From Pyropia yezoensis (Eukaryota > Rhodophyta > Bangiophyceae > Bangiales > Bangiaceae), in contig CM020620.1 of assembly GCA_009829735.1 (NCBI GenBank), positions 6,209,545 to 6,273,544 of the forward strand: DNA of 64,000 bases. The letters are read 5' to 3'. The translations under genes and the position numbers were made by a program. How positions within the stretch are numbered: position 1 is the stretch's first letter; every line of letters begins with the position of its first letter. Shown one piece after another: positions 1 through 64,000 of the stretch. Below the pieces are notes generated by a model. The model was not told the origin of the DNA and did not search any database. It was given only the letters and a program-made list of their open reading frames with translations.

Positions 1-404
1 GTGCGAGAGAGGGGGTAGTCTGCATGCATTGTGCGTTGCTCCGCCGCGCCCCACACTCCCGCCACCGATTTCCTGCACGAGACATTCTGGGATACCTTGC
101 CTGGCTATGACATCGTCGACAAGGCACCCATGACCGCCCTCCTTTACTATAAAAAAACAATCGTGCCGACGCCGGCGATTCACCCAGCGCTGGCGGCATC
201 ACCGCCCCTAACAACCCCACCAGCAACACCGCCACCACCTACGCTTCCCATCCCGTCACATAAATCACACCGCCCACGACCCCCCCCCCCCGCATACTGC
301 CAACCTCTCCCCCCCTTTCCCAAACACGTGGCCGACCCCACCGCCAGAAAAAGCTCTCCGTCTCCACCGCCACCAACGCAAGCCCCCCACTCCACAGCCA
401 AAAC

Positions 405-1510
405 TACCAACACCCCCGTCGCCACGGATAACCCCGTCGCCACGGCCACCCCCGTCGCCACGGCCACCCCCGTCGCCACCACCACGCCCGTCGCCACCGC
501 CGTCGCCACCACCACGCCCGTCGCCACCGACGCCGCCGCTGCCGCCGTCGCCCCCGCCACCCCGTCGCCACCGCTACCCCAGTCGCCACCGCCGTCGCCT
601 CCGCCACGGCCGTCGCCCCCGCCACCGCGTCGCCACCGCCGTCGCCACCGCCACCGCCGTCGCCACCGCCACGGCCGTCGCCCCCGCCACCGCGTCGCCA
701 CCGCCGTCGCCACCGGCACGGCCGTCGCCCCAGCCACCGCGTCGCCTGCGCCAACCTAGTCGCTACCATCGCCACCGCCACGACCATCGCCACCGACGCC
801 GCCGCCGCCGCCGTCGCCCCCGCCACCCCGTCGCCACCGCCACCCCCGTCGCCACCGCCGTCGCCTCCGCCACGGCCGTCGCCCCCACTACCGCGTCGCC
901 ACCGCCGTCGCCACCGCCACGGCCGTCGCCCCCGCCACCGCGTCGCCACCGCCGTCGCCACCGGCACGGCCGTCGCCCCCGCCACCCCGTCGCCACCGCC
1001 ACCCCAGTCGCCACCGCCGTCGCCTCCGCCACGGCCGTCGCCCCCGCCACCGCGTCGCCACCGCCGTCGCCTCCGCCACGGCCGTCGCCCCCACCACCGC
1101 GTCGCCACCGCCGTCGCCACCGGCACGGCCGTCGCCCCCGCCACCGCGTCGCCACGGCCGTCGCCACCGGCACGGCCGTCGCCCCCGCCACCGCGTCGCC
1201 TGCGCCACCCTAGTCGCTACAATCGCCACCCCCACGGCCGTCGTCACCGACGCCGCCGCCGCCGCCGTCGCCGCCGTCGCCACCCTGGCCACCGTCGCCA
1301 CCGCCACCCCAGTCGTTACCGCCGTCGCCACCGCCACGGCCGTCGCCCCCGCCACCGCGTCGCCACCGCCGCCCAAGGCGCTACCGTCGCCACCGCCACG
1401 GCCGTCGCCACCGACGCCGCCGCCGTCACTGCCACCCCCGTCGCCACCGTCGCCACCGTCGCCGCCGTCGCCGACGCCGACCGCAGCACCGGCGACACCC
1501 CTGGCGTGGC
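405..1510. repeat. GC-rich minisatellite (GTCGCCACC-type units)
   Basis: Imperfect tandem units built from GTCGCCACC, GCCACGGCC and GTCGCCCCC run for about 1.1 kb. Every third-position pattern gives open frames on both strands (Pro/Val/Ala/Thr-rich on +, Gly/Ala/Arg-rich on -), so the long open frames here are explained by composition. A 5' part at 31-400 (+) is less repetitive and could be the end of a real proline-rich protein, but no domain is recognisable and there is no firm start codon. Confidence 0.75.
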
Positions 1511-1656
1511 CACCGCGGCGGCCGTCAAAACCCTGCACACTTTCCCAAAAGCCTGACTAATGAGCGTGTACACCACACCCGAAAGGAGCCCACCATCAAG
1601 CAGGACCAGTCCATTACACCGGGGCAAATTCCCGAGGCACCTGGTTGGCCGAGGGG

Positions 1657-2033
1657 TGTGGCCCGAACAACGCCGGAGAAGAAAGAAAATAATGCTCGAT
1701 GTATCTTTTTTGTGCAACGTACCATAGTGATTATTCATTAACCTTAACTATGTAGATATCTCTATTGGTGGGCAAGTTCCACCTCGCCACCCGGATAATC
1801 AATCCTCATTCGGCCTGGGGGGACCGCGACCCCCCCGGATTGCGTCTCTACGGGGGGCGCCCCCGGTCCCCCCACGAATTGGGCGGTCCCCCCAGCATTT
1901 GGAATACGACTTTTATTGCTCCATGTTCAGCCAAGGGACTATCTCAGTACAGTCGTGCATTCCGTGAAGTATGGTACGTTGCACAAAAAAGATACATCGA
2001 TGTTCTTCTCCGCTCGGGCCCGGGCAGGACACC
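1657..2033. repeat. Fold-back (inverted-repeat) element, MITE-like
   Basis: Two arms are inverted copies: about 1,657-1,725 and about 1,969-2,033. The shared core is 'gtatcttttttgtgcaacg' with 'accata' inside it, and the outer ends share 'ggtgt'. The spacer is about 240 bp and contains no recognisable gene. No clear target-site duplication is seen. The T-tract core resembles that of the fold-back at 34,993-35,206, so they may belong to one family. Confidence 0.6.
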
Positions 2034-3182
2034 GTCTGTGACGAAGTCCACGGCCGCTATGCTGACAGAAGGATCACAGAGGTCCATGCGAACTCATGAG
2101 GTTCCTGGGTCTCCTGGCTGGTGCACCGCTCTCAGGGACACCCTGGGTGGACCGGTTGCTTGCGACCCTGAAATGGGGACTGCCTTTTCGGATTGTTTTG
2201 CTCGTCTCGGGGGTCGGACCGGGCCCATGTCCTAACTGAGGCATGGAAGAGGGGTGGTCGATTTTGGGGAGGAGCCGGGGGGCACCAGGAGGCCATTGTT
2301 TTGAGAATATTTTTCCGTGCCCGAGTCCCCGTTCTTGAGAGGGACGTTCGTGGGGTAAATGTTTCATGTCATGGGCTCGTTTGGTTGGTCCACGAAGAAG
2401 CCTGGTACACATGTGTACCTTGCCCTTTCGGTCACGATTGGCAGGTGCCCCGCACACCTCCTCATGAGGCGGTCCCCCCCCCCCCTGCCTCTCCTGTTCC
2501 CCTCTCCTGGTCCAGGCACCTCGGGGAGACAAACCCCCCCAGCCCTCTACCCTCCGCGGCGGTCCCTCATGCGGGGACTTGGGCGGGTCCACATTCGGCG
2601 AACGGAGCGCGGTGCGGGGGGGTGTGCCCAGATGGGTGCGTAGGCGCTAACAGTGCGCAGCCCCAGGGAGCAAGGGGGAAGGCGTCGCGCGCATGTGGGG
2701 CGTGAGGGGGGGGAGCATGGTTCATGGGAGAAGAGGCGCAAGTGCACGAAAAGCCCTCGTACTTTTTAGCTTGTCGGGCTGACCGCCCCGGCCCCTCCCG
2801 AGGCCCCCTCAAAGTCGGTCCCCACAATACCTTGCGCCATTCCAACACCAGAATCTCCCCCCTCCCGCTGCACCAGAAGTACCCCGCCCCGCCGCGCATA
2901 TCCCTCCTGCCCATCGGTGCCGCCGCGCCCGACCCCCTGCGCCCGCAACAGAAAAAAAAAAAGAGGCTGCGCAGGCGCGGGCACCGGCGCTGGTGGCGCA
3001 AGCACCACCGCCACTGCAGCCGCCGCCGCCCACTCCACTCCAGGTGTAACAGTGACTTTACCGTGCCCGTCTTCCCCTCACGCAGACGAACCCGAACCCC
3101 GTACCCCCATCCAGCTATCAAATCTCTCGCCATCGCCGCAGATGCCCGCCCCCAAACACCAACCCCGCATCCGCGCGTGACC
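2034..3182. other. Intergenic, no supported gene
   Basis: Several overlapping open frames exist on both strands, but they are proline/arginine-rich, have no recognisable domain and overlap each other. An A11 tract lies near 2,950. Nothing further can be supported. Confidence 0.5.
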
Positions 3183-3188
3183 GGACTC

Positions 3189-4148
3189 ACGCCTAGTTAA
3201 GAGGGCGTTTTTCGTGCAGCCTGGGTTTCACAGGCTCCCTCGTCTCCTCATTGGCCGACGAAGATCAATTCGATCGCTCTGAGAGGCAATTCTGTCACCG
3301 CATTGACTCAAGAGCGAGGTGTCAGGTCTTTTTCTTCCTGAGGGCCACAGGAAGTTGAAGAAGGTACACGTGTTCACCTGCACCCGTCGTTGCGGCCGTG
3401 TGGGGCAGGTGAGAATAGAAAAAATTAGAAAAGAATGCATAGTGGAGAGTCAACCGTTCCTCGAAGAACGGCTGCCGGAACGAAACACCACACCTTGGTG
3501 AAGTGCCACCCACTCCACCTCATCCCCTCGCACAGCGCCCAAAGGCCACCACCCTCGCCCGGCGCACCCCACAAAGGCTCACTACCCGCCACACGCGGGG
3601 TTGGCGAGGTCAAACAGGGGTGGGCCCGGCGCAGGGGGCGTCTTTTCACGTGTCGGGGAAGGTGCAGTCCCCCCATGACTGTGACTTTACCACCTGTGGC
3701 GGATGTACTGTCCTCTGCATCTCGGAGGCTTTTTGACCCTCATAGTACACCTGCAGACGCTTCCCCGGAGCATCTTAGGGATGTCTGAGAATGCCCGGGG
3801 TAACAGCGACAGGAGTGGAGTTATTTTTGGGGGAAGGGCTGTCACCTTCAGACTCCGGCGGGGGGGGGGTTGAAGGGGGAGGCGTCAAGGCGACGGGAGG
3901 GGGGGGAGGGGTGGAAAAGTCGTGCAAGGGGTTGGGTAGATTCACTCGCGGGGACACACTCATGCGAAAGATCCGGGTGGCCGCGTCACCGGGGCTGCAC
4001 TCGACCGTCCCTCACGGCCTCTGTGGCGTGGGGTGAAAATTGGGGTCATGAAAAAACCCCAATTTTCTTCTCAGCCACTCACAGGGCTGCACGTTTCTTT
4101 GAAAAGGCTAGTGTGAAGAAACCCAGGCTGCACACCTTAACTAGGCGT
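3189..4148. mobile_element. Non-autonomous TIR transposon with 6-bp target duplication
   Basis: The left end (3,189-3,201, 'acgcctagttaag') is repeated inverted at the right end (4,136-4,148). A second inverted block 'gcagcctgggtttc' lies just inside each end. The hexamer GGACTC flanks both sides (3,183-3,188 and 4,149-4,154), as a target duplication would. If the TIR is extended one base outward the duplication reads GACT instead. The 960-bp body has no convincing ORF, so it would need a transposase supplied in trans. The superfamily is not determined. Confidence 0.6.
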
Positions 4149-4830
4149 GGACTCCCCTCAGCGAAGCAATCAACGTCCCCTCCCCGCCCCCCGCCAAAAG
4201 CGGACGCCACCGCCCCTTAGAACGCTCTCCCTGCGTGTAAGGAGTTCCCCCCTAATCCCATGCCGCATACCTAAGGGATAATATCTGAGGACTATTCACG
4301 CATGCATCGACTCAAGATGTGACTTAAGCGGACTTTCATATGAAGCAACGCAACTGAGCCAGGAAGCGACTCAAGGCTGGCTCACATCTGAGATGCCCCA
4401 CGGGACCCGTCTCAGATCTGGGATCTGAGCCAGCTCGGGGACTGGAATTCATTGGCTCGCACCCAACAGAATTGACGTCGACGTAACAGGGACCGGCAAC
4501 GCGCGCTATTCTCAGCCCGAGCCTCTTCGTGTGCGCTCCGACTCTTCGTCTTGCCCACCGCGGTTGCTGCGTCGAGCCTGCGTGTGCGCCCGTGATCGTC
4601 TCCGGCGGCTTGCAGTCGCCAGGAGTCCTTCCGCAGCGTGTCGGACAGCTACAGGGTGGCACTGACTGCCTTGTCCGGCCCCCCGCACTCCCCCTCTTGC
4701 CGTCCCTCTTCCCCTGGCTTGCGCTCCTCCTCCACCGATCGTGATCCCCCTCCCCCCTCCCTCCCCTCATATTGATTTCCTCCATCCCTTCTCATCCACC
4801 TCCTACCCACGCTCCATCCTCACCCACACC

Positions 4831-6765
4831 ATGGCTGCACTGCCACGCAGGACCCTGGACGCACTGCGGGCCGCTGGGTGCATGGCGGCGGACCTAGACG
4901 AGGCTGTTGACGTGCTGGCTGTACAAGAGGCTGCTACAGGGCTAGTCGACCTGCGAGATGGTAATCCTCTTCTCGAATGGGTAGGGGGGATCGTGGACCT
5001 GCTCAGGGCGCTGGAGCCCGGTGAGAGAGAGGAGTGGGACTATTTGCGTGGCGCACTGCGCACCTTTTCGTTGGTCTCGGTTGGGGGTGCGAGTGGAGGG
5101 GGGGGGGTTGATGCGTCAGACCTTCTGGAACTGTGTGAGCTGGCGGAATTGGCGACCATTTGCGGGCAGGCAAACAGGTGTGCACCGCGTGCACGTGACC
5201 TCGTAGGTCGGTTTTTGAAGAAGAGCATCGAGCAGGATGCATTTTTCCGCGACGTCCGTATGACGCCTTCCCACTTTGACGAGTTGGTTGCACGTGCAAC
5301 GCCGTATTTTCCCGTCGGGGCTCGGGGGCCTTCTGCCATTCCCGCTCCATGGAGGTTCCTCGCTGTGCTGTTTTGGCTTGCTCAGTGCGGACGGCTGCGA
5401 GTAGTGGCGCGCGCGGTGGATGTTGCTGTGTCCACGTTTGGCAAGTCTTGCGCCCCCGTGGTAGAGGCGCTACGGCGTGCCCTCTCTGCCCCTGCCTGGC
5501 CAGACAAGAACGAGCGCAAGAAGATTGGGCTCGACTTCTCGCAGCTCACGGGCGGCGATCACGCTGCCTGGCGTGGCTTGTACGTTCCTTACGTGACGTG
5601 ATTGTGTTTTTGCCTCGCCTAGTGCGCTGGTTCATCCTACCGTGAGGTCCGTTTGCATGTAAGCTCGTACACCTTTCACTGTGTGATATGGGTGGGTTAT
5701 GGCTATGTAGCTGGAGCTAACGACGTTGACCATTCAATGTCTGCCTTTCTCTTTGGCCTGCTCTGTTTGTAGGTGCGGGGCCGTTGACGGTTGTCACACC
5801 CCTCTGCTCACACCTTTTGTTGAGCATAAAGAGGACTTTACGGACCGCTATGCGCGCTGCTCCCTCCTCTTCCTCGCCATCTCCGATACACGGCTGATTA
5901 GGTATTTCGTGGGGGGCTTCCCCTGGTCGCGTGGCGACTCGACTGCCTTCAAGGCGCGCTCCTGGTATCGAGCGATGCTGGATGTAGACGGCACACTACC
6001 TCCCTTGGAGGATGGAGAGTTTATTCTAGGAGATGCCGGCTTTGCCTTGGCAGTATTTTTGGTACGTCATATTCCTCCTGGAGAGCATCACATAGGGGTG
6101 GCCTTGAGGTTGAACGTGTGCGCGGAGAGAGTGCTCGTGGGTCTTTGTGGCGGGGGGGTGGGGCGGGGGCAATCCGCCTCCGTCGCGCGTGCGAGGGAGA
6201 CGATGGGGCGCGCCCTCCCCGCCCTCCGCCTTTCACATTGGCTAGACGCCGCATGCCCCTCCGCACCGGTGCCCCCGCGTCGCCGGGCTTTCTCTCCATT
6301 TACAAATGGGCAGTGAATATCATGCTGACCGCACTTTTTCTGGCAGGTTCCCCTCCGTGACTGTTTTGGATGCACTTTTCCTTGTCGCAGATTACTCCTT
6401 TCCGAGAAGCAGACATGCATGGACCCAACGTCGCGTCCATGAGGCGGTTCAACCACCAGCACGCGAAAATGCGCGTCGTGATAGAAAATGCTTTTGGGCG
6501 GTTGAAGGGTAGATGGCACGTGCTGAGGATGACGTACGCGCACCCTCAACTAGCCGCCAGTGTGCAGGAGGTGTGCGTTCGGCTCCATAATTCTTTGGAG
6601 GAGCGCGACGCTGCCTATCACGACGAGGCTCGGGAGGACGATGACGAGGACCCGTACTCCTCGTCCGCGGCCGACACTGCGGACTCCACGTCGGCGGCCG
6701 GCGCTCGGCGCCGCATCGAGCTGGTTAAAGCGCTGGGGCTGCCCTGGGTGGACGCTGCTACATAG
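4831..6765 (+). CDS. PIF/Harbinger DDE transposase, three exons
   Basis: This nuclease would cut and join the ends of its own transposon. The model is join(4831..5579, 5773..6061, 6391..6765), 470 residues. Both introns begin GTACGT and end in pyrimidine-AG, and both junctions keep the frame. Splicing restores the family motifs: GAVDGCH (first catalytic Asp, about residue 255), a 'FPWSRGDS' block at 299-306, ILGDAGFAL (second Asp, about 337) running straight into ITPFREAD, then FNHQHAKMRVVIENAFGRLK (Glu about 378). The N-terminal 240 residues carry a helical region typical of the family. The C-terminus is acidic and Ser-rich. The start ATG at 4831 is the first in the open frame. The catalytic triad is intact, so the protein may be active. 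Function by family; splice sites are inferred. Confidence 0.88.
5580..5772 (+). other. Intron 1 of the Harbinger transposase
   Basis: The 193-bp interval begins GTACGT and ends TGTTTGTAG after a pyrimidine-rich run. It is phase 2: TT from exon 1 joins G of exon 2 to make Leu just before the CGAVDG motif. The unspliced frame hits a stop at 5,599-5,601. Confidence 0.75.
6062..6390 (+). other. Intron 2 of the Harbinger transposase
   Basis: The 329-bp interval begins GTACGT and ends CTTGTCGCAG, phase 0. It joins ILGDAGFALAVFL to ITPFREAD, reproducing the uninterrupted family motif. An alternative acceptor at 6,346 (TTCTGGCAG) would insert extra residues and fits less well. Confidence 0.75.
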
Positions 6766-7238
6766 CTGTGACCAGCTGTTGCGGGCGGCAGTCTGCGGAA
6801 ACGGCCGTACTGTGCGAGCTTTGACGTCGGATGTGGGGCGATGGGGGGATGCTATTGTGGGTGAGTGTGGATGTCCTTGAGTAAGGGGCGGGCTGTCGCG
6901 GCCGCCCCTTGGGGGGGGGGGCGTGGTTGTGCAGGGGGCGGAATTGCTCATTTCGGGCGGGGAGGGGGAGCCTCCTCTGTGTGGGTGAGGCGGGGAAGAC
7001 GCTTCCAATAGGGGGGGACTCCAATGCGGCCACCTTTGCTGTGGGATGGTGCGGTGCAAGCTCGGGCAGGGGGGTCAGCGTACGCGTGCACCGCGGGGGT
7101 TGTAAAACGCTCGGTGTGCTTTTGTCAAACACGGCTGATGGTGTGTGGGGGAGGGACCTCGTTTTTTTTCGTCACATACCACACGATCTTTTGCAAACAA
7201 TAGAAAAGTGCGCCCCGCCGTCAAATCCAGTTACCCAC

Positions 7239-8216
7239 TCACAGACCACGACGCGCCTTCTCTGCGTACGCGTTCATCATATTGACAAGCGCTTCGCGCA
7301 TATCATTGGCGGACGTCCCACCCTCTTCCCCGCTAGTCTGTTCCGCGTGGCGCTTGCTCTCTAGGTAGTCGCGGAGGAGCCCCACGGCAGTATCCTTCTT
7401 GGCCTTCTTGCGCTCCGGTGTGCGTGCAGCAATCTGGGCTGGAGTGGCCGTGGAAGAGATGTCGCGGACAGGAGCAGCAGTCGCAGGGGCGGGGGGGCTC
7501 TCAGCAGGGACATCCGAGTCCTCTTCCCCACCACTCGCCGAGCTTCCTCCGTCCCCATCCGACTCAGGGCCCTCCTCGTGGTCTTCACGGGGAGCGTCGA
7601 TGATGGCGGCCGCTAAGCCGCTGGCGTCTTCGCGCGGCTCGCTGGCGCCTCCTCCACGAGCGCTCTCCCCTCCACGCTTGCCGCTCCCGCTGAGGACGCC
7701 CCGTGCCCCACCCACCTTGCCAGAGCGCGCCTGCGCGGCCGCCGTGAGGTCCACGGGCTCGCGGACGGTGAGCTCCGTTGACACGTGCGACTTCTTGAAC
7801 GCCTCCCGGGCGAGGTCAAACAGAATCGCGCCGCCAAACTTGATAATGAGGTCCTCACGCTGCGCCGCGCTCATGCCGGTTGACTTCAGCTTCAGACACG
7901 TGTCGGCGTACCGCATGCGCATGTTCTTGATTTTCTTGTCCACTGCCACCGCCTCGCGGGTGCGCGCCAGCGACTGGTTGACGGTGGGAGTCGCGATGAC
8001 AAAAGCGTCCAGCATGGCGCGGCCCGCTCGGCGCTTCATATCGCCGGTACGGCTGGCGCGGTAGGCCGCCCAGTGGGTGGCCGCCGCGGTGAGGATGCCC
8101 ATGCACTCGCCCGGAGTGAAGTTCTTCGAGCGGTTGATAGTGGCCGCGCCGCCTGCCGCCTTGCGCTTGCGCCCCTCGCCGCTCTGGCTAGAGCCCGCGC
8201 CGCGCTCTGCCGCCAT
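7239..8216 (-). CDS. Myb/SANT-like DNA-binding companion protein of the Harbinger element
   Basis: In PIF/Harbinger transposons a second protein with a Myb/SANT-like (trihelix) domain binds the ends and helps bring transposase to DNA in the nucleus. This 325-residue protein has a basic N-terminus (RKRK at 16-19), then a helical domain at about 31-145 starting NFTPGEC and rich in Trp, Lys and Arg. A long acidic/Ser/Pro tail and a basic 'ERKKAKKD' stretch follow. It converges on the transposase and ends about 470 bp from it. An in-frame ATG at 8345 is also possible, but the TATA box at 8378-8384 would put transcription start near 8350, leaving almost no leader. The ATG at 8216, followed by MAAERG, is therefore preferred. 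The assignment rests on context plus a general helix pattern. Confidence 0.65.
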   Translation of the reverse strand: MAAERGAGSSQSGEGRKRKAAGGAATINRSKNFTPGECMGILTAAATHWAAYRASRTGDMKRRAGRAMLDAFVIATPTVNQSLARTREAVAVDKKIKNMRMRYADTCLKLKSTGMSAAQREDLIIKFGGAILFDLAREAFKKSHVSTELTVREPVDLTAAAQARSGKVGGARGVLSGSGKRGGESARGGGASEPREDASGLAAAIIDAPREDHEEGPESDGDGGSSASGGEEDSDVPAESPPAPATAAPVRDISSTATPAQIAARTPERKKAKKDTAVGLLRDYLESKRHAEQTSGEEGGTSANDMREALVNMMNAYAEKARRGL

Positions 8217-8377
8217 ACTGCTTGGGATGGTCACTAAGGGAGACAGCAACGGAGGGGGTTTGGGTACGAGAAGGGGGCGGCGATCAAGGTAGGAAGGCGT
8301 GGGTAGGAGTAAAGAGTGCGGTGGGAAGGTACCACTCGAAGACATAGGAATGAGGGCGTGAGGAGCACGTGAGGCTG

Positions 8378-8384
8378 TTTATAA
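8378..8384 (-). promoter_or_regulatory. TATA box of the Myb-like gene
   Basis: On the minus strand the sequence reads TTATAAA in an otherwise GC-rich stretch, 33 bp upstream of the first in-frame ATG and 162 bp upstream of the preferred one. Spacing suggests transcription starts near 8,350. Confidence 0.5.
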
Positions 8385-8756
8385 GGGTTACCGCCCCCCC
8401 TCAAAGGCGAGGTGCGCGTACCTCCAGGAGCGGCCAACGCACGCGCCTCACCTCCGCCCTCACAAGCGGCAAAAATTCGCTTCCCGCCGAGTAAAAGAAA
8501 ACAGGCGCGCGCGCCTCGCACGGCGCGCGCGCCACAAGCGCAAAGTAGGGTGGCGCGCCCACATCCGGTTGCGGCGCAGGGCGCAGGACCTTATGCTTGG
8601 CGCGCCACAGGTTGACAAAAAACCAGACGAGAGAATGCACAGCGAGAGGTGAACAGCTCTAATAAGGACACTATGTAAACTCCAGTAAGTAGGAGTTGCC
8701 ATCTGAGACGAGTGATGAGACGCGACTTAAGCCGCCCTTTTCCGTGAATCGTCCTC

Positions 8757-10573
8757 TGGGACCTCTCCTTACAGATCCTGCCGAACCAACTCCTGGCAAT
8801 CAGTCAATTCCTTGTATTGTGGGGCATGACGCGGTGTACCTTCCAGACTCAAGATGAGTCAGCCGCTGTCTCACGGTGTCTACTGGCCACAAGACAGCAG
8901 CCATCGACAACCCATCATGGCCTGTCGAAAGGCGCCACCGGCAGTACCCATGACGAGCCACATCTGCCACAGCTGGCGAGTCCGTTAGAATGTCCTCGCT
9001 GCAGCATTGCAGCGATGTGACTGGCTAGCCGGCCGGCAGATTCGATCGACTCGATCGAACAGTGCTTACACGCCTCTCGGAGCTTCGGACTGACTGGCGT
9101 CTGGGGCCGGCTGGGACGGCGCACGGTTGGGCTGCTGCAAGACATCTGGATGATCACTGCTGCGTCGGCTTCCAGATAGATTCAGCTAGGAAGAGAAAAG
9201 CAGCTCGGGCGAAAGTACCTCAGCAAAGTAACTTGTAACAAAGTGAACCCACAAGCTCAGCCTCTCCGCAACGCTCAAGCCCCAGAGGAAGAGAGACGCA
9301 GCGGGACCTATACGAGCGGTGTCACGACGCACCACAGTCCACCCGCACAGAAGTGCGGGCAAAAGGAGACGACCGGTCAATCAAGGACCCCCGTACAAGC
9401 TCGAGTGGCTGGGCCAACTGCGATAATTGGGGGGACCCAAGAATTACGGCCATCCCCACCCTGCGGTCAAAGAGCTGGTTTCCACCTCCTCGGCACAGTC
9501 AAAGAAAGGCGCCGATGCGGGAGCGCCTGCCAGAGAGGCGTGGCCTAGCAAATTTCGCCGTACGGACTTGCCACGGAAACCGCGCAGCCTCCCGTACCCA
9601 CAAAAAACGTCTTACTGTGTCCGCGCTTAACTCGGGCAGCCTCCCGTACAATTCAAAAAACCTTGCCGTCGGCGGGCTTGATGGTAGAACTGCCCCTACG
9701 CTGACACAGCGTGTCGTCCTTGAACTGCTTCAGCCTTGGGGTGCGTCTTGGCTTGGCGGGCAACTAACACACAAACGAAAAGCGGGGGGCAATCACTACG
9801 CACCCGAGTGTGTTTGGGGGTCTCAACCGCAGACCTATCGGCCATCCACCCGCTGAGCACTAAGACTCGGGATCGGAAGTTGTTAGCCCCCCGTGGCGTC
9901 GTAGCATCAAACCCCCAAGGCCAGGGATAAGACCGAGACCCGCCAACCTAGACAGGCGTGAGCCCCAGGTTGCGGAGCAGGTCAAGGTTAGCTCTGCAAA
10001 ACAAACAAGCACGCAGGTCAATCCACACACCACCGTCCGCCGCGTGAGAGGTTAATGGCCATCGCGTGCGTGGGAAAGCGTCGGGATCAGCGCGCTCGCC
10101 CGGGGGCTTCGACCTCCCACGTTACGTAACGTACTACCCCGACACCCCCGCCACGCACACGAGCCTCGCGCCGTCACCTGCACCCGCGCCCGCGGTGACG
10201 CGCGAAACGCACGTCCGCTGCCCGCGGTCCCCGCGCACGCCTGCGCCGCCGTCGCCACCGCGCGCACACGCTGCTCTCCGCGCGGATCGCTTCCACCGCC
10301 GCCCGCGCCTCAAGTCCACGCCGCCGTCGTCGTGCGCGTCGTCCTCGCCAAAGGATAAATCGCGATTGTGGATGTCGGCGAGATGATGAGAAAACAAGCA
10401 GTGTATTCCCCAACGACCCAACACCACGCGCCGAGGCTCCCAACAGGGGAGCGTCGGCGTGGTGTCAAGTCTGCCGGCGTCGGCCGCCGCCGTCGCACCG
10501 GCGCTAGGCCCGCCCTAATATGCGTGCCCACCTCACGCGGGTCCAGGCCAACACGGGCCAAAACATACCGCCA
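8757..10573. other. Intergenic, no supported gene
   Basis: No recognisable protein or RNA gene was found. A plus-strand open frame at 9,353-9,856 is longest but has no identifiable domain. A perfect 14-bp palindrome 'acgttacgtaacgt' lies at 10,119-10,132. Possible subterminal repeats of the Harbinger element extend to about 8,870. Confidence 0.5.
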
Positions 10574-10577
10574 CTAG

Positions 10578-10591
10578 TGTATATTCTACCG
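10578..10591 (+). repeat. Left TIR of piggyBac copy 1
   Basis: TGTATATTCTACCG, one mismatch to the right TIR. The CTAG target copy precedes it at 10,574-10,577. Confidence 0.8.
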
Positions 10592-11583
10592 CTAGAGAGG
10601 ATTCCAGAATCCGGCCCTGAGGATTCTGGAATCCTCAGGAGAAACGTCGATTCTGACCAGTGTGAGGCACCCGACGGCCAGAAAAAAAAAAAAACTCACG
10701 CCGCGAGCGCGCACACGGACGACACCCTCCGCCGCCAGTGGCGCCAGGCCCCCCCCACTCGGACGCCATCCCCAACCGTTTTCGGACGCCACCGCCCCGC
10801 TGCGGGTGCCACTGCCCCGCCTCGGACGCCTCCCCCCCACCTCAGACGGAGCCTCATCGCCGCGGACACCCCCTCCCCGCCACGGATGCCCCCTCTGTCT
10901 CGTGTGTCGGCCCCCGGCCGTCCTTTCCGGGCGCAGATGGTGCCGGCCGCGGTTGGGCACTCAGCGCGAAGTCTACGGGGCGCCTCCGCGGCGGCCGGGC
11001 AGCCTTTTCTTTCCCTCCTCCCGGCACTCTGGGTCCACGGCGCGACGCACGGACGTGGCATCGCGTCCGCGCGTGGCACGATCGCGACCGTGGAGGGCGG
11101 CACCGGGTGCGGGCGGTTGGCGGCAGGCTCCGGGCGGCGGGCGGCGGGTGGCAGCGGCAGCGGCAGCGGCAGCGGCAGCGGCCGCGGCGGCGGCGACGGC
11201 ATCGGCCGCCGGCAGCGGCAGCGGCGAGCGGCAGCAGCAGGCGGCGTCCGCGGCGGCGGCGGCCATGGGCGGCCGGTGGCCGTGTCCTTCTCCCCCCATG
11301 CGCTTTTGCAGCGGCTTGCGTCCTGTTGCTTGCCGTTGCTCCCATCTGACGGCTCGTTTAAACGCGTTTGTGGGTAACGGCGGTGGAGGGGGCGCCTCCC
11401 CCCCCGTCCCTGGACATCGACTGCCGGGTCGCGCGCCACCCCACCACGTGAGAGTGGCCCCGGTGGTGGGGGTGGTGCCCGCGGTGGTGGTCACCTCGGC
11501 TGCAGCTGGCGGACGTTGCACGGCCAGCAAACTTCTTCTCAAATACTTCCCCGTTAATCCAGTACATTTCTCTGCAATCAAAC

Positions 11584-13953
11584 TTACACATCCAAGTCAT
11601 GCACAATTCGCATGTGCTTCGGGAAGCAGTCGCGGCCCGACTGTGGCCAGCAGCAAAATACTTCGCCCTCGCCGGTCTCCCGGCATCGCGAGCACACAGA
11701 AGTTGAGCGGTTCTGCTTGCAAACCCGGCAGTCGCGTTGAGCCAGCCTCGCGTCCCCACCCTTGCGCTTGAGAGTCGGGACCAGGTGCACACCAACGCCA
11801 TACCGCGCAGGTCCAGCCACGTCCTCCCGCGGCCCATCGGCCGGTGCCGCCCGGCTGCGATAGCCTGAGCTGTCAAACGTGTTCTCAATGAGTTGCGCGG
11901 CTAGGTCCTCGTAGAACTCAGCTTGCGTCAGCTCCGCTGCCGCCCCGCGCGCACCCGTATAGAGCATCCACGCGTCCACAATACAGATTGCCAGCAGGGT
12001 GAGGTTCACTCGCATCGACCAGTTGTGCGTGATGTACTTCCGCTCCAGTTGCAGGTCGTCCTGTCTGCATCGATTGTGGCGGTCGATGGTTGCGCACACA
12101 CTGAAGTACAGCTCAGCAACTTGCGGTTGAGGCACGGTGAGTGAAACGCGCTCCGCATGCTCGCCCGTCTGGCGCCATCGCAAGCGCTCGCACGGTGCCC
12201 CCGGAAGGGTGCTTGATGCCTACGCGATAAAATACCGTCGTTCGCGATCCACCCACAGCACCGCCATCAAGTCCTTGACATTGTCCGCGTTGACGAGCGA
12301 GAAGGAAACGTGCTGCCCGCGAGACTGCAAGGGGATGGCCGATAGGGCGCCCATCGGGTACCCGCGCGTGGCCGTTTTCACCACTCCAACGAACCGCAAG
12401 CCCATTGTGAGGAGCTGTTGAGCAGTGGCAACGCTCGCAAAGTAGCTGTCGGCACAGATGATGCGCTCGGTGCCCGCCCAAGGAGCCACGAGCCTCTTGA
12501 GGACCGTGGTACCGTGCGGCAGGTCCGCGTCGTTGCCCCCGGCAGCCGATTTCTCGTACTCAGCCGTCGTGACTACGCTCAATTTCAGCATAATTCCGCT
12601 TCGGCCGCAGGCGGCATTTTGGATTTCGCATCCATTCTCCGGCTTGCCATCAATTGCGACGTACGCCGGCAGTCCCCGGGAGATCCATTTGCCGCCTTGC
12701 CCGTACCATCTCGACAGAGATTCGTCGACACAAATGGACTCGCTTGGAGGGACGTGAGCAGCCCGGTGCTGGTTGATGGACGCTACAAAGTCATCAATCA
12801 GCTGCCACCTGCTCTGCTCCGAGGCGTCGCTCGCAGTGCCCGTCTGTGCGCTAAAGGTTACACACGACCAAAAAGCGTCAAACCGGCTGCGAGAGAGACC
12901 GGTGCGCTTGCCGAAAGCGGGCGCAGCCAGGTACCTGTTGCGTGCCTGAGTTGCCCACAGGTCCGCGCGGGCGCCAAACTCGAACCGCGTTCCCAACAGG
13001 ATGACCCCGATGAACTTGAGAAGCTCTCTCGTCGACGTGGGCTGCATACCTCGCGAACGTAGCTTCGCGCTCGTCAGCCGCACCATGCGTACGAGCTGAT
13101 TCGGGGGGAACATCGTCAAAAAGTAATCGTAAGGCCGCCGCGACACACCTGGTCCAATGGAGTCGCCCCCCTCGAGAATGTGCTCTCCCATGATGGCGCG
13201 CACCGACCAAGCTTGACGTGGTACTGGTCCACCGACAGGCTCAGTGACAGGTCGCGGTGCCCAGGTCAATGCATGGGCCGTCACGAGCTGGGACGCTGCG
13301 GCGGTTGGCGTTGCTACGGATGACAGGCCACCGGGGGAGCGCGTAGGTAGGGTCGCGGGGAAGGCGCTCCCGTCTAACGAGAGAGTGGTGCCGACCACCG
13401 ACGATGATGCCGGCGTAAGTCTAGGAAGCGACGGAGAAGAGTTGCGTGCCGCTGCCGGGTCGAGCAGTTGAGCACCAGCCCCAAGTAGACTGGAAGGTTG
13501 ACTAGCCGGGGAGTTGGCCTCGATTCGTTGCGGCAACTGGGAGCTGGCGGGGGAAGGAGCTGCTCCAATCTTGACGCTACGCAGGCCCAGAACCTTTTCC
13601 ACCTCTCGGTCCAGCCATTTCCACTTGACCCGCAAGTCCGTCTTGTTCCGGCCACTCTTTGTTTTTCCCTTGACCACCTCGAGCACAGTTCCGGTCACAA
13701 ACGACGTCTTGGCCAGCGAGCCCAAAAATCGTGCGCACTCCGAGAAGTTCGTCTCGTTAATCGCCTCCGTGTGCACCTGCACACCAACCGACAAGTGCAG
13801 GTCTTGTCCTTTGGCCTTAGTGCTGTTGGCAGGGGTAGGGACGGCATGAGCCGGAGCTTTCGACAGCGGAAGAGGAGAGAAGAGGGGGGGGGAGGGCGTC
13901 GGGGGAGGGCGAGGGGGAATGGCCTCGTGGCGGGGGCGGGGAGCTTCGGCCAT
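11584..13953 (-). pseudogene. piggyBac transposase, interrupted by an in-frame TAG
   Basis: This DDD-type transposase would cut and rejoin its element. It is 789 codons from the ATG at 13953, which aligns with the start of copy 2 (MAE versus MGE); an upstream in-frame ATG at 14034 exists. The DDE_Tnp_1_7 core carries Asp in ICVDES (about 410), Asp in CADSYFAS (about 502) and the IDRHN motif (about 624). The C-terminus has a Cys-rich, cross-brace-like zinc domain (CRVC..CSRC..C..H). A TAG at 12,220-12,222 (codon 578) lies between the second and third catalytic Asp, where copy 2 has Ser. Both sides of the stop are in the same frame and otherwise intact, so this is a recent point nonsense change or, less likely, programmed read-through. 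The protein made would lack the third Asp and the zinc domain. Confidence 0.88.
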
Positions 13954-14402
13954 GGGTGGGAAGGGGGGAGCCTGACGAAAAAGGAGAGGGGACAGAACAG
14001 CCAAGTGTGGAAGAGGGAAAGAAAATGTGGCCACAGAAACGAGTACTGTCGGTGATGACAGCGGTGGGTGACGGTGGGTGGGGTCGCAGCACGCCTGGTG
14101 ATCACTGGCGCGTCCTTCGCAGCCCGAGCTTCACCTGGATGCCGTCGCTGCTTCCAAAGACCGCCAAAGGAGCCTCTGGCGTCCCTTTGTGGGGTGTGAT
14201 GGCGGGGCAGCTGCGCGCAAAAGAGAAAACTTTTTGGCGCGGGTTCTCCTCAGCGTGGGATGCACTGGAGTTGCTCCATGGTCAAGTCAAATGCCCTGAG
14301 TCCGTTTCTGGCGTCAGAATGAGCAACGGACCGCAGGAAGTGCGAAAAAACAGGAGCCGAAAAACCGGATTCTAGAATCCGGAGAGGATTCTGGAATCCG
14401 GT

Positions 14403-14416
14403 CGGTAGAATAGACA
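14403..14416 (-). repeat. Right TIR of piggyBac copy 1
   Basis: Reads TGTCTATTCTACCG on the minus strand. The shared CTAG at 14,417-14,420 follows directly, then the left TIR of copy 2, making a 28-bp near-perfect palindrome across the junction. Confidence 0.85.
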
Positions 14417-14420
14417 CTAG

Positions 14421-14437
14421 TGTCTATTCTACTGCTC
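14421..14437 (+). repeat. Left TIR of piggyBac copy 2
   Basis: TGTCTATTCTACTGCTC, perfect inverted match to 18,300-18,316. Two copies of the palindrome GCCTCAAATGAGGC follow within the next 40 bp. Confidence 0.85.
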
Positions 14438-15071
14438 ATCAGCCTCAAATGAGGCGGTCTCCAGCCTCAAATGAGGCTCCGCCCGGATCACCCGAAATCG
14501 TCGATTTTGACCTGTCTGGCAAAGAAGAGGCATTAGGTACCCTCCCCAGACGGCTTCCGCTCGGCCTGTGCCCCCCCCTGTACACCTCCCTCGGCTGCTC
14601 TCCCGCTGTGGGCGCTCCCTACCTCCTCCTCCTCCCTTTGTGCGGCTGGGGCTGGCTGCGGCGGCGGCGGCAGCGGCGACGGCGGCGACGGCGGCCACGA
14701 CGGATCCAGCGTACCACCCGTCGACCCCATACGTTGGTGCTGGGTCGGTCGGCGGCGGTGGTGGCGGACGTGGCCGCGTGTCGGCATAATTGGCGGATGG
14801 CGGCGCCGGTGGGGTCGTGTCCGGCATGGAGGTGACGTCGTACCTGGGGGGGGCGAGGGGGATGACGCACCTTTACGTCGGCGTGGGCGTCACAGGTGCG
14901 TTCCAAGCGGAGACGGTGAGTAGGGGGGATGGCAGCAGACCTGGACGACGGGTGTGGTGAGGGGTGTGCGCCGGCGGTTGTCGTCGCCGTGCGGGCGAGA
15001 GAGTGGAGAGGGGGAGACGGGTGGAGTAGGCGTACAATGGAAGGCCAGTGTGGCAAGTGCGGCGGTAGTGG

Positions 15072-17720
15072 TCATGTTGAGGGCGGCTGGCGGCTCGCCC
15101 AATGAGTGCGGGACGGGCAGAGGGATGGAAGGGGAGGGGGCTGAGGCACGCCAAGGCAGTCAGAACGAAGCGGAAAACCAGAGGTTGACGGACACGCACC
15201 TTGAGAAAGACAACTCGGGGCACATGGCACTATCTTCCACACCCCGCGTCGTGGTTGCTTGCGGGGTGTGCACAGGAAGCATGGTTCTCTCTTCGTCCCC
15301 TCTTGTCCGTCGAGCCATGTCTGAGAACCAAGCTCTGCTGCGGGAATACGCAGTACTTGCGCCATTGCAACGGAATTTAAGGATGACACGTGAGAGAACA
15401 GATCAAAACTACAACCTAGTAAACAATTCTTAATGTCCATCTGATGGACCTCACGCAAATGCTCATCAAGACAAAGACGCCCCGTCTTGGGGGCGCACAA
15501 AAAAACCTCTTCCGTGCCCGGACCGCGGCAGCCCGAGCATACGAGCGAAGACTTGAACCGCTTGCACACGCGACACCCGCGCTGCGCTCGGTGGCCTCCT
15601 TCATCGGCCGACGGGCCTCGGCGCTTGAGGGTGGGCGTGAGGTGAATGCCGACGCCATAGCGAAGTGGCGCGTCCGTGTCCGCTGCTGGAGTGCCAGTCG
15701 TAGTCCCTCGGGCCCTGAGGCCCATGGTGTCGAAGGTGTTGTCGATCAGCTGCGCCGCCAAGTCCTCGTAAAACTGCTTCTGGGTCAGGGAGGCCGTCGA
15801 CCCGCGCGCGCCACAGTAAAGCATCCACGCGTCCACCGCACACATACCGAGCAAGGACATGCTCACGCGCGTCGACCAATTGTGCGTTCCGAGCTTGTGC
15901 TCAAGCCTCAGATCATCCTGCCTGCAACGGTTGTGCCGGTCGATCATGGCGCAGCACTCGTAGTACTCCTGCACCACGCGGGGTAGCCTGACAGTGAGGG
16001 GCACTCTCTCGGCTTCGCCGTCGATCTGCCGCCACCGCAGACGCACGTATGGGTCGCCAGGCAGTGTCGTAGACCTTGACGAAATGAAGTACCTCCGCTC
16101 CCGGTCGACCCACACGACAGCCATGAGGTCAACAGCACCGTCCGGCGTCTGATGCGTGTACGAGGCGTGTTCACCGCGAGTTTCAAACTCCAATTTCGAT
16201 AGATCCTGCATGGGGAACCCACGAGTAGCCGTCTTGATGCAACCAGTGAAGCCGAAACCCATCGCCCGCAGATGGACGGCCGCAGCAACGCTCGCAAAGT
16301 AGGAATCTGCAAAAACGACGCGCTGGGTGCCCGCCCAAGGCCATACCAAGCGCTTGAGGACCACTGTGCCGTGCGGCACTTCTGCGTCACTGGCGTCGGC
16401 CGTAGCTTTCTGGTGGTCCGAAGAGGTCACCACGCTCAGTCGCAGCATGATCCCGCTCCTCCCGCACGCCGCGTTCTGCACCTCACAGCCATTCTCTGGC
16501 TTCCTCTGTATCGCGACGTACATGGGGAGACCGCGCTTGATCCAGCTGCCGCCAAGCCCATACCACTTGCACATTGACTCGTCGACGCAAATGTACTCGC
16601 TCGGTGACACGTGGGCATTTCGGTGATCATTAATGGAATCGACAAAGTCCGAAATTAATTCCCATCGACTGCGCTCCGAGTTGACATCGCCACCGGTTCT
16701 CTGCTCGCTGAAGGTCAGACAGGACCAAAGGGCATCAAAGCGGCCGCGGGAGAGGCCCGTGAGCTCTCCAAAGGAAGATGCCACAAGGTATGGGTTGCGC
16801 GGCTTTGTTGCCCACTGCTCCGCTTGAGCACCAAACTCATAACGAGTGCCCAGGATGATGACGCCGATGAGCTTGAGCAGCTCCCCCCTGGTAGTCGGCC
16901 GCAGTGCCCGCGCCTCGAGCTTGGCCGAAGTCAAGCGGACCATACGCGTGAGCTGGTCCATGGGGAACATAGCCATGAAGTAGTCGTACGCAGTGCGACC
17001 CCTCCCCTCGCCCACCGAGTCCCCGTCCTCAATGATGACCTCCCCAGACAACGTGCGGACCGACCAGGTCCGACGCGGCACGGGACCGCCGATGGGCTCT
17101 GACACAGACCCCGCCGTCCAGGACATGCCATGCGCAGTCGCCGTGGCAGGGGAGGCGGGAGGTGCGCGGAGGGCCGCCGGGGATGCGCTCGGAAAAGCCA
17201 CAGAGGGGGGGGCGGGGGTAGGATGGGAGCCCGTGGTCGTAGACGGAGGGAGAGGAAGAACACCCTGGACCCCAGTCGGCGAGACCATGCCCAGCTGAGA
17301 CTGCAGAGTCCCGGGCGTGCCGTCCTCGACAGCGGAGGGGGTTGAGTCAGCGATGGGCGCGGGGAGAGGACCAGCCTTCACACTCCCCAACGCCAGCGTC
17401 TTGTCCACCGTGTTGGCCTTCACCGCCCACAGCACCCGCAGTTCCGTCTTGCGGCGACCATCTTTCTGGAAGCCCGGCACGACCTCCTGCACCCGGCCGC
17501 TCAGGAGCTTCTTGGACGCCAGCGAGCCAAACAGGCGCGAGCACTCTGCAAAGCTGGTGACGTTGGTCGCCTTCGTGTGGACCTCGGCGCCCACCTCCAG
17601 GCGACGGTCCTTTCCCGGTCCCTGAGGACGCCGGCGAGGACGGGGGGGGCTTGGGATGGGGGCTTGGGTGGCGGTGGGGGTGACAGTGGGCACGCAGCCG
17701 GCAGTCGGGGGCTCACCCAT
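15072..17720 (-). CDS. piggyBac transposase, intact
   Basis: This is the open reading frame of copy 2, 882 residues from the ATG at 17720 (MGEPPTAG). The frame is open further upstream, but that part is Pro/Arg-rich and has no counterpart in copy 1. The N-terminus is Pro-rich and disordered. A conserved block starts near residue 40, and the transposase core spans about 240-620. Catalytic Asp residues are visible in ICVDES (380), FADSYFAS (472) and MIDRHN (594). A C-terminal Cys-rich zinc domain follows (CRVC..CSGC..C..C..H). Compared with copy 1 the stop after the zinc domain is lost (near 15,430), so about 120 extra residues are read through non-homologous sequence. All three catalytic residues and the zinc ligands are present, so activity is plausible. 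Function by family, not tested. Confidence 0.9.
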   Translation of the reverse strand: MGEPPTAGCVPTVTPTATQAPIPSPPRPRRRPQGPGKDRRLEVGAEVHTKATNVTSFAECSRLFGSLASKKLLSGRVQEVVPGFQKDGRRKTELRVLWAVKANTVDKTLALGSVKAGPLPAPIADSTPSAVEDGTPGTLQSQLGMVSPTGVQGVLPLPPSTTTGSHPTPAPPSVAFPSASPAALRAPPASPATATAHGMSWTAGSVSEPIGGPVPRRTWSVRTLSGEVIIEDGDSVGEGRGRTAYDYFMAMFPMDQLTRMVRLTSAKLEARALRPTTRGELLKLIGVIILGTRYEFGAQAEQWATKPRNPYLVASSFGELTGLSRGRFDALWSCLTFSEQRTGGDVNSERSRWELISDFVDSINDHRNAHVSPSEYICVDESMCKWYGLGGSWIKRGLPMYVAIQRKPENGCEVQNAACGRSGIMLRLSVVTSSDHQKATADASDAEVPHGTVVLKRLVWPWAGTQRVVFADSYFASVAAAVHLRAMGFGFTGCIKTATRGFPMQDLSKLEFETRGEHASYTHQTPDGAVDLMAVVWVDRERRYFISSRSTTLPGDPYVRLRWRQIDGEAERVPLTVRLPRVVQEYYECCAMIDRHNRCRQDDLRLEHKLGTHNWSTRVSMSLLGMCAVDAWMLYCGARGSTASLTQKQFYEDLAAQLIDNTFDTMGLRARGTTTGTPAADTDAPLRYGVGIHLTPTLKRRGPSADEGGHRAQRGCRVCKRFKSSLVCSGCRGPGTEEVFLCAPKTGRLCLDEHLREVHQMDIKNCLLGCSFDLFSHVSSLNSVAMAQVLRIPAAELGSQTWLDGQEGTKREPCFLCTPRKQPRRGVWKIVPCAPSCLSQGACPSTSGFPLRSDCLGVPQPPPLPSLCPSRTHWASRQPPST

Positions 17721-18299
17721 GGTGCGTAAAGGAGGGGGAGGGGAGGGGGGGGGGGGGGAAGGTGAGGGGGGAGGGAAGAGCAGGGGGAGGGGGGGGGGGA
17801 TGGGTAGGGGGGGGGGTAAGAGGGGGGGCAGAGCACACCGCGGCCGCAGCAAGGGGAAGGGATGCAGAGGGATGGGGAGCGCTGGTGGTGGGCGCCGGAG
17901 TCCAGAGGAAGGCAGTCCCGGGCAGGCGTGGGAGGTCGGGTACATGGCGCGGACGCTTGCTCCTCTGAGGAGCTCTGTGACGGACGCCGCTGTACAAGCA
18001 CGGAGGAGCGCGCGCGCGCCATCGGCCAAACGGCTGTTGGCCATACTGCAGCTCTTCTGGAAGTGCCCTGCGCTGCGACTGGGACGGCTTCTGCGCCGCC
18101 GGAAGCAGTCGGTGGCGCGAAAAAGAGGGCGCCAACCGATGACAACCCGTCGTCTTCGGGCGCACTCCGGCTCCCCCAAAGGCAAACAGACTGCGCTGAG
18201 TCCGTTTCTGGGGTCAGTTTCACTCTCAGATGAGTGGAAGACCTTGTAAACGGCCGCTGAAAAACCGCCTCAATTGAGGCGAATCGCCCCAAATGAGGC

Positions 18300-18316
18300 G
18301 AGCAGTAGAATAGACA
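18300..18316 (-). repeat. Right TIR of piggyBac copy 2
   Basis: Perfect inverted copy of the left TIR, with CTAG directly outside at 18,317-18,320. Inside it are CGCCTCATTTGGGGCG and CGCCTCAATTGAGGCG. Confidence 0.85.
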
Positions 18317-18320
18317 CTAG

Positions 18321-20016
18321 CACCCTCCACACGGTGCGGCCGCGCAAACAAGCCACCTACACACCCAGCCATCCAATCAAACGACAGTACACATAATCAA
18401 CATGCAAATTGGTCCCCAATGTAAAGTGGCCCCCGTTGGCACCAAATCGGCTGACCGCGAGGACGCGCACCCCAGCCAAGGCGGAAAACTCACAGTGTTG
18501 ACGCAGAGCGGCGTGTCGACGGGGCGGCGCGGGGTCTTCGCTCGCCCACCACGCGGACGTTGGATCATCAGGGATGATATCTGCTGGTGCAGCCACCCCC
18601 GCGGGACCTCATCGCGCGTCACCGCCACAGTGTCATCCGGCAGTGCGTCGACAACAGCTGCTGGAGGGCTCGTCCTCAGGGATGGGTGACCGTTCTTCAA
18701 CGGCCCCCGCCTGGGCATGCCCGCTTTGTAATTGATCCATTCCTCGTGCAGGTGCAGGGCTCGGGACTGGGCTGGCGTGACAGTTCCTCGCCGGAGGTGA
18801 GGAACCCCTGAGGCGAGGAACGCAGGGGGGGCGCTGTCTACGTCGCGGAGGGCGCCCAGCGACCCCCTTGGAGCCGCTCCCGACGTCGGGCCGGGGGGGT
18901 GCCCCCCCTCGAGCGTCTGCACCAACGGGCCCCTTCAAGCCCCTGAGTCCCTCGGAGAAAAGCTCCGCAGTGATTGCCTTTTCCTTCCCCTTCGTGTCAA
19001 CCAACGTCCTCCGGCACAGTCCCTTGCGCACACAGGGGCTGGCTTGCGTGCGGCACTGGGTGGGGGGGGGTGGGGGCGCACCCCGGCGGCGGCGGCATTC
19101 TCTTTTCACCCCCCCCCTTCAACAGTCGTCTGCCCACGACCGCAGAGCGGTGTCGCACCCCTCGGTGGAGGGCGGGGGGAGGGGGGTGGGTGGTGAGCCC
19201 AGAGGCGGCCGACGTATCCGCCCCCGCTGATGCGCTGCGCCGCGGATGGTCGTCATCACTACAACACAAGGCGAGGGGGGGCCGGCCCGAGGGCCTTGTT
19301 TTGCCACAGACCGAGGGGGGGGGGTGGGTTGTGCTTCTCCCCGACCCCGCGTGCCGCCGCCGTGGCACGCTGTCACGGGTGTGGCTCAGGGGCGGATGGG
19401 TTGGAGAGGGAGCGTCGGCGTTGGAGGGGGGGGGGGAGCTGCGCATGCAGTCCCGCCCACCCGAAAGTCTGTCAGGCGCGGGGCGGTACAGTACGGTGTG
19501 CCCAGGGCATACGAAAGGGGGCTACGTAGACCGTCCGGGGGGGTGCTGGCAGTCAGGGCCGCCGACAGCGCGCTGCACCCCCGGGGGGGCCGGGCTCCCT
19601 GTGGACACCCCCATCCGCTGCAGCTGGGGAAGGCTCAGAGGAGCAGCCCCCCGCCGCGCGGAGCGGGGGCTGGCGCAGGTTTCGGGCTCGTACAAAAAGG
19701 CGCAAGGGGGTGGCCGCGATCGGCTGGCGCCAGGTCGGACCGCAAGCTCTGCGGCACCCCGTACATATCGCCATTGTTCTTGCTGCCCCCAACCGCCATC
19801 GCCGTGCCGCGGGGCCACCGCCACGGCGATCTTGAACTCCCTCCCACTACTCGACACCCCCCCTCCCGCCGTGCCACTACACACGGGTTCGCGGTGCGGT
19901 ATCGGTTGGGGTGCGCTTCTTCCCCGACCGCTCTCGCTCCCCCCCCCCCACCGGTGGTGCACCACGCACACCCACCGCCGTCTGCACCCCTTCCTGCCCC
20001 CCAGCTGGTCGGCGCC
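18321..20016. other. Intergenic, no supported gene; upstream region of the ZIP gene
   Basis: Overlapping open frames on both strands lack recognisable domains. The plus-strand frame of the ZIP gene is open back to 19,246, but the upstream part is low-complexity and lacks the signal peptide pattern. No TATA box is evident. A 'gtacagtac' motif lies near 19,485. Confidence 0.45.
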
Positions 20017-21369
20017 ATGGTCCGCCTGGTGGTGCGGACTGTCGCGCTGGCGGCAGCGGCGCTCGCCGTCCTCACCGCCGCGGCCTGCCCGCCGGGCGCG
20101 ACCGCCGCGGCGGTCCGACCGCGCGCCGGCGAGGTCGTGGACAGCGGCCGTGGCCTGTGGCCCCAGCTGGCTGGCAGGCAGGACCACCACGAGGACGAGC
20201 ACCACAAGTGTGACAGCACCACGTGCGTTCGCAACTGGAAACTGGTGTACATTGCGGTGCTCTTCATTGAGGGCGTCCTCGGCGGCCTCGTCCCGTACGG
20301 CCTCAAGTACCTCCCCAGGTTTGACATCGCGCTGCATATGGCCAATGCGTTTTCAGGGGGCATCTTTATCGCCACAGGCATGCTGCACGTCCTCCCCGAG
20401 GCACTCGAGCTGATGGCTGGCGTCGCCCACGACGGGGAGGAGCACGAGGACGAGCCCCCCGCGGGCGGTGAGGAGCACCACGACGAGCACGAAGAGCCGG
20501 GCTTCCCGTCGGTCTACGCCTTTGCCATGGCGTCCTTTTTCGTCATCCTCTTTGTCGAACACCTGCTGCTACGCAAGTACGCGAGCGCCCACGGCCACGC
20601 AGCGCTAGCCGAGGTGGTAGCGGAAAAGGACGTGGACGAGTTTCACGTGCCCCGTCCGGCCGCCGGCCACCCTGACGGCGATGATGCCGCCCGGAAGGAC
20701 AGCTGGGACGATGCTCTTGGCGCCGATGCTGCCGCCGGCGCTGCCGACGGCGGCGGTGGCGCCGACACCCTCGACGCGCAGGTGCAGGCGCAGGCGCGGC
20801 ACCTGGCGCGCATGTCGGGTGGCAGCGGGGCGCGGCTCAGCTATGGCAGCGACGAGTCGTTTGAGCTGCGCCGCCAGACGCTGGCCGCGTCCAACGGGCG
20901 GTTCTTCTCGGCCAACTTTTTCCGCGCCCTCCTGGCCATCGTCGCCGTCGCCCTGCACTCGATGTTTGAGTCCCTCTCCCTGGGCCTCGCGTCGGACTTT
21001 AGCAGCTCTCTCAGCGTCTTTATCGCTATCGCGGCGCACAAGTGGGCAACGTCCATCGCCCTGGGCGTCAAGTGCGAGAAGGAGCAGCTCCGCTTTGGCC
21101 AGTACATCTCCCTCATTGTGCTGTTTGCGGCGGTGACGCCGCTTGCGGCGGGCCTCGGCCTGCTCATTGCGGGCGTCGACACCACCATCCGGGGTACCCT
21201 CTTTGCGCTGTCCGCGGGCATCTTTCTGTACATTGGCGCCTTTGAGGTGCCCGCCGAGGAGTTTATGGTCCACCCGCGGTGGCTGTGGGGCAAGTACGTT
21301 GCGTACATCAGCGGCGCGATTGTCATCACCGGCATCACCGCCATCCTGGTCGTCACGGGCGTCCACTGA
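20017..21369 (+). CDS. ZIP-family divalent metal transporter
   Basis: ZIP proteins move Zn2+, Fe2+ or similar ions into the cytosol across the plasma or an organelle membrane. The 450-residue protein starts at 20017 with a hydrophobic signal sequence (1-32). An external metal-binding-like His/Asp/Cys segment (HHEDEHHKCDSTTC, 57-70) follows. Eight hydrophobic segments are visible, near 75-97, 105-128, 163-186, 304-323, 332-352, 363-385, 392-412 and 426-447. TM4 carries the signature ALHSMFESLSLG (His314, Glu318) and TM5 AHKWATSIALG (His341-Lys342), which fits the ZIP-I group that lacks Glu after HK. A His/Glu-rich loop (138-160) and a long variable loop (187-300) lie before TM4. The gene is intronless. 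The metal is not predictable from sequence. The start is the ATG giving a proper signal peptide. Confidence 0.92.
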   Translation: MVRLVVRTVALAAAALAVLTAAACPPGATAAAVRPRAGEVVDSGRGLWPQLAGRQDHHEDEHHKCDSTTCVRNWKLVYIAVLFIEGVLGGLVPYGLKYLPRFDIALHMANAFSGGIFIATGMLHVLPEALELMAGVAHDGEEHEDEPPAGGEEHHDEHEEPGFPSVYAFAMASFFVILFVEHLLLRKYASAHGHAALAEVVAEKDVDEFHVPRPAAGHPDGDDAARKDSWDDALGADAAAGAADGGGGADTLDAQVQAQARHLARMSGGSGARLSYGSDESFELRRQTLAASNGRFFSANFFRALLAIVAVALHSMFESLSLGLASDFSSSLSVFIAIAAHKWATSIALGVKCEKEQLRFGQYISLIVLFAAVTPLAAGLGLLIAGVDTTIRGTLFALSAGIFLYIGAFEVPAEEFMVHPRWLWGKYVAYISGAIVITGITAILVVTGVH

Positions 21370-21370
21370 G

Positions 21371-21376
21371 AATAAA
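21371..21376 (+). other. Possible polyadenylation signal after the ZIP gene
   Basis: AATAAA begins two bases after the stop codon. The very short distance is unusual, so this may be coincidental; a second AATAAA lies near 22,112. Confidence 0.3.
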
Positions 21377-22166
21377 ACGGCGCCGCATGTACATACCTAT
21401 GCCTACCTACCAACAACACGACCCCCGTTCCTGTTACCATGCGGGTGTTCGCGGGCGTCAGCGAGGTGGTGGCAGCTGTGCCGCGTGCAGGCGGCGCGGA
21501 TGCTGCTGCCCGCAGTGTGCCGCGGGCGACATGCCGTAATCGCTCACGGAGGAGATCTGTCGGGCACGGATCGGCCGACGCCAGCGGCTCGGCGCGCCCA
21601 CGCCCAGCGCCGGTCAGCAGCAAGCCGCTGTGGACGAAAGCGCGGGCTCCCGACAAGGGCCCGCGATCACAGCCGTCAGACCACCTGGCGTGGCGCGGAG
21701 GTCTGCGGCGGCGGCCGCGCCGCCGGGTGGTGGCCACGTACCCACGGACCATGCGTGTACAGTACTGTACTGTGTGCAGGGCAGGCGTGGCAGCACCACG
21801 CTGCGCGCCGTCCCGATGGCGTCCCCGGTTGCGGGAAGCGACGGTGGATACGCGCGCTCAGCGCCACGCCTCAGCGCATGGTACGCGTATGCTGTGGTGA
21901 ACCCTGACACCACCTGTCGCCGAGCACTGGGGTCGAGGGGAACGATATGCGCGCCAGTCCCAAACACCAGGGAGCGCTCATGACACAGGCGCACGCTACG
22001 GCCAAGGAAGGGATGGTACAAGTTGTCGAGCGCGGAGCCCCGCTATGACCAGAGGGTCAACGCATCAGCTACCACAAAAGAAAGGGGGAATACAAACAAG
22101 AGGGAAAGACAAATAAAGGGAAGAAGGCAACAGATGGCTATGTTCACCCGGCAATGGACGCCCACC
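21377..22166. other. Convergent intergenic region, no supported gene
   Basis: It lies between the 3' ends of the ZIP (+) and VPS28 (-) genes. It contains the perfect 14-bp palindrome gtacagtactgtac at 21,757-21,770. A somewhat A-rich stretch lies at 22,070-22,140. Short overlapping open frames have no recognisable domain. Confidence 0.5.
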
Positions 22167-23093
22167 TCAAGCCCCAACAGCCGCCCGAAAGTCCCGGTAC
22201 GTCATGTTGAGGTCGTAGGTTAGCTGTCGCACCTCATCTTCGTTAAGCTGATACGTCGCTGGGAGGGTCTTGAGCTTGGTGAGCCACTTGGCCAGCGTCG
22301 CCTTCCCATCAAACGTGGCCGGCACGGACGCCACCCGGTCCAACGACTCGGCCACCTGCAGCAGCTGCGGGTACACCTGGTCCACCGCTGTCATCTGCAG
22401 CTGCACCAAGTCCAGGGCGGTGAGGAAGCGCTCACAGCAGTTGAGCAGCGCCCCCGCCTGCGCCACCCCCGCGCCCGCCACGGCGGTGGAGGTGGCCACC
22501 CGCTTGAGCGCCTGCTGCCGCTCCTGGGTGGCAGTCGCCTCGGCCGCTGCAGACGGCACCGCCGCCGTCGCCGCCGCCGTACCCGCACCCGCGGCTGCCG
22601 ACCCCCCCTCCAACCCAACGTGCGTGCCGGGTACGCGCTCCCGGCACAGGCGGATGCGGGCGGCTTGGGCCGACAGCCCGCACTGGGCCCAAAAGTCCTC
22701 GGGGTTGGGCATCTGGTCCGACAGCAGGTCCGCAGTGGACTTGAATTGGGCAATCAGCGTCCGCACCGCCTGCACGTACGCGGACTCCGACACAGAGCCA
22801 CGGCGCCAGGCGCCCTCGAGGGCCTCGGTCGTCTGGATGATGGCGTACAGGTCGGCACGCGTCGAGTGCAGCTGGTACTGCTCATTGTTGTCATGCAGCC
22901 GGATGGGCTGGTCCCTCACCCCCCCCGCCGCCCCTGCCACCGCCGCGGTGCCCACCGGGGTGGTGGTGGTGGAGACGGGCGGGTGCCGCACGCCACCCGC
23001 CACAGAGACGGGGGGGGGGGGCTCCCAGTTGGTCGAGGTGGGTGTTGGCGGCGGCCGCACCGCCGTGCGGGCAGCTGGCCGTGCCTGCTGCAT
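22167..23093 (-). CDS. VPS28: VPS28, ESCRT-I subunit
   Basis: VPS28 is a core subunit of ESCRT-I. It bridges ESCRT-I to ESCRT-II and helps sort ubiquitinated cargo into multivesicular endosomes. The 308-residue protein has the N-terminal core region at about 75-158 (LYAIIQTTEALEGAW, then LIAQFKST and a 'PEDFWAQCGL' block). The C-terminal four-helix domain is at about 218-303 (FLTALDLVQLQMTAVDQVYP, then LDRV, FDGKATLAKWL, LNEDEVRQLTYDL). Family members are usually 210-250 residues; the extra length is a Pro/Thr/Gly-rich N-terminal 65 residues and an Ala-rich linker at 165-215. The start at 23093 (MQQARP) is the last ATG before the conserved part; the frame is open further upstream without conservation. 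No introns are needed. Confidence 0.92.
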   Translation of the reverse strand: MQQARPAARTAVRPPPTPTSTNWEPPPPVSVAGGVRHPPVSTTTTPVGTAAVAGAAGGVRDQPIRLHDNNEQYQLHSTRADLYAIIQTTEALEGAWRRGSVSESAYVQAVRTLIAQFKSTADLLSDQMPNPEDFWAQCGLSAQAARIRLCRERVPGTHVGLEGGSAAAGAGTAAATAAVPSAAAEATATQERQQALKRVATSTAVAGAGVAQAGALLNCCERFLTALDLVQLQMTAVDQVYPQLLQVAESLDRVASVPATFDGKATLAKWLTKLKTLPATYQLNEDEVRQLTYDLNMTYRDFRAAVGA

Positions 23094-23691
23094 CGTAAGC
23101 CTTATCGGCGGGCGGGTCAGTGACAGCGAGAAAGACAGGAGGCGGAGGCGGCCCCCGGTTCGTACAACCAAGACGCCACGGGCGCTCGCCAGTGGGGCAC
23201 GCGACGCGGGGTGCCCACCGCGGCAGAAGGTGGGCGACAGCACCAGACGCGGCAGCAGCACACCCAGGGACTAGGGCACACGGAGGAAGGAAGTGTGGCA
23301 GCAATGGGAGCTTCAGAGGGGACGGCGAAGGTTGCTCGGTCCTGCTGGTGGTCACAGGGAAGGGTGACACGCGGTGGGGACGCTGTCGTTCACGAGTCAA
23401 GAGTGCAGCGCGCGGCGGCGTCCTTGCTGTACAGCACATAGCCGTATTTGAACCACACGTGGCCAAAAATAAATTTAAATACTACACACATTCACTACAC
23501 TATACGGCAGACGACAGAGACTGCATGCAGCCTGGAGCCGTGGGCGTGCACTGCCGCCGCTCCACACCCCCGTCTCTGCCCCTCTCTACCTCTATTGGCA
23601 CCTGCATGGTGCGCACCGAGGTACCATCCCTCTGAAAGCGCACCGAGTACCAGCCGTCTGGGTGCGCAGCGACAGTATCAGCACAGGGCGC

Positions 23692-24393
23692 TTACATAGC
23701 GCGCACCGAGTACCAGCCCACGGGGGTGTTGAAAGACGGGAAGTCACCGTTCTGGATGGAGAAAATGGTCGTTGGCGGCACCGTCGCCGCGTCGTCGGCC
23801 TCGTGCGTCTTGCCGCTGTCCGTGCCCGCGTCCCAGAAGGTAAGACGGCCGCCCGTCTTGGACACCCAGCGGCCCCAGCGGCAGACCGGCACGTTGTAAA
23901 AGCCAGTGAACCAGTCTGGGGAAGGGAACAGCATCGTCGCCCCCGACACGTACGTCGCACCCGTGGCGGCGTCGGCCGTCACCTTGAGGACCACCTTTTC
24001 CACCCCCGACTCGGTCGGCGCGTCCGTCCCAGACCAGGAAGACACGTGGCCGGCCGACTCGTAGGTGCTCAGCTCCTCCCGCAGCGGCGCCGGGTTGCCC
24101 GTCTCGGCCACCGTCTTGATGCCGTCACTCGCAAAAGAGCCAGGCGCCCACATCTGGTACCGCGACGCGTGGGCGGCGACGGTGGGCGGCGAGAAGTTAC
24201 CGCCGTCGGGGTAAGAGCCCGGGTGCGTGCGCCCGGACCAGTTGAGCCACAGCGTCACCTCGTACTCGCGCTTGCCGGTGCAACCGCGAGGCGCGTAGTA
24301 GCGCGCATCAGCGCCGGTGGTGGATGCGGCAGTGGCAGCGACCACCACCAGGACGGCGGCGGCCAGGCCAGACAGTGACTTGGAAATGGCCAT
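23692..24393 (-). CDS. Secreted spondin-N domain protein
   Basis: Spondin-N domains are extracellular beta-sandwich modules; in animals they occur in F-spondin and related matrix proteins, and single-domain secreted versions occur in protists and bacteria. The 233-residue protein begins with a clear signal peptide (1-30, ending GADA). Family landmarks follow: EVTLWLNWSGRTHPGSYP (45-62), NFSPP then H75, ASDGIKTVAETG (88-99), a SPDWFTGFYNV motif (158-168), a Trp-rich 'CRWGRWVS' segment and the ending GWYSVRAM. One domain fills the whole mature protein. There is no transmembrane segment, so it is probably released or held in the wall or matrix. It lies head to tail with VPS28 with 598 bp between; nothing suggests joint function. 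The binding partner is unknown. Confidence 0.85.
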   Translation of the reverse strand: MAISKSLSGLAAAVLVVVAATAASTTGADARYYAPRGCTGKREYEVTLWLNWSGRTHPGSYPDGGNFSPPTVAAHASRYQMWAPGSFASDGIKTVAETGNPAPLREELSTYESAGHVSSWSGTDAPTESGVEKVVLKVTADAATGATYVSGATMLFPSPDWFTGFYNVPVCRWGRWVSKTGGRLTFWDAGTDSGKTHEADDAATVPPTTIFSIQNGDFPSFNTPVGWYSVRAM

Positions 24394-24585
24394 AGTGGAG
24401 TGGGGCGGCGGGAACGTGGGTGGAGAAGGTGGCCTAGAGGCGGGGACAACAGGTCAGAGGAAAGAAGAGAGGAAGGGGTGCCAAGAAGAGTGGGCGGAAA
24501 GGGGCAGAAGCAGGTGGAAAGGTGACTGCCGGTGCGTTGACTGTGAGGAGTGTGGTTGACCGTGAAGGAGCTGCGCCTCCTCGCA

Positions 24586-24591
24586 TTTAAA
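24586..24591 (-). promoter_or_regulatory. Possible TATA-like element of the spondin-N gene
   Basis: TTTAAA in a GC-rich setting, about 193 bp upstream of the ATG. It is the only AT-rich hexamer in the upstream region; position alone supports it. Confidence 0.25.
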
Positions 24592-24974
24592 CGCAATACA
24601 ACGGCGCTACATAGCCCCCTGCCCTCGCCCGTCCCCGGTGGCTCCGACGCCTACTCGCGGTGCCCGCGGCCTGGACAGCAGCACCGGCCAGCCACCCGTT
24701 GCCACCACGGTGGAGGGTGGGGCGTCGAAAAGACAATAGGGTGGTCAGCTACGTTCGGGCCGCGACGCGGATAGCGCCCCCCTGCCACCCCCCCCCCCCC
24801 CCCCGGTGCTACCGCTGCGCTCCACGGAAGCTGCCGCGCCCGGCCAGCCCCCCCCGAATAGAACAGTTGGGGGGAGGGGGGCGGCATGTCGGTGGCGTCG
24901 CCGCGCAGCAGCAATAGCTCCCGTCCGCCGCCGGTCGTGTGCACGCGCCGTTGGGAGAAAAGGCAAAGGGAAAG

Positions 24975-25046
24975 CGACTGACGGGTGCGGGGTACCCTTG
25001 GCAGAGAAACCGACTGACGGGTGCGGGGTACCCTTGGCAGAGAAAC
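24975..25046. repeat. Perfect 36-bp tandem duplication
   Basis: Two identical adjacent copies (24,975-25,010 and 25,011-25,046), each starting 'cgactgacgggtgcgggg' and ending 'gcagagaaac'. The region 24,600-26,140 otherwise holds no supported gene. Confidence 0.9.
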
Positions 25047-26143
25047 GCTGGGGCTCTTTCGCAGAGAGAAAAGAAGGAAACCGAGTGATGCCAGCCTGGT
25101 CTTCGATGATCCACAGCCAATGAGCACCTGTTGTGGTCCTCGATTTCTCCTCATCAACGCCGAGGTGCACGGCCAGTGTGGTCCATGGACACGTTTCGAC
25201 GAAAGTTGGCTGTAAGTGGGGTTGACGTCACTGGCGCCTGCGAGGATCGTGAGCACGGCAGGGCCGCTTCATCGACCACCCGTCTCGTTCATCCGTGGCA
25301 ACACCCAGAGCGACCCGCCGAGCCTCCACCTCTCTCCAGTAGGTAGGTATCGACACATCCTCTCTGGGTGCACGCACTCGGTTGAGTTGGGATGAGTGTC
25401 CCGCAAAGTAAATAGGGGAGAAAACAAAGTCGGTCAAGCATCTCTATGCGCCCGGATATGTGCACACGGTGATAAACGAGGTGGAAGTGGAGCTCAGGAG
25501 GCGGTCGTCTTCAGCGGTCTTGCCACGCACCAGCAGTAAGACGTTCCATTGGCTGCACATCGCCCTCCCACACCCGAAGCGGTGGACATATGGCAGTCGC
25601 CTTTAGTTTAACATTGTACAGCGCGCTCCCGAATGAAGTCCAGCAGTCATCAGTTATTGTCCGACCTGCTGCTGGAGAGCGCATCTAGTTGTTACAGTAT
25701 ATAGACCGAGGCCGGTCACAGCACTCATCGAACACAACAATGCCGAGCTGTGACAGACGTTCGGAGTGGAGTGCCCCCACACATAGATAAAGAGAGACGG
25801 ACAAGCCAACGGCAGCAACACAAGACAACCAAGAAAACGAAGCGCGCACAAGTCTGTCCGCCAGTGTCTCCACCAGGAACAGAAGCCCACATGAACACAA
25901 ACAAAAGAACCCCCATCGCGTCAACCGGGCGGCGGGACGTTGCCAGGTCGCCCGTCCCCACAGACACAACAACGTACACTGGCCGGCCCAATGGCCACCA
26001 TCCCCCTCCCACAGTCATTCCCTCTCTCCCCAGTCAGACGACACAAGCCACCCATCCTGTACACGCGCACACCACCAATGAATCCCCCTTTCTGCTCATC
26101 CCCCTAAATCGCGCTGCCCACCAAACCTGCCTGCCACCGCGCC
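25047..26143. other. Intergenic, no supported gene
   Basis: It lies downstream of the ESRP-like gene (which runs on the minus strand) and is less GC-rich than the surroundings. A TATA-like 'agtatataga' on the plus strand lies near 25,697, and a plus-strand frame starts at 25,750, but that frame is Pro/His/Arg-rich and runs antisense into the ESRP-like coding region. It is treated as chance. Confidence 0.45.
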
Positions 26144-28242
26144 TCACACGTGCGGCGGTGGCGGCAGTCCACTGGACGACACCCCGTGCGGCGTCCGTGC
26201 GTACAGCGGCGGCGGCAGACGCCCGCCGGCGTGCCCACCCCCGCCCCCATAGCCGCCGTGGCTCGGAGGCACGGGGTAGACACCACCGCCCTCCATGCCT
26301 CCACCGCCCCCACCAGGGGGCCCCCAGCCCATCGACAGCGCCGACAGGCCCGTCGCCACAGACTCGACGGCCGCATCAGGGCGCCCCCCCCCGCCGCCCC
26401 CTCCCCCCCCACGTGGGTCTATTGGCATGACCACCACGTCCAGCTGCAGGCTCCGCGCCTTCGCCGATGCCAGCGCTGCCGCTTCACCATACACATCCAC
26501 TATGGCGGCGGAGCCACCGCCGCCGCCAGGCGGCCCACCCGCCAGGCTCCCCACCGCACCTGCGGCACCAGCCATGACCCGAATGGTGCCTAAGGCGGAA
26601 GCAGCCACGCCGCCAACACCACCCGTGAGCAGGCGACGCACCATGGGTGCATCGGTGCCCGCGGGCAGCCGCCGCAGAAGCAGCGACACGGCCGGCGGTG
26701 GGCGCGGAAGGCCCACAGGCGGCGCACCACCGGGTACCGTCCGGTGCCGGCCGGCGCGTGCGCCATTTACAGCCGGCCGTGGTGGCGCAGCCGCCCCCGC
26801 GCCCACGCCATTGCTGCTGCCGCTGCCACCCCCGCTGCTCCCACCGCCGCCACCACCACCACCGCCGCCGCCCCCGCCACCACCTCCGCGCACGCTGCCC
26901 CCCCCCCCCCCCCCCCCCCGTCCTCAGCGTCTGCGCGGCGGCCTTCCCGAGCGCCTCGGCCGTCACACCGCGCCAGGTGCGCGGCCATGTCAGCGGGCGA
27001 CGACGCAAACACCTCAACGTACCGCGGCCCCATCATATGACGGTGCCGCCGCAGCGCGCGGTCCATCCCTCCTGGCGGCACTTGGAGAAAGGCCTCCCCT
27101 GTCGCCTTGCCCGCCGCGTTGCGAACAAAGCGCACCCCCCCGGGGGCGGCGGGGACAGACGAGAAGAAGGCCAGCACGTCGGCCTCGGTGGCCGACCACG
27201 GGAGACCCCGCAGGCGCACGATATCCGCGGCGGGCACGCCCGCCGCGACGACCGGCGCGAAAATCGACGGCGGCAGCATTGGGGACACAAAGTGGTGGCC
27301 CGCCGCGAGCAGCCGCACCACAACCGACGCCAGCGACCGCACGTGTGCAATGGCGGAGGCGGGCGCCATGGGCGGGGGGGGCGGCAGGTGCAGCGCCGCA
27401 AGCAGCGTCGCCCGATTGTGCGGCCGCCCCGCGTGGGGCAAGGCGCGGCAAAACTCGGTGCGGAGATCGAAAAAGGTGGTCAGCGACGAGGGCAGGGTCA
27501 GGCGCTTGGCGTGCGCCTCCCGCGGGAGGACGACGCTCAAGTCCCACGGGCCGTCAGTGGCGAGCACGTATGTGGCGGGCGCGGGCAGCAGGCGGGACAG
27601 GTGGGTGAGAAAGACGTGCAAGGACGGACCCAGCGGCAGGCCCTGACAAAGGATGTGGGCAGCGGGGGTGACAGAGGGGGTGGGTGCCGGCGACGGCGTC
27701 CGCGACGGCGACCGCCGCGGGGAGGGACAGCTCGCAACAGAGCTGCCGCTCCGGTGGCCGCTCGCGGGGGGGGCATCGGCCGCCGAGCCGCTGCCCGACC
27801 CCGACCCACCGTCGGCTGACCCACCGCCTGGGCGGGCAATGGCGGGGCCACGGGTCGGGCGCCCCCCACCCAGAGCCCCCCCGCTGCCGCCGCTGCCCGA
27901 GCCGCTACCCCCCCCCCCCCGAGCGCCCCGGACATTGGCATGCCCCACCGCGCCTCGATGCCCCCCCCCGTCCCCATCCCCCCCCGCCCGGCTCCCGCCG
28001 CTGCCACCGCTGCTGGTGGCAGTGTCCCCCCCTCCCCCCCCGCCCCCGGCGGCCGGTCGCCCCGCCCCCCCCCCCTCCCACCGGGGTGCCACCAACACTA
28101 CCCGAGCCTCCACCACTGCCGCCGACGGCAGGTGCACCACCGCATAGGGCCACTCGACCACCTCCCCAGCGCCACCAACGCCGTCGCCGGCAGTTGTCTC
28201 CACGTCCAGCACCACCAGGTACTCGCACGCGTGGGGGTGCAT
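26144..28242 (-). CDS. ESRP/Fusilli-like protein: ERI1/DnaQ-type nuclease fold plus RRMs, frame broken at a poly-C run
   Basis: It is predicted to bind RNA, probably in RNA processing. From the ATG at 28242 the protein opens directly with a DEDDh-type exonuclease motif (LVVLDVETT, Asp13 and Glu15; then EVVEWPYAVV). A low-complexity Gly/Ser insert at about 55-195 follows, then ATDGPWDLSVVLP (Asp230) and a FFDLRTEF block (257-264). An hnRNP H/ESRP-type RRM follows at about 340-415 (IVRLRGLPW, ATGEAFLQV, MMGPRYVEVF). The order and wording closely match animal ESRP1/2. The expected final His-x4-Asp pair of the nuclease is not seen (AIAHVRSLA instead), so catalysis is doubtful. At 26,898-26,919 a run of 22 C shifts the frame; beyond it a second degenerate RRM (SLLLRRLPAGTD...VDVYGEAAAL) and a Gly/Pro-rich tail continue to 26144. 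The break is probably an assembly error or a true length-variable tract. Confidence 0.7.
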
Positions 28243-29867
28243 GATGACGCGCAATCGGGAAGGAAAGGCGGGGGCGGGGAGGTGACAGTCAGGGAGGGGG
28301 TGGCTGGGGGTGAGCGTTCCAGTCGACGCGCGACGAAGGGGCGCCGCCGCCGCGGCCGCAGCGGCGGCGACCGGCTCGGCCGGAGCGGCGGCACCCAGAC
28401 GGCGGCGATGAGCCAGCGCCGGCCAGAGGGTCGACGGATAAAGAGGCGAAAGAGAAGGGACGGGCAAGTGGAAGAAAGGAGGGAGGACACGGGGCGCCCA
28501 CCCAGAGCAAACCCGCACGACCACCGCGGCGGCGGCGACCGCGGCGGCGGTGACCGCGCCAGTGACAGCGGCAGTGGCGGCGGCGGTAGGTGGTGACCAC
28601 GGCGGTGGCAGTGGTGGTGGCCGCGGTAGGGGCAAAGACGGTGGCAGTGAAAGTGGCAGTGACGGCGGACGTGGCGGTGGCAGCGGCACTTGGCAGAGTG
28701 CTGCTCTTCCTGCCCCCGCTGCCTAATCCGCCCCCCGCCACCACCACCCCCCCCTACAAGCCCAGCCGTCGGGCCGCACGCACGTGCAGCCGGGAGCCGA
28801 CGGCCCCGGGGGGGGACAAGAGGCAACCGGTGGCCACGCGGGGGGCCACCGACGAGCGGCGCGGCAGCGGGGGTCACCGCGGGGGCGCCGCTGCCGCGTC
28901 GGCCGCGGCGCGCCGTCGGAAGCCGACGCGCCCGCCGCACGTGCGGCTCCTTATCCCGGTGGGCGGCGGGGGGGGGCGGTGGCGTGGGTGGTGGGGATGC
29001 GGGTGGCGGCGACGTGGCACCCCGGACCTTGCTAGCCGCCCACGGGTGGGGGGTGGGGACGGCGGAGGGTGGAAGGCGGCTCGCAGCCGCGAGACGGCCC
29101 GCCAGCCTCTCGCGGCTCTGGCCGACTGCCCGACTGCCCGACCGCCGCCCGCCACCCCCCCCCCCCCTCCCGCCCACCGGTCGCCAGACGCGCTGCTTGC
29201 GCCGCCGCCGTGGTGGTGGCCGCGTCATGATCGGACGGGGGGGGGGGGGTGTTGTGTGGTGGTTGAGGCGAAAAAAACCGACACCGCCTGCGTGGTGGGG
29301 TGTGGAACAGGGGGCCAATCGAGCGGTGGTTCCGGCGGGGGCCCATTCATTCCGCACCCCGTGGCTGCGAACCGGCGGCAAGCAAACGGGAAAAAACGGG
29401 CGACTCTCCAGCTTGGCCCCCGCATGTGATTTCGGTGGTCTATCACCATTGATCGTGATCTCAGGAGTCAAATACAATATACTTGTGTGCGAACAGGTCA
29501 CACGACAGAAACACCGAAATACACGTGTTGATGGTGCTGCAAGGCTCTCTTTAGGGCCGGCTCTCGGATGCAGAAGCGCCGTCTACACAAGGACCACGTA
29601 TGTATCTCTCGGAAGCACCCATCGCAGGCCTCGCGGGGGCCAAGTTGAGGCGCTACGCCGCCCCCTGGAGGGCGTAGCGCCCTGGAGGGCTTAGCGCCCT
29701 CCCCCTCCCGACAGTGACCACCCCGTAAGGCCCTGAGCCGCTCCCCCGCCCAGAATATATACATTCCACCAATGCGAGACGCGTGTGCCTGTTCCATTCC
29801 CCCCCCCCCGGCCCCCCTCCGCCGTCTTTCCCTTGCCTCCACTCCCTTCGCGCCGCCCTCCCAACGC
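28243..29867. other. Intergenic, no supported gene; palindromic repeat at 29,649-29,700
   Basis: The ESRP-like frame is open upstream to 28,689, but that part is Pro/Ala-rich and unconserved. Other open frames are low-complexity. At 29,649-29,659 'ggcgctacgcc' is followed by its inverted copy 'ggcgtagcgcc' at 29,671-29,681, and by a related 'gggcttagcgccct' at 29,687-29,700. Another 9-bp inverted pair (atttcggtg/caccgaaat) spans about 29,429-29,521 in a locally AT-richer stretch. Confidence 0.45.
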
Positions 29868-31679
29868 TCAGCCCACTGTGGGGGGTGCCGCCTTTGCGGC
29901 CGCCGCCTCGGCCGCCGCCGCCGCCGCAATCCCCCCCTGCACGTCCTCCAGACCCCGCAGCGGGCGGTTGCCGCGCCGCTCGTACCCCCCCCCCCAGTGG
30001 TCGTCGGTAGCGTAGCGCCCCCGCAGCGCCGTCGACCACCCCCCCCGCACGTACTGCCGCACGCACCCCGCGCAGGGCCCGTCCACGCGGCGGCGGCCAA
30101 ACGGGTCGGTGTAAAAGACGCCCGCCGCGGGCCCGCCGGGGCAGTGCGCGGCGCCGACGGTGACGGTGCCATCAAAGGCGAGCGCCCGGCGGAGGGCGAG
30201 GAAGGGGGCGCCGCCGGTGCCGGCGGCCGGGTGGCCGGCCAGCGGCAGCGCCACGCCCGCGTCGGTCGAGACGCGGTCGACGGTGGAGGGCGTCACCGGC
30301 GGGTCGGCCATATCAATGGAAAAGCCCGACCGCTTGTCCCCGAGGGTGGAGCACGGCCCCGTGCCGCCGCGCCAGTGCTCGGTGCGGAGGCGCGGGAGGG
30401 GCTGGGAGAGCCCCCGCTCAAGCCGCCCGTCCGTCGCGTTGGCCACGTTGAAGCGCTTGCGGAAGCGGGACACCCCGTGTAGCTCCCGCCGGAGTGCCGC
30501 CTCCTCCGCCCCCAGCGGCAGCATGTACTTGGTGGGCTTGGCGCCAGCCTCTGCTGCGGGGCGCTGGCCAGTGGTAAAGGCAAAGCCAAAGTCGCCCTTG
30601 TAGCTGACGTCCATGAGCAGCTCCGGAGGGGCGCCCCGCGACGGCGCCTCCCGCACCACCGTGAGGGAGACGGTGTGGAAGCGCTTGAGCACCCGGCTCA
30701 TGCGGTTGGCGTCAAAGTGGAGGGACAGCAGCGCGAGGACGCCCGGCGACGGGGCGAAGCGGTAAAACTTAAAGCCCGGGTGCGACTCGTCCTCGTGGTC
30801 ATTCTTGTAGGCGGTGTAGTCAAAGGCGGGGAGGCGGCCTGTGGGGTAGGGGGCAGAGCCGTGCTCGTGGCCATACGAACAGTGGAAGAGCGGGTCCCAG
30901 GCGGGGTGGTACGTTGCGTAGTCGCGGCCATCCACCTCGACGGTCCACTCGTCGTGCAGGGCCGCCGGGCACGCCCCCCCCGGGTCCGCCCCCATCGTCG
31001 CCGCCAGGTCCGCGTCGTGCGTCGGCACCTTCCCCCCCGCCTCTGCCAGCGCCAGCGTCAGCGCCGACACCCGCCGCCCGTCGGGCAGCCGCACGGACCG
31101 TGGCGACGGCAGCCGGCTCACCCCCGCGGGGAGGGTGCGGCACCAGATGGCCGCGGCGGGGAGGCCCGTGCCGGCCGGCGCCGCCACCGGCGTGCCCGGC
31201 CACCCCTCCAACGACGCGCCCCGCCACGGACGGCGGCGGCGGCTGCGGGGGGCGGCGCCGACCGGCGCCGCCACCCCACACACCACCGCCGGCCGGCGGA
31301 GGGTGAGGGCGAGCCACGCCGCCGCCGCCGGCCGCCGCCGCCCAACGACCGGCAGCGACAGGGTGTCCCAGCCGGTGAGGGCAGCGGCCAGCGCCCCGCC
31401 GCCGCCCGGCACGTACGCCACCCCCGCGGTGGTGCGGCGCGGCCGGGTGCGGGCGCCGCGGGGGTACCAAAAGGCGGCGACCAGCACCGGCCGGGCGGCC
31501 GGGTGGGCGGCGAGGAGGGGGTGGTGCCGCCACGCTGGCGCCGACGCGTTGATGGCGACGGTGATGGCGGCGGCGGGGGCGGGGGGGGTGGCCCCCAGCC
31601 ACACCGCCACGACCGCCGCCGCCGCCGCTGCCGCCGCGGTGGCCGTGAGGGAGTGGCGGCGCGTCGGGAAGGCTGCCAT
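29868..31679 (-). CDS. Secreted protein of unknown function with a His-rich HxH cluster
   Basis: The 603-residue protein starts at 31679 (MAAFPTRRH) with a signal peptide (about 1-38); the frame is open upstream to 32,069 but without a signal-like sequence. The first 200 residues are Ala/Arg/Pro-rich. The best-ordered part spans about 215-600, with a conserved-looking cluster YATYHPAWDPLFHCSYGHEHG (His258, His266, His271, His273) and DHEDESHPGFKFYRF (294-308). Such clustered His/Asp/Glu suggests a metal site, but no named family was recognised. Cysteines are few and spread (for example CAGC in the C-terminal part). The last 20 residues are an Ala-rich tail. It is intronless and faces the ESRP-like gene head to tail. 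It may be an extracellular enzyme or matrix protein; no reaction can be assigned. Confidence 0.65.
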   Translation of the reverse strand: MAAFPTRRHSLTATAAAAAAAAVVAVWLGATPPAPAAAITVAINASAPAWRHHPLLAAHPAARPVLVAAFWYPRGARTRPRRTTAGVAYVPGGGGALAAALTGWDTLSLPVVGRRRPAAAAWLALTLRRPAVVCGVAAPVGAAPRSRRRRPWRGASLEGWPGTPVAAPAGTGLPAAAIWCRTLPAGVSRLPSPRSVRLPDGRRVSALTLALAEAGGKVPTHDADLAATMGADPGGACPAALHDEWTVEVDGRDYATYHPAWDPLFHCSYGHEHGSAPYPTGRLPAFDYTAYKNDHEDESHPGFKFYRFAPSPGVLALLSLHFDANRMSRVLKRFHTVSLTVVREAPSRGAPPELLMDVSYKGDFGFAFTTGQRPAAEAGAKPTKYMLPLGAEEAALRRELHGVSRFRKRFNVANATDGRLERGLSQPLPRLRTEHWRGGTGPCSTLGDKRSGFSIDMADPPVTPSTVDRVSTDAGVALPLAGHPAAGTGGAPFLALRRALAFDGTVTVGAAHCPGGPAAGVFYTDPFGRRRVDGPCAGCVRQYVRGGWSTALRGRYATDDHWGGGYERRGNRPLRGLEDVQGGIAAAAAAEAAAAKAAPPTVG

Positions 31680-32288
31680 GGTGGGGGTGCGTTCCGAAGC
31701 GACGGGCCCACCCTGCCGAAAGAGACTTGTGTGGAGTGTGGGGTGTGTGCATCTGGGCGGCGCGGTGGGGGGGGGATGGGTGCGCCCGTCTTGTAGTCCA
31801 TCAACACAAGACGCGTCGGAGCGGCGCAACCGCCAATGCAATGCCGCGCCGGGCAGCAAGCGGGGGGGGGCGGGCGTCGACAGGGGCCATGCCAAGGGCG
31901 ACCGGCTGGCCCCCGCGCCCGCCGCGGCCACGGGCGCCGCCCGCGGAGGCGCGGCCCGCCCCAGAGGGTGGGCGGGGCGGGTCCTCGTTGAGGGAGAGAC
32001 CCCCCTAGACGGGAAATGTGGCTGTCTCCCCCCCCATTGGGGGAGGGGGGGGGGGCGGGGGGGGGGCACTGGCCGCCGTCTGTCCCTCCCCCTATTAGCT
32101 GGAACCCGCGGCGTGGTCGGCGCGCGCCCCCCCCTCCCCCGCTTCCCCTGTCATCCTTGCAAGACGCGGTTGGCGCCCGCCGCCGCCGCCGCCCTGCCAC
32201 CGTTTGCTGCCGCCCTCGGGGAAGGCCGTGCAAGAGCGGGTGGGAGAGCTGCCTGTGGACAGGCTGGAGGGTAGTCGGTTTGCGCTCC

Positions 32289-32308
32289 TCATGATCCGCG
32301 GATCATGA
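32289..32308. repeat. Perfect 20-bp palindrome
   Basis: TCATGATCCGCGGATCATGA, perfectly self-complementary, in otherwise GC-rich non-coding DNA. It could be a junction or end of an unrecognised element, or a protein-binding site. Confidence 0.8.
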
Positions 32309-32427
32309 CGTGCACGTCCCGGTAAATAGCTACAGGGGTGTGACCAGCTGGTAAATACCGCTGGGTAGGGACCGGCAGGTCAGCAGGCGACCGCCTGCTG
32401 CTGCGGACGTTGGGGGGGGGGGCAGGG

Positions 32428-32510
32428 AGGAGGGGGGGTTGTGGTGCCCCACCCGCCCTGCGCCACGTGAGGAGGGGGGTTGTGGTGCCCCACCCGCCCT
32501 GCGCCACGTG
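32428..32510. repeat. Tandem duplication of about 41 bp
   Basis: Two nearly identical adjacent units (32,428-32,468 and 32,469-32,510) share 'ttgtggtgccccacccgccc' and end 'gcgccacgtg'; they differ in G-run length. Each side is bordered by 'ggacgttggg'. Confidence 0.8.
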
Positions 32511-32855
32511 GACGTTGGGTCGGTCGGGGCGGCGCGCGCCCGCGGAGAGGGCGGTGGGGGCGGCCAACCTGGACGGGACACGCAACGGGACGGCACAAGG
32601 GGGGCCCCCCCCGTCCCGTCCGCCCCCCGCGGGGGGCACCACCTCCTCCCAAGGGGGAGGGGGGTGGTGGTGGTGGTGGTTGAAAGAACTGTCCGGGTGA
32701 GTCGGCGGCACCCGCGCGCGTGCGTGCCAAGCGGCCGTCGTGCTCGCCGGGGGCTTGCCTGTAGCAGGCCGTGCGGGCTTCCCCCATGGAGGAGGGGATG
32801 TGAGTGGCCACACCTGCCTGCCCTGGCGGGCGCCGCCGCGGCTCACCGCCAGCCA

Positions 32856-32921
32856 CTCCCTCCCTCCCTCCCTCCCTCCCTCCCTCCCTCCCTCCCTCCC
32901 TCCCTCCCTCCTTCCCTCCCT
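32856..32921. repeat. (TCCC)n microsatellite
   Basis: About sixteen TCCC units, with one TTCC near the 3' end. Open frames across it (Pro-Ser-Leu on +, Gly-Arg-Glu on -) are products of the repeat. Confidence 0.95.
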
Positions 32922-33168
32922 CGACCTCCCTGCCAGTTTCCATCCCCCCCCCCCCCCTCCCCCCCACCCCTCTGGCCCTCTGCCCTCCAACCTCACCTCC
33001 CCCCCTTCTCACCCCCGTCCCCTCCCCCCCGCAGCGGAGCACCTGCCCTGCCTCCCCTTGCCCAACCACGGCGTGAGCCCCGCCGAGCAGCACTCCCTAA
33101 AAACCCGCGCCACCGGCGCCCGGAGCCGCCGCCTGGCCAGCGACAGCAGCACGCCCCCCCCGCGTCGC

Positions 33169-33198
33169 CTCTGCTCCGCGGTTGCGCGCGGAGCAGAG
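33169..33198. repeat. 12-bp perfect stem-loop
   Basis: 'ctctgctccgcg' and its inverted copy are separated by a 6-base loop (gttgcg). A T-rich tract follows at about 33,222-33,250. Function unknown; it could be an RNA hairpin, but no transcript is defined. Confidence 0.6.
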
Positions 33199-34750
33199 AC
33201 GGGCGGGCCCGCCAAACGGTGCTTTTCTTTTTTCTTTGTGTTTTCCCTCCAAAAAAAGACGGCACCGACGACGCAGAGGGGGGATCCGCGGCGGTGACAA
33301 AACACCCCCCACCCCTTCCTGCGGCTGGTGCCCCCGCTGGTGCACAGCGTCGCGGCGCAGCGGGGGTAGAGACGGAGAGCACAGGCTGCGACAGCGGCTG
33401 GCCGACCCGGGCGATGGTGGTGGCCAAGGCGGCGATGGCCGAAAGGTTGGGCGGCCTCGGCAGGGGGGACCCCCTACCAAACCGCTCTGTCTTCGCACCC
33501 ACCGCGGCCCATGGTGGCGACGGCGGGGCGCCGCGATGAGGGGCGATGGAGAGGGTGCGGGCGGTCGCGACGGAGTGGTCCAGGCGGGGCGCGCCGGTGT
33601 CTGGCGGCTGCTCCTCTGGGTGTCTGGCTGGGCGCCGTGCCGATGCGCCGCCTCGCCAATCCCGACCCGCGCCGCCACCGCCGCGGCCCGTTGGGTAGCC
33701 GCCGTGGTAGCACAGCGGCTGGCTGCAGCCGCCGCGCCAGCAGGGGGCTACCAGAGGGGGTGGGGGACGCGGCGGCTCCCCCCCCACTTTGCCCCCAGGG
33801 CCCACAGAGAGGGAGGCGACCGCTTTCGCGCTCCCCCCCTTCAACTGGGTGGTCAGGTGAGGGTCAGGGAGGGCACCCCCTACGCCCCCACGACCGCAAG
33901 GGGGGGGTGTATGCACCTACAGTACCGCATGGGCGGGCCGTCCACCCCCTTGCCTCACGGGCGGGGACGCGCGGTACGCGCGGCGCGGGCTGCCCGCCTG
34001 GCGCCTGGCGGTGGGAGCGCGGCCGCCGCGGGAGCCTCGCAGCTTTACCTCTGCCGCCGTGCCCGTGTGTGCCGCGCTGACTGCGGCGATGCCCGCCAGC
34101 GGGGCGGCCACGCCCCCCCCCCCCACCCGCCCGAGGCCAAGGGGGGGAACGCTTCCAGTGAGCCATAGGTTGGTCGTGCGCAAGAGCGGTCCATCGGGGG
34201 CAAGGTCGTGACACGTTAGCGCCGCCGCCCGCCCCCTCCTGGGCGGGCGGGCGCGTGGAAAGCCCGGCGTCGACGAGGGCGGTCGGCGGAAGCCGCTGGC
34301 CCCGTCGCCCGGCGGTGACACCACCGCCGCCTCGGCCGTCGCGGCCGACACCACCACCGCCACCACCGCCGTCGCCGCCATTGTCAGGGGGGGCGATAGT
34401 GGGGGCGGGGGGCGTCGACGGTGGTGGGGACACCCCTCCCCCCCCCTCTCACCGCGTCGCGCGGCTCGCGGTGTGGCGACCGCGGGAGAGTGGGGCGCTG
34501 GGGGGACAGGGCGGCATGGTCGGTCGCCTCCCCCCGGTTCCCCCTGCGGCGTGGGGGTCTGCACCCATGTCCCCTCCGCTCATGGGCCGTCACGGCCGCC
34601 GCCGCAGCGGCGGCCTTTGGCGCGCGCGCCCCTCCCCCCCTACCCCCCCCCACCCCCCGACACCTGACGCCGGCTGGTGCAATCGTCGCGCCGTGTGGAC
34701 GCTGCGCCGCCCTGCGCGCGACGGCGAGGGGGGGGGGGGGGAGAAGATGG

Positions 34751-34808
34751 GGTGGCGGTGGTGGTGGTGGCGGCGGTGGTGGTGGCGGCGGCGGTGGTGG
34801 TGGTGGTG
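34751..34808. repeat. (GGT/GGC)n trinucleotide repeat
   Basis: Mixed GGT and GGC units, directly preceded by a G10 run. Confidence 0.9.
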
Positions 34809-34992
34809 ACAATGGGGGTGTGCGGCACTGCCCGAGCGACGGGAGACCACAAGACAAAAAGAAAAGATAGATTGATGGCGGCGTGAGGAAGCTGGACGGC
34901 TGCTGGTACGGTCGGGGGGTCCTCGCGCGGCGAGGCAACTTCTCTATTAGTGTGCATGTACAGTACAGTACACGGGGGATGCGGTACTGTAC

Positions 34993-35206
34993 GCAGCGCA
35001 GCGGATCTAAGTCCGTGTATCTTTTTTTCCGTGCATCGGGCCCGAACAGGCGTGCTCGGGATTGCACCGCAGGCAACGTGAAATTTTACGGCTTGCAGAA
35101 GTGGCGACGACCGGGCCCGCGGGGCCTGCAAACACGCACTTGACAGTGCGCGCACGTGCCGGCACGGAAAAAAAAAAAGATACACGGTTTAAGACCCGCT
35201 GCGCAG
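34993..35206. repeat. Fold-back element with T/A-tract core
   Basis: Arms at 34,993-35,034 and 35,162-35,206 are inverted copies: both read cgcagcgg(g/a)tct..aag.ccgtgtatc followed by a T run and ccgtgc. The loop is 127 nt. The core 'gtatcttttttt' and the neighbouring 'gggcccgaacag' recall the repeat at 1,657-2,033. A cluster of gtacagtac motifs lies just left (34,958-34,992). Confidence 0.65.
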
Positions 35207-35935
35207 GGTGAGAGAAGCCTTCCCCCTTCCCCCCTGCGCACTCCCCTCGCCCTAGGGATGAGACCACCACCCCCCTCGTCCTCTCACCAACGCGTGTCGC
35301 CCAGGTGCCACGGTCACGGCCACCCCACAGCCAAACCCAACACACGACCAAGAGCAGAAAAAAGAAAAAGGAGGCGGCACTTGTGACTGTCGACGGGCTC
35401 TCGCCTTACGGCGGTGGCGGCGGCGCCGTGTCGGTACAGTATCTACCCCCCTCGTGGACCGACGTGCCCCGGACGGGCCTTAATTCAAGTATCTATCTAG
35501 CTAGTGTGTACATGTTCTACAGCAAAAAGGATCAAAGTTTAATCATTTTAATTATCCTCAGCTGCGGATCAAATCACCTGAAGAGAATCGGCGATTCTGG
35601 GTTCATGAGGGCATATTCCTGGGACTTCGCCGCAATCCGACGAACCAGCCTGCGCCGCTGCCCTCCCTTTCGGCCTCTGTTTCCAGGTTGAAACGAGCCC
35701 ATCGGGGTGCGCTGACCGCATTTCTTCATACAGTTCTTGCCAGATTGATGCGCCGAATGTGGCTGATTCCAACGTGGCTGCAGTGTGCTTGCGGCCGCGG
35801 CTATGGGCTGTCCGATGATGGCCAATGGTTGGCCGAGATTGCACGACGTCGGTGATTGCGTGTCACGCGGGGGTGGCTGATTGGCGCCTCCGGGGCGAGA
35901 TTCCCTGCGTCGACGGTGTGCTGGCCGTGCCCCTG

Positions 35936-36583
35936 CGCAGCACAGCTTATCGCCTGTCAAACTTTTCTTGCTTTTTTGGGAAATTCTCGAGCAAAACCCT
36001 GCATAAAACCTGCATTGACCCCCCCTCAAGGCATCACAGACACCGCTTTTCCCCCCTCTTCTTGCTTTCTGCCTATAACAGCTCGGGCGATTGGTGGTCA
36101 CCACCTCCCTTGGTATGACCGGAAGCGCACGGGGCAGGAGAGCACTCTCGTGAAGCGCAAAGAAGCGACCGACCATCGCTGCACCTGGGTGCAATGTTTA
36201 TACAATCGCGTTTAAAAACCGCGCAATCTCTCGCACTGGTTAAGCAAAAACCTGCGCGACGACAGCTTTCAAGGGTCTGCTTGGAAAAATCTCTCCACCT
36301 TGCTCGACATCTACGGCGTCAATTCTGACCAATGGAACGCTCTATCCAGCAAACAGCAGCGCCACCGCTGTTGTCATTGGTTGACAGAACACCGACAGCG
36401 GCCGTCGTGTCGGTCATCCTGGGGGAGATTCTTTGGCCTCAGCCCAGCCCCTCGATCAGAAAAGCAAAATCGTTCTCGAGCTGATCATTTTCGTGCTCGA
36501 GCAGGGCAAGAATTTGCACAACAAAGCAAGAGATCTGGCCAAAATCGGGCTTGTATCTTGACAGGGGATAAGCAGTGCTGCGC
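35936..36583. repeat. Diverged inverted repeat pair in an AT-richer block
   Basis: About 60 bp at 35,936-35,993 ('gcgcagcacagcttatcgcc', then tgtcaa...cttgctt) recurs inverted at 36,509-36,583 ('gataagcagtgctgcgc' preceded by cttgacagg). The right arm has about 22 extra bases. The enclosed 650 bp has no recognisable gene and may be a decayed non-autonomous element. The whole 35.5-37.8 kb block is less GC-rich than its surroundings. Confidence 0.5.
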
Positions 36584-37024
36584 TGCTGGCCTGTTGTCGA
36601 CGTGTGTGGAGGGTGTCGCCCGTGCATATCCCAGGCCCGTTGCGTGCGCGCACCTGCGTTTTTTGTGCGTGCACGAAGGGGGGGCTTGGCCTGTGAGTGT
36701 GTGTGCGCGCCCGCATGCCTGAGGGGGCCATGCGTGGGGGGGGGGGTGCCCGTGCGGGCCCGTGTGCGTGCCCTGGTGTGGGGGGCTGCGCCGGCCCTAC
36801 ATGAGGGCGGGCACAGCGCGTCGAGGGGACGATTGCGAGGGGGGAGACATTGAACGACGAAGAAGAAGGACTCTTGGATTGCTGTGTCTGGGGCGTGCAC
36901 GGACGTCGGCTGCTCCATCTACACAGATCCGCGGTCGGTAGCAGGCCGTGAGTCTGATACGATTTCTGCCAATACTGCCGCACCGAACGCGTAGCAAGAA
37001 AATATTGCACGTGTTCGTTGTATT

Positions 37025-37471
37025 GCAGTTCTCCCAATTTTGTCCCATGTGGACAAGAGCAAGAGCAAACTGTGTTTGACCAATGATATGACTCAGATGC
37101 TGCCTCTCTGGCCAATGACTGCTCTGCATGAGGGTCCGTTGTTGTACGAACAGTGTGATCGGGGGTTCTTTCGGGATTTCTGACCACTTCGAGGGCAGAA
37201 CAAGCACCGGCTGAGCGCTTCGGACTGTTCTTGACAGAGATGACCTGAGATAAAGGGCCAACCGGCGAGATCCGATGAAAAAACAAGAGTGTTTTGACCA
37301 ACCAACGTTCGTTGCGAGAGCAGTTGTGGCCATAGCCAATCATCAGGTTCTTCCGACAGACGTGTTGCAGCACGCCATTGGAAAGCCCTCTGCTGCGAGC
37401 ATGCGATTGGCCCTTGCTCTTGTACACTTGCTCTTGCTCTTGTCCACATGGGACAAAATTCGGAAAACTGC
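37025..37471. repeat. 44-bp inverted repeat pair (42/44 identical)
   Basis: Left arm 37,025-37,068 and right arm 37,428-37,471 share 'ttgctcttgctcttgtccac' and 'atgggacaaaatt' in inverted orientation, with two mismatches. The 359-bp spacer contains several CCAAT/ATTGG pentamers. High arm identity suggests a recent or maintained fold-back. Confidence 0.8.
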
Positions 37472-37526
37472 TGTGGCAAAAACCACTTGCACACACGGCA
37501 CCCAAGTTGGGGCGGTGTACAAGGGC

Positions 37527-37590
37527 TGCCTCCCGTGTCGGGGGAACCGGAAGAAGTGCAAGTCGCACACACTCTGTCCCTGTTGTGGGG
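37527..37590 (+). other. Zn2Cys6-like cysteine motif in an open frame (weak)
   Basis: In the plus-strand frame open at 37,275-37,982 the peptide reads CLPCRGNRKKCKSHTLCPCC. The spacing C-x2-C-x6-C-x5-C-x2-C with a basic RGNRKKCK loop matches the first five ligands of fungal-type Zn(II)2Cys6 domains; the sixth Cys is 13 positions later, longer than usual. No start codon or other domain is evident and the frame overlaps a fold-back repeat, so it may be chance or a gene remnant. Confidence 0.2.
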
Positions 37591-38278
37591 CAAACCCCCC
37601 ACGGACAAACAAGAGGATGGTGTGTGGTCCAACAGTTTCTTGGTCGGGACGGGGACGCAGGGCCAAGCCCCGCTGTCCCTCCCCTTATCCCCCCAGGGTC
37701 CACTCAGAATCTCGCCACTCAGAATCTCCCACCCCAGCACCTGCCCACCGGGCCACACGAAAATTCAAGACGATAAATGCAGAAAACCCTCAAATCCAAG
37801 TTGGATTTACTACTAAGCTAACTATCCCAAACTTAGGGAATATGGGCCCAAATGCAGGGGGAGGAACGGATCAGGCTAGTGGCCTGCCGCCCCTTGCATG
37901 GCACGTGTTGCCCCCCTACCTGGGGGTCAATACTGCCACACTCCCCTCTCCTCAGTTCCGACCGACCCGGTCGGCCCTGTGAGGGGGTGCGTAAACGCAC
38001 GTCTCGGCGTTGGGGGCGCGACTTGCTGTCCCCCATCGAGTACGTAACGCGGATGTGGAGGCGGTCACGTTGACCGCCCCTCTCCTCAAGCTTGCCCACT
38101 CGGCAGCTTGCTCTCCTCATTTCACACCTCACCATCACCACCACCTCCCCTTCACCTTCCACGGGGCCGCCCCACACTGGGGAGGCCACCCGTCTACCCA
38201 CGATCTGAGTCCCCCTCAACTCGAGGCGGGTCTCGTGCAGCTGTAGCGAGGGCGTCTCTTCCCAACTTGGGGAGAGTC

Positions 38279-40222
38279 ATGGCGACCCCGGGAGTGGAGA
38301 CGGACTCTCTTGACGAGCGTATGGAGGACACCACCTACGGTTCAGCACCCGCCGGGACTTCCGGCGGGGGCTCCGCGATTGCTCCGGGGGATGGGACTCC
38401 CGCGTCACCCGGCTTTGGGTTGACGGCGGGATCTCCCCCGGAGGCGGGACAAGTTGTCCCGCGTGAGGCCCTGGGGCGGTGGTTTTACCCCGTTTGGCCT
38501 GTCTATGAGGAGGGGTTGACTGTTCTTCGCTGTAGCCGACTTGGCGCAGCGATGGGTCGGGTATGGGACCGCCTACGGGAGAAGTATCCCCGTAGGGTCG
38601 GGTTCCCTGCCGGCTTCAGGACGGACCAGTTTGCCTTCCTGGACGATGAGAAGGTTGAGGACGTTCAGCGTGCCAAGGCCATGGTGGACCGCGGGGGAAC
38701 TGTCCCGGGTCCCGGCGACTTGCCGACCTTTACTTGGGACGCGGTGGCAACTCGCCCCCCGTACCTCCACGAGGCCGATCCGCACACTCATCACTTTGAT
38801 GCGCGGATGGAGAAGGACTTCCGGCGAGGTCCCTACTTGGTGACCTCGGCTCAACTTGAGTTCCCTCAGCAGTCTGCTGCCAGTAAGGAGCAATACTATC
38901 CGAAGAAGCCCGAGTGGTGGCCTCAAGTTGAGGTCCCCTACGGGTTCCCGGCGTTGCTGCCACGGTTGCTTGACCACTTCGGCTCCGTCATGTTGACGGC
39001 TGGCCCTGATCACCTGGTGTGGGCCATGTTGGGCACCCAGTGGCTCCTCGAGGTCATGTCGACCTGGGTGTCTTGTGTTCAGCGGCGGGGGATGCTCTGG
39101 CATCTCCCCCTCCGGCTTATCCAAGGTTTGGAACAGCTCACCCCTCAGCTAGTTGCTGAGGGGTGCTCATCAGGACAACTCACTCTACTTGAGGAGATGC
39201 TCCGCCTCCACAAGTTTATCGAGTGGGAGAGCATTGAGCACAAGTTGCGCCGCCCCACTCGTGGGCCCAAGGACGATGGCGCACTTCGCCAGTTCGTGTG
39301 GGTCGCTCGTGAACTTCACGACGGCCGTGTGGTCCTACGAGAGGGGTTGGGCATCGGGGACTACCCGTATGCCCCGGGGGTGGATCGCCACACTGCGCCA
39401 CCCCCGGACAAGCCCATAGTTATGGCTGTGCCCTCATATGATGACCATATGACTCAACCTACTGCGGGGGCCCCAAGTCGGGGTCGCAGTTACACCCGGG
39501 TCCCGCCACCTCGGCGTGCCCCTCCGCTTCCTCCGGTCCCCTTCCAGCCGCACGGGAACATCCCGATTAGCGTGGCCGTTGAGTCGTCCACCCCGGTGTC
39601 CCCCAACTTGGGGGCCACCCTCCTGACGGTATACCCCAAGTTGGTGTTACCGCCCACGCTTGTAACCTCAGAGATGATGATCACCACGTTGGTGCGCACC
39701 ATTTCCTGGTTGGCCGCGTCGACCGCAACCCTTCAAACTTCCGAGACTCCTCAACTTGAGGAGCGCGTTCGTACTGCAGTGGCGACCGCGAGTTGCGAGT
39801 CGGTGGCGGAGTTTATGACGGCCGAGTTGGCTCGCATTGGGGCTATTATGCCCCAGCCAGCCCCACTTGGGCGTGGCAAACGTCGTGCGAGCCGGGCATA
39901 CTCGCCTCCTCGCCGTCGTCGCCGACACTCGCGGCGCTCTCCCTCCGTGTCGGAAGGCGAGTTGTCTTACTCCGTCTCGGAGTCCTCGACTCCGTCAGAG
40001 TCGGAGTCGGTCCGGCGTCTGCGTCGCAAACTTGCGCGCAAGACCAAGCAGAAGAGTAGCCACGGTCGGCGCCACTTGCGCGACCGTGAGGGGCGCGACG
40101 GTTCCGACTTGGAGCCGCCGCCCCCTCCGACTGGTGGGGAGCGTTATCGCCGTGGGTCTCGCCGCTCGCCTCTACGTGAGGGCGAGGGCCGTGGGGTGGG
40201 AGAGTCTCGCATGCATGCCTAG
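38279..40222 (+). CDS. Antisense ORF in the 3' region of retrotransposon 1, RS-rich C-terminus, function unknown
   Basis: The 647-residue frame is read opposite to gag-pol and lies beyond the chromodomain. It starts at 38279 (MATPGVETDS). Residues about 60-370 look like an ordered, mostly helical protein with many Trp and Leu (PEWWPQVEVPYGFPALLPRL; QWLLEVMSTWVSCVQRRG). A Pro-rich middle follows. The tail is rich in Arg-Ser and Ser-Glu pairs (RRRRRHSRRS; SVSESSTPSESESVRRLRRK), like SR-type or nucleic-acid-binding tails. There is no zinc knuckle or enzyme motif. Some plant gypsy elements also carry antisense ORFs near the 3' LTR, so this could be an accessory gene; it could also be a gag-like protein of another element or a captured host gene. 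The long uninterrupted frame with sensible composition supports real coding. Confidence 0.6.
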   Translation: MATPGVETDSLDERMEDTTYGSAPAGTSGGGSAIAPGDGTPASPGFGLTAGSPPEAGQVVPREALGRWFYPVWPVYEEGLTVLRCSRLGAAMGRVWDRLREKYPRRVGFPAGFRTDQFAFLDDEKVEDVQRAKAMVDRGGTVPGPGDLPTFTWDAVATRPPYLHEADPHTHHFDARMEKDFRRGPYLVTSAQLEFPQQSAASKEQYYPKKPEWWPQVEVPYGFPALLPRLLDHFGSVMLTAGPDHLVWAMLGTQWLLEVMSTWVSCVQRRGMLWHLPLRLIQGLEQLTPQLVAEGCSSGQLTLLEEMLRLHKFIEWESIEHKLRRPTRGPKDDGALRQFVWVARELHDGRVVLREGLGIGDYPYAPGVDRHTAPPPDKPIVMAVPSYDDHMTQPTAGAPSRGRSYTRVPPPRRAPPLPPVPFQPHGNIPISVAVESSTPVSPNLGATLLTVYPKLVLPPTLVTSEMMITTLVRTISWLAASTATLQTSETPQLEERVRTAVATASCESVAEFMTAELARIGAIMPQPAPLGRGKRRASRAYSPPRRRRRHSRRSPSVSEGELSYSVSESSTPSESESVRRLRRKLARKTKQKSSHGRRHLRDREGRDGSDLEPPPPPTGGERYRRGSRRSPLREGEGRGVGESRMHA

Positions 40223-40333
40223 TTGGCAGCTGCCTTTGTTGTGAGAGTGTGAGGGTTAGGGCTGTAGTTAAAAGCCACTCTGCGTACCACTTCGACTTGA
40301 AGCACTCTCTTGGCACTGTTGCTCGGCCTTCCC

Positions 40334-40519
40334 TCACGTTGAGGGAGGGCTGTTAGGGTCTATCTCATTCCGGGCACAGTACGCCCGGACCTTCTCAGCG
40401 GGAAGGTCCTCCACATACTCCCACGTATCATCCCTGGCTTTGTAGCCAAACCAACGCACTCTCAACATGAGGCGGTTAGTGTCCTCATCCCATCCGTGGT
40501 CGATGAACTTATCGAACAC
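40334..40519 (-). CDS. Chromodomain segment of retrotransposon 1, separated from pol by one TAG
   Basis: This frame continues pol directly after its TAG stop (40,520-40,522) without any frame change. The 61 residues read as a chromodomain: LMLRVRWFGY (strand 2, aromatic cage residues), then RDDTWEYVEDLP and a C-terminal helix. In chromoviruses a chromodomain at the integrase C-terminus steers insertion toward particular chromatin. It has no good ATG of its own (a GTG follows the stop), so it would be made only by stop-codon read-through, or the stop is a mutation. Confidence 0.7.
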   Translation of the reverse strand: MFDKFIDHGWDEDTNRLMLRVRWFGYKARDDTWEYVEDLPAEKVRAYCARNEIDPNSPPST

Positions 40520-43500
40520 CTACTCCTGCGGGCCCTGTTTGGCCACAGGCAGTGAGGGGAGGCGCCACGCTTCCAAAGCACGCGCCCAAGCTGGGTCGCC
40601 TGCAGGCGGTGGTGCAACTTTGACCACGTCCTGTCCGTTCACTGTGCGGACCCCATCGTCACTTTCGATGGTGAAGCGCCGCCCATCAGTACGAAGGACC
40701 TGGTACGGCCCCTTCGTCTGGAATACCAACTTACCCCCAGTTGGGGTGTGTGAGTGAACCAGCACCCAGTCACCCTGTTCGGGGACATGCTTAGCATTGC
40801 GCACCTTTTTGTCAAAGGTACGCTTGTAGCGCTTTTGTGCTTTGTCCATCTCAGCCCTGAATTTAGGGATGAGGTGTTCAAGCCTAGCAGCGAACTCCGC
40901 CTTACTCTCAGTAGGAGTAGGCGTACTGCCACCATCCTCCCTAGTTGGGAGCGACCGCCGCACCGCTATAGACCGCACGCGGCGGGGGGTCACAAAAGCG
41001 AGGGGTACTTCCCCGGTAGATGAGTGAACCTGCGAATTGTAGGCAGTAGTAAGAATAGAAATGTATTGGTCCCACGTCTTCACGTGCTCACTCACATAGT
41101 GGCGCAGCTGCCTAACAATAGTTTTGTTGAAGCGCTCCACCTGCCCATTAGTTTGTGGGTGGTAGGGGGTGGCATAGTTTGCCTTAACCCCCAACATATC
41201 CAGCACTCCCTGAAACAGTACAGACGCAAATTGCGGTCCATTGTCCGATAGTGTACTATCTGGGATGCCATACGCGGCAACCCAGTGATCTAGGAAGGCT
41301 GACACGACCGACATGGCCGTGATCTCTGCCAGTGGGATCGCTCGCGTAAGTTTCGTGAAGCGGTCACAGATGACCAGGAGGTACTGGTTGCCCTCCTCGG
41401 TCACTGGCAGTGGCCCAAGGATGTCCATCGCCAACGCGGCGAAGGGCTCCTTGGCCGGGAACAATAGCATAGCCGTACTAGGCCGCCGTTCCATCAGACG
41501 GTTCTGTGCACAACTTGTGCAGGCAGCCACCCAACTGTAGATGTCCACCACCATGGACGGCCAGTAGTACCTGGTCCTCAGGGTCTGGTACAGCTTACTA
41601 GACCCCAGGTGTCCACCCGTAGGAGCGTTGTGCTCCCTCTCAAGGATACTGCCCTTGAGGGATGCGGGGACGACAAGTTGTTCGGTCCCCTGGAATACCC
41701 CCCTCCTCATGAGGAGGCCATCGTCTCCCAGGAAGAACCGCGTCTCCGCCACTGTATCCAGTGTATCCCTCTGCGACTTGCAGAAGGGATCCTCGGCCTG
41801 GGCCTTCACCACCTCGTCCAGGGACAGGGGCAAGTACTTCTTGTTCCCTGGCGCCTCGGGGTTCAACGCCTGACCCGAGCGCGTGACTACCCCCACGATG
41901 GGGATGTCCTCATCGACTGGGTTAGTGTCCAGCCCCTCGGTAGGTACCCGAGAGAGGCCGTCGGCAAGGGCATGTTGCCTGCCAGGTCGGTACTCAATAT
42001 CAAAGTTGAAGGGTGCCAGTCGCACCCTCCACCGATTGAGACGAGTGTTAGTACAGTCCGTCTTAAAGATGAACTGCAACGCGCGGTGGTCACAGCGGAT
42101 GAGGAACTTCTCACCCTCCAGGTAGTGACGAAGTGACGTCACCGCCCACACCACTGCGAGTCCTTCCAACTCGGTGACTCCGTAGTTCTTTTCGGCCGAG
42201 TTCAGCCCCTTGCTGAAGTATCCCACCGGCAAGTACTCTTTGTCCGGCTGCTGCTGAAGCAACACACAACCAAGTTGGTCGTAGCTAGCATCCACATCCA
42301 GGATGTAGTGGCCTCCCAACCTGGGAATAGCCAGGATAGGGGGCTTCAGCAGAATGTCCCGAAGAGTCTCAAAGGATTCCTGCTCCACCCGACTTGGGGG
42401 AGACAGGTTTTTCGGGAGCGTTGAGCTCACTAACTCATTCAACGGCTTCGCCACCTTGGCGAAGCCCTTGGTGAAACGTCGGTACACGTTACACATCCCG
42501 AGGAAGCTCCTCACCTGGGTCTGGGTCCGGGGGTACTGAGCCTTACGGATGGCCCTCAAGTTTTTCTCGTTAACACTGAGACGCCCCGGACGGACAACAT
42601 GTCCCAAGTATTCCACCTCTTGAGTGAAGAGGTGGCACTTACTCGCCTTCAGTGACACACCGGCGTCAGCAAGTAGCTTGAACACCTGGCCAAGATGGCC
42701 AATGTGTTCCTCCGGACTTCGGGAGAACACAATGATATCGTCTAGGTACACAAGACAGATCAGCCACCGTACTCCGGCCAGAATCATGTCCATAGCGCGC
42801 TGGAAAGTTGCCGGCGCGTTACACAGACCAAACGGTAGACGCTTGCACTGGTAGGTACCACAGTGACAGGTAAAGGTAGTTTTATGCCTGTCCCCCGGGG
42901 CAATGGGAATTTGCCAGTACCCCGCGTTACAGTCCAGGGTGGAGAACACGTTCGCCTCCCCCAGAGAGTCCAGACAGTCGTCCATCCTAGGTAGGGGATA
43001 ACTGTCCTTCACCGTGCTCTCGTTGAGCTTACGGTAGTCGATACAGAACCGGGGAGTCCCATCAACTTTGGGGACGATAACCACCGGACTCGCCCACTCG
43101 GCGTTGCTGGCCTCGATCACATCGAGGGCCTCCATGCGAGCAACTTGCTCCTTAACGAGGGCCCTTGAACGGGGTCCTCCCCTATACGGTTGTTGGCGTA
43201 TAGGGGGTGCACCGGGCTTCAACTCGATCCGGTGTTGGGTAGCTCTCATGAGTCCCAATTGGCCATCCCACAACTTGTGATATTGGTCCAAGAGGCGCTC
43301 AACTTGAACCCTCAACCTGGGTGGAACACCCTCCATGTTCACATGGGGCCGAGGAGAGGCGGCCGACTTGGCTTGCTGCTTCTCCTTTCCGGACTTCGGG
43401 TCGCTACTTGCGCCCGCGTTGAGGGTGACCGCTACTACCGGTCCCTCGTGTTGGTCGATATAGCCGAACTTGGCTCCCGACTTGAAGTACTGGGGCGACG

Positions 43501-44317
43501 AGCTCAGGTTCATCACCTGGATCCTCCACGGGACTCCGGCTTTGGAGTCCATCGTGCCAAGGGCAACATGCACTTGGTGCTTGCGAGGAAGGCGGGGGTA
43601 AGGGTGCACCAACCCGTTCCCCGTATAATCAGTTACAACGTCAACGTGCGCCACCGAGTTGGGGGGCAACGTGACTTTACGGGCTAAACGCAGGGTAGCA
43701 GTAAACCCTTCCCTCACAGAGCAAATAGGCTTCGACTGTGAGACTGTCACAGGAGCCACAGAATTTCCCATACCAAGGATGGGGATAGTCTCCCCATTCA
43801 TCAACTTGACCCAGTACTCAGGGCCACAAATCAAAGGCACTTGTGTAACAACATAAGGGGTACCCAGAAGCAGGGGTACCGATATATTCTCAACTACACC
43901 ATAGGTCACGTCGACCTCATGGGTCCCCAACCTAGTTGGTAGGGTCACGGCACCAACGATGGGAAGTACCCCACCATTGATGTCAATCATATGGTCAGCT
44001 TTGGACCTCCAGCGTTGGAGCTTCACCTCCTTTGATAATAGCGACTTGCGTATCAAGGAGGCTCCTGACCCGGTATCAAGTACGATACGGGCACAGCAGG
44101 CGCGGCCGGGGGCAAGTTGCACCCGTCCAGCCACCTGGAAGTTCTCACCCGTCAGCACCGCGATGACCCGACGTGGGTTTACGTTCTTGGGGAGTCCTAC
44201 CCGAGGTGGGCGGACTCCCTTAGGTCGCCGCAGTATCCGGCACCGTTTGTTCGTCCTCTTGGCCCACTTGGCCGAGGCTGCCGTTGTGAGCTTCGGACGG
44301 CCAGCTCCAACGGTCAT
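40520..44317 (-). CDS. pol: Pol polyprotein of retrotransposon 1: protease, reverse transcriptase, RNase H, integrase
   Basis: The 1,265-residue polyprotein would copy the element's RNA to DNA and insert it. The aspartic protease has IVLDTGSGASLI (Asp81). The reverse transcriptase spans about 370-560 with FCIDYRKLN, STLDCNAGYWQIP and the catalytic YLDD at 524-527. RNase H follows, with LDVDASYDQLGCVLL. The integrase has an HHCC zinc finger (HNAPTGGHLG...CTSCAQ) and the DDE core (MDILGPLP; LSDNGPQF; HPQTNGQVERFN). RT, RNase H and integrase order is that of Ty3/gypsy. The ATG overlaps the gag stop as ATGA, suggesting termination-reinitiation rather than frameshifting. The frame has no internal stop or shift, so the copy looks young. 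A TAG separates it from the chromodomain. Confidence 0.93.
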   Translation of the reverse strand: MTVGAGRPKLTTAASAKWAKRTNKRCRILRRPKGVRPPRVGLPKNVNPRRVIAVLTGENFQVAGRVQLAPGRACCARIVLDTGSGASLIRKSLLSKEVKLQRWRSKADHMIDINGGVLPIVGAVTLPTRLGTHEVDVTYGVVENISVPLLLGTPYVVTQVPLICGPEYWVKLMNGETIPILGMGNSVAPVTVSQSKPICSVREGFTATLRLARKVTLPPNSVAHVDVVTDYTGNGLVHPYPRLPRKHQVHVALGTMDSKAGVPWRIQVMNLSSSPQYFKSGAKFGYIDQHEGPVVAVTLNAGASSDPKSGKEKQQAKSAASPRPHVNMEGVPPRLRVQVERLLDQYHKLWDGQLGLMRATQHRIELKPGAPPIRQQPYRGGPRSRALVKEQVARMEALDVIEASNAEWASPVVIVPKVDGTPRFCIDYRKLNESTVKDSYPLPRMDDCLDSLGEANVFSTLDCNAGYWQIPIAPGDRHKTTFTCHCGTYQCKRLPFGLCNAPATFQRAMDMILAGVRWLICLVYLDDIIVFSRSPEEHIGHLGQVFKLLADAGVSLKASKCHLFTQEVEYLGHVVRPGRLSVNEKNLRAIRKAQYPRTQTQVRSFLGMCNVYRRFTKGFAKVAKPLNELVSSTLPKNLSPPSRVEQESFETLRDILLKPPILAIPRLGGHYILDVDASYDQLGCVLLQQQPDKEYLPVGYFSKGLNSAEKNYGVTELEGLAVVWAVTSLRHYLEGEKFLIRCDHRALQFIFKTDCTNTRLNRWRVRLAPFNFDIEYRPGRQHALADGLSRVPTEGLDTNPVDEDIPIVGVVTRSGQALNPEAPGNKKYLPLSLDEVVKAQAEDPFCKSQRDTLDTVAETRFFLGDDGLLMRRGVFQGTEQLVVPASLKGSILEREHNAPTGGHLGSSKLYQTLRTRYYWPSMVVDIYSWVAACTSCAQNRLMERRPSTAMLLFPAKEPFAALAMDILGPLPVTEEGNQYLLVICDRFTKLTRAIPLAEITAMSVVSAFLDHWVAAYGIPDSTLSDNGPQFASVLFQGVLDMLGVKANYATPYHPQTNGQVERFNKTIVRQLRHYVSEHVKTWDQYISILTTAYNSQVHSSTGEVPLAFVTPRRVRSIAVRRSLPTREDGGSTPTPTESKAEFAARLEHLIPKFRAEMDKAQKRYKRTFDKKVRNAKHVPEQGDWVLVHSHTPTGGKLVFQTKGPYQVLRTDGRRFTIESDDGVRTVNGQDVVKVAPPPAGDPAWARALEAWRLPSLPVAKQGPQE

Positions 44318-45366
44318 TCGTTTCCCGCCGACTTGGCGTCCGAATCTGAGGACGAAGGGGAAGACGACGAGTCCGAGGACGACGTGTCCGCCTCCTCCGC
44401 CGAGGGTGTGGCGACCGCGACGACCGGTCGAGACCCACCCTCGCGGCGTGATCGTACTTCGTTCGTAGCCGACTTCTTACTCGCATTCCTAACAAGTTGT
44501 TGGATGCGTTTACTCAACTTGGGGCAATCATATGCCCAGTGTCCATCGGAGTTGCAGTTCCAACACCGATTGTCCATTCCGGGAGGGGTCTTCCCGACTG
44601 GGGAAGACGAAGAGGTACCCTGGGAAGTTCCCACGGCAGCTACCACCCTCTCCTTGCGGATTCGGCGTGCCTCTCTCAACTCTCTGGCCTGGCGCGCCTC
44701 CGCACGTTCCTTGGCCAACTCGGCCTGACGCTCCTGGCGTTGTTCCTCCCGCAACTTGCGGTAGGCCTCGCCTCTGCGGTAGGCGAACCTAGCCAACTCG
44801 GCCAGGGTCGCCCGAGCAGTGTTATGCTCCCGGGTCTCCATCCGGACTGACCAATGGAGTCCCTCCACAAACCGACTCTTCACCACAGCTTGTGGATGAA
44901 GAAACCCACAAAGATTGTTGAGCTTACGGACTCGCTCCGCAAAGGACAACTCGTCCTCCGCCTCTTCCTGATGGGCTTGCGTAAACTCTTCTACTTGAGA
45001 AGCCAACGCCGCTTCATCAACCATGGCCCTCAACAACCAGTTGACGAGCTCCAAATAGGACGTCACCTCCCCAGCGCCTCCACTTGAGGAGCTGGGCATG
45101 ACGGACATAAGTTCTGTCCGCAGGTCGCCCTTCGTAAACTCCTGTAGCATGTAAAAAGCCATGCCTTCACTTATGGCATTGTCGTCACAGGCTTTTGTGA
45201 AACGACGTAAGAACTCAAAGACACGGAGGGGGGGAGTTCCATCCCACTCCGCTTTGTGCCCAAAAGAATGAAGTGCATTCTTCTTGGCACGGCCCATGGC
45301 TCGGGCCTGGTCAGGACCATACGCCACCGACTTGTTGTGGAGGGCGTAGGTCTCACAGTGTAGCAA
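44314..45366 (-). CDS. gag: Gag of retrotransposon 1
   Basis: Gag forms the particle that packages the element's RNA. The frame of about 350 residues has a capsid-like helical region (LRVFEFLRRFTKACDD, LVNWLLRAM, then EEAEDELSFAERVRKLNNL). A basic coiled segment rich in Arg/Glu/Ala follows, then a CCHC zinc knuckle (CWNCNSDGHWAYDC), with an acidic Ser-rich end. It overlaps pol by four bases. The true start is unclear: the frame is open upstream only to about 45,425 and contains no nearby ATG, so an upstream exon, a non-AUG start, or a frameshift from the reading frame at 45,717-46,089 is possible. Relationship to the second element's Gag is visible around the 'F..FL..F..ACD' block. Confidence 0.82.
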   Translation of the reverse strand: MLHCETYALHNKSVAYGPDQARAMGRAKKNALHSFGHKAEWDGTPPLRVFEFLRRFTKACDDNAISEGMAFYMLQEFTKGDLRTELMSVMPSSSSGGAGEVTSYLELVNWLLRAMVDEAALASQVEEFTQAHQEEAEDELSFAERVRKLNNLCGFLHPQAVVKSRFVEGLHWSVRMETREHNTARATLAELARFAYRRGEAYRKLREEQRQERQAELAKERAEARQARELREARRIRKERVVAAVGTSQGTSSSSPVGKTPPGMDNRCWNCNSDGHWAYDCPKLSKRIQQLVRNASKKSATNEVRSRREGGSRPVVAVATPSAEEADTSSSDSSSSPSSSDSDAKSAGNE

Positions 45367-45716
45367 TATGGTTGTCCGTATTGTGACCCTGATATTAGGG
45401 GGGCTACTTCTAATCCTTGGCTTTCAATTTGAGAGTACGTACTGGTCACGGTATCTATAAGTTACGTATGACCAGAGGGACTTGCATCTTGGGGTGGAGG
45501 GTAGTTAGTAGTATCTCCGAGGGTTTATAACGAGGGGGCCGGTGGCGAATCCACCGCCGGCCAAGGTAGAACAACAAACCCCTCCCATTTGGGCTCCCAT
45601 CTTGGTCCCGTGGCTTGCGCTCCAAGGACAGCAACCTTGGCCTCCCGGTGACGTTGGTGCCGATCCCCCTTGGTGAGTGTTCCCTGAGAGTGGACGTGCG
45701 ACGGATTCCTATTGTG

Positions 45717-46089
45717 CTACACACAGTCAAGGATCCTCTGGTAGACCGGATTGGCTACCTGGATCTTGGGCGGCACCTCACGTTGAGGGAACAGCCGCTG
45801 TGGCACTGGGGTAAGTTCACCCTCAGTGCCTGTAGTCCGGCGCGGCGAGCTTGGTGTAGCCGCCGGCGTTTCCGAGGGGAACTCCCCCGTGAAGGGCGTA
45901 CGCCCCACCGAGAATGGTGCGGCCCCCACGTTGGGAGTCACAGGGGTCGCCCCCTGTTCGGGGCGCCCCGTAATAGGCGTCATGAGAGATTCCCCCTGCG
46001 CCTGCGGGCTCGAAAGCCCCAATCCGGTCTGGACATTAAGACCATCTGGCAAACTCGCCACAATCTGATTCAGAATAGTATTCGTCATC
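45717..46089 (-). CDS. Possible 5' leader ORF or N-terminal Gag part of retrotransposon 1
   Basis: This 123-residue frame starts at 46089 (MTNTILNQIV) upstream of gag on the same strand and ends in TAG at 45,717-45,719. It is Pro/Thr/Gly-rich and ends 'PPKIQVANPVYQRILDCV'. Disordered N-terminal regions of Gag look like this, but there is no continuous frame into gag, which begins about 300 bp further. It may be a separate small protein or a decayed Gag N-terminus. Confidence 0.3.
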
Positions 46090-47039
46090 GTGACCACCAG
46101 GTCCGGCAAAGTCTGCCGCAACACTGTGGCATAAATACCCCCCCCGCACCGCACCCGCCTAAGGGGACGGGGGCGTGCAGGGGTCGGGCCACGGGCGGAA
46201 CGGGACGCTGCCAGCGCCAAGTGCTGGCAGCACGCCCGCCGCCGCCCGGGCGACCCTGCCCCCCGACGCCTGCTGGCGTCGGGCGGCACCTGCGGCCGCG
46301 ACTGGTGATCCGCCACCAGGCGTGACCCCCCCTGGGCAAACAAGTGGCGGGCGTGCGCCGGCGGGCGATCCCACCACTCATTGGAGCTCCCGGGCTCGTG
46401 GAGGGCAGCCACGTGGAGCCAGATCTAGTACTCCCTGTGACAACCGACGGGAGTTACCCGTCGGTTGTGGCAAGCCCTTTCGGGGGGTACTTAACTATTT
46501 TCGCATGTACTTATCGTCTTGGAGGGATTTCTTATCGTTTCTCAGGACAGGCCGGCCCAACCGGGTCGGCCTCGCCGATCGAGGGTTGCGACCGGCCGGC
46601 GGGGCCCTCTTCAGGGCCCGCGCCGGCGGTCTCGTCTCGCATCTCCTTGCTCGGCAGGTTTACACGTATCCTTCTTTGTCCCGTTTACTTGCCTTTGACT
46701 TGGCACTGCGGTTACGAGCCTGTACGTGATTCCTCCCCTTGGGTACGGTCCCCCGCGGGGGTCCCGTCTTGCCACATTGGTGGAGCAGCAGGGGATACGC
46801 TGACGCGCGTCGTCCGGGACGACGACGCGGACGTGTGTCTTCATTTTGACGGTCAAGACGGTTGACGTTGTCAACGTGCACCTGGACCTGGGCGGCCGGA
46901 ACGCAAGGCTTAGCCGGACCCAGATCAAGGTTGTGGTGAGCGGAGCTCACCACCGCAAGGGCTCGGCGCGGGCGGCAGCCCCGCGTCCGACATCTACCTC
47001 CGGTCCTAGACGGGGGACCGAGCTCAACCTCGAGGCAAC

Positions 47040-48908
47040 ATGGACCCGCACCTGCCGGCGGACTATGTGCCTCCTGGGGGGACGCGCCGACAGGGCGTCA
47101 CCACGAGATCTACCTCCAACGCCCAAGACCAAGCCGGTAGCAACCAAGCCGCCGGCGCTCAAGGCACTGTTGACCCTCCGCCCGTTCTCCTACCTGATCC
47201 TCGTCAAGCTGACGAGGACCCGTTTGACGACCCGCTGTTGTTTCCAGCGGACACGGCGTCGGCGACTTTGCCGACGCCTGCCGCCACGGCGGGAGACGCC
47301 GGCCGGATTGCTGCGTACGAGGCTGCCCACGCAAGGGTGGAGCAGGCCCTACTCGACGAGCAGACCAACGTCGCGGAGATGAGCCGCCGACTGCAGCAGC
47401 AGCAAGACCTGATCCTGCAGCTGCAGCAGTCGTCATCCATCTACAAGTCCGCGAGCGGATCCAAGAAGAAGTCCCGAGCCGACAAGAAGGACAAGACCAA
47501 GAGCCGCAAGGAGCCTACACCTTCGCCTGTCAAGAAACAACAAGACAAGGCGGAGCTCCTCGCGGGCCTCCAAGCTCTCCTTCAAGTGTATGACGAGAGC
47601 CCCGCCCAAGCCCTGACTGGACGCGGCCGTCATGCACGCAAGGGCCCTCGTCGCGGTCGACGCGACGAGGCCCCGCTCAGTCCCCGGTCATCAACAACGA
47701 CCAGCCGATCGACGTCCAAAAGTCGGGCGTCGTCATCGGACTCGTCATCGGGGCCCCCGACACCCCCTTCACCACCGTCGTCACCGTCGGAAAACTCCGA
47801 CGGCTCTATGACGGAAGAAGAAGAGGCTATCCGCCCTCGCCGCCGCCGACATTATCGGCGTCGTGCCGAGGAAGACCGCGAGGTGTACGACCGGCGCTTG
47901 GCAGTGCAAGCTCCCAACCGACGCTACCGACGTCTTCTTTCGTACAAGACGTACTTCCTGGAGGATACGCGCCTGGCGTACCCACCCCGTCTGGTCAAGA
48001 AGGCGTACAAGCTGAACAAGTGCTTGAACGGACCGTTCCAAGGACAAGCCCCCTTCAATGGAAAGGACCCCCTTGGCATCTTCGGGTTTCTCTCGACGTT
48101 CAAGAGAGCTTGTGACGCCGCCGGGGCGTCACACGGCCAAGCCTTGCCGTTGCTAAGCTTCCGCCTCGAAGGGCAAGCCAAGCTGTCTTTCGTCTCGGCA
48201 AGGTCGAGCCAAGCCAAGAACGACCGCCACGCCATCCGCACCTACGGGGATGGAGTCAACTGGCTGTTGCAAAAGTACGCAACACCCGACAAGTTGAACG
48301 AGGCGTACTCGGACATCATCTCTGCCCACCAAGAGCAAGAAGAAGCTCCTCGTTCGTTCGGCGAACGCCTGGAACGCATGTGCGATCGACTCGACGGTCT
48401 CTTCAACAGCGGCGATATCGTTGACACCTTCGTCAACGGCCTCAACGACGCTGTCAAGGCGCATGTGCTCACCTTCCAGATGACCAAGAGCCGCGTATCG
48501 CTCCCCGAGGCGATCACGGCTGCCCAAATCTACTGGACCGGCATCCAGAAGATGAAGGTCGACTTGCGTCGACACATCCGGAACACCACGACTCCGATCC
48601 GAGTCGCTACGGTGCCCGACGCGGTGGGCGTGGCAGCAGCGGTAGTGACACCACCGCTACCGCCCCGCTTCGCGCGTGTCGAACGAGACACGCCAGCGGT
48701 ACCAAGGCCGCGATCGCCGTCACCCCGTCGAGCAGCGGCCCCGACGGACGAGTGCTACAACTGCCACAACTTCGGTCACTTCCTAGCGGAGTGCCCCGAG
48801 CCCCGGCGCCCGCGGCGTCAAGATCGCGACGCAGGCCGCGTCAACGCGGTCGTCGACGCAATGGTCGACGAGCAAGTCAACCCACAGGAGCAGAACCAGG
48901 AAAACTAG
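47040..48908 (+). CDS. gag: Gag of retrotransposon 2
   Basis: The 622-residue structural protein starts at 47040 (MDPHLPADYVPP). The N-terminal part holds a Gln-rich coiled coil (MSRRLQQQQDLILQLQQ) and a Lys-rich segment. A Ser/Arg/Pro-rich stretch follows, then a capsid-like region at about 300-500 (GKDPLGIFGFLSTFKRACDAAG; VNWLLQKYAT; EEAPRSFGERLERMCDRL). Near the C-terminus a CCHC zinc knuckle reads CYNCHNFGHFLAEC. It overlaps pol by 157 bases in the -1 frame, the usual arrangement for -1 ribosomal frameshifting, though no slippery site was identified with confidence. The frame is intact. Confidence 0.88.
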   Translation: MDPHLPADYVPPGGTRRQGVTTRSTSNAQDQAGSNQAAGAQGTVDPPPVLLPDPRQADEDPFDDPLLFPADTASATLPTPAATAGDAGRIAAYEAAHARVEQALLDEQTNVAEMSRRLQQQQDLILQLQQSSSIYKSASGSKKKSRADKKDKTKSRKEPTPSPVKKQQDKAELLAGLQALLQVYDESPAQALTGRGRHARKGPRRGRRDEAPLSPRSSTTTSRSTSKSRASSSDSSSGPPTPPSPPSSPSENSDGSMTEEEEAIRPRRRRHYRRRAEEDREVYDRRLAVQAPNRRYRRLLSYKTYFLEDTRLAYPPRLVKKAYKLNKCLNGPFQGQAPFNGKDPLGIFGFLSTFKRACDAAGASHGQALPLLSFRLEGQAKLSFVSARSSQAKNDRHAIRTYGDGVNWLLQKYATPDKLNEAYSDIISAHQEQEEAPRSFGERLERMCDRLDGLFNSGDIVDTFVNGLNDAVKAHVLTFQMTKSRVSLPEAITAAQIYWTGIQKMKVDLRRHIRNTTTPIRVATVPDAVGVAAAVVTPPLPPRFARVERDTPAVPRPRSPSPRRAAAPTDECYNCHNFGHFLAECPEPRRPRRQDRDAGRVNAVVDAMVDEQVNPQEQNQEN

Positions 48909-51900
48909 GGGGTCGGCCGCCCAAGCCCGGAGCAGCCGACCGACCCCGTGACCCCGGCAAACCTTCCCGTGACCCGACCAAGCGCTCAACCTCCATCCTC
49001 AACGCGGCCTACCGGCACTACACCGTGCCACTGTGCCTGGGACCCGCCCCAGAGCACATGCGTGCCATGCACCCGACGCTCGACACCGGCGCAGGCCTTA
49101 ACCTCATTCGGGTTGATGCCCTGCCCAAAGACTGGCCTTCGTACGCTACGAAGGAACGAAGGACACCTAACGTAGTGGATGCCAATGGCAACCCACTTCC
49201 GGTCATCACGGCTATCAACATCATCGTCGACACCGGCAACGTCAAGATGATCTCGACGTTCCACGTCGTGGCAAGCATGGCTGTGCCGGCCATACTTGGC
49301 ACACGATTCATCAACCAGCACGTGGAAGCTATCTACCCACGATTGGGGAAGGTGTACTGGGCAGCCCCCGACTCGCCACAGTCGGTGTGCATGCCCATCC
49401 TTGACGCGGACGTCAAGCAACTTCAACAAGGGAAGGTGCGTCTCGCCAAGCGGACGACGCTGCCACCCCTGTGCGAGGTAATCGCACAGACGAATTGCGA
49501 CATCCCCGGGTTGGTCCACGTCCAGACCAACTCTCGGCTGCACCAGAGGCACCAGATCATCTTGGCGAATGGGCTGGCGTCCTCATCACCCGGCGTGCCC
49601 TTCCAAGTCAAGCTCTGCAATGTCGGTACTGCGACCCGACATCTCAAGAAGGGCACCGTCATTGGGTTCGCCGAGGTCTACTCCGGGCCCGTCATCGCCC
49701 TCGTCGATGAAAAACCACAACCTCCGGCGGCCAAGCCCCCACCGTCGATCGAAGACGTGGATCTTACGGACGCACCCAAGAACCTGCACGCCCGCATCCG
49801 CAAGATGCTGGACAAACACAAGATCATGTGGGATGGCAAGCTCGGCTCCATCCACGCCACCGTCCACCGTATCGAAACGGAAGACAACACGCTACCCATC
49901 CACATGGCCCCGTACCGGACCGGCTTGCGCAAGCGCGAGATCATCACGGACTGCGTCAACGCGATGCTGAAGCAAGACGTCATCAGACCAAGCCGCAGCG
50001 ACTGGTCGAGCCCAGTCGTCGTCGTTCCCAAGAAGAACGGCAAGCCAAGGTTCTGCGTCGATTACCGACGCCTTAACGCGATCACCAAGAAGGACACGTA
50101 CCCCATCCCTCGGATGGACGACTGCCTAGACTCCTTGGGCGAGGCGCAGTTCTTCTCAACGCTCGACTGTACGGCGGGGTACTGGCAAGTGCCCCTCCGC
50201 AAGGAGGATCAAGAGAAGACGGCCTTCGCGTGCCATGACGGGCTCTTCGAGTGGGTCGTCATGCCGTTCGGGCTTACGAATGCACCCGCGACCTTCCAAC
50301 GAGCCCTCGACATCATCTTGTCGGGCCTCAAGTGGCAGATGTGCCTCGTCTACCTTGACGACGTCATCGTCTTCTCCAAGACGGCGGAAGACCACGTGCG
50401 CCATCTTGACTTGGTCTTGACACGTCTGCGCAAGGCAGGCGTCACGCTCAACCTCGAGAAGTGCGCCTTCTTCAAGCGCGAGGTCGAGTACCTCGGGCAC
50501 ATCATCTGCCCCGGCCAGCTGAAGGTGCACAACAAGAACACCGACGCCCTTCGGGAGGCAAGCTTCCCCAAGACCAAGACACAGATGAAGAGCTTCCTCG
50601 GGGCCTGCAACGTCTATCGGCGCTTCGTCAAGGACTTCGCCAAGAGAGCACGCCCCTTGACCGAGCTGACCAAGAACGACGTTGGCCCCGAGCTGCCGCA
50701 GCCAACGGACGCGCAACGCGCGTCCTTCGAGGACCTCAAGGGGGCACTAGTGTCTCCACCCGTGCTCACCATCCCGCATCCAACACGTCGCTTTGTAGTC
50801 GACGTCGACGCGTGCGCAGACCAACTGGGATGCGCCTTGCTGCAGGAACAACAAGACGGTGAGCTGCTGCCCGTCGGCTTCTACAGCCGCACGCTCAAGC
50901 CAGCCGAGCAGAACTACTGCACGACCGAGCGCGAGTGCTTGGGCCTCGTCTGGGGTGTCTTGTACCTCCGACACTTCCTTGACGGCAACGTCTTCACGGT
51001 GCGCACCGACCACCAAGCGCTGCGGTGGATCTACAACACCACCGACCCGAGCAGTCGCTTGATGCGATGGCGACTGCGCTTGGCAGAGTTCACCTTCGAC
51101 GTCCAGTACAAGCCTGGGGCAAGCCATCACGCCCCAGACTTCCTGTCGCGCACGCGCACGGACGCCTTGGACGACTCCGACATCGACGACGAGATCCCAT
51201 GCTTGAGTCTGGCCGAGACGGCCAGAAGCTTGCAGAAGGGGCGGTACACGCACTCGACAAGGCTTACGCCGATTGCGTTCGACGACCTCGTGGCCGACCA
51301 AGCAACCGACGCCTTGTGCAAGGTGATTCGCGAGAAGATGGCCGACGACAAGGCCCCCAACTTCTCGATGAAGGGCGGCGCGCTGTACCGCCAAGGGGTC
51401 GACGGTGATCAACTCGTCGTACCCCACAAGCACCGAGCCAAGCTGCTCGACCTTGCGCACTTCCCAACGACGGAGGGACATCCGGGATCGAACCGGATGT
51501 ACTACTCAATGCGGCGCCGCTTTTACTGGCCATCGATGGCGACCGACGCCTACGGCGTGGTGACCAGGTGCGCAGCTTGTGCGCAGAGTCGACTGGCGTT
51601 TGCGGCGCCACACGGCGCCAATGAGGCTCTTCCCGTCGACCGAGCCGTTGACGGAGGTCAACGTCGACATCCTTGGGCCCCTGCCCAAGTCCTTGTCACG
51701 CAACAGGTACATCCTTGTCTTCACCGACCGCTTCTCTAAGGTCGTCCGGTGCGTGGCCTTGCGGAAGATCACGGCCGTCACCGTCGCCTCGGCCTTGATC
51801 GAGGTGTGGGTGGCAAGCTATGGCCCCCCGACATCCTCCTGTCGGACCAAGGAAGCCAGTTCATGTCGAAGTTCTTCCTTGCCGTCTGCCGCTCCCTCGG

Positions 51901-52552
51901 CATCGAGACGAGGGAGTCGACGCCGTACCACCCGCAGACGAACGGCCAAGTGGAGCGGTACAACCGAACCATCATCAAGCAGATCCGGCACTACGTCGCG
52001 GACAACCCGAGGCGATGGGATGAGCTATTGCCGATCCTCACGTACGCGTACAACACGCAGCCGCACCGCTCGACCGGAGTGGCCCCGTTCGAGATGGTCA
52101 TCCCAAGGAGGATCCCCAACCTCTCGGTGCACAGCCCGCCGCCTGGCGTGGCCATCCAGGCGCACGGCACCACCAAGGACGGGTCGCCCTTGTCCGTCAA
52201 ACGCTCCTTCATGGCCCGCCTCCGGAAGACCATCCCGTTGGTCGCCGAAGCGCTGCGCAAGACGCAGCAGCGGTACAAGAAGAACTACGACAAGAACCTT
52301 GCCATCCGGAACAAGGACGTCAAGATCGGCGACTACGTCTACCTCAAGAACAACCAGAGGGAGCACAAGTTGTCAAGCCTGACAACGGGCCCGTTCCTTG
52401 TCGTCGACCTCGACGACAAGACCTTCGTCGTTCAGATGGGCGACGAGGAGAGCCGGGTGTCATGGACCAAGCAACACCGGCACCGCGGCCGGACGCGGCC
52501 GGCCAGGCCAACTCGACGCCACACGCCCTTCTCAAGGACAAGGTCAACCTAG
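48752..52552 (+). pseudogene. pol: Pol of retrotransposon 2: protease, RT, RNase H intact; integrase frameshifted
   Basis: The frame open to 51,739 encodes the protease (LDTGAGLNLIR), reverse transcriptase (FCVDYRRLNAITKKDTYPIP, then STLDCTAGYWQVP and YLDDVIVFS), RNase H (VDVDACADQLGCALLQ) and the integrase zinc finger (H..GHPGSNRM...CAACAQ). The frame then shifts near 51,600-51,625: the first part of the integrase core (VNVDILGPLPKS) reads in the +1 frame. It shifts back at a C6 run near 51,823-51,828, where LLSDQGSQF and HPQTNGQVERYN read in the original frame to 52,552. The two shifts compensate, leaving about 200 bp out of frame. Either paired indels inactivated the copy or the assembly is wrong here. 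Domain order and motifs assign it firmly to Ty3/gypsy. Confidence 0.88.
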
Positions 52553-52577
52553 CCGACCAACCGTCGGTGCTCGACGA

Positions 52578-52740
52578 CTACTCATCGACAAACTCGTTGG
52601 GCTGCGGATCGTTGATGGCGAGCACCAAGCACGTGTACGTTGGTGGGGGTACCAACGTGACGTAGACACTTGGAAGCCGCTTGACGAACTACCGAAGCAC
52701 CTCGTGCTTCGGTACCTACGGACCCAGAACAAGCAGGTCC
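52578..52740 (+). pseudogene. Chromodomain segment of retrotransposon 2 (shifted frame)
   Basis: In a frame different from pol, the peptide runs LLIDKLVGLRIVDGEH, then QARVRWWGYQRDVDTWKPLDELP and a closing helix. This is a chromodomain with the VRWWGY strand and DTWKP motif, matching the one in retrotransposon 1. Another frame change between about 52,480 and 52,578 separates it from integrase. Confidence 0.65.
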
Positions 52741-53009
52741 CCGGGTACGACTGGGCCCCGATCAAGATGACTCTGCGTTCACAGAGCCAAGGCCTCCCAC
52801 ACCCCGATGCCCGCGTCAACATTGTCGTCGACAAGGAGCCATGGGTCCCCACCATCGTGGCGTTCCACCAAGCCGCCGACGGACACGTCCAAGCGGCGAC
52901 TGCACTGGACTCACCCGCGTGGCGACGTGGGGGAGATCATCCCACTGTACTGCTTGCGCCAGTACATTCCCCAAGAACTTCCCGCGCAACATACCCGAGC
53001 GCGATGACT

Positions 53010-53460
53010 GGACGACGCCCCGCGTCATCGTCGACCGGCTGGAACGCCTCCATGGCCCGCACACCATCGACTTGTTCGCCAATCGGGCGAACAAGCAGTT
53101 CCGTCGCTATGGGTCTGCGAAGGCAGACCCCGACGCAGTCTGGTGCGACTCGACGCGGCACTCTTGGGAACAAGAGAACGCCTGGGCCAACCCGCCCCCG
53201 TCGCTCCTGCCCAAGGTAGCGGACAGGCTGTCAAGTGGCCCCCCATTGTCACTTACGGTCATTGCCCCCCAAGTGGGAAGGGCAAGAGTGGTACGGGGTC
53301 TTCATGGCGCAGTGCTTCGAATACGAGGGAATTGCCCATGGAAGTTGCCGACTTCAAGCCGACAAGTACCAACTTTGCTGGTCACCGAACACCCACCGGT
53401 GTGGACCATGATGTGTTTTCGCTTCGAGCGAAGTCACATTTATGGGTAGACGACTCCGTT
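53010..53460 (+). pseudogene. DIRS-like 'DLFA...NPP' module after the chromodomain, frameshifted remnant
   Basis: One frame reads VIVDRLERLHGPHTIDLFAN, followed by DPDAVWCDS...W, then NAWANPPPSLLPKV; this ends near 53,230. Beyond a C-run near 53,262-53,267 another frame continues with a Trp-rich 'APKWEGQEWYGVFM' pattern. This combination is familiar from the region after RNase H in DIRS-type and some gypsy elements of protists and animals. Its presence after a chromodomain in a gypsy element is unusual. Several shifts make the copy non-functional as assembled. Identification is from motif memory. Confidence 0.5.
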
Positions 53461-53500
53461 GAACTTCCAACGAAAGATTGAATTTCTTTCGAAATCCCGA

Positions 53501-54000
53501 NNNNNNNNNNNNNNNNNNNNNNNNNNNNNNNNNNNNNNNNNNNNNNNNNNNNNNNNNNNNNNNNNNNNNNNNNNNNNNNNNNNNNNNNNNNNNNNNNNNN
53601 NNNNNNNNNNNNNNNNNNNNNNNNNNNNNNNNNNNNNNNNNNNNNNNNNNNNNNNNNNNNNNNNNNNNNNNNNNNNNNNNNNNNNNNNNNNNNNNNNNNN
53701 NNNNNNNNNNNNNNNNNNNNNNNNNNNNNNNNNNNNNNNNNNNNNNNNNNNNNNNNNNNNNNNNNNNNNNNNNNNNNNNNNNNNNNNNNNNNNNNNNNNN
53801 NNNNNNNNNNNNNNNNNNNNNNNNNNNNNNNNNNNNNNNNNNNNNNNNNNNNNNNNNNNNNNNNNNNNNNNNNNNNNNNNNNNNNNNNNNNNNNNNNNNN
53901 NNNNNNNNNNNNNNNNNNNNNNNNNNNNNNNNNNNNNNNNNNNNNNNNNNNNNNNNNNNNNNNNNNNNNNNNNNNNNNNNNNNNNNNNNNNNNNNNNNNN
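53501..54000. other. Assembly gap (500 N)
   Basis: Exactly 500 N, so probably a placeholder of unknown true length. The left flank is the end of retrotransposon 2 and the right flank is C-homopolymer sequence, so the 3' LTR may be missing here. Confidence 0.99.
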
Positions 54001-54848
54001 GCGCCTCCTTCCCACCCAACCTCCCCCCCCCCCCCTTCCCCCCCCCCCCGTGCCCCCCCGCCCACCAACACCACCCCGTCCGCCCGCCCGCCCCCCCCCC
54101 CCCCACCCCCCCTCGCCACAATTCCCCCCCTCCCCCCCCCCCCCCCCCCTCCCCACACTTTCCCCCCTCCCCCCCCCCCCCCCCCCCCCCCGGCGCGTGA
54201 CCGCCCCGCCGCCCCACTGGCCGGCGGCAACGGCGCCGCCGACGCGTGGCGGCCGCGCGAGCCGCACGGCAACGGCGCCACGCGGCCGCGGGGGCGCCAA
54301 CCCCGAGTGCCCGGCGGGGGGGGGGCGCCTCCCAGCGGCCGGCCGGCCGCCCCCCCCCCCCCCCCCCGCCCCCGCCGCGCCCCCCCCGCCGCGCCGTGCC
54401 GCGTCACCCCCCCCCCCCCCCGCCCCCCCTCCCCCCGCCCCCCGCCGCCGCCGCCACGCGCAGCCGCCGCCGCCGCCTCTTGCCGCCCCCCCCTCTCTCA
54501 CGCGCCCCCGACGCACGTCCCAGTCGCGGCGGCAGCGGCGGCGGTCGCGACAACGGCGGCGGCGGTCGCGGCGGGCGGTCGCGGTCGTCGCGGCGGCGGT
54601 CGCGGCGGTCGGCGGTGGTGGGCGGCCCCCCCCCCCGCGCGCGCACGGTGCGGCGGCGCCGTCCCCCCCACCCCCCCACCCCCCCCACCCCCCCCACCCC
54701 CCCCCCACCCTTCTGCTGCCCGCTCCCCGCCTACCCACCGACGCCTGACGACCTTGTCCTTGTCGGGCCCGCCGCATCGACCCCCCCCCCCACCTCCTCT
54801 GCCGCCCCTTTCCCCTACACGGCCTGCACCCCCCCCCCCTACCTCGGT
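54001..54848. repeat. C-homopolymer-rich sequence
   Basis: Dense C runs of 6-20 bases with short GC-rich interruptions. Open frames give Pro/Arg/Ala (+) or Gly (-) runs and are not supported as genes. Confidence 0.7.
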
Positions 54849-54970
54849 ATGGCGACGCTCCCCCCGCCCACGGGGGAGCCCGCCTCCCCCACCCCCGACC
54901 TCCTCACCGCGTGGCTCGCCGGCCGCCGCGCGCTGCTCGCCCGCCCCCCCGTGCAGCGGCGGGTGAGTGA

Positions 54971-55009
<39 letters not shown>

Positions 55010-58000
55010 TGCCGCGGCCGACGCGGCGGCCGCCGCCGCTACCGCCGCCACCGCCCCCACCGCCGCCACCACCGCCACCACTGCCAATGCCGCCACCGCC
55101 GACGCCACGGGTGCAACCATCGCCACCACCGCTACCACGCCATTGGCGCCACGGGGTGGCGGGGGTGGACGGGAGGATGGTGGCGGGCGGGCGGCGCGGC
55201 GGAATACGTGGGCGGGGGGGGGGGCGGGGTGAGGGTGGGGGTGGGGGGGGGCCGTGACGATGGGGGGGGGAGGTCTGCAGAGGAGTGGGGAGGGGGGGTG
55301 GGGGGGGGGGTGGGTCGTGGGCGTCGGGCTCCAGCACCGCCAGTGACAGTGACACGGGCGGCGGGATCGATGGTGGCGGTAGGGGCGGTGGGGGTGGGGG
55401 TGGTGGTGGTGTTGGTGGGGACTCTGGCAGTGACACGGACGCCTACCACGATGGGGACGATGGGGGTGATGGGGGGGACGCTGGGAGTGGCGTCACGGGC
55501 AGCGGCGGCGACGGTGGGGGTGGGGACGCTCCGGGCAGCGACGCACGCAAGGTGGAGGATGATTCCGGCGTCGGCAGGTCGGGCCGTGGCGGCAACGGCG
55601 GCGGCAGCGGCGGCGGCGGCGGCGGCGGGGATGTGGGCAGTGGGGACGGCGGCAGCGGGTACGTGGGCAGTGGCAGCCACATTGACGCGGGCGACAGCGT
55701 GGACGGCAGCGGGTGCTGGGACAGCCGCTGGGATCGGGCCTCTGGGGGCGGCGGCAGCGGCGGCGGCGGGGGCGCCTTTTTTGCCGCCGCCGCCGCCGCC
55801 GCCGCCGGCAGCAGCGTCAGCGCCAGCCACCGTGGCAGCAATGGCAGCGACGACCCGACAACGATGGGGACGGTGGAAGCGGTGGCCGCGGCGCCACCGC
55901 CGCCGCCTCCACCGCCGCCGCCGCCGCCACCACCGCCGCCGCCGTCACCGCCGCCCGGCCAATCCCCGCCGGCGGCGATCGCGGCCGGGCCGCCCGACGG
56001 CCGCCCCGCCGCCGGTAGCGGCGGCGGCGGTGGTGGGGGCCGCGGCCGCGGCGGCGGGCTGCTGGCCGACGTGGCCGCCGCGGGGAGCCCCGTGCGGGAG
56101 GCCATCCGGCGGCTGCTGGACGGGGCCGCGACGATGGCGGGCGCCGCCGCCGCCGCTGCCGTTGCCGCCACTGACGGCTCCCGTGGCAGCAGCGGTGGCA
56201 GCAGCGGTGGCAGCAGCGGTGGCAGCGGCGGTGGAGGTGGTGGTGGTGGGGGCGGTGGTGCACCGTCGGTGCTGGCATGGGAGGCACCCCCGGAAGCGGG
56301 GGATCTCGCCGACGCAGAGGCAGCCGCAGCAGCCGCGACGGCGGGGGCCGTGTCGCCGCCACCCTCCTCTGCCGACACGGCCGACGAGTGCCCCCTGATG
56401 CGCGAGTGCAGCACCCTGACGGGTGGCCTCTGCCGGGAGGGGGGCCTGTCGTCGGTGGGGGCCCCCTCGGAGGGGGGGGACGGTGACGGCTGGGCGGGGG
56501 TGGCGGCGGCAGACGCTGGGGCTGCCGCCCCTGCCCCGGCGGGCGCCACGGCCGTCAGAGCCGCTGACGGCGGCGCCCCGGCCCTTGCGGCGGCGGCGGC
56601 CACTGGTGGAAGTGGGGGGGGGCCTGCAGGTGGCATCCCCCCGCCGGCCCTGCGGACGGCGATCACGGCAACGACGGCGGGCGCGGTCGCCGCCGCCGCC
56701 GCCACTGCCGCCGCCGCCGCCGCCGCCACCGCCGCCACCGCCACCGCCGCCGCCACCACCACCACCACCCTGGCGGTGTGCGCCGCCGAGACAGATGACG
56801 CCGTCGGGGAGGAGGCTGTCCGGGCGGCGCCACGGGCGGCGGCGAGCGTGATGGCCCACTCGAAAAACCACGCCCCGCCAGTGCCTCTGCCACCGGCGGC
56901 GACGGCGGGCGCCACTGCCGGCGCGGCCGGCGGCGCGGGAGTGGCGGCGCGCACCACCTCCCCTCCCCCCCCCACCGCCCCCCCCCCTACGGCCGCCGCG
57001 GCCACCGCCGACGCGGCGCCGGCGGCGGGCGCTCCGGCGTCGGCAGTGTCGACGCGGGCGGCGGCGGCGGCGGGGGCGGCGACGGCGCCATCCCCCCTGG
57101 ACCAGCCGCCCCCCGCGTCGACGGCGGCGGCGGTGGCGGCGGCAGCAGCCGCCGCGGCGGCATCGTCGCCGCCTCCCCGCCCGCTGCTGCCGCACGACAC
57201 GTCTGCGTCAACGACATCGTCGGCGAGCGGCACGTCCATCCCGCCGCCCCAGTCCCCCACCTACACCGTCTCTGGGGGGCTGGGGGCGGCGCCCGCCCCG
57301 CCGGGGGCGGCCGGCGGGCCCGCCCCGTCGCTGGTGGCGGTGGCCGGGGTGGCCGCGGCCGCGCCCCCAGGGGGGGAGGTGGGCGGCGGCACGGTGGGGG
57401 ACCCCCCCGGCGGGTCCAAGTCCCCGCGGTCGTCCCCCACCCCCTGGCTCCCCTCCCCCCCGCGGGGGGTTCCCCGGGCCACCGCCGCCCCGTCGTCGCC
57501 CCTCCCCCCCGTCTCCCCCCCCCCCCCGCCGTGCCCAGCGTACGTGCCGCCCCACGCGTGCCCCACTGCGTGTGCCCGCCAACCGCCCACGCCCGCCCCC
57601 CCCCGTCGGCCCGATCCCGGGGGGGGGGGGGGCCGTCCGCGTCAGCGTCAGCGACGGCGGCAGCGGCGGCGGCGGCGGCGGCTGGCGGCGGCGGCGCCCT
57701 CACCGCCGACGCGGCCACCGCCCTCCGCCTGGCGGTGCTGTCGGCGCACAGCGCGGCGCTGGCAGCGTCGACGCGCGCGGGCGCCGCCGCCGCCGTTGCC
57801 GCCACCGCCTCGGCGGAGCGGGACGCGGTGGTGGCGGCGGCGGCGGCGGCGGCCAACGCGCGCGCGCGGGGGCGGGTGGTCAGCGCCGCGCCGGCGGGGT
57901 GGTCGTCGACGCTGGGGCGGGCGGGGGTGGGGGGGGAGGAGGGCAGCGCGGGGGGCGGGGGGGGGGGCGGGGGGGGGTGGGCGGCGGCGCCCCACGCCGC

Positions 58001-58963
58001 CGCCGCGCGACAATGGGGGCGGCCGAGCTGGCGGCCGCCGCGTCTGCCCTGGGCGGCGGCCGCGGCGGGGAGCCAGACGCAAGGTCCACCGCCGGCTGGC
58101 GGTGGCGGCGGCGGTCAGAGACGCCCGCCGACGATCGGGGGGGTGGCGGCGGTGGTGGTGGTGGTGGTGGTGGTGGCCGCGCTATGCGCCGCGCCTCGTC
58201 CAGGCTGGGGTGCTTGGCGCGCGGCGCGCTGCGCGGGCGGGGGGCCCAGTCTGGGGGCGGCAGCGGCGGCGGTGGCGGTGGCGGCGGCATCGGCGGCGGC
58301 GGAGGTGCTGGCGGGGGCGCCTTTTTTGCCGGCGGCATCCTCCGGCGCACCCCCGCCGGCGCTGTCACCATCCGCGGGTGGGAGGAGGTGGAGGCGGAGG
58401 AGGAGGACGCGGAAGCGGCCGCCACCGCCGCCGAGGCGGCCGCCGCCAACGCGGCGGCGGCGGCGGCGGCAGAGGCGGCGGCGGCGGCGGCGGCGGGGGA
58501 CGCGAGGGGGGGGGGGTCCGCCGCGGGCAGCGGCGGCGTGGACTGGGGGTACGACGGCCCCAGCAGTGGCCTGCCGCCGCCGCCGCCGCCGCCGCCGGGC
58601 TGCCGCTGCGCCGCCGCCGCCGACGCGGCGGGCGCGGCGGCGCAGGTGCGGCTGTGGCGGGCGGCCGCCACCGCCCTGCGGGGGCGTGCCGACGCGCTCG
58701 CCGCCCGCGCGGCGGTCGCCGAAGGCCGCCTCCGCGCCGCCGCAACGGCGGCGGCGGTGGCCAAGCGCGCGTCGGTGGGGGGGGGGTGGGGGGGCGGGGG
58801 GCAGGGCCGCCAGCGTAGGGGGGGCGGGCGGCTGGGGGGCGCTCGACACGGTGTGGGAGGGGACCGAGGAGGGGGGCTGGGGGGGGGGTGCCGGCGGGCA
58901 GGGGGGGGGGGGGGGGGGGGGGGGCGCGCAAGCCGGGCCAACGCCTCTCGCGGCTCGCTGTGA
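54849..58963 (+). CDS. Large Gly/Ala/Pro-rich low-complexity protein, frame interrupted at G runs (uncertain)
   Basis: A plus-strand coding region is suggested by four consecutive open segments: 54,849-55,232, 55,285 to about 57,610, about 57,610 to 57,960, and about 57,970-58,963. Each changeover falls at a long G homopolymer. It starts MATLPPPTGEPASPTPDLL. Between Gly, Ala and Pro runs there are acidic and mixed stretches that look like real protein (for example VREAIRRLLDGAATM; TADECPLMRECSTL; a helical, possibly coiled-coil end with VRLWRAAATALRGR and LAARAAVAEGRLRAA). No domain is recognisable. The minus strand also has a long frame (55,443-57,260) but it is almost pure Ala/Pro/Gly. It could be one long disordered protein, several small ones, or none. 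Confidence 0.35.
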
Positions 58964-59677
58964 AGCGCGGGGGCGGGAAAAAGGGGGTTTGTGGACACCG
59001 CGACACAACGACGCTGCAGCGTGGCCCAGCTGGTGGACTGTGCCCGCAGTCATGCACGCTGCAGCGCCGGCGATAGGGGTTGGTGCGTTGCGGGGGGGGA
59101 GGCGCGGGTCGGTGGGGGGGGCGATGCCGCCGCCGCCCCCCCGCTGTGGGCAACGGGCGGCCACGCACGCGTCGGCGGCGGGGGGGGGTCCCTACGCCGC
59201 GTGGCCGGGGGCCCGCCGCGGCGGCGCAGCGAGGGCGGCTGGCCGGCTGGCAGGCCACACGCCCGCAGACAGCCGGCCCGCCGACCGGGCGTGTGGGCGG
59301 GGCGGCGGCCGCCAGCGAGGGCCCACCGGTGGCCCACGCCGGTGCCACCGTGGCGGCACTCCCCCTTTCCCGCCCACTGCACTGGCGGCGGCGGCAGGCA
59401 AGAGCCAGCCAGCGAAAGGTATCTCAACTTGCAATGAAAAAATAGAGTCACACGTGGGGTCTCCCCCACAAGCGGGGCGCGTCCAGTGCCCCGCACCAGC
59501 CGACCCCTTCCCCCTTCAACACCCCCCCCCCGCACCTCTGCTGCCCCCTCTCCCCCCGCCCCTCTGGTGCCCCCTCTCCCCCCCCCTTTCGCCTCCCCTT
59601 TTCGCCCTTCCCCCCTCCCCACCACACAAGCAAAACACGCCCTCACCCCCCTCGACATCCCGAGCTACACCCCCGAG

Positions 59678-60424
59678 CTATACGAGACAGATGAGGAGCA
59701 TGTGGATGAGCAGCAGCCCCGCCAGCACCGACGCCACAATGCCCAGCGGCTCAAACCACCGGCGGGTCAGCACCTCAATCTCCCGCACGCACCCGCGCCC
59801 CCCCGCGGTGCTCCCCCCCACGCACGGCGCGCACACGCGCCGCTGGGCGGCGGTGCAGCCGCCCGCCGCAGCCTCGGATGGCGTACACGCCTCGCACTGG
59901 TCGTTGCGGTAGCCGCGGCAGCCGAGCGACCGCTCAATGCTGCACACGTCGGTGGGAGCCGCCGCCACCGTCTGCGCCCACGCGTCGGCCCAGTAGGCGT
60001 CGACGGCGGAGCGCAGCGGCACGGCCGCAACGAGGAGGGTGCTGACGGCGAGGAAGAGCATCAGCACAAAGGCAATGAACTGCGCCGTCACCACCGCAAT
60101 GGCAAACGCAATGGGGATGCGGCTGCGGCGGGCGGTGAGGACGGCGCCCATGGCGACGTAGAGGAGGGCGAGCGCCACGCCCAGGCACACGCCAAGGATG
60201 CCCAGCCGGGTGGCGGCGTGGAAAAAGGAGGGGCCGTCATACCGCAGCGGCAGCGCCGCGCTATTGGACTTGACCACATTGTACACGGACGTGGCCACGA
60301 GCGTGAGGGAGAGGGTGAGGAGGAGAACGGAAAAGATGCCGTGGATGATGACGCCCACGTTCTTTGGTGGGTCGTCCCCCGTCCGCGTGCCGCCAGAGCC
60401 GCCATACTCATAGTCACGGGCCAT
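59678..60424 (-). CDS. Tetraspanin-like four-span membrane protein
   Basis: The 248-residue protein has four hydrophobic segments (about 23-48, 73-97, 103-136, 225-248). Loops are short between the first three, and one large loop (137-222) lies between TM3 and TM4. That is the topology of tetraspanins, which organise membrane microdomains. The large loop carries eight cysteines (161, 169, 177, 180, 190, 198, 201, 212), but the classic CCG motif is replaced by LGCRGY, so membership is by architecture, not by signature. The start at 60424 (MARDYEYGG) gives a short cytosolic N-terminus; the frame is open upstream to 60,724 but that part is unconserved low-complexity. The protein ends right at TM4 (LLLIHMLLICLV). 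It is intronless. Alternative: another four-span family with a Cys-rich loop. Confidence 0.65.
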   Translation of the reverse strand: MARDYEYGGSGGTRTGDDPPKNVGVIIHGIFSVLLLTLSLTLVATSVYNVVKSNSAALPLRYDGPSFFHAATRLGILGVCLGVALALLYVAMGAVLTARRSRIPIAFAIAVVTAQFIAFVLMLFLAVSTLLVAAVPLRSAVDAYWADAWAQTVAAAPTDVCSIERSLGCRGYRNDQCEACTPSEAAAGGCTAAQRRVCAPCVGGSTAGGRGCVREIEVLTRRWFEPLGIVASVLAGLLLIHMLLICLV

Positions 60425-60973
60425 CCCCAGTGAAGGGTACACCCACAGGGCAAGGGTGGGTGGGGGGGGGGCACGGAGGGGGGGGGGGGAGGTCAGCGCT
60501 GGTATCGGGGCAGCCAACGAGCAAAGCAACAACCACCGCCCGCCCACCCACAAGCCACCGCCGTCGTAGGGCAAACCGCCCCCGCCGGGTACCGCCGCCG
60601 GCCAGCCGACCCAGAGACGACGGCCGCCCGTCCCCTGTCGCCGCGTTGCCCGACCCGAGCGTGCCCACCCCGCCAGAGAGAGGAGCGGGGGGTGCCCCAC
60701 CCTGTGCGACGGCAGGTGGACCACCTCCCGGCGCCCGCGGCACCCCGTGGGCGCGGCGGGCGGGTGGGCGAGCGGGTGGGGAGGCGGGGGGGCGGGCAGG
60801 GCGGGGGGGGCGTGCCAGGGGGCGAGCAGCGGTAGTGGCGCGCGCCGGCGGCGGGCACACGGCAGTCAGGAGGGGCGGCCAGCCGGTCCACCCGCGGCCG
60901 CCGCGGTTGACGTGGGATGTGGGTAGGATGGGGTGGCGGTGGCTGGCGGGCGGTCGGCGCGGCGGGGAAAGGG

Positions 60974-61005
<32 letters not shown>

Positions 61006-62239
61006 TCGGGCGAGGCGCGTCGACGGGCGGGCGGGGTGAAGACACGCTGGGGGGGAAGGGACTCGGGCTGGCGGGCGGGCAGGCGGACAGAAGCGGCTGG
61101 CAGCGGCGCAGCAGGCGGTAAGTACCGGGGGTGAGCGGACGCGTGGGGCGTGTGTGCTCTGGGGGGAAAAAAACCGCCAGCGGGGACACCCTCACCCCCC
61201 CTTGACGACCCATCAGGCGGCGGTGTGGGCGAAGGCTGTGAACCGACAGGGGGGGGGGGGGGGGCACGAGGTGCACCGAGCGCGCGAGTCCCCACCACGC
61301 CAGCGTGGTACTGTACGGGTCGGTGGTTGGGGGCGTGAGCGGGCGGTGCAAGTTGTACAAACCAGGTGCGCAGGTGGTGGCGGCTCGCTGTGCTCCCCCC
61401 CCCCACCCCCTCAGGGCGGTGGGGCGGGGGGGGGAGTGGGTGGGGCAAGGCGCGGCAGGAACCCCACCCCCAGCGTGACGCCGTCATGCATGCCTACAAC
61501 CCCCCCCCCCCCCCTCGTGTCTTCCCGGGCACACCAGCGTGAACTGCGCGCGCGCGCACGCGTGCAGTCCCCCCCCCCCCGAGCGTCCCCGTTTTCTATT
61601 GTGTTTTTCGTTGGTAGAGAGTGCCGCCGCTGCCTCCCCCCCCCCCGCCTCCTGTCCATATCGAAACCACCCACCCCCCCCACCACGATGACCAGTCGCT
61701 TGTCAGGTCCAGGGGTTGGGCAGTGGTGCGGGGGAGGGGGGCAACCAGACCACCGGAACGACGCCCGCGGTCCATTGGCGGTGGAGGGGGGTGGTTGGCG
61801 CCACCGCCGAGCGGGGCGCGGCCGTTACATACATGGCCAGCCACCTGGCGCAGGCGTCGGTGTGCCTATGGAGAATTTTCGTGAGCGGCGCCAACGGCTT
61901 GGACGAGATCTCCGCGAGGATAAAAGGAGTGCGTGTTTCATAGCGCAGCGCATGGGTTTGGATGGGTGGGTGGGTGGTCGGGCGGGGGGGGCTGTGGTCG
62001 AGGGAGCGCCTCCACACCACCGTTTTTTTTTTTTCTTGTGCCTTGGGTTCCTCTCCGCTGCCAAATTTCCCCGCTCGACCCCCGCCGCGGGGCACACGGC
62101 TGCGGGGCCCAATCTATTGGTCCCGCCGCCGCCGCCTGTCGCGGCATGCGCCCACCGCGACAGCCGACCTCCGCGGGCGTGCTCCACAGGTCCGTGGGCG
62201 TGGCGGGGGGCTCAATCGCTCAGCACAAACCCACTGTCC
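60425..62239. other. Intergenic, no supported gene
   Basis: GC-rich sequence with long C/G runs. Open frames on both strands are Pro/Arg/Gly-rich, overlap one another and lack motifs. A 'gtactgtac' motif lies near 61,308. Confidence 0.45.
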
Positions 62240-62560
62240 AGTAGGTACAAGAATTGGACACCGACAGAGAAGGATAAAATTCTTTCGTGTCATACGAGAA
62301 AAAAAGACAAGACTTGTTGACGAGAAGATGCACTTAGTAAACTTCTCGTCATGCACCGGTCGGACCGTATGTCTTGCTCAAATTTGTTAAAAGCCATAAA
62401 AATGAGCTTTCTATCGTCGCAAGCAACGTGTCGCGGGGAACTCTCCATGAGAACAACTACAGAATGGTGACTTGGTACCTAGCATATTCCGTGGATTAGA
62501 GTACAGAGTAGTTGATCGCTCTTCAATCTCGCAAGCGGGCACAGGTCATGGTTCACGACT
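62240..62560. other. AT-rich island with hairpin, no supported gene
   Basis: About 320 bp of markedly lower GC than anything nearby. It contains a perfect 9-bp stem (gacgagaag/cttctcgtc, 62,319-62,327 and 62,342-62,350) with a 14-base loop. No ORF of note. It may be the remains of an inserted element or a matrix-type region. Confidence 0.55.
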
Positions 62561-64000
62561 CGACGGCCACGACGCGCACCTGACTGTGGCAACACCCATC
62601 CCGGTCACAACCCACCGCACCGTCCACCTCTTGATCCCCCCCAGCCCGCGCAGGCACCGCGCCGTCCCTCGAGTGCCGCTGCGGCACCGTCCCCGAGAGA
62701 CGCGGCAACCAAGGCCAGCCGCCGCGCCCGCCCGCCCGCCCGCCCGACCGCCCGCCCGCCCACGAGGTGTGCGCGCCAGTGCGCCCACGCCCCCCCCCCC
62801 ACCCCCCCCCCCCCCTCCCAACCACTCCCAGTTCCAGGCAGCTGCGGGCGCCTACACTGCAGTGGCAGGTGCCTGCCACTGCCACGCACTGCAGCTAGGG
62901 CGACCGACCGGCCGCCCCCCCGGCGGCCGCCGACCCACGCGCGCGGGTGGCGTGACCACCGACGGTGACCACTGCAAGCGGGACGCCAGTGTGCCACAGC
63001 GCGCGCGCCCCCCCCCCCCCCCCCCCCCGGCGCCACCAGCGCAACTGGCGGGGGGTGGTATCACTCCACTAGCGGCAGCGGCAGCCTCTCCCCCCCACCC
63101 CCCCCCCCCCCCCCCCAGCGAGCGCCCACCACCCCCACCCCCGTCGTTGCGTCGGCCTGTCCCGTCCCCCAAAATGCTGCCTCTACAACCCCCCCCCCCC
63201 TTCATCCTAGCCCATCACCATCACCCCCACCACGAGTGTGGCTCGGCTGCATCCCCCCCCACGACGGCTCCGATGATCGGTTCCATCTGGTTGGCGCAGG
63301 GGCGGGGGGGGGGAGAAAGGCTGCCGTGTCTCTCACACCACCGGCCTGACGGTCAACGGCAAAAGATTGGGGGGGGGGGAAGGGGGTGCGGAGGAGCGGG
63401 GGACGCACACGTACTCGCACGTACGAGGCACCACAGGTGGGGGTGGGGGGCGGGGCGGCTCTATAATAGCGGCGGGAGGGGGGGGAGCGGGGGGGTGTGG
63501 CCCCCCCCCCCCCCCGCACGACGCCGACCACCACCCGACAGCTGGCCAGTCCAGTGTGCCACGCACCGGGGAGCTGGCAGTGATGCAACGACGATAGAAG
63601 AGGGGGGGGGGGGGGAGGGGGAAGGGGAAACCCCCCCCGGGGGGGGGGGGGGGGGTGGGGGGGTGCCGACGGCGACGGCCGCTGTGGCCGCTGGTGGTGC
63701 ATTGACGGGTCGTGGGCGGAACCGGGGGGGGCGAGCCGGCGGCGGGCGGCTGGGGGCGGGCGACGGTGGCGTTGGCGGTGGGGGTCGGGGTGGTGGTGGG
63801 GGTGGGTGGGTGGGCGCGCCCCCCTACCCTACCACCCAATGGCGCCATTGCTATGGCACTGTCGGCGGGGGCCACCCACCCACGACGGCGCGTTTCAAAA
63901 AAAAAAAAATGCGCCCCCCCCCCACCCCTACCCCCCACCCCCCCCACACGGGCCGGCGGGCCGCCGGTGGACCTGTTTGCCAATGCACACGTCGGGCGGG
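62561..64000. other. Homopolymer-rich terminal region, no supported gene
   Basis: Repeated C and G runs of 8-20 bases and an A run near 63,897-63,909. Open frames on both strands are proline- or glycine-rich and mutually overlapping. Confidence 0.5.

Follow-up and report, generated by a model that had tools for sequence, protein, structure and literature searches.

CTAG as the probable insertion target of a divergent piggyBac-superfamily lineage in Pyropia yezoensis

Two abutting transposons in the genome of Pyropia yezoensis very probably represent a cut-and-paste lineage of the piggyBac superfamily in which CTAG is the word entered and duplicated by the transposase. TTAA targeting is regarded as the hallmark of piggyBac, and seamless genome engineering with piggyBac depends on it; the lineage described here is the same machine with a different target word. 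Insertion at and duplication of CTAG instead of TTAA, as originally predicted, is supported both by flank counts and by empty sites. The genome searched (G000) comprises 107.5 Mb in 11 contigs, including C1, C2 and C3 of 43.6, 34.3 and 29.4 Mb, and the window, i.e. the whole 64,000-nucleotide stretch analysed, corresponds to C3:6209545-6273544.

Two abutting elements and their ends

Both elements had been described as starting with TGT and ending with its inverse, with CTAG directly outside at three positions and unlike outer flanks, and direct reading of the window confirms this arrangement. The features, in window coordinates, are as follows.

10574..10577, no strand: CTAG, left target copy of element 1, read from the sequence
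10578..14416, minus (gene strand): element 1, 3839 bp, one in-frame stop in the transposase
10578..10591, plus: left terminal inverted repeat of element 1, TGTATATTCTACCG; repeat pair 95% complementary
10597..10634, no strand: two sub-terminal near-palindromes, element 1 left, GGATTCCAGAATCC and GGATTCTGGAATCC, offsets 21 and 43
11584..13953, minus: transposase frame of element 1, stop at 12220-12222
14365..14399, no strand: two sub-terminal near-palindromes, element 1 right, offsets 17 and 36
14403..14416, minus: right terminal inverted repeat of element 1, pairing with the left repeat
14417..14420, no strand: CTAG common to elements 1 and 2, read from the sequence; like arrangement at C1:31238877 (L074/L075)
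14421..18316, minus (gene strand): element 2, 3896 bp, transposase ORF without interruption
14421..14437, plus: left terminal inverted repeat of element 2, 17 bp, perfect
14440..14477, no strand: two sub-terminal near-palindromes, element 2 left, GCCTCAAATGAGGC, offsets 21 and 43
15072..17720, minus: 882-aa transposase ORF of element 2, starting at an inner ATG
18265..18299, no strand: two sub-terminal near-palindromes, element 2 right, offsets 17 and 36
18300..18316, minus: right terminal inverted repeat of element 2, 17 bp, perfect
18317..18320, no strand: CTAG, right target copy of element 2, read from the sequence

Element 1 opens with TGTATATTCTACCG at 10578 and closes with CGGTAGAATAGACA at 14416; element 2 opens with TGTCTATTCTACTGCTC at 14421, and the perfect 17-base inverse of this sequence forms its end. 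The outer flanks are unlike, with CA before the CTAG at 10574 and CACC after 18320. With at most one mismatch allowed, the tip TGTNTATTCTAC has four matches in the window, where 100 shuffles average 0.06, and all four are the ends of the two elements.

Inside the tips, near-palindromes of 14-16 bp recur. Among 102 ends with 72 inner bases, at least one is found in 90 and two in 51, compared with one in 8 of 102 ends of the shuffled control. They lie mostly at fixed, end-specific offsets, either +17 and +36 or +21 and +43, and their letters are family-specific (GGATTCTGGAATCC in element 1 versus GCCTCAAATGAGGC in element 2). The near-palindromes look like putative family-specific binding sites, with the tip common to all families.

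Just to the right of the elements are genes for a ZIP zinc transporter (19246-21369, plus strand) and VPS28 (22167-23261, minus strand). Elsewhere in the window, positions 430-1480 form a long, GC-rich array of tandem repeats whose periods of 6, 18, 47 and 65 bases are nested.

The word CTAG across the genome and at empty sites

Copies of TGTNTATTCTAC number 266 in the genome and those of its reversed control zero. Genome-wide, CTAG directly precedes 193 of these tips and TTAA only one, so that the two expectations raised for other copies, CTAG beside most of them and TTAA as the refuting outcome, were decided in favour of CTAG. The longer 14-mer tip has CTAG beside it in 139 of 180 cases. Among 136 distinct ends read as sequence, the counts are 114 for CTAG and none for TTAA, the other 22 being TTAG (5), CTGG (3), CTAA, CTCG and ATAG (2 each) and eight single words; base composition beyond the flank word is almost flat.

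The tips form 48 convergent pairs less than 12 kb apart, leaving 84 unpaired. Both flanks could be read for 52 complete elements, namely 47 of these pairs and five others: CTAG adjoins both sides in 36, one side in 16 and neither side in none, and in no element are the next four outside bases alike on the two sides. Two additional short elements (L158, L159) likewise have CTAG on both sides. The tips without an adjoining CTAG (73/266) and the elements with one non-CTAG side (16/52) count against the main reading; we take them to be probably chance tips and later substitutions.

Short relatives (239-518 bp), non-autonomous and MITE-like, carry the same tips as the full elements, mostly with CTAG flanks; they include those at C2:8904466, C2:19310080, C2:23433109, C2:34109597, C3:16268740 and C1:10261543. 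The sole TTAA-preceded tip, at C3:28431402 (L157), has diverged inner sequence.

Of 60 genome matches to the transposase, 30 loci were read, and the common tip is present within the stretch covered at 28 of them. The adjoining words at these 28 are CTAG, save for CTAA, CTAT, CTAC and CGAG on one side each and one tip truncated by the boundary of the stretch. Since DNA identity between loci of different families reaches only about 70-74% even in the best-matching stretches, the CTAG specificity does not belong to one recent burst. Some copies are 99.7% identical over ~4 kb, and the lineage is numerous with signs of recent movement.

Two independent insertions can be compared with their empty sites. 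The element at C1:25175629-25179805 (L070) lies in a repeat, and five paralogues carry only CTCG where the filled site reads CTAG-element-CTAG. For closer copies, 40 were scored from 1224 candidates (two being the element's own flanks) and 12 were read; exactly four bases occupy the site in all 12, CTAG in six and CTGG, GTAG, CTCG, ATCG, CTTG and CTAC once each. The second element, at C3:15473950-15478125 (L119/L120), interrupts the reverse-transcriptase frame of a retrotransposon that its translation labels as probably Ty3-type, and the frame reads through when the flanks are rejoined with one CTAG. Of the 40 copies scored from 1376 candidates, 25 match the joined flanks at all 156 bases and the remaining 15 at 99% over the full length, and the empty copies read have a single CTAG in 8 of 8. 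This exact match suggests a recent insertion, in keeping with the 99.7% identical copies. Because the empty sites of both insertions carry one CTAG-like word, CTAG is part of the target and is doubled on insertion, as the original prediction had anticipated; the possibility it had named as refuting, that CTAG is part of the element, is contradicted by the same sites.

The window itself holds one of the paralogues that represent the empty site of L070 (38042-38393), as well as two Ty3-type retrotransposon coding regions (40520-45366 and 48752-51739), both with RT and RNase H, together with integrase parts and a zinc knuckle.

One element entering the target copy of another leaves one word between them, and a shared middle CTAG is therefore expected. 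This explanation, proposed for window 14417-14420, gains from its recurrence: a single CTAG also serves two abutting elements at C1:31238877, and L081 adjoins a diverged end, probably with one CTAG between. At C1:22858829-22860890 (L069, L100), a CTAG-flanked element lies inside an outer piece whose two sides bear the same end and which has inverted-repeat flanks; an aberrant event may have produced this arrangement.

The transposase and its relatives

PF13843 is the one Pfam family found in each transposase gene, with E values of 3.4e-30 and 5.9e-39 for elements 1 and 2, both on the minus strand; the DDE_Tnp_1_7 (PF13843) domain is present at E 2.9e-39 (135.8 bits, cut-off 22.4). The portion of the element 2 transposase entering comparisons stops at 15417. 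An Asp triad, D380, D472 and D594, is retained in 32 of 32 sequences, the piggyBac triad being D268, D346 and D447. D472 and D594 align with piggyBac D346 and D447, D594 only in a weak segment, and D380 aligns with a DE pair of piggyBat, outside any reported piggyBac segment. The predicted transposase model has the fold of the solved piggyBac. A putative cysteine-rich domain at the C-terminus, called from the sequence in a region modelled with partly low confidence, has invariant Cys 716 and 731 and nearly invariant Cys 719, 728, 742 and 750 and His 754 and 759.

Several canonical features are absent. The TTAA duplication is replaced, with CTAG at 193 and TTAA at 1 of 266 tips, and the terminal repeats start with TGTNTATTCTAC instead of CC[C/T]T (PMC2872659). 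The piggyBac motif GGVDxxD, which includes D450 (PMC2533014), is not matched; the sequence reads xxIDxHN, with Asn597 occupying the position of D450 in 32 of 32 sequences. In piggyBac, D450N impaired excision in cells, though D450A is said to be active in vitro (PMC2533014); the invariant Asn597 and the missing CC[C/T]T start count against the main reading. The DNA-contacting Asn440 of piggyBac is replaced by Tyr or Phe, Y587 in this transposase. This alignment comes from a weak HMM segment (i-Evalue 22), which we trust only for its lack of gaps from P433/P580 to D447/D594. Target choice may be determined in part by the change of Asn440 to Tyr (or Phe), a candidate put forward on a correlation. 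An extra N-terminal domain at residues ~37-119 (window 15417-17720), outside the piggyBac-matching part, resembles tudor and chromo-barrel folds at weak Z, and could bias insertion towards some chromatin. Thus, of the predicted piggyBac-type identity, superfamily membership holds and canonical piggyBac membership does not: the elements are a divergent branch.

A relative outside this genome is found on a 33-kb sequence (L132) of a viral-contig collection, with 46% GC in 10 kb. Its transposase is 41% identical to that of element 2 and 61% to a Fragilaria protein. Upstream of the gene, at the only end found, the sequence reads CTAG followed by TGTCTATCCTCCCG, then GGGGTTAATTAACCCC and GGGGAAAATTAACCCC, whose 14-base cores begin 17 and 37 bases inward of the tip; in both window elements, the cores 5' of the gene are at 17 and 36. 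The presence of both features in L132 argues that CTAG use and the layout of the ends predate this genome and are no product of its high GC. A 61% identical transposase is also filed under a Rhodobacteraceae MAG (L133, JAHDDY010000183.1), probably as eukaryotic contamination.

Insertion mechanism and target choice

The flanks might be explained without target duplication if the terminal inverted repeat itself began with an invariant CTAG (CTAGTGTC...GACACTAG). CTAG at 193 of 266 tips fits this, and the word is palindromic, so that ends alone are indecisive; but empty sites of two insertions retain one CTAG or a variant, and abutting elements (14417-14420 and C1:31238877) have one common CTAG, not CTAGCTAG, which makes the explanation scarcely credible. 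We give equally little credence to the elements being IS4/Tn5- or IS5/Harbinger-like and not piggyBac relatives. PF13843 is indeed described as 'Transposase IS4', Tn5 is the next fold match of the predicted model after piggyBac, and IS5 favours YTAR targets. It is also very unlikely that CTAG is a by-product of a GC-rich genome, dominating by chance within a relaxed NTAN target. Relaxation has precedents in Pokey, which uses TTAT or ATAA at ~10% of insertions (PMC3849761), and in PiggyMac, which cuts a 4-base sequence with central TA (PMC3408717). In the window, however, CTAG (61) is rarer than GTAC (220), CTAC (138) and GTAG (134) and 1.6-fold commoner than TTAA (37), no element among the 52 lacks CTAG on both sides, and the 46% GC stretch of L132 likewise has CTAG.

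The last alternative accepts the CTAG target but lets only the central TA be duplicated by a Tc1-like stagger, the element then being GTGTC...GACAC. Whenever the target is CTAG, this gives the same letters as CTAG duplication with tips TGTC, and since the word is palindromic, 4-base and 2-base duplication are indistinguishable in sequence. The 16 one-sided variants fall on the outer base (5), the element-side base (2), the middle (8) or two positions (1), and single changes among the 136 single ends are outer in 8, inner in 4 and middle in 8; both sets lean slightly in the direction expected if the stagger were TA and the outer base relaxed. Yet the lean is small and fits random later substitution, none of the 52 elements pairs a non-CTAG word on both sides, and the solved piggyBac, whose fold is predicted here, staggers by 4 bases (PMC7351741). 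We therefore regard the TA stagger as improbable, and the 4-base stagger would be carried over from the piggyBac mechanism.

Under CTAG duplication, by analogy with the solved piggyBac structures, the transposase would cut at the tip, a hairpin would form through the 4-base flank, and its opening would leave a CTAG overhang. The ends would be joined to a melted CTAG target at positions staggered by 4 bases, and the palindromic overhangs would permit seamless donor repair. In the strand-transfer structure of piggyBac, the four target bases do not pair, and T0 is linked to A3 by an N3/N1 hydrogen bond, which the authors argue cannot be met once T0 is replaced (PMC7351741). In CTAG, N1-H of G would donate to N3 of C, restoring the outer bond with donor and acceptor swapped, while single outer-base changes would meet two acceptors or two donors. 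We propose that the change from TTAA to CTAG is tolerated because the outer bases change doubly and self-complementarily. This rule alone misses the errors of piggyBac itself: among 23,417 integrations of the T. ni element in HEK-293 cells, CTAG was used 9 times, compared with 110 for CTAA and 100 for TTAG (PMC3499496, Table 1). Therefore, altered protein contacts, e.g. N440 to Tyr, are probably needed as well.

For piggyBac in general, published work reports TTAA with rare exceptions, and 93% TTAA among integrations in mouse cells. Compared with piggyBac (Trichoplusia ni) and piggyBat (Myotis lucifugus), both TTAA-specific, the present lineage differs in its word CTAG and tip TGTNTATTCTAC, in Tyr/Phe for N440 and Asn for D450, and in the extra N-terminal barrel-like domain. 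Pokey, of the Daphnia piggyBac family, resembles it in keeping the central TA with relaxed outer bases, although TTAA is still the main target there, and CTAG was not found in the text of that paper (PMC3849761). PiggyMac of Paramecium is alike in its 4-base staggered cut centred on TA, with TTAA underrepresented, but is a domesticated host gene whose outer bases are not fixed (PMC3408717). Animal piggyBac types with TTAG, CTAA, TATG and other duplications also depart from TTAA; they are very few among many TTAA types and are ascribed mostly to mutation, and CTAG is absent from the odd words listed there (PMC10813416). No CTAG-targeting piggyBac lineage was found in the literature searched.

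On balance, we favour a CTAG clade that spans red algae and a second lineage, probably of diatoms, with CTAG use predating the divergence of these elements. In this clade the outer T-A would have been swapped for C-G with the central TA kept, the Asn440 contact replaced by Tyr/Phe, and family identity placed in interchangeable sub-terminal palindromes; the clade would be a naturally occurring counterpart of piggyBac that is still active but has another target. The strict target choice of piggyBac can change, as the two window elements show, and annotation demanding TTAA would overlook CTAG-flanked elements. A natural CTAG lineage with unchanged central TA is a direct test of the T0-A3 bond rule (PMC7351741). 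It points to residues that possibly set target choice, and is a source of candidate transposases for insertion at a word other than TTAA.
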